Positions 1 to 34,342 of a stretch of DNA of 34,342 bases are shown here, piece by piece. Position 1 is the stretch's first letter. Each line of letters starts with the position of its first letter. The translations under genes and the position numbers were made by a program. The stretch is from Prevotella sp. (lineage in GTDB: Bacteria; Bacteroidota; Bacteroidia; Bacteroidales; Bacteroidaceae): NCBI GenBank assembly GCA_017524385.1, contig JAFWSS010000022.1, positions 1 through 34,342 of the forward strand, written 5' to 3'. The notes below the pieces were generated by a model. The model ran no database searches. It was not told the origin of the DNA and worked only from the letters and a program-made list of their open reading frames with translations.

Positions 1-77
1 AAAAGGAGTTGTTTTCGGGAGTTAAAGAATGAGTCCACTTGAAAAAAGGACAGTAAGTAAAAGGGCGGTGCGCATAT

Positions 78-99
78 CCCCTCCCCTTGAGGGGAGGGG
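78..99. repeat. GC-rich hairpin repeat (9-bp arms, TTGA loop)
   Basis: A perfect inverted repeat with C4TC4 and G4AG4 arms around a TTGA loop, followed by a further G-rich run to about position 110. No T-run follows on either side, so it is not a classic intrinsic terminator. From memory, very similar G-rich hairpins occur as dispersed intergenic repeats in many Bacteroidota genomes; that cannot be checked here. Confidence 0.6.
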
Positions 100-221
100 C
101 TGGGGTGGGGTATTTGATTATCTGGTTCTCAATCATTTTTTCTCCCTCATTTCCGTAGAAAAAGGTCTAAGTAAAGGCTATGAGCGAGCAGACTATTGTC
201 TTTAACTTCGAGCGAAGCGAT

Positions 222-338
222 AACTTCAATAACTTAGTTAACTTCAATAACTTCGTTAACTTCGATAACTTCGTTAACTTTGATAACTTCGATAACTTCA
301 ATAACTTCAATAACTTCAATAACTTCGTTAACTTCTTC
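222..338. repeat. 9-bp tandem array, 13 units
   Basis: Thirteen consecutive 9-bp units of the form AACTTCRNT (mostly AACTTCAAT, AACTTCGTT, AACTTCGAT) with no insertions or deletions. It lies just 3' of the regulator gene that ends at 356 on the minus strand. Because 9 is a multiple of 3 it stays open and yields a false Asn/Phe-rich ORF at 180-377. The rest of 1-355 holds only the hairpin at 78-99 and no gene that I can support. Confidence 0.9.
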
Positions 339-355
339 ATTCTGTCGGCGCATGC

Positions 356-3256
356 TCAGTTAGCAGCATTCGCCTGACGGATATAAAGAGAGGGTGAAAC
401 GCCGAACTTGCGAGTGAAAGCATGTGTGAGGTGAGCGTGGTCGGAAAAGCCTGTGCGCAGTGCAATATCCAGCAAAGACAACTGAGGTTGCGAATGTAGC
501 AATCTCCTCACCTCATTCAGGCGTACCTCGTTGATATAGTCGGAAGGCGACATGTCGACCACGGCACGTAGTTTACGTCCAAATTGCGAGCGGCTAAGGC
601 AAACATCCGTAGCCACTTCCTGCACGTCAACCTTGCCCTCTGCCATGAGTCGGAATATCGCCTCGTCGATTTTGCGGAGGAAATCCCTGTTGGCCTCAGA
701 GAGGTTTCGCTCGAAGATGGTTTCTTCTTTTGAAGGTTCTGGCGCGGAGGCAGCAGCGTCTGTAACATCCATAACATCTGTTTCTGACTCTGGGATGTTG
801 ACTGTCTTTTGGAATTTTTGCTGCAGCATCCGTCTCTGCTCCAGGATTTTATCTATCCTCAGCAGCAGTTCCTCCGCCATGAAGGGTTTGCAAAGATAAG
901 CCTCTGCCCCAGCTTCGATGCCACACAGCCGGTCGCTGTCGGTGTTTCGTGCGGTGATGATGATGATTGGGATGTGGTTGGTCTTTTCTGAAGAACGTAT
1001 GCGGCGGCACATTTCCAGTCCGTCCACTTCAGGCATCATGACATCGGTGACAACAAGGTCAGGCATCCATTCAGTGGCTTTATGCTCTCCTTCCGCACCA
1101 TTGGCGGCGTAGGCCACGGCGTATTTTTCATTGAGCACGGAGCCGATGAATGCCGCCACGTCTGCATTGTCCTCCACCACGAGAATCCGTGTCCTCCCCA
1201 CTTCTCCATTCTCATCCTCTGCAGCCGTCTCACGTTTTATGCCATCGTTCATCATAGCCTCCGTCGAGTCGGTCTGCATGTCGGGAAAGTCTGTTGTTGT
1301 CACGAGCCGGTCCCCCTCTGAAAGCCTCTCCTTCAGCGGGAGAGTGATGACAAACCGTGTTTTCTCGCCAGGTGTGCTGCTCACCCCGACCTGTCCGCCC
1401 AAGGCTTTTGCCAGTTGGCTGACGAGAGCAAGCCCCACACCGGTGCCTGTTCGCTCATGGTTGGTGCCTTGGAAGAACGGTTCAAACAAGCGTTCGATGT
1501 CTTCGGGTTGGATGCCGACACCGTTGTCTTCGACGCTGACATGCAACTCTTTCCCGGTGTTGGCGATGCTTACTGTCACCACTCCTCCCTGAGGAGTGAA
1601 CTTGATGGCATTGGAAATCAGGTTGCCCACCATCTTCTGCATGGCATCTGCGACGAAAAATGTCGGAATGGCGTGAGAGGCCCCATCGAAATGCAGGTCA
1701 ACCCCTTTCAGGTCGGCCATCGGGCTGAAATGCTCGACAATCATCTCCACGAAGGCAGCCACATCGCCTTGCTGCCATGAGAATTGGATGGTCTCGGAAG
1801 TCATTTTTGAAATATCGAGCAGTTGGTTGACGAGGGTGAGCAGAGACTGCCCGTTGCGCTCGATCATGGCGAGCGACTCCTTCTTGCCGGCATCAGTCTC
1901 CTTTTTATGCAAAAGCTGCGTCAACCCGAGGATGACGGTGAGCGGAGTGCGAAGTTCGTGGGTGACATTGGTGAAAAAGGTCTCCCTGGCTTTTTGGAGT
2001 CGCTCGGTGGCCTCTTGTGTGCGCCTTCGCAAGTGGTTGACATATGCCAATACGGCGATGACGGCCGACAGGAGGAGCAGGCCGACGAGGGCGGCGATGG
2101 CTATCCTGTTGAAGTTGCGGCGGCTCTCCTCGTTTGCCTCCTGAAGTTCATCGTTGTGTAGTGCGGCATTGGCGCTTCCAAGAGCCTCGTGCATCTCAGC
2201 CTGGTGTAGGGAGTCAAGCATCTTGGCATAGCGGTGCAGGGCTTTGTTTGACTCATGAGGCTGGTCTGCCTCCAACGCCTCAGCCAGCGACAGGTAGTCG
2301 TAGCACACCGAACGGTAGTTGCCCATTTCCTCTTGCAAGCTGATGGCCCTTCGTATGACGGGCACCGCCTCGCTGTTTCGTTTCATGTCGAGGAGGTTGA
2401 AAGCCACATACTCCAAACTGATTGCGAGCAGGTTTCTATCCACCACATCCATCTGCTCCACAGTCTTCACCGCCTCCTGCGACATGGCCAGAGCCTGTTG
2501 GAAATCGCCTTTCCTGTTGTAGGCATAACTCAGTTGTGAGAGGTGGTTGACGACTCCTGCAGTGTATCCGATGGCGCGTGCGGCCTCCACGGCCTGGTGT
2601 CCATATCGTATGGCTATGTCGGGCTCTTTCGCCACGCTATATACTTCGCATGCGATGCCAAGGTAGTTGTGGGTGTTCTGGTCCGACCCTGTCAGGCGGT
2701 CGGTGTCGAGTGCTTTTTGTACAAAATGCTTGGCCTCGTCTATGGAACCAAGTGAGATGTTGATGATAGCCAGGTAGTTGTAAGCGCGGGCCTGAGGGAG
2801 CATCAGCCCGTTTTTCTTGCTGAAGCGTTCTGCTTCCAATTCGGCCTCCGTGGCCTCTTTGTTGTTGCCGGTCTTGAAAAGGCAGTAGCCGCGGTCGCAG
2901 AGCAGCATCGCATGGTATTCGGGGGCGTTGCCTTCTGCCAAAGCGAGGGCCTTGTCGATGAGTGCGAGACTTTCCTTGAAATAACTGTTGTTGTAGTAAA
3001 AGCGTTCCGCTGCGAGCCATACGAAAAAGTCGAGAGTGTCGCTGTTTAGCGAAGTGGTCTTGCGCTGAATGGACAAGAGGTTGTCATCGGCTAGGCTCAG
3101 TTTGATGAGGCGGTCGCCGATGTCCGCCTTGTTGCTTCGCGAGGCAGAGGAATAGGCTGCCAGCAACGAATCGACGGCATGTACGGGGTTGGCTACCGAC
3201 TTGGCAGCCAAGGTACTTGACAACAGCAGTGCACAGAGCACAATCACATGGCGCAT
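356..3256 (-). CDS. Hybrid two-component system sensor kinase/AraC-type regulator with TPR sensor region
   Basis: This one-protein signalling system of 966 aa probably senses a signal in the periplasm and controls nearby genes. Residues 1-22 are a signal peptide. Residues about 60-370 are helical TPR-like repeats in place of the beta-propeller seen in many polysaccharide-locus HTCS. A membrane helix spans about 385-406. The HisKA domain has its phosphoacceptor at H433 (motif THELRTP). The HATPase domain shows an N box (N549), DNGVGI (577-582) and GTGVGL (604-609). The receiver domain spans about 690-805 with D738 and K790. The C-terminal AraC helix-turn-helix spans about 862-962. All catalytic residues are present. 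It lies 83 nt downstream of the FISUMP gene on the same strand, and the gap is almost entirely a 7-bp tandem array, so co-transcription is possible. The regulatory target is inferred only from adjacency. Confidence 0.93.
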   Translation of the reverse strand: MRHVIVLCALLLSSTLAAKSVANPVHAVDSLLAAYSSASRSNKADIGDRLIKLSLADDNLLSIQRKTTSLNSDTLDFFVWLAAERFYYNNSYFKESLALIDKALALAEGNAPEYHAMLLCDRGYCLFKTGNNKEATEAELEAERFSKKNGLMLPQARAYNYLAIINISLGSIDEAKHFVQKALDTDRLTGSDQNTHNYLGIACEVYSVAKEPDIAIRYGHQAVEAARAIGYTAGVVNHLSQLSYAYNRKGDFQQALAMSQEAVKTVEQMDVVDRNLLAISLEYVAFNLLDMKRNSEAVPVIRRAISLQEEMGNYRSVCYDYLSLAEALEADQPHESNKALHRYAKMLDSLHQAEMHEALGSANAALHNDELQEANEESRRNFNRIAIAALVGLLLLSAVIAVLAYVNHLRRRTQEATERLQKARETFFTNVTHELRTPLTVILGLTQLLHKKETDAGKKESLAMIERNGQSLLTLVNQLLDISKMTSETIQFSWQQGDVAAFVEMIVEHFSPMADLKGVDLHFDGASHAIPTFFVADAMQKMVGNLISNAIKFTPQGGVVTVSIANTGKELHVSVEDNGVGIQPEDIERLFEPFFQGTNHERTGTGVGLALVSQLAKALGGQVGVSSTPGEKTRFVITLPLKERLSEGDRLVTTTDFPDMQTDSTEAMMNDGIKRETAAEDENGEVGRTRILVVEDNADVAAFIGSVLNEKYAVAYAANGAEGEHKATEWMPDLVVTDVMMPEVDGLEMCRRIRSSEKTNHIPIIIITARNTDSDRLCGIEAGAEAYLCKPFMAEELLLRIDKILEQRRMLQQKFQKTVNIPESETDVMDVTDAAASAPEPSKEETIFERNLSEANRDFLRKIDEAIFRLMAEGKVDVQEVATDVCLSRSQFGRKLRAVVDMSPSDYINEVRLNEVRRLLHSQPQLSLLDIALRTGFSDHAHLTHAFTRKFGVSPSLYIRQANAAN

Positions 3257-3272
3257 ACGTTCACTTTTTCTC

Positions 3273-3342
3273 CAATCTCAAATCTCAAACCTCCAATCTC
3301 AAACCTCCAATCTCAAACCTCAAACCTCAAATCTCAAATCTA
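3273..3342. repeat. 7-bp tandem array, 10 units
   Basis: Ten uninterrupted 7-bp units mixing CAATCTC, AAATCTC and AAACCTC. The array fills the gap between two minus-strand genes, and its last unit overlaps the stop codon of the FISUMP gene (3340-3342). The opposite strand reads as GAGATTT/GAGGTTT repeats. Confidence 0.9.
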
Positions 3343-6300
3343 TTTCACCGTGAACTTCTTTCCGTTTCGGATGTAGATGCCAGGCTTGAGGGAGCCTTCG
3401 ACCTTGATGCCCTGGAGGGTGTATGTTGCATCGTCGGAAGGAGATGAACCGGTGGTGGTCACACAGAAGATGCCATCGGTGTCGAAGTCGAAGCCGTTGG
3501 TGGAGCCGCTGCCGGCAAGTACGGCGCGTACGACGACGCCGGAGCGTCGTTGAGCCGCCGTTGTTTTGATGCTCGCCGACGTAGAGGTGCGCTGGATGTA
3601 GATGGACAGTGCCTTGTAAGCCACATTGGTGACGTTGTCCTCTTCGCTCAGCCAAAGGTAGGTCTGTGAACCTTCATTACTGTAGTTCGAGTCATATTTG
3701 TATCCCGTCATCGGGAAGAAGATGGAGTTTCCGTTGGGCCCCTTGAAGCGCAGCCCCGGTACGTTGTTCACCGTTGCCAGGGATATGCTGCATTTCTTGA
3801 GGAGTTCATTGGCTTGGTTGAGTGTTGGCATCACCCATTCGTCGCCCCAAAGTGTTGTTGCCACGTCGTATTTCGTTCCGGCGATGTTGGCGCCGATGTC
3901 CTGCACGGTGGAGGAAGAGCCGTTGGCGTAGCGGTAGTTGCTCCAAGAGTAAGTGGCCTTCGTCGTGGTCTCCCCCCAGGCATAGAAGTCGCCGTATTCC
4001 TCTGGAGCGGAGGCACCCACATTGCAGGTAGCCCACAGCGTGCCACTCGGCAGTCCGAGGTTGACATACTCATGGTTGCCGGTGTCCGGATCTGGGTCAG
4101 GGTCGGGGTCCGGGTCCGGGTCAGGAGCCGTTGAGAATTTGAAACGCCCGCCTTTCCACTTGAAGTTGCTGCCTGAAGTGTTGACAGCGAAATTGAATCC
4201 TTCAGGTGCTGTGATGACGCACGGCCTGTCTGTTCCGATGAGTTCGCAGGCGTTGCTCTTCAGTTTCACCGCCGAAGCAGGAATGGTGAGATATTGCAGG
4301 TTGGTGCAAGCCCCCATCATATTGAGTGTGGATTTCCCGCTGGACATGGTGGAGTCGGGAATGACGAAGTTGGAGATGTCTAGTTTTTCCAGTCCGCTGA
4401 ACGCGAACATCAGTCCCATGTGCGTCACCTTCTCGGTGTTGAATTGACTCACGTCGATGTCCGCCAGGTCGGAACAATAGTAGAACATGGCCGACATGTC
4501 GGTGACGTTGGCGGTGTTGAAGTGGGTCAAGTCCAGCGCGGCGAGGGTGCTGCAATAGGTGAACATCCCCTGCATGCTGGTTGCATCCGAGGTGTTGAGA
4601 TTGGCGATGCCGGTGATGGTGGTCAATGCCGTCATGCCGTAGAACCATTGGTGGCACGTGGCGGGCCTTGCGTCCTTGAATGAAGCATCGAACACCACTT
4701 TCTTGACGGAAGAGGCTTTTGCCAGCCATTTCGGTGCGTTCTTGCCGGTGTTCAGGTCATAGGCCGTCCCCGAGCGCGACGCCCTCTTGCTGTCGTAGTA
4801 GAACGTCAGAGTGGAACTGCTGAGAATGGCGTAAGGAGCGTCGGTGTCTGGTGGTGTCGGGGGTGTTTCGACCTCCACTTTTTCCACGGGGCGCACGAAG
4901 GCTCCTGTGCGCCTTTGTGCCACTTGAATCTTCGGAGCGTTCGCCGTCTTGATGTAAAGGACGTTGGCCTTCTGCGCATCAGAGGCGTTCACTTCCGACG
5001 TCCAATAGTTGCACGACACGTTGAGACTGTATTCCTTCCCATCGTAACTGCATCCCGAAAAGGGGAGGAAGATGCTCTTGCCGCTGGGCCCCGTTGCACG
5101 GTAGCCCTTGTGGCCATTGATGGTCTCTTCCTTCCACGTGCACTTCGTGCGCAACTCCTCGAACTGAGCCATGGTGGGCAGGCATACGTCAACCATCTTT
5201 TTGTCATCGGGGTCGTAGATGGCCTTCTTTGCTGCCACGTCGTATACCGTGCCGGCGATGTCGCTGCCGATGTCCTTCACCGTGGCTGCGGAGCCGTTGG
5301 CGTGCTGGTAGTTGGCCCAGGTGTATGTGGCCTTCGTGGTGGTCTCGCCCCATGCGTAGAAGTCGCCATAGGCAGCCTCTTCCGCTGCTCCCACGTTCAT
5401 GTCCGCCCATTTCACACTCAGTCCGAGATCCACCAAGGCTACCTCGGTGTCATTTACTATCTCGGTTGTTTTGACATGTTCCACGGCGCGTATGACGAGA
5501 CCCGTGCGCCTCTGCGCCACGGTAATCGTCGGCGTGGTGGCGGTCTTTATAAAGAGGGTGTTGGCCCTCTGATTGTCGGAAGCATTCACCTCCGACGACC
5601 AGTAGTAGGTGTATATGCCCACGTTGTGCATGCTGCCTTCAAAGTTGGAGCCGGAGAAAGGCAGGAAGATACTCTTGCCGCTGGGTCCCGTGACGCGGAA
5701 GCCATTGTGACCGTCGACGGTCTCCTCCTTCCACGTGCACTTCGTGCGCAGTTCCTCGAACTGCGCCGTGGTGGGCATGCACACCTCAGCCTGCTTGTCT
5801 GTTTCCGGGTCGTAGACCTCTGTCTTTGCGGCCACGTCATACTCCGTGCCGGCGATGTTGCTGCCGATGTCCCTCACCGTGGTGTTCGAGCCGTTGGCAT
5901 ATTGGTAGTTGCCCCAGGTGTAGGTGTCCTTCGTGGCAGTCTCGCCCCAGGAGTAGTATTCGCCGTAAGCAGACTCGCTGTCGGCTCCCACGTTCTGCGA
6001 GCACCATTTCACGCTCAGCCCGAGGTCCACCAAAGAGGCTTGTGCTGTTTCGCCTGGGTCCTCATCCGTTGGTTTGACATGTTCCACGGCGCGGATGGCG
6101 AGACCCGTGCGCCTTTGCGCCACGGACATCTTCGGCGTGGTGGCAGTCTTGATATAAAGGGTGTTGGCCCTCTGATTGTCGGAAGCATTCACCTCCGACG
6201 TCCAATAGTAAGCGGATACGCCCACGTTGTGCATGCTGCCATCATAGTTGGAGCCGGAGAAGGGCATGAAGATGCTCTTGCCGCTGGGCCCCGTGACGCG

Positions 6301-7929
6301 GAATCCCTTGTGGCCGTCGACGGTCTCCTCCTTCCAAGTGCACTTCGTGCGCAGCTCCTCGAACTGCGCCGTGGTGGGCATGCATGCCTCAGCCTGCTTG
6401 TCTGTTTCCGGGTCGTAGACCTCTGTCTTGGCAGCCACGTCATACTCCGTGCCGGCGATGTTGCTTCCGATGTCTCTCACCGTGGTTTTCGAGCCGTTGG
6501 CATATTGGTAGTTGGCCCAGGTGTAGGTGTCCTTCGTGGCAGTCTCGCCCCAGGAGTAGCATCCGCCGTATGCAGACTCGCTGTCGGCTCCCACATTCTG
6601 CGAGCACCATTTCACGCTCAGTCCGAGGTCCACCAAAGAGGCTTGTGCTGGTTCGGCAGGATCTTCATCCATTGGTTTGACATGTTCCACGGCGCGTACG
6701 ACGAGACCCGTACGCCTCTGCGCCACGGTAATCGTCGGCGTGGTGGCGGTCTTGATATAAAGGGTGTTGGCCCTCTGATTGTCGGAAGCATTCAACTCCG
6801 ACGACCAGTAGTAGGTGTATATGCCCACGTTGTGCATGCTGCCATCATAGTTGGAGCCGGAGAAGGGCATGAAGATGCTCTTGCCGCTGGGCCCCGTGAC
6901 GCGGAAGCCCTTGTGGCCGTCGACAGTCTCCTCCTTCCACGTGCACTTCGTGCGCAACTCCTCGAACTGCGCCGTGGTGGGCATGCACACCTCTGCCTGC
7001 TTGTTCGTTTCCGGGTCGTAGACTTCTGTCTTGGCAGCCACGTCATACTCCGTGCCGGCGATGTTGCTGCCAATGTCCCTCACCGTGGTGTTCGAGCCGT
7101 TGGCATATTGGTAGTTGGCCCAGGTGTAGGTGTCCTTCGTGGCAGTCTCGCCCCAAGAGTAGTATTCGCCGTAAGCAGACTCGCTGTCGGCTCCCACGTT
7201 CTGCGAGCACCATTTCACGCTCAGTCCGAGGTCCACCAGTTGCGCTTTTGTGGAAGGCGGGTTGACCGGGTCGGTCTCCTCAGCATCCTTTGAACGTACG
7301 GCCCTGACGATGACACCGGAGCGTCTTGGTGCCGCCGTGGTTTTCAATGTCGCTGAGGTGGAAGTGCGAGAGATGTAGATGGACATCGACTTGTATTCCA
7401 CCTTGGTGACATTATCCTTGGTGTCGGTCCAGATGTAAGTTTGAGAACCTTCGGAATAGTATGATGAGTTATACTTGTATCCCGTCATGGGGAAGAAGAT
7501 GGTGTTTCCGTTGGGCCCCTTGAAGCGTAATCCCTTGACGTTGTTCACCGTGGCCAATGAGATGGAACACTTTTTGAGCAGTTCGTTGGCTTGGTCGAGG
7601 GTGGGCATCACCCATCCGCTGCCCCATAGTGCCTTAGCGGTGTCATATTTCGTGCCGGCGATATGCGTTCCAAGGTCCTGGCAGGTGGATTGCGAACCGC
7701 TGGCATACTGGTAGTTGCTCCATGAGTAGGAGGTTTTGGTTTCCGTCTCGCCCCAGGCATAGAAGTCGCCATAGCCCTCGGGTGTGGTGGCACCCACGTT
7801 GCATTCGGCCCAAAGCGTGCCGCTGGGTAGTCCGAGGTCCACGTAATTGTACTCGGCGGTGGCCGTCACAGGCAGCAGGAACGGCAGCAGCCACAGGCCG
7901 ACCCGCTTGAGAATGGAGGTTGCTTTCAT
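3340..7929 (-). CDS. Giant secreted surface protein with six FISUMP domains and a BspA-like leucine-rich segment
   Basis: This is a predicted cell-surface or secreted protein of 1529 aa. Residues 1-25 are a signal peptide. FISUMP (Fib_succ_major, TIGR02145-like) domains begin near 29, 231, 432, 633, 832 and 1285, each opening with VDLGL or VNLGL and containing WGET and MPT motifs. Domains 2-4 are near-identical tandem copies with a period of about 600 bp. Residues about 1035-1260 are BspA/DUF285-type leucine-rich repeats (MFYYCSDL-like units), followed by an Asp-Pro linker near 1268-1282. The last 30 residues (YTLQGIKVEG...GIYIRNGKKF) resemble a type IX secretion C-terminal signal. I chose the ATG at 7929 because a -7 box at 8030-8037 would leave an ATG at 8019 almost leaderless, and because 7929 gives a clean signal peptide. 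The ligand is unknown; adhesion or glycan binding is possible. Confidence 0.85.
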   Translation of the reverse strand: MKATSILKRVGLWLLPFLLPVTATAEYNYVDLGLPSGTLWAECNVGATTPEGYGDFYAWGETETKTSYSWSNYQYASGSQSTCQDLGTHIAGTKYDTAKALWGSGWVMPTLDQANELLKKCSISLATVNNVKGLRFKGPNGNTIFFPMTGYKYNSSYYSEGSQTYIWTDTKDNVTKVEYKSMSIYISRTSTSATLKTTAAPRRSGVIVRAVRSKDAEETDPVNPPSTKAQLVDLGLSVKWCSQNVGADSESAYGEYYSWGETATKDTYTWANYQYANGSNTTVRDIGSNIAGTEYDVAAKTEVYDPETNKQAEVCMPTTAQFEELRTKCTWKEETVDGHKGFRVTGPSGKSIFMPFSGSNYDGSMHNVGIYTYYWSSELNASDNQRANTLYIKTATTPTITVAQRRTGLVVRAVEHVKPMDEDPAEPAQASLVDLGLSVKWCSQNVGADSESAYGGCYSWGETATKDTYTWANYQYANGSKTTVRDIGSNIAGTEYDVAAKTEVYDPETDKQAEACMPTTAQFEELRTKCTWKEETVDGHKGFRVTGPSGKSIFMPFSGSNYDGSMHNVGVSAYYWTSEVNASDNQRANTLYIKTATTPKMSVAQRRTGLAIRAVEHVKPTDEDPGETAQASLVDLGLSVKWCSQNVGADSESAYGEYYSWGETATKDTYTWGNYQYANGSNTTVRDIGSNIAGTEYDVAAKTEVYDPETDKQAEVCMPTTAQFEELRTKCTWKEETVDGHNGFRVTGPSGKSIFLPFSGSNFEGSMHNVGIYTYYWSSEVNASDNQRANTLFIKTATTPTITVAQRRTGLVIRAVEHVKTTEIVNDTEVALVDLGLSVKWADMNVGAAEEAAYGDFYAWGETTTKATYTWANYQHANGSAATVKDIGSDIAGTVYDVAAKKAIYDPDDKKMVDVCLPTMAQFEELRTKCTWKEETINGHKGYRATGPSGKSIFLPFSGCSYDGKEYSLNVSCNYWTSEVNASDAQKANVLYIKTANAPKIQVAQRRTGAFVRPVEKVEVETPPTPPDTDAPYAILSSSTLTFYYDSKRASRSGTAYDLNTGKNAPKWLAKASSVKKVVFDASFKDARPATCHQWFYGMTALTTITGIANLNTSDATSMQGMFTYCSTLAALDLTHFNTANVTDMSAMFYYCSDLADIDVSQFNTEKVTHMGLMFAFSGLEKLDISNFVIPDSTMSSGKSTLNMMGACTNLQYLTIPASAVKLKSNACELIGTDRPCVITAPEGFNFAVNTSGSNFKWKGGRFKFSTAPDPDPDPDPDPDPDTGNHEYVNLGLPSGTLWATCNVGASAPEEYGDFYAWGETTTKATYSWSNYRYANGSSSTVQDIGANIAGTKYDVATTLWGDEWVMPTLNQANELLKKCSISLATVNNVPGLRFKGPNGNSIFFPMTGYKYDSNYSNEGSQTYLWLSEEDNVTNVAYKALSIYIQRTSTSASIKTTAAQRRSGVVVRAVLAGSGSTNGFDFDTDGIFCVTTTGSSPSDDATYTLQGIKVEGSLKPGIYIRNGKKFTVK
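5417..7237 (-). repeat. Intragenic ~600-bp tandem repeats (three near-identical FISUMP copies)
   Basis: The codons for VDLGLSVKW recur with their outer ends near 7237, 6634, 6031 and 5434, giving periods of about 603, 603 and 597 bp. The first three copies differ by few substitutions, mostly silent or conservative; the fourth unit has diverged. This is a recent in-frame duplication and a likely site of recombination or assembly collapse. Confidence 0.9.
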
Positions 7930-8029
7930 CTTGTTTGTACTGTTTGCATGGTTGGTAAAATGACAGACGCGAAGGGTTCTAAAACACACATTTCCGAAGA
8001 ATAATGACACGCGCGACATTTTTGCGTTG

Positions 8030-8037
8030 CAAAATTA
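8030..8037 (-). promoter_or_regulatory. Candidate -7 box for the FISUMP gene
   Basis: On the minus strand this reads TAATTTTG, matching the Bacteroidota TAnnTTTG consensus. It implies a start of transcription near 8023 and a leader of about 94 nt to the ATG at 7929. I see no convincing upstream TTTG at the usual spacing. Confidence 0.5.
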
Positions 8038-8104
8038 CGCAAAAAAAACGATATAAGGGCATTTTTATTGAAATTTGAAGATTTATGAATGAAAAAAGGA
8101 TGAA

Positions 8105-8149
8105 GAAGTTGGCGAAGATAGTGAAGTGGGCGAAGTTAAAGAAGTTAGC
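8105..8149. repeat. 9-bp tandem array, 5 degenerate units
   Basis: Five 9-bp units of the form GAAGTTNNC (two have changes in the core). The unit is the reverse complement of the AACTTCNNT unit at 222-338, so the two arrays belong to one sequence family in opposite orientations. It sits between divergent genes, upstream of both promoters. Confidence 0.75.
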
Positions 8150-8204
8150 GACCACAGCCGGGTGTGAAGGGTTCTTCACCCACTTGGCACGATTTTTTTC
8201 GTTT

Positions 8205-8239
8205 TTTGTTGGATTATTGTTTTTTTTATCTTATCTTTG
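8205..8239 (+). promoter_or_regulatory. Promoter of the double-SH3 protein gene
   Basis: TATCTTTG at 8232-8239 matches the Bacteroidota -7 consensus exactly. A TTTG at 8205-8208 lies 23 nt upstream, slightly longer than usual. The predicted transcription start near 8246 leaves a leader of about 30 nt and excludes the in-frame start at 8237. Confidence 0.65.
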
Positions 8240-8275
8240 CAAAAATCTTTTAATAAAGGACTAATACCAACAACT

Positions 8276-8776
8276 ATGAAAATGAAATCTTTTATTACAA
8301 CGTTGTTCCTTTTGTTGGCAATGACGTGCAACGTGATGGCTGGAGAACTATCCGGCCCCAAGAGTAATGAGGTGCAGGAAGTCACTGGTCCCTTCACTAT
8401 CATCATCACAGGAAATGGAGTCATCGGCCGTGATGGCCCTGGAGGTGTTGACACAGGGGTGCGCTTCTACAAAGGTCAGAAACTCACTTGCTACGGTTTG
8501 GAGAAAGGTTGGTACAAAGTGAAATATGGCAACGGTGTGCGTTGGGTGTCGTCTGAGTACGCCAAGGTTGAGAGTACCACTTCTGCCACCATCACTTATG
8601 TTGTCATCACAGGCAACCGTGTCATCGGAAGGACTTCCCCCGCTGGAGCAGCCACCTCGTATCGGTTCAACAGAGGTGATAAACTGCCTTACCTTGGAAA
8701 ACAAGGCAGTTGGTTCAATGTGGAGTATGATGGAAAAAGCCTTTGGGTGTCGAGCGCATACAGTTATGTGCAATAA
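8276..8776 (+). CDS. Secreted protein with two bacterial SH3 domains
   Basis: A 166-aa protein exported by a signal peptide (about residues 1-22, ending VMAGE). It contains two tandem SH3b-like units of about 55 aa, each with the same landmarks: VIGR near the start, a central KGQKL or RGDKL, a W(Y/F)(K/N)V strand and a final WVSS(E/A)Y. Bacterial SH3 domains commonly bind peptidoglycan or proteins in the envelope. There is no attached enzyme domain, so it may be a binding or inhibitor protein. It is a single-gene unit: its own promoter lies upstream and a strong hairpin terminator follows. The start at ATG 8276 was chosen from the promoter position and the signal peptide. Confidence 0.8.
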   Translation: MKMKSFITTLFLLLAMTCNVMAGELSGPKSNEVQEVTGPFTIIITGNGVIGRDGPGGVDTGVRFYKGQKLTCYGLEKGWYKVKYGNGVRWVSSEYAKVESTTSATITYVVITGNRVIGRTSPAGAATSYRFNRGDKLPYLGKQGSWFNVEYDGKSLWVSSAYSYVQ

Positions 8777-8800
8777 CACAACTCTCATTTGATGTAGAAT

Positions 8801-8829
8801 AAAAGTGCGGGCGTCTTGCCCGCACTTTT
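8801..8829. terminator. Bidirectional intrinsic terminator
   Basis: A perfect 12-bp stem (AAAAGTGCGGGC and its complement) around a 5-nt GTCTT loop. The stem ends in A4/T4 so it can work on both strands. It lies between the convergent double-SH3 gene and the SanA-like gene. Confidence 0.88.
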
Positions 8830-8863
8830 GTTTCCTCCCATCATTTCCTTTTCCTCTCATCAT

Positions 8864-9466
8864 TCATAGACATTCAAATACGGCCTTCACCCTTGCAAAA
8901 GTCTCCCTGAATTTCATTTGGTACCGCCATCGTCGGCTTTTTGTGTTTCCCGCATTGAAAGCGATGGCATCGATGCCCTTCACTTTGGCAAGATATAGTG
9001 CTCTCTCGTTGTGAAATTCCTGTGAGATGATGGTCACGGTCTTCCCGTCGAAGAGTTCCTTGGTCTTTTCGATGGAGTTGATGGTGCGGAATCCATCGCC
9101 ATCCAGTGTGAAGATGTCTGCGGGTACTCCATGTTGCAACAGTCGTGCCTTCATCTCCTCTGGTTCGTTGAAACCGTCAGGGAAGTTGCCACCGCTGATG
9201 AGTAGTTTGTCGAATTTCCCGGCATTCCACAATGCGACGGTGGCATCGATTCGGCGGATGAAGAATTGGTTGGGCTTTCCTGTGTGTCCGACGGGGCATG
9301 TGCCTAAGAGAAGACCTACTTCCCGATGGGGAATGGTGTCGACCTTCTCATATTTCTTTTCCTTGCAAGCCAGCATGACCGCCACATTGCAAGCAACGAT
9401 GACGATGAGCGCAATCAACAAAACACCACAGATGATGAGCAAAACTGTTTTAATCATTTTTGGCAT
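8864..9466 (-). CDS. SanA/YdcF-like DUF218 membrane protein
   Basis: A 200-aa protein with one N-terminal membrane helix (about 7-30) and a DUF218 domain. Typical landmarks are GLLLGTCPVG near 51-60, RIDATVALWNAGK, LLISGGN and IISQEFHNERAL. SanA-type proteins are linked to envelope barrier function (vancomycin exclusion in Enterobacteria); the reaction is not known. Its start overlaps the end of the upstream C_GCAxxG_C_C gene by 17 nt (8 nt if the ATG at 9457 is used), which indicates translational coupling. The operon ends at the hairpin at 8801-8829. The family call is firm, the role is not. Confidence 0.85.
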   Translation of the reverse strand: MPKMIKTVLLIICGVLLIALIVIVACNVAVMLACKEKKYEKVDTIPHREVGLLLGTCPVGHTGKPNQFFIRRIDATVALWNAGKFDKLLISGGNFPDGFNEPEEMKARLLQHGVPADIFTLDGDGFRTINSIEKTKELFDGKTVTIISQEFHNERALYLAKVKGIDAIAFNAGNTKSRRWRYQMKFRETFARVKAVFECL

Positions 9467-9932
9467 TTTTAGTGTTTAAATATTCAGCGAAAATGCGGGC
9501 GGCACACTCCACCTTTTCCGCGCAAGGACGTTGCTTGTAATATTCCGCCGTTCGCTCAGAGGCCACATAGTCACCCATGGGCACGGGTCCTCTTAGCCCG
9601 AGCAGTTCTGCGCATATCAGCGAACCGTTCGCTTCCTTCGAACGTGACAGCAATTCTTGGACCAACTTGTAGCATGCCGACTTGCCGTCACGGTCGCCAC
9701 CCTCGGTCTGACCTCTGTCGAGGCCCGCCAGGATGACGAGGGCTGAAACGGCGCCGCACATCATGCGCATACGCCCCACACCGCCGCCAAAACCGGCAGA
9801 CACTCGTTTCGCTAGTTGGGCATCCAAACCGTAGAGGTCGCAGAAGGCAAGCACCACACTCTGGCAGCAGCCAAAACCTTCCATGAAATGATCTACAGCA
9901 AGTGACACACGGCGTTCCAAATCTTCATTCAT
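9450..9932 (-). CDS. C_GCAxxG_C_C family (putative redox/metal-binding) protein
   Basis: A 160-aa cytosolic protein matching the C_GCAxxG_C_C family by its N-terminal GCCQSV (C22, C23), a GFGGGVGRMRMMCGAVSA core (C59) and later cysteines C87, C107, C137 and C143. Proteins of this family are thought to bind a metal or act in redox chemistry, but the substrate is not established. It overlaps the SanA-like gene and lies 94 nt downstream of the transpeptidase gene on the same strand. I see no clear promoter in that gap, so read-through from the large operon is possible. Confidence 0.85.
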   Translation of the reverse strand: MNEDLERRVSLAVDHFMEGFGCCQSVVLAFCDLYGLDAQLAKRVSAGFGGGVGRMRMMCGAVSALVILAGLDRGQTEGGDRDGKSACYKLVQELLSRSKEANGSLICAELLGLRGPVPMGDYVASERTAEYYKQRPCAEKVECAARIFAEYLNTKNAKND

Positions 9933-10026
9933 GTTTCTTCTTCCTTTCTGACTATTGTCGTTATTTTTTTGATAACTTCTCCCCTAAACCTTCATTTTTC
10001 ACTATCATCAGATATTGATTACCTGC

Positions 10027-12747
10027 TTAATAATAATTCTTCGTCATCTCGTAGAATTTCTGCAAGCGTGAGGGTGTTTGGGTGAAGAATTGATATGCGT
10101 CCCTGGATTGCAACCCCATGAATCCCTCACAAGCCTTGCATTGTTTTCCCGGTTTGCATACGTTGCACTGATACGACCTGGTGATGCGCACCACGCATAC
10201 CACACCCTTTCCTGGCCGGTTGTTCTTGATGTTGTCGGCATACTGCTTGCTGTCCACAAGTGCGAAGGCGTACATGCCGAGATCGACATACCTGTTGTTT
10301 CCACCCAGCATGGGGAATTCATAGCGGATGTAAGCATCAGGCGTCCCCGTCTTCGCGAATAGCGTGAGGTTGACGTTCTCGCTCCTGTTGAGATCGAGCA
10401 CACAATCACGCATGGGTGAGAGCAATTTGTAATCTTTGTCTTTCTGCGCCTCATGCAGTTTTTCAAGGAAAGCATTCCATGTGCTGTTGATGGCTCCGAC
10501 CGACCTCTGCCCCAACACGCATCCCGGGTATTCGGCACCCGACTGTACGAGTGAAGGCAAAGTGTCTCCGCGCTGTTTGATGAAAGAAGCATGTACGGCC
10601 CTTTTGCCAATCATGCGAGACCACGCCTCGGCCAACTTGATGCAGTTCCACATGTTGTCGCCCTGCCCCAAAGTCCACGGCACCAGTCTGTCATGGAAGT
10701 CATCACCGTCATAGAAACGTTCGAGTCTGAGGTTGGTGTATTCTGGTGCTATTTCCTCGAGACCGAACTGTTTTTGCTCCACGTCGAGCGTTTCATTGGT
10801 GAACAGCCCATTGAAGAGATTGAGGTCGCTGACATAATTGTTGTCATAACTGGTGTCGTAGAGGTATGACAGCCAGTCGGTGAAGTATCTGTTGCGCTGG
10901 TTGGTGTTCTGCGGGTCATCCGCCTTCCTGAAGGCCAGCATGCCGTGGTCGAGTGTGAAGAAGTTGTTGGTACCCTCCACGGGCAGTGTAGTGACGGATG
11001 CCTCCAACCTTTGGCTGGTCATGGCCAAGGCAGCCAATGCTACGGGATAGACATCGTCGGAACGAGACAAGAATGTGGTGAAGTTGCATCCTCCCCAATG
11101 TGAAGTTTTCTTTGCCCACACCATGGTTTTCCTTCCAAAGAAGTTGACATGGGTGTCGTCGTCAGACCTTGAATATCTTCTCGGACTGGAGGTGTTCATA
11201 TCCAGCAAGTTGGGATTGGTGAGCACCGATGGCAACGCCACGAGCGGTTTGAAGACAGAGCCCACGGAGCGCCTTGAAAGCGATGTGTTGCGAGTGGTCA
11301 TCTTCATGCTTTCAGGCAAATCCTCATAGTCGAACAACGACGTGTAGAAAGGTGTGGCGAGAACCTGCCCTGTAGCCATGTCCATGATGGTGACCGACAT
11401 GTCGTATTGTTCCTTCTCCTGTCTGGCGGGCTTGTTATTCCCTATGCTACGTTGCAGGGAGTGGAGATATCCCTCGATTTCCCGTTCCATTGTCTTTGAC
11501 AGCATGGGGTCGATGGAAAGCTCCACCTTTTCGACGTTGTCACGGTTGGAGAGATGCCTTGACAGTCCCCTGAGCATCTGCTGTGTGAAAAGGTCGGTTT
11601 GTGCCGGGTCGATGAAGAACCGGCTTTGCCCCATGTTGGACTGTACCAAGCAAGACAGCATCCTTGAAGGATCCTGTTTTTGAATGACAAACTCTCCCAG
11701 TTTCCTATCGCCCCCATCATACACCAGCAATTTCATGCCATCGACAAAAGGTATTTTATCAGGCCTTTTCTCTCCCGTCTGCGGTTTTTGCAGCGTCTTT
11801 GCATTTCCCTCACCCACCACGATGATGTTGTTGCTGTGTGAGATGATCAGCGAATCGTGGGAGTAGCAGATAAGGAATTCGGCCTGCCCCCTCTCGTTGA
11901 TATGGTCACGCAAGTCGATGTTGATGCTGTGTCCCCCTCCACTTTTGAAAGCGTCCAGGTAATATTTGTAGTAATCTATCGGCTCCCTCTCTCCCATGAG
12001 CGTTCCCTCGCTCATCACCGCATGGAAATTGAGAGGTTTTTCTCGAGTCAAACTTTCCTCGTTGTGGAGCGGCAGCATGCTGTTGCCATAGGTGAGGAAC
12101 ACCGTATTGGTGTCGGTGAACAGGCAGTTGGGTGCACCATATACAGACCCTGTCCATGGATTCTTTGCCAGTGACACCTTGAACATGGATGGCACCAATT
12201 GAATGTACTGCAAATCAATTGGCCTGACATGCTTCACCCTGATGTCTTCGCCTTTGAAACGTATCTTGAAATAGGTTTCATCGAGTTGTTCACTCTGTCG
12301 TTGCAGCAACTGAGGCAGGCGACTGTTGAAATAGAATTTCCTTAGTTTCTCACTCTTGATTCGCTCGGGATGTATGCCCACCAACCTCAGGTCGGAAGCC
12401 TCGATGTAAGGCTTGTGTTCCTCGCCGTAAGGAAGGTCGAACTCCAGGGCAGGGTATCTCTTGTTGAGGCTGTCGAGGCATGTTGCATTCACCGACTCAT
12501 CGACATCAGCCACCAATTCCTTGAGCAGCATGTTGGCCTTGCCAACGAATCCCTCGTCCTCACCGACTTTCTCTGCCGGGTTGTAGAGTTTTCCTGCACC
12601 CGCTTTTCCCAACGGCGTGCATCCCTTTATGAAAGACAAGGCGAGTGCCGCCAACAAGACGAGCACAGGCAAGCCTGCCACATAAAAAGGCCTTAGCTTG
12701 ATTTTCTTGTCGCTCTGCAGCCTTGATTCAATTTTTGGTTCCTCCAT
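10027..12747 (-). CDS. Penicillin-binding-protein-type transpeptidase, single-pass membrane protein
   Basis: A 906-aa protein with a short cytosolic tail, a membrane helix at about 20-40 and a large periplasmic part. Residues about 50-405 are an N-terminal domain I cannot assign. The transpeptidase domain starts near 413 with the family's ID-P-x-L-type motif. The active-site motif SVFK is S497-K500, the second motif is S563-x-D565 (Asp in place of Asn, as in PBP2-type enzymes), LGQG lies at 693-696, and KTGT starts at K799. All three catalytic motifs are intact, so peptide cross-linking activity is plausible. An unusual CxxC-x5-CxxC cluster (C861, C864, C870, C873) lies near the C-terminus. 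I chose ATG 12747; a TTG at 12789 in the same frame would overlap the upstream stop. It is the last of the seven-gene run that also encodes a SEDS-like protein, its likely partner. Confidence 0.8.
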   Translation of the reverse strand: MEEPKIESRLQSDKKIKLRPFYVAGLPVLVLLAALALSFIKGCTPLGKAGAGKLYNPAEKVGEDEGFVGKANMLLKELVADVDESVNATCLDSLNKRYPALEFDLPYGEEHKPYIEASDLRLVGIHPERIKSEKLRKFYFNSRLPQLLQRQSEQLDETYFKIRFKGEDIRVKHVRPIDLQYIQLVPSMFKVSLAKNPWTGSVYGAPNCLFTDTNTVFLTYGNSMLPLHNEESLTREKPLNFHAVMSEGTLMGEREPIDYYKYYLDAFKSGGGHSINIDLRDHINERGQAEFLICYSHDSLIISHSNNIIVVGEGNAKTLQKPQTGEKRPDKIPFVDGMKLLVYDGGDRKLGEFVIQKQDPSRMLSCLVQSNMGQSRFFIDPAQTDLFTQQMLRGLSRHLSNRDNVEKVELSIDPMLSKTMEREIEGYLHSLQRSIGNNKPARQEKEQYDMSVTIMDMATGQVLATPFYTSLFDYEDLPESMKMTTRNTSLSRRSVGSVFKPLVALPSVLTNPNLLDMNTSSPRRYSRSDDDTHVNFFGRKTMVWAKKTSHWGGCNFTTFLSRSDDVYPVALAALAMTSQRLEASVTTLPVEGTNNFFTLDHGMLAFRKADDPQNTNQRNRYFTDWLSYLYDTSYDNNYVSDLNLFNGLFTNETLDVEQKQFGLEEIAPEYTNLRLERFYDGDDFHDRLVPWTLGQGDNMWNCIKLAEAWSRMIGKRAVHASFIKQRGDTLPSLVQSGAEYPGCVLGQRSVGAINSTWNAFLEKLHEAQKDKDYKLLSPMRDCVLDLNRSENVNLTLFAKTGTPDAYIRYEFPMLGGNNRYVDLGMYAFALVDSKQYADNIKNNRPGKGVVCVVRITRSYQCNVCKPGKQCKACEGFMGLQSRDAYQFFTQTPSRLQKFYEMTKNYY

Positions 12748-12785
12748 GATCGTCAATCTATTGTCAAGTAAGTATTCAAAAAGTC

Positions 12786-15497
12786 TCAATAGGCGAAATT
12801 CACGTCCTCAGGCAGTGCCTTGGAGAGATATTTCACCACGGAGAGATAATATTTGGCATCCATGGTACTTTTCAAAGTAGAGTCTTTGCCCAAGATCTTG
12901 TCATTAGGGATAGTGATGACAGTGTCTTTGACTTTGACATCCATAAGCCGATAAGGATTGTTACAAACAAGAGAAATCAGGGGGTTGACTTCATCAACGT
13001 TTAAAGAATCCTTTTTCTCGTCCAACTCGCCTTTCTCGTTCACACGGCAAGCCGTTACCATGGCAGAGTCAACCACCGCGCTCGTCATGCTGTAATAGGC
13101 GTCGCTGAGTGGCTTCAGGTCGCTGGTTTTCTCCAACTTGAGGTGTGATACCTCAAAGGTGTCCACTTTCACATTGCTGATGCTGTCCCATTCGGCCAAA
13201 CATGCCAACTGGGTCATCAAGTTGCTAGTCTTGTCTCCCTTCCACACAATGGCTATGTCGCTGCTTTGTTGAGCCGGGGCTTTTGCAAACAGGTATTTTC
13301 CTGACATCAAACCTCCGAAAGCACAGATGACAGCAGTGCCGACTATCAGTCCCCAAAATTTCCAGTTGCGTGTCTTCTTCCTAAGGTCACGAAACAGATG
13401 ATCCAATTCATTTGACATTTTCTTGTTGGTTTTTTTTATGGTCGAAATATATAAACGTATGATGGGATATGCTTCTTCGGCTTTGTTCTTGTATTTGATG
13501 GTTTTGCCGTCCTTCTCCTCATCTTTTTTCTTTTTCTCTCTCTCAAGCGATTTGGAATGGATGAAATGCTCTTTGATGTCTTTACCCATCTTCTGGGTCG
13601 AGGCGTCTTCGAAAAGTGTCTTCAGCCTTTTCTCCACGACCTTGAACACCAGAGGGTGTGTTTCTTTCAGTTTGGCTATCTCCAACCATTTGCTCACATC
13701 GAGTAGTGTCTCCTTGCTCAGCAAAGGCTGGCCTGTTTGCCCCTTTTTCCCTCCCACCAATGCATGCTGCACCGACGGAAGCAAGGTGTATCTCACGAAG
13801 TCATCCCATGCTCTTGGCAAATCCCTGGCAACCTCCAGCAGGCGTTCACTGTTGTCGAGCACCTCGGGAGCCTTTCCCCCCGCCAGCAACGAGGTGAGTT
13901 CTTTTTCCTCGACCTTCTCCAGTGCCACCTGCTCTGGAGAGCGCCCCTCCTTGCTTGATGCGTCCAGCACCCTGTAGAAAGCCTTCAGCAACGCACCGAT
14001 GTCAGCGAAAGAATAGTCCTGTGCAGCCTCGCTCACCCATTTCTCTATCAGTTGCCTGTAGGCGGGTTTCAAACTTTTGAAATCATCTGGTATGGCGACG
14101 TCCTTTGGAGGGTTGAAATATTTGGTAGGAACAAAAGGATATTTTTTCATGCATTCCACCACCTTTTTCATCGAGTTGAGTTTGGGAACGACAAATTGTC
14201 CGAACAACTCGCCGAAAGCAGTCTGGACACCATTGTTCTCGTGGCACTCATGACGTTTGAATATTTCATACCAATCGATTATCGACTGCGGATTGCCGAA
14301 TTGCAGCGACTTGACAAATTTGCCATCAAGCATTTGCTTCACCTCGTCGCTCATCCCTTTGCGGAAGAGGAAGGAATGTCTTCTTTCTTTCAGATAACCC
14401 GACAGCGCCTTCTTCTGCAATCCGACCACCTCGTCGTCCTTGTATTGCATGAGGTTGAACACATCTTCATGGAAACCCTCCAGCGTCCATTCCAACGACG
14501 GTTTGTGCGCCCATTTGGCGTAAGCCTCCTTGGTGGCACTGTCCATCTGTTTGTAATAGCGCCTGAATGCATCCCACCCTTTGGTGTCGAGGAGGTCGAA
14601 TCCATTGCCCAACGCCCTCCATATGGTCCAGTCGCCTTCACGCAACTGCTCCACGGGCATGGCGACGATTTTGAAAGCTCTTGTCAACTGTTCGCGGGTC
14701 AACAGCGGCTCTTTCTCCCCGGGCAGTATGATGGTTTGCAACAGCTTTTCCTCCTTGTTGCCTAACTTTGCCGGTGTTGCTAGTGCCTGTTCCCATGTCA
14801 CCGACAAGGCATCGTCAGGTGGCACCATCTGGCTCGCCTTGTCATAGACAACGACAAGCACGCCTTCCAAGACATCGGCGAAATGCTCATCGACACAGAA
14901 GCCGAAAGAGGCGTATCGCCGCAAGTCGACGGGCATCGAATCCACAGCCTCGGTGAGCACCTGCAACTCCTTTGAGAACACGCCGTCGCAGAAATACTGT
15001 TCCCCGACGTTGTCGAGGGCGACATACAAGGTCTTTCCCTGTAGCAAGGCCGCCTTGACATAAGTGGCCAAGGTGAGTGCCTTCTCCGACGGTATCGTCT
15101 CCTTGACTTCCACGTCGGTGGCTAACGCCACGCGCCCTTCAGGCATGGCATCAATCCGCGGGACCGCCTGGATGAGGGAAGTGATGTTGACCCCGATGGC
15201 ATTCATCTCATCACGGCTCACCTCGTATCCTGCGCGGAAGGGGTAGATGCGACCCAGCGCCCTGCTCACCACATGGGAACCTTGCACATGGATGACGATG
15301 TATTTATCGACATCTGCATAGTATCTCCACACCAGGGAGGCATGCTTGGGTGAGAGCACTGGCGGATTGTCGAGGAACAGACCGCTCAATCCACTGGCAT
15401 GGTGCGAATAAGCCTCCGAGTAGAACAACGTGGTGTCGCCTATGCTGTCGGGCCAAGAGCCAGAGGCGAATTTTGATATGTTGATAGTCTTTATCAT
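12786..15497 (-). CDS. Large single-pass protein of unknown family in the SEDS/GTPase operon
   Basis: A 903-aa protein I do not recognise. Residues about 1-640 look soluble and mixed alpha/beta, with no P-loop or enzyme motif that I can see. A Lys/Glu-rich segment (about 645-675) leads to a membrane helix at about 715-733, followed by about 170 residues that should lie outside the cytoplasm if the N-terminus is inside. The N-terminal 250 residues faintly recall GTPase-associated proteins described in NTP-dependent conflict systems; I cannot confirm this. It lies 17 nt downstream of one GTPase-like gene and 38 nt upstream of the transpeptidase gene. An adaptor joining the cytosolic switches to the periplasmic enzyme is a reasonable guess. 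Confidence 0.75.
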   Translation of the reverse strand: MIKTINISKFASGSWPDSIGDTTLFYSEAYSHHASGLSGLFLDNPPVLSPKHASLVWRYYADVDKYIVIHVQGSHVVSRALGRIYPFRAGYEVSRDEMNAIGVNITSLIQAVPRIDAMPEGRVALATDVEVKETIPSEKALTLATYVKAALLQGKTLYVALDNVGEQYFCDGVFSKELQVLTEAVDSMPVDLRRYASFGFCVDEHFADVLEGVLVVVYDKASQMVPPDDALSVTWEQALATPAKLGNKEEKLLQTIILPGEKEPLLTREQLTRAFKIVAMPVEQLREGDWTIWRALGNGFDLLDTKGWDAFRRYYKQMDSATKEAYAKWAHKPSLEWTLEGFHEDVFNLMQYKDDEVVGLQKKALSGYLKERRHSFLFRKGMSDEVKQMLDGKFVKSLQFGNPQSIIDWYEIFKRHECHENNGVQTAFGELFGQFVVPKLNSMKKVVECMKKYPFVPTKYFNPPKDVAIPDDFKSLKPAYRQLIEKWVSEAAQDYSFADIGALLKAFYRVLDASSKEGRSPEQVALEKVEEKELTSLLAGGKAPEVLDNSERLLEVARDLPRAWDDFVRYTLLPSVQHALVGGKKGQTGQPLLSKETLLDVSKWLEIAKLKETHPLVFKVVEKRLKTLFEDASTQKMGKDIKEHFIHSKSLEREKKKKDEEKDGKTIKYKNKAEEAYPIIRLYISTIKKTNKKMSNELDHLFRDLRKKTRNWKFWGLIVGTAVICAFGGLMSGKYLFAKAPAQQSSDIAIVWKGDKTSNLMTQLACLAEWDSISNVKVDTFEVSHLKLEKTSDLKPLSDAYYSMTSAVVDSAMVTACRVNEKGELDEKKDSLNVDEVNPLISLVCNNPYRLMDVKVKDTVITIPNDKILGKDSTLKSTMDAKYYLSVVKYLSKALPEDVNFAY

Positions 15498-15514
15498 ATG
15501 GTAAACGTTTTCCT

Positions 15515-16981
15515 TTACATTTTACTTTGCATATATAAGAGATGCTCGCCACGCTGGCGCAACCCTTCCGAACTGACACCATTCTGACATAGGATGTCGG
15601 TGAGCAACTGATAACTACCCAGGCACAGATGCTGCTCGCGTCCGCTGTTGACCTCCAACGTAAACACCTTCAACTGCTCGTCACCCTCCCAATAGAACCT
15701 GGTGACATCGTCTTTGTCGTTCTGGTAGATACGGAAAGCGGCATCGATGGGAGAGGCGGTGAAATAGACGTGTGGCGGCAAACGCTTTTCCGACTCCCGC
15801 AGCAACTCATAGGGGCTCTTCTGGTTGTTGATTTTTGCCAACAATCGTGGCACAACGCCCTCCGCCATCGAGGCGTTGAGAAGATGCCAGAATGCCCTGC
15901 CCACACCGTCGCCAAGACTCTGCTTGACATGCTTCTCCCATCCGGAAGGAAACCTTGCCATGTTGCCGATGGTTCCTTCAAGGATTTGCTTCTGTAGGTC
16001 GGCCATCATCCATTCGTATACCTTGTTTCTTGAAGAGGGTTCCGAACTGATGATAGGCAGGAGTTGTGCCTCCTTGTTGCCAGGAAAGTTGACAAGCAGC
16101 TTGTCTGCTCCCCTGAAAGCCAGGTAAGCGTGGGGCCGATGGTTTCCCTCCTTCATGAAATGCGCCACGTGCTCAGCCAATCTTCCCACGCTCGCGCCAT
16201 GGACGAGATTGTCGCAGATGACCAAGTCGGTGGCCTGCTGGCAATAGACGAGTGGATAGAAATAGAAGAACACCATTCGTGCCTTGTAGTCTTCGAGTGC
16301 GGCCGTTTGACGCAACGTGAGTAGGTCCCAGCAATGCTCAAGGGTGAGCAGCACGGAGTCGGTCTGCAGTTCCGTCAAGTGGGAGAGCATGTAACGTCCA
16401 CCGACCGGTTTGCGGCTCACCTCCTGGTATTGTCCCATGGAAAGTTCGTGTCGCAAGTGGCTCCAACCGATGTAGTTGCCAAATCGGTAATTGCTTGTTG
16501 CTTCGACCGAGGTATAGCCTTTGACCAAATCGAGTTCTTTGTACACAATCAGTTTTGTCTCCTTGCCAGCGGGGTTGCGCCATGTCGAGAGGTAGAAGAC
16601 CCCCTTGTCCCTTTTCTCGATGAACTGCCTTAGGGTGAAGAACATGCCCATCACCTCCTCGCTCATGTTGAACACCTCCCCGGGGATGTTGAGGAAATCC
16701 ACTTCCAATCGCCTGCCGACCTTCCCTTTTGAGAGCCAGGCTGCATAATGGTTGTCGGGGCGGCAGGCATAACGCTCCGTCCCGCGCATGCCTCCCGTCT
16801 TGCTGTTGAACGTGTCGTAGAAGTAGGTGCCGAAACTGCTGTGAGGGTAACTCAGAGGCAGCTGCTCAGGTGCGTAGCCCAGCAAGCCGAAGGCATGGAT
16901 GAGGTCGTAGAGGAGATAGCTCTTTCCGCTTGCCCTCTCCCCAACGACGGCTATTCTGATGCGTTTTGTCATACCCGTCAT
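15515..16981 (-). CDS. Soluble P-loop GTPase-like protein, paralogue of its upstream neighbour
   Basis: A 488-aa protein without membrane helices. The P-loop GERASGKS lies at 14-21 right after a beta strand (IRIAVVG). A G3-like DFLNIPGE lies at 95-102. A late strand ending in AYLAFRGAD (about 285-293) stands where GTPases have the NKxD guanine motif, but with Arg-Gly-Ala-Asp. It shares with the next gene upstream the landmarks YACR-x2-NHY, TDSV, ATD(L/I)VICD, PHVYF and a C-terminal G-S-(Y/F)-Q-L. The overall pattern recalls the TRAFAC-like 'double-GTPase' proteins of conflict systems, which is inference. It lies 11 nt downstream of its paralogue and 17 nt upstream of the unknown 903-aa gene. 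Confidence 0.78.
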   Translation of the reverse strand: MTGMTKRIRIAVVGERASGKSYLLYDLIHAFGLLGYAPEQLPLSYPHSSFGTYFYDTFNSKTGGMRGTERYACRPDNHYAAWLSKGKVGRRLEVDFLNIPGEVFNMSEEVMGMFFTLRQFIEKRDKGVFYLSTWRNPAGKETKLIVYKELDLVKGYTSVEATSNYRFGNYIGWSHLRHELSMGQYQEVSRKPVGGRYMLSHLTELQTDSVLLTLEHCWDLLTLRQTAALEDYKARMVFFYFYPLVYCQQATDLVICDNLVHGASVGRLAEHVAHFMKEGNHRPHAYLAFRGADKLLVNFPGNKEAQLLPIISSEPSSRNKVYEWMMADLQKQILEGTIGNMARFPSGWEKHVKQSLGDGVGRAFWHLLNASMAEGVVPRLLAKINNQKSPYELLRESEKRLPPHVYFTASPIDAAFRIYQNDKDDVTRFYWEGDEQLKVFTLEVNSGREQHLCLGSYQLLTDILCQNGVSSEGLRQRGEHLLYMQSKM

Positions 16982-16992
16982 TGCTGTTTATG

Positions 16993-18663
16993 TCAAACAT
17001 CATTCTGCATGATTCTCAACAAGCCTCCCACTTCGTAGTTGCCCAGTCCATGCTGCGCAAGGATGTCTATGGCCAGTTGGAAACTTCCAAAGCAGACATT
17101 GGAGCACATATTTCTGAAAAGATAATCCTTTCCGTCAATGGTTTTTTTGAAATCCGATGCCGGCCGCCCCTTGTCGTTTATGTAATTTTCGTAAATGTCA
17201 TAGTCGCTCGTGATGGGTGTGCAAGAGAAATAGACATGCGGAACAATATCATCCACAGCCTTGCCTCCATCACTTGATATTAACTGTGTCCTGTTGAGCA
17301 ACCTCCAGAGTCCCTGACCCTTTCCGCCCAACCGGCTCTTGATATGCGATTTAAGATTGGGTGTTTCTCCTTTCAGGATGCCACTTCCTCCATTGGTGTC
17401 AATCAGCGCTGCTATCAACTTGTCCACGTCGGTGGTGACCCCGTGCGGGGTGACAGCATCGGTCTCATCCAAAGGCAGCAACTTGCTCTCTGGGATACCC
17501 AGGAATCTGGCGAGTTTCTCTCTCGGGATAATCAGGCGCGGGTCAAGGTAATGCTGCATGGCATAGGCAAAGAGCGAGTAGATGGCATTATGCCGCTCTT
17601 CTGTTTTCATATCAGCCAGCGTCTTGTCATTGAGCATCTTGTAGGTTTTCTCATGGGGAGCCATGATGAAATCTACATTACGGAAAGCAAGATAGACGTG
17701 GAGTTGGTCGTTATCACTGCAATCCTTAATGAAACCGCAAAGGCCATTAATCAAATCAGCGAACGACATTTCCTTCTCTTTGGATTCCTCACTGACGAAA
17801 ATCCTGTCGCATATCACGATGTCGGTGGCCAGGGAGCAATAATGGAAGAAGACAAAACTCCTGTCAATGCCTGTTGAGGAGAAATCAGTCTTGTCAAATC
17901 CCAATTCATTGGAAGAGAATGAATTAATCCAATCCCCAATGCTGTTGATGACGGAGTCGGTGTCGTATTCAAAGAAATGCTTGAGCAGGTAGGCTCCGCT
18001 GATTTTTCTCTCCGACCCCTTGACAAGTTTGTAACTCTTGGTATTCAGTTCAGAGTACACCCTGTTCCAATTCTTGAAAGACAAAATCAGTTCGGTGTTT
18101 TCATTCCCTTTTTCATCGGATGCCCCTTGCACATATTCCACAATCCAAATCTTATCGTTCGTATTCTCTTGCTTCCACAGCTTGGCGACAAACACATTCT
18201 TGGCCCTCCTGAGTTGGTCTCTCAAGGCAACATATGCGTTCAACCTGGACATACCAGACCTGGGAACATCGAAAATTTCACCTGGTATATTGAGGAAGTC
18301 CATGTCATATTTGTCATGGCTGTTGTTGTTGTGTTTGACAGCCGCACCATAATGATTCCCTTGCCGACAGGCATACAGCGGCGTCCTGCCATCGCCTCCA
18401 ATCTCGTCGGGGGAATAGGTCCCAAAGTCCTTGAATGACTGCAACGTGGTTTCCAACGGACTGTAGATGGCAGCCATCTTCTCCAAAGAGGTGAGAATGT
18501 CTTTGAGCAAGAAACTCTTGCCACTGGATGCCGTACCCACCACGGCAAGGCGGATGCGCTTCCTGCCTCTTACTTCATACCTCCAATAACTGCTCATCCT
18601 TTTACATAGTTGGTCGTAAGGAGCAGCAGAAAAACTATACCTTAAACGATGAATTGACTCCAT
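16993..18663 (-). CDS. Soluble P-loop GTPase-like protein, first of a tandem pair
   Basis: A 556-aa protein without membrane helices. After an extra 37-residue N-terminus it has strand RLAVVG and the P-loop GTASSGKS (43-50), DFLNIPGE (122-129), TDIVICD (about 280-286) and VYLAFRNVD (323-331), the last in the place of the G4 motif. The same order and spacing occur in the next gene, so the two arose by duplication and then diverged widely. A second in-frame ATG at residue 23 would also be a possible start. The gap of 50 nt to the upstream SEDS-like gene and 11 nt to the downstream paralogue fits one transcript. Nucleotide specificity cannot be told from the sequence because the G4 motif is not canonical. 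Confidence 0.78.
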   Translation of the reverse strand: MESIHRLRYSFSAAPYDQLCKRMSSYWRYEVRGRKRIRLAVVGTASSGKSFLLKDILTSLEKMAAIYSPLETTLQSFKDFGTYSPDEIGGDGRTPLYACRQGNHYGAAVKHNNNSHDKYDMDFLNIPGEIFDVPRSGMSRLNAYVALRDQLRRAKNVFVAKLWKQENTNDKIWIVEYVQGASDEKGNENTELILSFKNWNRVYSELNTKSYKLVKGSERKISGAYLLKHFFEYDTDSVINSIGDWINSFSSNELGFDKTDFSSTGIDRSFVFFHYCSLATDIVICDRIFVSEESKEKEMSFADLINGLCGFIKDCSDNDQLHVYLAFRNVDFIMAPHEKTYKMLNDKTLADMKTEERHNAIYSLFAYAMQHYLDPRLIIPREKLARFLGIPESKLLPLDETDAVTPHGVTTDVDKLIAALIDTNGGSGILKGETPNLKSHIKSRLGGKGQGLWRLLNRTQLISSDGGKAVDDIVPHVYFSCTPITSDYDIYENYINDKGRPASDFKKTIDGKDYLFRNMCSNVCFGSFQLAIDILAQHGLGNYEVGGLLRIMQNDV

Positions 18664-18713
18664 ATCATTTGATGTTTTTAAGTTTATTCAATTAGTCGCA
18701 TGTCTCTAATGGT

Positions 18714-21700
18714 TCACATCCAGCCATTATCATATTTCTTGATGGTTCCCCTGCAAGTGACTGCCGCCATGAATGCGAGGAGGAAGGCAGTCTCCAACGC
18801 CTCTCCCACGGCATCGACCCCGAATCCAGGATTGAGTCGGCCGGTGAAGGGCAGCCTGCCCACATAGGAGAGATAAATGTAAAAACTGGTGCCCACCCAC
18901 ATCATCATGGCTAGCAACCTCCACTGCATCGCCCTGGTGAGACGTGCATCTTTGTCGTAATAGGACAGACTGAACTGCATCACCATCCACATGATGATGA
19001 AGAGGAGCAGGAAATACACAGCGGAGGTGAGATATATGCCGTAGGTGCCGAAGAACGCGGCCGGCATGCTCAGGTCGTTGAGCACGACAGGCGACTGCCC
19101 CGAACTGATGGACGTATGGAGGAAATGGTTGTCGTTGGAGAGCGGGTCGCGCCCCTGTGCAGGACGCATGTAGTGACTCATGATGACCATGAACTCTGCG
19201 TCGCTCTCACTGTACCTATAGCCGCTTTTCTCCAGGTCGTCGAAATTGGAGTAGAGCATCACCCTTCGGGCGAAGCGGTCGTAGTTCACCTTTTCGGGGC
19301 TGAACAGCAAGCTGCATACAAATGGCATGGCTACCATCAAAACCAGCAGCACGACCGGGATGGCTTTCGCCCAACGTTTCTCTTCCTTCATCTTTTGATA
19401 TACCTCTTCGTCATAGGCAGTAGGGCGCTTCATCAAGAAATAGAAGCAGAAGACACACATCGCAAAGCCCAGATAATTGGTCATGTAGCCATGGTCGCTG
19501 ATCATGGCAGCCATGATGTATGCCAAAGAGATGAAAAACATCTGACAGAAGATGACATGCCCCGGAACCTTGCCCTCGTACATATTCACGCTGGTGAGTG
19601 CACGTGTCATGCCTAGAATGACAACCAGCGTGATGAACGCCGTGCCGAAATTCCCTGCGAACTTCCCTATGGCATACAAGATGATGAACAATATGACATG
19701 TGTGGGGAACAAACTCCTCAGTGCAGCGAAAAATGCCTCTGTCACAAAAGGCTTCCAACACACGACTGCCAAGATGAACACCGACAAGATGAGCAGCAAC
19801 CAACTGAATCCCATATGGAATAGCATGAAGGCAGCCAGCACCAACAAGACGGCGGCCAGAATCAGATGGTCGGGGTATTTCTTGCCTTTCTTCTGCCACT
19901 TATTATTTATCCACCTCGCCATCTTGTCTGTCTTTTTCTGCCAGGAATTCTCCATGCTCTCCCATTTCGTGGAAAGCCATTTCCACATCCAGTCGGCAAG
20001 AAGCCACAACACCAACACCGCAAACTCCACCGCCAGCAATGCATAAACAACAGAACGGTGGGTGTCGTTGATGCCGTATGTCTTCATCCATTCGAACGGA
20101 TTGAGCTTAAACACCTCGTCATGGAAATAGGAGTCGATGATACTTTGGCTCACCTGCTTGTCGGCCACAAAGAAGAACAAGAAGCCCAAGCCCGCAAACA
20201 GCAAGGCGCACACCATCCAATGTGCCATGCGCCGCATCGGTTTCTTGTCTGTGGCATAGAGGCGCAGCGGCGTGTTGAACAGCATGGCAAGGCTGAAGAA
20301 GAGAAGCATCATCAGCGACGTGGAGAACGGCATGATGCCCGTGAGTTTCTCAAAATAGGGATATGAATAACTGAGTTTCAGCGTTATGAGCGACTTGCAT
20401 ACGCAATAGGCCATGCAACAGATGAGGAGCATGGACAGGTAGGGCCTGTAATTGGCGATATGCTTGGGGTTGTATAGTGCGACTGTATTTCGGACATACA
20501 CCGGCCCCACCTTGAGCCATGTCATCATCAAGAGCACCACGAGCACAGCAAGCGGGAGCCACAGGTAACCCATGATGAAAGAGCCCTTGATGAAGCCCAC
20601 ACGGCATTTCATCGTGTCTTTTCCCGAATGCAGGGTCATCTTCCCCAATGCAGGAATGACGCTTGCCGGATTTTTCACCAACTGCGCCTTGTCGTTGTTG
20701 CCCTTGATGCAAATGGAATCCTTCTGATGGAAGAACTCAATGTTGCAAAGGTCGAAATTGATTGCACTGGAGAATGCCGGCAGATAAAGGTCGCTCTTGG
20801 TGGGATAGGAGTTGTTGAGCTGCTTGATGGTGAGAATCTTGCTTGCCTTTTCCGCCCTCGTCTTCAACGAGTCCACCGACTCCACATAGGTGATGGGCCT
20901 CGGGAACGTGATGCGCAGTCCTTCCTGCGAGGGAATGATGGTGGCATGGCCGGCGCCCCATTCCGTCAGTTTGACGGCAGGCTTCATCACATAGTTGACA
21001 CCATCGACCCTGAAATAATCGTCTGAGTTGCCGCCATCCATGTAGCACCAGTCGGCAAGTCCGAAGAATTGCACCTTGAAACGTCCATCCTCAAGAGGCG
21101 CCTCGCCCTCATCGTTGTAATCGTCCTTCTTGCCATCAGTGGTCAACGTGGTCATCTCGTCGAGGATGACGAGGACGAGGTTGTCACCCTCTTTATTAAA
21201 GAAAGACCTCACTTTGCCTACCTGCATCTGAGAAAGATAGCTGACACTGTCCTGATGTGTCGCCCCTTCTCCTGCAAGTTTGAGATAGGTGGCGAGATGT
21301 CGGGCCATCACGTTTTTCTGCTCTTTGAAATCATCCCAAGCTTTCCATACGTCAGCCCCGGTGAAAGAGGTTTCCAATGTCTTGCCGTCGGGGGTGGGAA
21401 GCTTCAATTCCACCACCTGCCTCTCATCATTGCGGATGACATGCTTGTTGGGGTTTTCACCATTGATCTTGAAATACTGCAAGGTATCATGGAACTGTTT
21501 TCCCACACTCCATTTGAACGTCTGCGTTTTTGGCTGATAAGTGACGGTGAGGAAGTCGTGCGGCACGTTTTTCACACAAAAATCGCTGTTTTCACCAAAG
21601 GTCACCGATTTGGCACCCCCCAAGGTGTATTCATCGATGGTGAAGACCATTTTCCTCTCCACTTTTGCCGACATCATCCAACAGAGCGAAAAGACAACCG

Positions 21701-21797
21701 CCAAGAGAATGAAAGCTATGGCGCCGGCCAAGTGGCTGCTGGAGTCTCTGAATTTGTACAGGCTCAACTGATTGAGCAGTTTGTAAAACAAGTTCAT
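18714..21797 (-). CDS. Polytopic membrane protein with a SEDS (FtsW/RodA)-like C-terminal half
   Basis: A 1027-aa protein. A first membrane helix (about 24-43) is followed by about 360 residues, beta-rich and probably outside the cytoplasm, then a helix at about 408-430 and a further set of ten or more helices to the C-terminus. The last third matches the SEDS order of landmarks: GYRYSESD (from about 859) for the G-x-G-Y-Q-x(3)-S segment, LNDLSMPAAFFGTYG with D908 for the TDFIFAV-x-EE-G segment that carries the essential Asp of RodA/FtsW, and RLPFTGRLNPGFG (from about 981) for the LPFTG-x-PLPF segment. Known SEDS proteins of about 400 aa polymerise lipid II glycan chains. The family call is mine by eye. 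ATG 21797 is preferred over a TTG at 21848. It probably works with the transpeptidase encoded at the operon end. Confidence 0.7.
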   Translation of the reverse strand: MNLFYKLLNQLSLYKFRDSSSHLAGAIAFILLAVVFSLCWMMSAKVERKMVFTIDEYTLGGAKSVTFGENSDFCVKNVPHDFLTVTYQPKTQTFKWSVGKQFHDTLQYFKINGENPNKHVIRNDERQVVELKLPTPDGKTLETSFTGADVWKAWDDFKEQKNVMARHLATYLKLAGEGATHQDSVSYLSQMQVGKVRSFFNKEGDNLVLVILDEMTTLTTDGKKDDYNDEGEAPLEDGRFKVQFFGLADWCYMDGGNSDDYFRVDGVNYVMKPAVKLTEWGAGHATIIPSQEGLRITFPRPITYVESVDSLKTRAEKASKILTIKQLNNSYPTKSDLYLPAFSSAINFDLCNIEFFHQKDSICIKGNNDKAQLVKNPASVIPALGKMTLHSGKDTMKCRVGFIKGSFIMGYLWLPLAVLVVLLMMTWLKVGPVYVRNTVALYNPKHIANYRPYLSMLLICCMAYCVCKSLITLKLSYSYPYFEKLTGIMPFSTSLMMLLFFSLAMLFNTPLRLYATDKKPMRRMAHWMVCALLFAGLGFLFFFVADKQVSQSIIDSYFHDEVFKLNPFEWMKTYGINDTHRSVVYALLAVEFAVLVLWLLADWMWKWLSTKWESMENSWQKKTDKMARWINNKWQKKGKKYPDHLILAAVLLVLAAFMLFHMGFSWLLLILSVFILAVVCWKPFVTEAFFAALRSLFPTHVILFIILYAIGKFAGNFGTAFITLVVILGMTRALTSVNMYEGKVPGHVIFCQMFFISLAYIMAAMISDHGYMTNYLGFAMCVFCFYFLMKRPTAYDEEVYQKMKEEKRWAKAIPVVLLVLMVAMPFVCSLLFSPEKVNYDRFARRVMLYSNFDDLEKSGYRYSESDAEFMVIMSHYMRPAQGRDPLSNDNHFLHTSISSGQSPVVLNDLSMPAAFFGTYGIYLTSAVYFLLLFIIMWMVMQFSLSYYDKDARLTRAMQWRLLAMMMWVGTSFYIYLSYVGRLPFTGRLNPGFGVDAVGEALETAFLLAFMAAVTCRGTIKKYDNGWM

Positions 21798-21844
21798 ATG
21801 TTCTTGATTGTTTGGTGAAACATTTGAAGAAAGACGGGGTTCAT

Positions 21845-23722
21845 TCAAAAAAATGATGTCTTGGAATATCTCTTTATTTTCTTTAGAGTTCCCTGAAGGA
21901 TGGATCTTGCACCATCGAAACTCTCACCCTTCTCGTCCAACCGGCTCAACAAGGAGTCCACGCTGTTCTTGTACGGATTCAGCAGTTCTGTCCGTATTTC
22001 AGCATTTACGTCTTTATAGGTTACAGGGAAAGTGTAGCGATAGTCCTCAGGGTATTTTTTGATGATGGTGTCAACTTGGTCGCTGTAATACCTGGCGCAA
22101 TTCTTGTAGGCATTCACAGTGGCCATCCTAAGGCCCGTCTTGAGCTCGTCGTCGTTGTAGTAAGGGTCTTTGAGCCACGACTGGCCATCCTCCTTCTCCA
22201 CTTCATCCACATCCTTGATGCTTTTGCATTTCTCGCTCTTCGCAATCAATGGCTTTACATGCTTGAAATAGTCGTCGAGGATGGTATGATTCTTCTTGAC
22301 ATCACCGTTTAACAGCACATCGTCATGTTTCAATAATTTTTCCAACCGTTTGTAGAGTTGGTTCAAGGTTTTCCCGTCCTTGCTCCATTGATTCGAGGAC
22401 AGCAGTTTGCTGCATTTGTCAGAGAGCACCTTCGCATAATCATTGGTCAAGGTGGAATCGCAGGTACGCACATCCTCTACCTTCAGGATGGCCTTGCCCG
22501 ATGCATCGAGCAGTTCCCTCTCCAAAGTGAGGTCCTTGCGTTTCTTGCTATACAACTCCGAGGCCTTCTCGTAGCTCATATTCTTCAAACCTTTTACCTC
22601 TTCCAGGAAAGCGGTCTTGTAGTCATAAGGCAGCATGGGAGCAGTGGGGGGAGCCGTCAACACCTCATAGGCCTCGTACCCACCCCAGATGAGCAAACCC
22701 GACAAGATGATGCCCAAGATGGCCGCTTGCCACCATTTTCCCTTCGACAAAGCTCTTTCCAGCATGTTTCGCCGAGGTTGGCACTTGGGCAGCAGAGCGT
22801 CGTGGAAGAGCATCTCTGCATCCGTGGCATCCAAGCGAGCCAGGTCGCGTATCACAAAGTGGCCGGCACTGAAAGGAATGGGCAAGACATTGTAAATCTG
22901 TTTCTCAAAACACATTTTTTGGATGTCGCGCCACAATTCGGGCATCCCCTTCGTCACGAGGGTTTGGGCGGCATTGTCCTTATATGCCACGGGCGCATTC
23001 ATCAAGTCGGTCTTGGTGACAAGGACGTAGACACCATCCGTGCGACCAAGATATTCCTTTTCCATCAAAGCTTTCATCACCTCCCGCATCCTGCGCTCCT
23101 GCTTCTGGATGTTCTGGCGGCAGTCAATGCAAAACACATGGACAAGGAGATGGTCGCTCCTCACATACATGCCGACATCAATGGGGCCATTCTGGGGTAT
23201 GGTGGCTTCCGTGAAGATGATGGGATATGCCTTCCCCATCAAATGTGGCCGATAGATGACTGGATGGTTGACCTTGCCTGTGCTTTCGTCCTTCGGAACA
23301 TGTTGCAACATCTTGTTGGCAAAAAGTCCCTTCATCCGTCTGATGCGAGCAGACATCCCTTCTGTGGCTGTGGGGTCGAAATGCTGCACCTCCATGCCTT
23401 CAAGCGAGAGCAGTGAAGCGATGACCAAGGTCTTGCCCGACTTGGGCATTCCCCAAACCATCACCTGGGTGGCTTCGTCCATGTTTCTCATACCGGCTTC
23501 ATTGGCATTCCCCATAGGAAGAGGCGATGCCAATTCGCCATCCAGTATCATTCCTGCCACATCATGTCCCAACACACCAGCCAACTCGGCGCGTGACACA
23601 TCTCCCCATGACACCATCTCACGAAGGTCGGACATGGTGTATCCATACGGATTGAATGCTATGCTCTTGACTATATCCTGCATATCTGGTTTTCCATTAT
23701 TTTCATCTGTGACCACTATCAT
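21845..23722 (-). CDS. Membrane-anchored P-loop GTPase-like protein
   Basis: A 625-aa protein. A helical N-terminus (about 15-60) precedes a P-loop domain: VWGMPKSGKT (P-loop 91-98), a strand PIIFTEATIP near 167-176 in the G3 position without a clear DxxG, LVTKTD at 234-239 (a good G4 motif for guanine) and PFSAG near 283-287 as G5. A single membrane helix at about 332-351 separates it from about 270 mostly helical, charged residues that should be extracytoplasmic. The layout, a cytosolic GTPase followed by a helix and a long helical domain, loosely recalls TssM/IcmF, but I see no real match. It overlaps the upstream gene by 20 nt, indicating coupled translation. Confidence 0.75.
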   Translation of the reverse strand: MIVVTDENNGKPDMQDIVKSIAFNPYGYTMSDLREMVSWGDVSRAELAGVLGHDVAGMILDGELASPLPMGNANEAGMRNMDEATQVMVWGMPKSGKTLVIASLLSLEGMEVQHFDPTATEGMSARIRRMKGLFANKMLQHVPKDESTGKVNHPVIYRPHLMGKAYPIIFTEATIPQNGPIDVGMYVRSDHLLVHVFCIDCRQNIQKQERRMREVMKALMEKEYLGRTDGVYVLVTKTDLMNAPVAYKDNAAQTLVTKGMPELWRDIQKMCFEKQIYNVLPIPFSAGHFVIRDLARLDATDAEMLFHDALLPKCQPRRNMLERALSKGKWWQAAILGIILSGLLIWGGYEAYEVLTAPPTAPMLPYDYKTAFLEEVKGLKNMSYEKASELYSKKRKDLTLERELLDASGKAILKVEDVRTCDSTLTNDYAKVLSDKCSKLLSSNQWSKDGKTLNQLYKRLEKLLKHDDVLLNGDVKKNHTILDDYFKHVKPLIAKSEKCKSIKDVDEVEKEDGQSWLKDPYYNDDELKTGLRMATVNAYKNCARYYSDQVDTIIKKYPEDYRYTFPVTYKDVNAEIRTELLNPYKNSVDSLLSRLDEKGESFDGARSILQGTLKKIKRYSKTSFF

Positions 23723-24533
23723 ACCAGCTCTTAGGACGCCTGATGTTGAAATATTTTGTCAGTATGAGAAGGCAGCACAGAACTGTGGCCACGAAACTGC
23801 TGCCATTGGGTTTGTGGGGGGTGCTGAACTGCAGGTTTGCCTCGCTGCGCGTGAATGCTGTGTCGCCCTCGCCGTAAGGCACAGCCTCCTCATGCTCGTA
23901 AATGATGGACGATACTTTTTTGTATTCTTCCGTCCAGTCATACCCCGCAGTCACAATGTAATGCAAGTTGCGGGGGGTGGAGACATTCCACACGCTGGCA
24001 TCATTGACAGAGGCGAGCCATTGCTTGCGCTGAGTGCAAATGGTGTCGTAATCAGCAGGCATGAGTCGACGCTTAAGGCTGGATTTCTTCGCCAGGCGGT
24101 CATTGTCGCCTCTCTTTTTCAACGTCTTGTCGTATGCCTTCACACGTGTCTGCGCATAATCCTTGTATACAGAGTCGATTTTCGACACGTCGTCTGCAGT
24201 GGCGAACATGGTCTCACGCAACTCCTTTCGATGGTCGAACACAAAGAGAAAATGTATGAAGGTTATGCTTCCAGCCAAGAAGATGACGATGGCTCCTGCT
24301 ATGGCCGCCACCTCTTTTGGAAGGCTGTGGCGCTTGTCACGCGAAGCCTTGCTCTTGCACATCACGCGGAGACACCAGTAAAGCAGCAAGGCTCCCGCAA
24401 GCAGCAACGATATGGACAACACGTGATTGCCTTCGAGCAGGTATTCTGTCCCCAGGAATGAGATACAGAAGAAGGCAAAGAAGGCCAGAGCCGTCAAAAA
24501 CGAGGCAAATACTGCTATGGTTTTCTTCTTCAT
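23703..24533 (-). CDS. Small membrane protein, first gene of the SEDS/GTPase operon
   Basis: A 276-aa protein I cannot assign to a family. Membrane helices are visible at about 7-28, 38-57, 75-99 and 245-260, with a charged region of about 145 residues (100-244) between the third and fourth that contains many Lys, Asp and Tyr. If the N-terminus is cytosolic that region is outside. It overlaps the membrane GTPase gene by 20 nt, so the two are probably made together and may form a complex. A candidate promoter lies about 112 nt upstream. A role as a sensor or scaffold is only a guess. Confidence 0.7.
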   Translation of the reverse strand: MKKKTIAVFASFLTALAFFAFFCISFLGTEYLLEGNHVLSISLLLAGALLLYWCLRVMCKSKASRDKRHSLPKEVAAIAGAIVIFLAGSITFIHFLFVFDHRKELRETMFATADDVSKIDSVYKDYAQTRVKAYDKTLKKRGDNDRLAKKSSLKRRLMPADYDTICTQRKQWLASVNDASVWNVSTPRNLHYIVTAGYDWTEEYKKVSSIIYEHEEAVPYGEGDTAFTRSEANLQFSTPHKPNGSSFVATVLCCLLILTKYFNIRRPKSWYDSGHR

Positions 24534-24644
24534 CGCAAAAATCTTTACTTATCCATCCACAAAGATGATTTTCATGAACCTTTTCTATCACTGCTTGTCA
24601 AATTTTCCTTGAGAGCAGTGGCCCTATGGCATTTTAAAAGATTT

Positions 24645-24652
24645 CAAAATTA
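24645..24652 (-). promoter_or_regulatory. Candidate -7 box for the seven-gene operon
   Basis: On the minus strand this reads TAATTTTG, a consensus Bacteroidota -7 box, in an AT-rich 193-nt gap between the fucosidase gene and the first operon gene. It implies a leader of about 105 nt. No clear -33 TTTG is seen. Read-through from the fucosidase gene cannot be excluded because no strong terminator lies between them. Confidence 0.45.
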
Positions 24653-24726
24653 ATCATTATAATGTTTAAACAGCATTTTTTTATCACTTTTTTTGTAAAA
24701 AGCTTTTTCCTGTTTTTTTCATTTTC

Positions 24727-26106
24727 CTATCTGATCTCCAGCGCCACGGGGCCTGGCATCGGCGCGGGAAGTGTCACCTCCACCCTGCCGTCCTTGACCA
24801 CATGCCTCAAAATACGTCCCGTGGACAGCAACCTGACTTTTTGCCCCTTGCAGGGAAGGTTGTCGCTCCACGAGATGGTGGCGACGGGCGGAGCATCCTC
24901 GCCCGGTGCCAGTATGGCGAAGAGTGAGCGCCCGTCTTTCGACTGGGTGAACCACACGTCGCCGTCATGGTAATGGGGCGTGGTGACTGTGCCATAGATG
25001 GCGCGCCCGTTCTTGTCGAGCCATCTGCCTATCTCTTCCAACCGCTCCACCGCCTCGGGTTGGAGGAGTCCCTGCGGCGTGGGTCCCACGCCGAGCAGCA
25101 GATTCCCTCCTTTTGCCACCACCTCCACCAGTGTGGCGATGACACGCTGCGGCGACTTCCATCGAGGTCGCCGCACATATCCCCAGTCGTCGCTCAGCGG
25201 GAGACAACTCTCCCAAGGATGTTGTATCAAGGTGTCGGGCACGGAACGTTCCGGAGTCTGGTAATTCTCGTATGGACCACCTATGGTGCGGTCGACAATG
25301 AGCATGCCGGGGTCATGGGCACGAGCCATGTGGGCGATGGACGGCATACCGATGTCCTGCCTCCTGTTTTCGGGATAGACCCATCCACCATCCAACCAGA
25401 GGATGTCGATGGGACCGTAGCCATCAAGCAGTTCCCTCAACTGCCTGTGGGTGAAGTCGGTGAACTGCCTCCAACGCCAGGGATGCTGCTCGACGGGATA
25501 ATTGACGTTCCTGCCCTTCTTCGCATACACGTCCCACCAATAGTATTGAGAGTGCCAGTCGGGTTTGGAGAAATAGGCACCCACCATGAAATCCTCTGCA
25601 CGGAAGGCATCGAAGACATGGCGAAGGACATCGCGGCGAGGGTCGCCGGCGAAGGCGTGGCGGGCAATGTTGAAATCGGTCTCCTTGCTGTCCCACATGC
25701 AGAAACCGTCGTGATGCTTCGTGGTGAACACCACATAGCGCATTCCCGCCTTCCGACATGCCGCCGCCCATTGCACGGGGTCGAATTCTGTGGGACGGAA
25801 CTTGCCGGCAAGGGCGAAATACCAGTCCATGTACTGCTGGTAGGTCATCGTGGTGTCACGAGTAATCCAGTTCTCGTCGCAGATGCTCCACGACTCCACG
25901 ATGCCTGGCACGGCATACAAGCCCCAATGGATGATGACGCCGAACTTCAGGTCCTGCCATTCCGAGAGTTTGTCGAGGACTGGCTGTTCCTTGGGCCACT
26001 CATAGCCATCGGCCTGCCCCACCACGTCGCCTTGCGCCATTGCGGGTGATGCCGCCGTGACCCACATCAGAAGCGCGCCAAGCAATATGTTTTTTGTCAT
26101 TGACAT
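24727..26106 (-). CDS. Exported alpha-L-fucosidase, GH29
   Basis: A 459-aa glycoside hydrolase of family 29, which removes terminal alpha-L-fucose from host mucin, milk or plant glycans. A signal peptide covers about residues 1-25 (cleaved near AMAQG). Family landmarks are FGVIIHWG (54-61), FTTKHHDGFCMW (127-138) and DILWLDGGW (234-242), with D239 as the likely nucleophile. SKPDWH (180-185) is also typical. The length fits a catalytic domain plus a C-terminal beta-sandwich. Start ATG 26106 (or 26100) follows the promoter and begins the signal peptide. It is divergent from an alpha-galactosidase gene with which it shares a 159-bp intergenic region, and the two may be co-regulated. Confidence 0.93.
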   Translation of the reverse strand: MSMTKNILLGALLMWVTAASPAMAQGDVVGQADGYEWPKEQPVLDKLSEWQDLKFGVIIHWGLYAVPGIVESWSICDENWITRDTTMTYQQYMDWYFALAGKFRPTEFDPVQWAAACRKAGMRYVVFTTKHHDGFCMWDSKETDFNIARHAFAGDPRRDVLRHVFDAFRAEDFMVGAYFSKPDWHSQYYWWDVYAKKGRNVNYPVEQHPWRWRQFTDFTHRQLRELLDGYGPIDILWLDGGWVYPENRRQDIGMPSIAHMARAHDPGMLIVDRTIGGPYENYQTPERSVPDTLIQHPWESCLPLSDDWGYVRRPRWKSPQRVIATLVEVVAKGGNLLLGVGPTPQGLLQPEAVERLEEIGRWLDKNGRAIYGTVTTPHYHDGDVWFTQSKDGRSLFAILAPGEDAPPVATISWSDNLPCKGQKVRLLSTGRILRHVVKDGRVEVTLPAPMPGPVALEIR

Positions 26107-26163
26107 AGGGGTTGAAAGGGAGTTAATGGGGTGCATGTTCACATGGTGTGTTCTTTCCAGGCA

Positions 26164-26194
26164 CAAAAATAGCCAAAAATGGGCGAAAGACAAA
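26164..26194 (-). promoter_or_regulatory. Promoter of the GH29 gene
   Basis: Minus strand: TTTG at 26191-26194, a 19-nt spacer, then TATTTTTG at 26164-26171. Both parts match the Bacteroidota sigma-ABfr consensus. The predicted leader is about 50 nt. Confidence 0.68.
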
Positions 26195-26209
26195 ACAAAA
26201 ACATGGCGT

Positions 26210-26243
26210 TTTGCACATTTAACCGTTTTTTACATTATCTTTG
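26210..26243 (+). promoter_or_regulatory. Promoter of the GH27 gene
   Basis: TTTG at 26210-26213, a 22-nt spacer and TATCTTTG at 26236-26243. The short leader to the ATG at 26266 confirms that start over one at 26179. It partly faces the divergent GH29 promoter, and the two -33 elements lie about 15 bp apart. Confidence 0.7.
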
Positions 26244-26265
26244 CCATCATCTAAAGACCACATAC

Positions 26266-27507
26266 ATGAGAAAGCATCATTTTCACCTACTGCTTGCAAC
26301 AATGACTTGTTGTCTGTTTTTGCTGCCATCGGCCCCGGCGGCGGCGCAGAAATGGGAGGGGCTGGCCGACACTCCACAGATGGGATGGAGCACATGGAAC
26401 AAGTTCCAGGAAAAGATTTCTGAGGATGTCATCAAGGGCATCGCCGACGCAATGGTTACTACCGGCCTTCGCGATGCAGGATACACCTACATCAACATCG
26501 ACGACTGCTGGCATGGCCAGCGCGACGCCGACGGCTTCATACAGGTCGACCCCGTGAAATTCCCTGGCGGCATGAAGGCGTTGGCCGACTACGTTCACTC
26601 GAAAGGTTTGAAACTCGGCATCTACAGCGACGCAGGCACGGCGACCTGCGGTGGCATGCCTGGCTCGCTGGGGCACGAATACCAGGACGCACTGCAATAT
26701 GCACGTTGGGGGGTGGACTACCTGAAATACGATTGGTGCAACACGCCGAACATCAATCCGCAAGGCGCCTACCAACTCATCAGCGACGCCCTGAGGGCAT
26801 CCGGACGACCCATCTTCCTCAGCATGTGCGAGTGGGGCAACAGTCGGCCCTGGCGCTGGGCACGCGACGTAGGACACTCCTGGCGCACCACGCCCGACAT
26901 CTGGTGCAACTTCGACTCCCTGCGCGTGTTCCCGCAAGGATACAGCCAGTTTGGCGTGATGCAGTGCATCCAATACAACGACACGCTGCGCCGGTATGCG
27001 GGACCGGGGCATTGGAACGACCCCGACATGCTGGAGGTGGGCAATGGAATGAGCGTGAGTGAAGACCGCGCACATTTCACCATGTGGTGCATGATGGCAA
27101 GTCCGCTCATTCTCGGCAACGATGTGCGCAATATGACTTCCGATGTGCTCGACATCCTGACCAACCGTGAGCTGATTGCCGTGGACCAAGACCCACTTGG
27201 CGTGCAGGGCCTTCACTTGTGCGACGATGCAGGCCTGCAGTTTTGGTTCAAACCTCTTGCTGGTGGCGACTGGGCCTTCACCATTCTCAACCCTACCAAG
27301 GAGGACAAAACCTACGCCATCGACTGGCAGAAGTTCAATTTCACCGACACTGAAGTGAGCGGCCTCTCCACCGCCTTCGACCAAACCACCTATCGGATAC
27401 ATAACCTATGGACACACAAGACGGAGGGCAAGACCTCGCTCAAGAAACCACTCAGGGTCACGGTGAAGAGCCACGACGTCATCTCCTACCGCCTGTATAA
27501 GCCCTAA
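26266..27507 (+). CDS. Exported alpha-galactosidase, GH27
   Basis: A 413-aa glycoside hydrolase of family 27, which removes terminal alpha-galactose (or related residues) from oligosaccharides. Residues 1-28 are a signal peptide (cut after APAAAQ). Family landmarks are MGWSTWNKF (39-47), YINIDDCWHG (75-84), KLGIYSDAGTATC (116-128), YLKYDWCN (152-159) with nucleophile D156, a WRTTPDIW segment with likely acid/base D211, and GPGHWNDPDML (246-256). The length equals one catalytic barrel plus the usual C-terminal beta domain, and all key residues are present. It is divergent from the fucosidase. A 10-bp tandem array separates it from the next gene on the same strand. Confidence 0.94.
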   Translation: MRKHHFHLLLATMTCCLFLLPSAPAAAQKWEGLADTPQMGWSTWNKFQEKISEDVIKGIADAMVTTGLRDAGYTYINIDDCWHGQRDADGFIQVDPVKFPGGMKALADYVHSKGLKLGIYSDAGTATCGGMPGSLGHEYQDALQYARWGVDYLKYDWCNTPNINPQGAYQLISDALRASGRPIFLSMCEWGNSRPWRWARDVGHSWRTTPDIWCNFDSLRVFPQGYSQFGVMQCIQYNDTLRRYAGPGHWNDPDMLEVGNGMSVSEDRAHFTMWCMMASPLILGNDVRNMTSDVLDILTNRELIAVDQDPLGVQGLHLCDDAGLQFWFKPLAGGDWAFTILNPTKEDKTYAIDWQKFNFTDTEVSGLSTAFDQTTYRIHNLWTHKTEGKTSLKKPLRVTVKSHDVISYRLYKP

Positions 27508-27540
27508 AAAGCCCTCCATCCCATAATCCTCTAAAATCTC

Positions 27541-27690
27541 GTATCACCTCTTATCACCTCCTATCACCTCGTATCACCTCTTATCACCTCCTATCACCTC
27601 CTATCACCTCTTATCACCTCCTATCACCTCCTATTCTCTCCTATCACCTCCTATTTCTCTCCTATCACCTCCTATTTTCTCCTATCACCC
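27541..27690. repeat. 10-bp tandem array, about 15 units
   Basis: Units of the form NTATCACCTC, with the first base cycling among G, T and C. The first twelve (to 27660) keep exact 10-bp spacing, with two variants (TATTCTCTC and TATTTCTCT types). The last three drift by a base. It fills the gap between the GH27 gene and the barrel gene. No other feature or promoter box is visible in 27508-27697. Confidence 0.9.
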
Positions 27691-27697
27691 TCGCCAT

Positions 27698-28411
27698 ATG
27701 AAAAAAGCAAAAGCCATCCTCCTCTCAGTCCTGCTGCTCCTCGGAGCCACCGCAGGAGCCCAGGAAAGCGACCTTGAAGCCACGGTTTCCGCCGACGTAG
27801 TCAGCCAATACATCTGGCGCGGCCAGGATTTGGGCAACGTATCGTTGCAGCCGACCCTCGGTTTGAGTTACAAAGGGTTGTCACTGACCGCCTGGGGCAG
27901 CGTGGGACTGAGCAACTCCGATGACACGAAAGAGTTGGACCTCACCCTCGATTACACCTTGGGGAACTTCCATTTCGGTGTCACCGACTATTGGACGAAC
28001 GACGGCTTCGACCCCAAGAGCCGCTACTTCAAATATGACGCCCACGGCACCAACCACGTCTTCGAAGGCAACATCGGTTATGACTTCGGAGTGGCAAGCA
28101 TCGACTGGTATACCAACTTCGCCGGTGCCGACGGTGAGAACGAGGACGGCGACCGGGCCTACAGCAGTTACATGGAGGCGGCGGTGCCCTTCCGTCTCGG
28201 CGGTGTCGACTGGACAGTCACGGCGGGAGCAGTGCCCTGGGCCACCACGTCGTATGACACCCACGGCTTCGCAGTGACCCATCTCTCACTAAGGGCGGAG
28301 AAAGCCATACAAGTGACCGAGAAATTCAGCATCCCCGTCTTCGGAGAGGTGGCAGCCAACCCGCGTAGCCAGAAAGCCTATTTGGTGTTCGGGGTGACGC
28401 TGGAATATTAG
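27698..28411 (+). CDS. Outer-membrane beta-barrel protein (TorF-like)
   Basis: A 237-aa protein with a signal peptide (1-21, ending AGAQE). The rest alternates polar and nonpolar residues as in a beta-barrel and ends in an aromatic residue (GVTLEY), as outer-membrane proteins do. The opening ATVSADVVSQYIWRG followed by LQPTLGLSYKGL resembles the TorF/gcw_chp family of putative porins. It could be a small channel or a barrel of unknown cargo. No promoter box is seen upstream; the gene follows GH27 at 190 nt across the 10-bp array, so it may be on the same transcript. Confidence 0.75.
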   Translation: MKKAKAILLSVLLLLGATAGAQESDLEATVSADVVSQYIWRGQDLGNVSLQPTLGLSYKGLSLTAWGSVGLSNSDDTKELDLTLDYTLGNFHFGVTDYWTNDGFDPKSRYFKYDAHGTNHVFEGNIGYDFGVASIDWYTNFAGADGENEDGDRAYSSYMEAAVPFRLGGVDWTVTAGAVPWATTSYDTHGFAVTHLSLRAEKAIQVTEKFSIPVFGEVAANPRSQKAYLVFGVTLEY

Positions 28412-28420
28412 GTTTTAGAA

Positions 28421-28490
28421 GAATCTGGGAGGATCTGGGAAGGACTGGGAGGATCTGGGAAGGACTGGGAAGGACTGGGAAATATAGGGA
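28421..28490. repeat. 10-bp tandem array, 7 units
   Basis: Seven exact 10-bp units alternating GGATCTGGGA and AGGACTGGGA, the last degenerate. It lies between the convergent barrel gene and response-regulator gene. The sequence is unrelated to the 10-bp array at 27541 but the period is the same. Confidence 0.9.
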
Positions 28491-28499
28491 GGCCTTCTA

Positions 28500-29126
28500 T
28501 CACCCTAAAGGATAGCCTTTCTCTATGGCCTTTTTGATGAGTTCCGCCATATTGGAAGCACCCATCTTTCGCATGATGCGCCTTCTGTGGAATTCCACGG
28601 TGTTGAGCGACACATAAAGTTGGTTGGCTATCTCTTGTGATGTAATCCCATTCGCCACCAGTCTCAACACGTTGATTTCCTGTGATGAGAGCTCCTCCTG
28701 CGACTCATATTCCTTCAAAAACGACTCATACTCCTTGCTGAAATATCTGCCTCCTGCTATGATGGCTTCCACCGCAGTGCGCAACTCGTCGAGGTTGTCG
28801 CTCTTCATCACTATGCCGTCGGCTTCGCTGTTGAACATCTGCCTGACCACCCAGAATTCGTCATGCATGGAATAGAACAAGACCCTTATGGTGGGGTGAT
28901 GTTCGCGCAATTGCGACAACAACTCGAAGCCCGTCATGTCGGGTAGTTCCACATCAATCAAGACGATGTCGAAGTTGTTGCACAAGAATTTGTCTATAGC
29001 CTCCTTTCCATTGGAAGCCCTGTCGATGAGTCCGATGAATCCGCATGTGGAAAGCAACGTGTTGATGCCGAGTTGCACCACGGCATGGTCCTCAATCACT
29101 AAAATGTTGGCAGGAGATTGGCTCAT
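28500..29126 (-). CDS. NarL/FixJ-type response regulator
   Basis: A 208-aa DNA-binding response regulator. The receiver domain covers residues about 5-120: acidic pair E12-D13, phosphoacceptor D58 in IVLIDVELPD, and a lysine in IVMKSD near 102-105. A LuxR-type helix-turn-helix covers about 143-204 (LSSQEINVLRLVANG, SLNTVEFHRRRIMRKM). The likely partner is the HisKA_3-type sensor kinase encoded at 30277 on the opposite strand, since kinases of that class pair with this regulator class. The gene is divergent from the frameshifted FISUMP gene, which may be a target. A -7 box lies just upstream. Confidence 0.92.
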   Translation of the reverse strand: MSQSPANILVIEDHAVVQLGINTLLSTCGFIGLIDRASNGKEAIDKFLCNNFDIVLIDVELPDMTGFELLSQLREHHPTIRVLFYSMHDEFWVVRQMFNSEADGIVMKSDNLDELRTAVEAIIAGGRYFSKEYESFLKEYESQEELSSQEINVLRLVANGITSQEIANQLYVSLNTVEFHRRRIMRKMGASNMAELIKKAIEKGYPLG

Positions 29127-29153
29127 TTCGCATTAGAGTATGAAATAATGCCT

Positions 29154-29161
29154 CAAAGATA
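29154..29161 (-). promoter_or_regulatory. Candidate -7 box of the response-regulator gene
   Basis: Minus strand TATCTTTG, an exact match to TAnnTTTG, 27 nt upstream of the ATG at 29126. No TTTG at the normal -33 spacing is visible. Confidence 0.5.
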
Positions 29162-29307
29162 ATTTTTTTTCGCCAAACTGCGGCATCATTCATCCATTTA
29201 TTAACATGAAAGACCCATAAAACCACGGTAAACCGTAGTTTTGAAGGAGCGATACAGGCAAAACTTATCGTGAAGCAGCAACACAAGACTTCTTGCACCA
29301 CCTCAAA

Positions 29308-29339
29308 TTTGGAGATTAGGAAAAAAAGATGTAAATTCG
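29308..29339 (+). promoter_or_regulatory. Candidate promoter of the FISUMP/kinase transcript
   Basis: TTTG at 29308-29311, a 20-nt spacer and TAAATTCG at 29332-29339 (one mismatch to TAnnTTTG). It lies 27 nt before the ATG at 29367 and would drive the FISUMP gene and the sensor kinase behind it. Confidence 0.5.
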
Positions 29340-29366
29340 CACCTTGAAACCAATTTGCCAACCAAC

Positions 29367-30231
29367 ATGTCCAAATGTTTGCTCATCCTGTGCGCCATCC
29401 TGACAACATTGTGCATCACGGCATCCGCCCAACATACAGAACAGATGCTTGCCATCCACCACGACAATGGCAAGACCACCTATTACCCCGCTGAGTTGAT
29501 CGACAGCATCACCTGTTCATCCTTCGACCTCGACCATCAGCCATGCGAGGAAAAAGTCACCCTTGGAACTGCACTTGCCCGACACCCTTGTCCGCATGGC
29601 CTTGGCCGGGATAGACAGCCTCTGCGTGGTCACCCTGCCCACCTATTGCCCCGACGGACACCACCCCCACGCCATCGACCTGGGATTGCCCAGCAGGAAG
29701 AAATGGGCTTGCTGCAACGTGGGAGCACACATGCCTGAGCACTACGGCAGCTACTATGCCTGGGGCGAGGTGGAGGAGAAAGACACTTATACCTGGCAGA
29801 ACTACCCCTATGCCTTCTATGTCGACATGGACGAGATGTATGTCTGCCATGACATCGGCGATGACATCAGCGGGACGGAATACGACGCAGCCTTTGTCAA
29901 CTGGGGCTCCCCATGGTGCATGCCTTCAAAGAAAGACTATCAGGAACTCATCAACAACTGCATCTACAAGCGTGTCGACTTCCACGGCGTGGAGGGATGG
30001 CTCTTCTCCGGTCTCAACAACAGCAGCATCTTCATCCCTGCAGCGGGCTGGTATGGTCCCGCTTTCCACAGCGACGTGGCCAACTATTGGTCGTCGTCGT
30101 CCACTCCCGACCTCCGAAAGAACCGCTACGCCTCTTTCCTCACCATCATCATGCTGGGCAGCAACACGCTCTGCAACATAGTCGATAACGACAGATATGT
30201 GGGAAAGAGCGTCAGGGCTGTCACCCCGTAA
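29367..30231 (+). pseudogene. Secreted FISUMP-domain protein, frameshifted
   Basis: The reading frame from ATG 29367 encodes a signal peptide (about 20 aa, ending TASAQ) and a short domain (HHDNGKTTYYPAELIDSI) typical of Bacteroidota surface proteins, then loses meaning after about 29555. The frame one base further on continues to 30231 with a full FISUMP domain: AIDLGLPSRKKWACCNVG, YYAWGEVEEKDTYTW, DISGTEYD, WCMPSKKDY and a closing KSVRAVTP. The likely shift site is the five-A run at 29551-29555, where one A too many breaks the frame. The joined protein would be about 287 aa. A sequencing error, a real mutation or a phase-variable tract are all possible. The sensor kinase follows 45 nt downstream. 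Confidence 0.78.
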
Positions 30232-30276
30232 AAAGTCACCTCTTCCATTCCTTTCACCCCAAAAACATCCATCACC

Positions 30277-32205
30277 ATGCGCAACCGTCGTCCAAACTTG
30301 TCACTACTCCTTGTGGCGACCCTCATCGCCATCACCTCCTGTCGTCAGTCATCCGTGAAAGAGAGCCAGGGAAGCATCCTCTACGCCCAAGCCGATGCTG
30401 CTGCCGAAGAAGGAGATGCCGAAAAGGCATTCCAACTGCTGCAAGACGCCCTGACGAATTACCAGAAAGAAGGCGACAAGGAGGGCATGGCCGCATCGTG
30501 GCTCGCTCTCGCCCAGATGAGCACCGACGAGATGCAGACAGACAGCGCCTTCGCCTATGTGGACAAGGCTCTCGCCCTCGAAGTGAGCGACAGCATGCGC
30601 GCCGCACTCTTCTGCGAGAAAGGTACCATTCATATCATCAAAGGGAATGAGCGCGAAGGAGTGCATTACATCAGAAAAGCCATGGAGGAGGGCGGCGGTG
30701 CAGCATTCAAAGGCGAGGACAAGGCCGTGGGTTGTGGCAATGCCGCCCTTGCCTGCCGCCACCTGGGGCTTCCCGACTCCACCCGGTTCTTCCTGGAAGA
30801 GGGCATCCGCGCTGCAAAGGAGGTGGACGACGACGAAGACCTGGCCTTCCTTTACAACAACCTTGCCATATGCTTTGTGGAGATGAACCGTTATGACGAA
30901 GGACTGGAAGCCTGCCGCAAGGCATACGAAGCGGCCTCGAGAGCCGGTGATGACATGGAGAGCATCAACGCACTCGCCAACGAGGGCGTGACGTGGGTGC
31001 GGAAAGGCGACCCTGCAAAAGCGTTGAAGTTGCTTGAGGAGACGTGGCCCAAGGCGGACAGCATTGGCAATGCCGCCTTGCAGCTCAAGGTGCTCACCTA
31101 CATACTCAACGCCACCATGCAGTTGGGCGACGCGGAGAAGACCAACCACTATCTTTCCATCAGCGAAAGGTTGATGGAAAAGGCTCCCGTCTCAGGCATC
31201 CAGCAGTATGGCCTGTTGGGAGTGATGAACGACATCAGGCTGAAGAAAGGCGAATATGCCACGGTGCTCCATACCCTGGAACAGATGGACACCACGGCGT
31301 TGAGCAACGGCCTCTATCCACGCGACGCCTATCTCAAGCAGAAGGCCAGCTGCCTGGCCGGACAGGGCGACTACCGCCAAGCCTACCAAGCCTACTTGCA
31401 GTCGGCTGCCATCTCCGACTCTCTGAGAGGAGTTGAAGCACAAAGGCAGCTCTCCGAACTGTCCGAGCAACTCAAGGCACAGGAGCGTGAGACGGAGATT
31501 GCCCGCCTCAACAAGGTCGTGGTACGCCGCCAACTCTATGCCGTGGCGCTCGCTGCGGGCCTGATCATTGTCGCCCTGCTGGCCGTCGCCTACATCTACC
31601 GGCAGCGCAGACAGAGGGAGAAGGTGCTGTCGCAGCGGTATGTGGAAGGACTGGAGCGGGAACGGGCACGTTTCGCCCGTGAACTGCACGACGGAGCTTG
31701 CAACGAACTCCTCGGCATCGGCATGGCACTCCGCTCACAAGAGGCCAGGTCGCAGGACGTGGCGGAGCGCATAGGGCAGTTGCGTGACAACCTCCGCCAA
31801 CTCTCTCACGAATTGATGCCGCCTCAGTTTGACAAGTGTACACTTGATGAAATCCTCTCATACTACCTTCAACACGTCAAGACCCCCTCGCTCGACGTGC
31901 AGTTCCACAACGAGGGTGACTTCACCCACCTGCCCAAGCACATCGCCTACGAACTCTATCGCATCACGCAGGAGGCGGTGGGCAACATCGTCTCCCACTC
32001 CGACGCCACAGTGGCCCGCGTGGAGGTGAAATGCGACCATCACGAGGTGAGCCTTTGCATCAGCGACAATGGCAGCCGCAAGGAGGAGAACGACGAGAAG
32101 AGACACCACGACGGCATCGGCATGCAGTCCATCCACGACAGGGCGAAAAGCATCGGCGCAGAGTTGGAGGTGAGCAACGGCATGGTTAGATTGAAGATAG
32201 GATAA
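30277..32205 (+). CDS. TPR sensor histidine kinase (HisKA_3 type), lipoprotein-like
   Basis: A 642-aa sensor kinase. The N-terminus ends in a lipobox-like AITSC (C22), so it may be lipid-anchored as well as membrane-spanning. Residues about 35-385 form TPR-like helical repeats, followed by a coiled segment (about 385-415) and a membrane helix at 420-440. The dimerisation domain carries FARELHDG with phosphoacceptor H471. The ATPase domain has an N box in ITQEAVGNIVSHS, a short G1 (SDNGS) and DGIGMQSIHDRA as G2. This class phosphorylates NarL-type regulators, which fits the regulator gene at 28500. It lies just downstream of the FISUMP gene on the same strand. Confidence 0.9.
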   Translation: MRNRRPNLSLLLVATLIAITSCRQSSVKESQGSILYAQADAAAEEGDAEKAFQLLQDALTNYQKEGDKEGMAASWLALAQMSTDEMQTDSAFAYVDKALALEVSDSMRAALFCEKGTIHIIKGNEREGVHYIRKAMEEGGGAAFKGEDKAVGCGNAALACRHLGLPDSTRFFLEEGIRAAKEVDDDEDLAFLYNNLAICFVEMNRYDEGLEACRKAYEAASRAGDDMESINALANEGVTWVRKGDPAKALKLLEETWPKADSIGNAALQLKVLTYILNATMQLGDAEKTNHYLSISERLMEKAPVSGIQQYGLLGVMNDIRLKKGEYATVLHTLEQMDTTALSNGLYPRDAYLKQKASCLAGQGDYRQAYQAYLQSAAISDSLRGVEAQRQLSELSEQLKAQERETEIARLNKVVVRRQLYAVALAAGLIIVALLAVAYIYRQRRQREKVLSQRYVEGLERERARFARELHDGACNELLGIGMALRSQEARSQDVAERIGQLRDNLRQLSHELMPPQFDKCTLDEILSYYLQHVKTPSLDVQFHNEGDFTHLPKHIAYELYRITQEAVGNIVSHSDATVARVEVKCDHHEVSLCISDNGSRKEENDEKRHHDGIGMQSIHDRAKSIGAELEVSNGMVRLKIG

Positions 32206-32235
32206 AAACATTTTGAGCACAATTCTCCCGCCTTT

Positions 32236-32267
32236 TTTGCTCTTCCGCTTTTTTTTGCATAACTTAG
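32236..32267 (+). promoter_or_regulatory. Candidate promoter of the AAA/PD-(D/E)XK gene
   Basis: TTTG at 32236-32239, a 20-nt spacer and TAACTTAG at 32260-32267 (one mismatch to TAnnTTTG). The leader to the ATG at 32318 is about 45 nt. The gap 32206-32317 holds nothing else that I can see. Confidence 0.5.
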
Positions 32268-32317
32268 CGGCGCGAAAAGTAATTAATAATTTACAACTGA
32301 TAATTGGGAATTGAGTC

Positions 32318-33907
32318 ATGGAACAGGAACGTCGCTATCCGGTAGGCATACAGACCTTCTCACGGCTGAGAAGAGAGGGCTACTTGTACATCGACAAAAC
32401 GGATTTGATGTGGAGGATGACACGGGTCAGTCCCTTCATCTTCCTAAGTCGCCCCAGGCGCTTTGGCAAGTCGCTGCTCACCACCACGTTGTGCTCGTTT
32501 TTCAGGGGCGAGCGCGAGTTGTTTGAGGGCTTGAAGGTGATGGAGTTGGAGAAGGAGTGGAAGCGTTATCCCGTGTTGCACATCGACGTGAGCATGGCTA
32601 AGGGACAGGACGGCAAGGAGGAGTTGCGGAGTGCCTTGATGCTGCAACTAGAACCTTTGACCAAGGTATATGGAGTCAATCCTAACGAGAAGACCCCCGG
32701 GGCGGTCTTCTCCGGTCTCATCCGCCGCGCCTATGAGCAGACGGGCGAACAGGTGGTGGTGGTCATCGACGAGTATGACGCCCCCTTGCTCGAGGTGCTC
32801 CACGAGGAGGAGCAGCTTCCTGGTTTTCGCCGCGTGATGCAGGAGTTCTTCCAATGCCTGAAGGCCAACGAGGCGATGATCCGCTTCTGCTTCATCACCG
32901 GCATTACGAAGTTCTCGCAGCTGAGCATCTTCTCCACGTTGAACAACCTCACCAACATCTCGCTTGACTCTGAGTTCGCCGCCATTTGCGGCATCACGGG
33001 CGAGGAGATCGACGAGCAGATGCAGCCCGACGTGGCGAGACTGGCGGAGCGTTATAAATGCACCCCTGCGGAAATGCGCGAGATGCTGCGTGACACCTAT
33101 GATGGATACCATTTCGCGGGGGAGTCGCCCGACATCTACAACCCCTTCAGCTTGATGAAGGCATTTAACCAGCGTGAACTGCGCAACTGGTGGTTTGAGA
33201 GCGGCACACCGTCCTACCTGATGCGTCAGTTGCGTCGTTTCCGCACCGACATCACGAAACTTGATGACCTGTTTGTTCCTGCCTCCGCTTTCGACCAACC
33301 CACGGAGAACATGATGGACGCACTGCCTTTGCTCTATCAAAGCGGTTATATGACCATCAAGGATTATGATTTCTTCGGTCGCATGTACACACTTGGCATT
33401 CCCAACCAGGAGGTGCGTGTGGGATTCACCGAAGGACTGCTGCCCTCGGTGGCAGGTATTCGGGGCAGCGACGTGCAGGCAGGCTTCGCGTTCCGTTTCT
33501 GGCGCGCCCTGCGTGCCAAAGACACCGACCTGGCATTGCGTGAGCTGCAAGCCTACCTGGAGGGGCTCCCCTACGTGGAGGGCTTCAAGAAGAAGTTGGA
33601 GGAGGTGACCGTGGCTGAAGGGTTCTACGAGTGGACCTTTTATCTCATCTTCTCCATGCTCAACGTCTATGTGCAGACGCAGGTGAAGTGTGCTCGTGGA
33701 CGTGCCGACATAGTGGTGTTCATGCCCGACACCATCTATGTGATGGAGTTGAAACTTAACGGCACGGCACAGGATGCTCTCGACCAAATCAACGACAAGG
33801 GCTACGCCCTGCGTTACGCCACCGATGGCCGCAGCATCGTAAAAATAGGAATGGGATTCTCTGTCGAAAAGCGCGCCCTCACTGATTATTTGATTGTAGA
33901 GGAATGA
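32318..33907 (+). CDS. AAA-ATPase_like protein with C-terminal PD-(D/E)XK nuclease domain
   Basis: A 529-aa cytosolic protein of the AAA-ATPase_like (PF09820-type) plus PDDEXK_9 (DUF1703) family, common in many copies in Bacteroidota. A typical N-terminal YPVGIQTF and YIDKTDL precede the Walker A region SRPRRFGKS (44-52). Walker B is VVVVIDEYD with D151 and E152. ITGITKFSQLSIFS (193-206) is a conserved family segment. The C-terminal nuclease-like core has D464 (GRADIVV) and E477-x-K479 (MELKL). All motifs are complete. The role is unknown; such proteins have been suggested to be mobile or defence-related. It is a single gene, unrelated to its neighbours. Confidence 0.88.
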   Translation: MEQERRYPVGIQTFSRLRREGYLYIDKTDLMWRMTRVSPFIFLSRPRRFGKSLLTTTLCSFFRGERELFEGLKVMELEKEWKRYPVLHIDVSMAKGQDGKEELRSALMLQLEPLTKVYGVNPNEKTPGAVFSGLIRRAYEQTGEQVVVVIDEYDAPLLEVLHEEEQLPGFRRVMQEFFQCLKANEAMIRFCFITGITKFSQLSIFSTLNNLTNISLDSEFAAICGITGEEIDEQMQPDVARLAERYKCTPAEMREMLRDTYDGYHFAGESPDIYNPFSLMKAFNQRELRNWWFESGTPSYLMRQLRRFRTDITKLDDLFVPASAFDQPTENMMDALPLLYQSGYMTIKDYDFFGRMYTLGIPNQEVRVGFTEGLLPSVAGIRGSDVQAGFAFRFWRALRAKDTDLALRELQAYLEGLPYVEGFKKKLEEVTVAEGFYEWTFYLIFSMLNVYVQTQVKCARGRADIVVFMPDTIYVMELKLNGTAQDALDQINDKGYALRYATDGRSIVKIGMGFSVEKRALTDYLIVEE

Positions 33908-34010
33908 ATTATCGTTTTTGTGACGGCAAAAGTTTTTTTCTGGACGGTTCTTGTTTCCAACAAAGCAGAATCCACCTTATAATATAAGATGTAGCATCAT
34001 CTCTTCTTCA

Positions 34011-34342
34011 TCAATACCACTGCACGGCATTGCTGTATCCGCTGCGCTTGTCGTATTTCAAGGCGTCGGTGAGGGTGGAGGCGTTGCAACGGAAGGTGAA
34101 ATTGTAGCTGGTGTAGGGAGCCAGCACCATGGAGCACGACATGCTGAAGCAATGGAGGTCGCGTGACAGGGAGGCCGTCGTCATCGACATCTCCTTGTTC
34201 TCGAAGTCATAACCAGATGAGAAACTGATGTTCCATCCCTCGCTCAAGCGGATGTTGCCGCTCACGTTGAGTGTCTGGGTGAACTTGTAGGGATAGCGCA
34301 TCGTGCGTGTGTTGAACTTTCCTCTTGTGTTCTCGCGCATGG
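34011..34342 (-). CDS. C-terminal part of an LptD-like outer-membrane protein (partial, cut by window end)
   Basis: The last 110 or so residues of a larger minus-strand gene whose start lies beyond the window. The strands TLNVSGNIRLSEGWNISFS, then GYDFENKEMS, SRDLHCFSMS and a segment around PYTSYNFTFRC, match the C-terminal barrel of Bacteroidota LptD/OstA-type proteins, in which SRDLHC is a familiar piece. LptD inserts lipopolysaccharide into the outer membrane. It is convergent with the AAA/PD-(D/E)XK gene. The 103-nt gap 33908-34010 shows no strong hairpin. Confidence 0.7.
   Translation of the reverse strand, partial: MRENTRGKFNTRTMRYPYKFTQTLNVSGNIRLSEGWNISFSSGYDFENKEMSMTTASLSRDLHCFSMSCSMVLAPYTSYNFTFRCNASTLTDALKYDKRSGYSNAVQWY

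Follow-up and report, generated by a model that had tools for sequence, protein, structure and literature searches.

In the known pairs of a SEDS protein and a transpeptidase, control comes from proteins of the divisome or the Rod system. In the actinobacterial RodA-PbpA-FHA-phosphatase-kinase cluster, a SEDS/PBP pair is under the control of Ser/Thr phosphorylation. DO-GTPase/GAP1 systems are described as having variable effectors (Kaur et al., 2020; PMC7159879). Neither SEDS nor transpeptidase is mentioned in the main text of that article, and a search of open-licence literature found no paper on an operon such as the one analysed here.

This operon lies in a Prevotella draft genome (5.05 Mb, 272 contigs, 99.9% complete, 6.56% contaminated), within a window of 34,342 nt that is one entire contig and the whole stretch of DNA analysed. 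It resembles a SEDS-transpeptidase pair to which a DO-GTPase-like switch has been added, and it fails the sequence thresholds for belonging to either. Like RodA-PBP2 and FtsW-FtsI, it encodes a predicted SEDS fold beside a transpeptidase-like protein that is anchored in the membrane and retains its motifs; unlike them, its SEDS part has no detected sequence similarity to theirs and carries an extra N-terminal domain, and the pair is encoded with GTPases, is rare, and comes in addition to the ordinary genes. Like the actinobacterial RodA-PbpA cluster, it joins a SEDS/PBP pair to regulators within an operon, the putative control here being by GTPases. DO-GTPase/GAP1 systems (PMC7159879) likewise have GTPases, often two, with a conserved Walker B glutamate (PGE in the operon); the gene of a large third protein comes right after theirs, and they are often near the membrane. 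The operon differs from them in that its proteins miss the Pfam cut-offs, its third protein (P0002) has no GAP1 profile match and its core is constant. The seven genes are, in order of transcription:

P0007 (TM0), 23703..24533, minus strand: membrane protein, 276 aa.
P0006 (GTPm), 21845..23722, minus strand: P-loop membrane protein with TKTD, a single hydrophobic segment and a long tail.
P0005, 18714..21848 (ATG at 21797), minus strand: polytopic protein with a predicted SEDS fold.
P0004 (dG1), 16993..18663, minus strand: soluble GTPase-like protein with a P-loop and a PGE motif.
P0003 (dG2), 15515..16981, minus strand: paralogue of P0004.
P0002 (GAPx), 12786..15497, minus strand: N-terminal domain of about 300 aa, helical middle, hydrophobic segment and C-terminal domain.
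P0001, 10027..12789 (ATG at 12747), minus strand: membrane-anchored, transpeptidase-like protein with GSVFK, SDD and KTGT.

All seven genes between 10027 and 24533 are present in the ORF list of the window, with successive gaps of -20, -4, +50, +11, +17 and -4 nt when the longest starts are used. This agrees with a previous interpretation made without database searches (the sequence-only reading), which had described seven minus-strand genes with gaps of 50 nt or less or small overlaps; its descriptions of the products also hold, with a small membrane protein, a membrane protein in which a P-loop is present, a polytopic protein of predicted SEDS fold, two paralogous proteins with P-loops, a protein with a single hydrophobic segment and a transpeptidase-like protein. 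The G+C content is 0.504 in the operon and 0.537 and 0.547 in its flanks. Predicted promoters and terminators (20 and 21 sites, compared to 13.5 and 13.9 in shuffled sequences) cannot delimit the transcript. Elsewhere in the window, the product of 3340-8019 (1559 aa) contains several repeats that are almost identical by eye, as well as a DUF285 region, and the product of 32318-33907 matches AAA-ATPase_like (Pfam E 6.8e-61) and PDDEXK_9 (E 1.3e-17).

The SEDS-like protein was found in 20 of 398 genomes of the genus, own genome included; among 396 genomes sampled from the class at a completeness of 90%, the own genome was the only one with it. A species-wide scan (one genome per species, 84,980 species, overlapping the genus set) with two peptide patterns, which may miss distant relatives, gave 47 loci; L119 and L125 share an assembly, as do L148 and L155, and each of these pairs may represent a single operon in two halves. 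Forty-one of these loci are from records titled Prevotella or Prevotellaceae; the titles name rumen or omasum in 12 cases, carry RUG codes, which we take to denote rumen genomes, in 22 more, and other codes in 13. Genes in relatives were identified by simple ORF rules and BLAST, and their order was read by eye. The order SEDS-like protein, GTPase, P0002-type protein, transpeptidase was seen at 34/47 loci, with P0002 and PBP fused in six of those; nine loci are truncated at contig ends, a GTPase or P0002 gene was not detected in four (L137, L140, L141 and L150), and none of the 47 has a differing order. Adjacent core genes are 60 nt apart or less in 170 of 199 pairs. The recurrence of set and order is more than chance and rules out a gene-calling artefact, and the genes are kept together in related genomes, one of the two points on which the sequence-only reading had staked its case.

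Three arrangements were distinguished. Class A, the window type, has P0007, P0006, the SEDS-like protein, two GTPases (one at some loci), P0002 and PBP. Class B has the SEDS-like protein, one GTPase, a P0002 domain, PBP and a fusion of P0007 with a GTPase, often adds a second GTPase and one or two proteins of unassigned family, and is led by an SH3-type gene at 8 loci. Class C has the SEDS-like protein, a membrane protein of unassigned family (about 370-450 aa), a GTPase extended by about 250 N-terminal residues, P0002 and PBP. The extra proteins that recur downstream of the class B GTPases (about 300-610 aa and about 300 aa, for example L137:14370-16553 and L152:20542-22359) may be additional components; those tested gave nothing clear in Pfam. 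L157, L158 and L159 have more distant SEDS-like proteins (25-34% identity) from assemblies of other Bacteroidales; each lies at the end of its contig, which hides the operon around it. A tblastn search of P0006 against plasmids returned no match.

Remote homology of the operon GTPases to DO-GTPases was assessed by hhalign. P0003 and P0004 share 27% identity (E 6e-41), and the profile of their type matched DO-GTPase2 at 88.6% (E 2.7e-6). Class B GTPases matched DO-GTPase1 at 94.1% (E 1.3e-7, 220 columns), and P0006, with the P-loop GMPKSGKT, matched class B GTPases at 99.1% (E 7e-19) and DO-GTPase2 at E 1.2e-7. Controls gave E 0.17-0.86 for reversed profiles, 0.049-0.22 for P0016, and 2e-4, 0.0011 and 0.029 for an ABC ATPase (SufC by eye), against which canonical DO-GTPases themselves scored 8e-5 and 4e-5. 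The match of the P0003/P0004 type to DO-GTPase1 (E 2.1e-4) was no better than the ABC ATPase control, and this type and the class B GTPases did not match each other (1.3%). Because the margin of the P0003/P0004 DO-GTPase2 signal over the control is about two orders of magnitude, part of that signal is the common P-loop. Taken together, the comparisons point to remote homology with DO-GTPases and uphold the previous call of GTPase-like proteins. The sequence-only reading had drawn no link to the described DO-GTPase/GAP1 systems.

The Walker B glutamate is invariant (G128-E129 of PGE) in 24/24 proteins of the P0003/P0004 type; in P0006, neither the PGE motif nor a conserved Walker B glutamate was seen. 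No window protein reached the DO-GTPase1/2 Pfam cut-offs (relatives scored 18.1 and 14.2 bits against 27), none of the seven matched a GASH or FNIII component in Pfam, and GTPase and P0002 profiles retrieved no informative family from PDB sequences. Canonical DO-GTPase2 and GAP1-N1 occur in 3/149 and 3/247 genomes and are not in the own genome. Canonical DO-GTPase/GAP1-type operons were also observed on proteobacterial plasmids (L074-L080): the gene run is present in all seven examined of 29 matches, and a metallophosphoesterase and GASH are annotated in six of the seven.

The relationship to DO-GTPases raises the question of whether the operon is a conflict system of the DO-GTPase/GAP1 type, directed against phages or rivals, in which a sensed attack would lead the GTPases to unleash wall synthesis or damage by a SEDS/PBP effector. 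Besides the similarity itself and the paired GTPases, such a role would fit the patchy presence, a TIR-domain-like gene (by eye) directly after the operon in L113 (21852-23015, starting 13 nt past the transpeptidase gene), and the proposal that DO-GTPase systems are conflict systems, many of them near the membrane (PMC7159879). We nevertheless consider it unlikely. The same core recurs at 34 loci, unlike the variable effectors described for DO-GTPases, and for this reason a fixed cellular task is favoured over conflict. The seven proteins have no PADLOC match up to E 1, which speaks against a known defence system, and SEDS, GTPase and PBP distances move together across 33 loci (r 0.955-0.963), a covariation that vertical descent would equally give.

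The SEDS assignment had been made for the product of 18714-21797. The predicted structure bears it out, with a SEDS transmembrane core at about 441-1035 preceded by a weakly FHA-like N-terminal domain (66-420), but sequence profiles do not: P0005 had no match to the Pfam profile PF01098, reached at most 9.1% by hhalign against the 25 SEDS sequences of this analysis, and was not recognized as SEDS in a PDB profile search. Because the family profiles give no match, we call P0005 only a protein of predicted SEDS fold and do not file it as a SEDS family member. Loop residues Y856, R858, R861, R862, N924, D925, P1000, T1002 and G1003 are invariant in 19 sequences. The catalytic Asp of FtsW, D297, is in the fourth periplasmic loop (PMC8765783); N924-D925, which may include its counterpart, is invariant in 19/19, but residues 908-922 have a pLDDT below 50.

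For P0001, the proposal of a PBP-type transpeptidase is supported by the intact motifs SxxK, SxN/SxD and KTG. S-x-F-K, SDDVYP and KTGT are kept in 22/22 stand-alone proteins longer than 800 aa, and KTGTP in 39 of 40 rows of PBP genes, the sole miss being a fragment of L127 (= L050:3336-5977), where the gene is split over two ORFs (253 and 574 aa) and is either broken or misassembled; SDD was not found by pattern in the L146 protein. P0001 stays below curated cut-offs (Pfam, 13 bits against 22.1; NCBIfam PBP_1a (PBP_1a_fam), 24.3 against 508.75, E 1.2e-5), a relative scores 21.1 bits (E 2.1e-4), and the PBP profile had no match among PDB sequences at E 0.01. Weak support may come from its match to the transpeptidase part of P0025, a single sequence (20.8%; reversed, 0.1%).

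P0025 is a 1432 aa SEDS-transpeptidase fusion of the own genome, beside PP2C phosphatase and FHA genes by eye (G000:C235:6000-18000, 1278-8504). Its locus is apparently a third SEDS system under phosphorylation control, closer to the actinobacterial RodA-PbpA-FHA type than the operon is. Apart from this fusion, the own genome has ordinary SEDS genes on contigs C182 and C5 (PF01098), from the order of nearby genes probably RodA and FtsW, respectively, and transpeptidases on C5, C182, C134 and C34 (PF00905); neither search found the operon pair. The separateness that the sequence-only reading expected is supported, and the operon is an addition to the ordinary genes, not a replacement.

Of 17 class A relatives, 12 have a GH25 gene after PBP (assigned by motif; confirmed by Pfam in 3/3 tested). 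It is absent from that place in the window, L113, L114, L117, L125 and L130, and L117 has an SH3 gene there. A wall role gains weight from these GH25 and SH3 neighbours. They also point to peptidoglycan and thus count, together with the transpeptidase motifs retained in the partner and fold scores that are clearly higher for RodA/FtsW, against the idea that P0005 is a ligase or polymerase for another wall-linked glycan, which the transpeptidase-like protein would attach or partner; we regard this as improbable. Very unlikely, in our estimate, is a signalling complex in which a catalytically dead P0005 senses lipid II or wall state and reports to the GTPases, since the invariant loop residues and intact transpeptidase motifs suggest catalysis.

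P0002 has one hydrophobic segment towards its C-terminus, near 712-733 (by eye), and in relatives its N-terminal domain and the transpeptidase form one fusion protein. The N-terminal 300 aa or so have a weak DENN-like predicted fold, with the DENND1, DENND10, FLCN and C9orf72 complexes among the best fold matches. The DENN fold occurs in proteins that regulate the Rab, Rag and Arf GTPases of eukaryotes. P0002 adjoins GTPases as well, and the fold is a weak but pointed lead; an hmmsearch of the class B P0002 domain against PDB sequences gave three rows up to E 10, none of them DENN. The idea of P0002 as a plain GAP1 family member finds no support in profile comparison (hhalign 0.1% and 0.2% against eight GAP1 proteins). 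A match of the P0002 N-terminal domain to TagF would be a trace of an envelope-spanning machine akin to secretion or appendage assembly, with local wall synthesis making room for the structure, a reading that we hold to be far-fetched. P0007 matches the N-terminal part of the class B fusion P0020 (BLASTP 8e-13, 24% identity).

We propose, with a probability of about 0.58, that the operon encodes a dedicated, additional peptidoglycan synthase and that a GTPase switch determines how active it is or where it is placed. From lipid II, P0005 would make glycan strands by polymerization, and cross-links between them would come from P0001, the pair acting in the manner of RodA-PBP2 or FtsW-FtsI. P0003, P0004 and membrane-bound P0006 would bind GTP on the cytoplasmic side; the N-terminal domain of P0002 would act on these GTPases and its membrane segment relay their state to the periplasmic complex, with P0007 and P0006 as a membrane scaffold. 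Many class A relatives would also have a muramidase at work alongside, opening the old wall. The order of events is likewise conjectural, and the synthase may serve a specialized task in the wall, for shape, an appendage or repair, that is of use in the rumen. In support are the operon, its conservation, the fusions, the predicted SEDS fold, the transpeptidase motifs and the P-loop/GTPase-type motifs. The dedicated wall-synthesis machine of the sequence-only reading is therefore strengthened in part, by fold, motifs, GTPase relationship, conservation as a unit and separateness, and its suggestion of a use in conflict is the part that we disfavour. A more specific version, in which a DENN-like regulator and small-GTPase circuit in bacteria gates a private SEDS-transpeptidase pair of rumen Prevotella outside division and elongation, is speculative and on balance rather unlikely.

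A pair that has GTPases of its own in the operon would allow nucleotide control of wall synthesis to be tested directly, with no more than seven genes. Sequence searches miss the SEDS part because it is so divergent, and similar synthases may have gone unnoticed elsewhere. Should the DENN-like lead hold, it bears on the origin of eukaryotic GTPase regulators, and if the DENN-gated reading is true, this would be the first nucleotide-switched SEDS-transpeptidase pair. That the operon is concentrated in lineages from the rumen suggests a wall function linked to this habitat.
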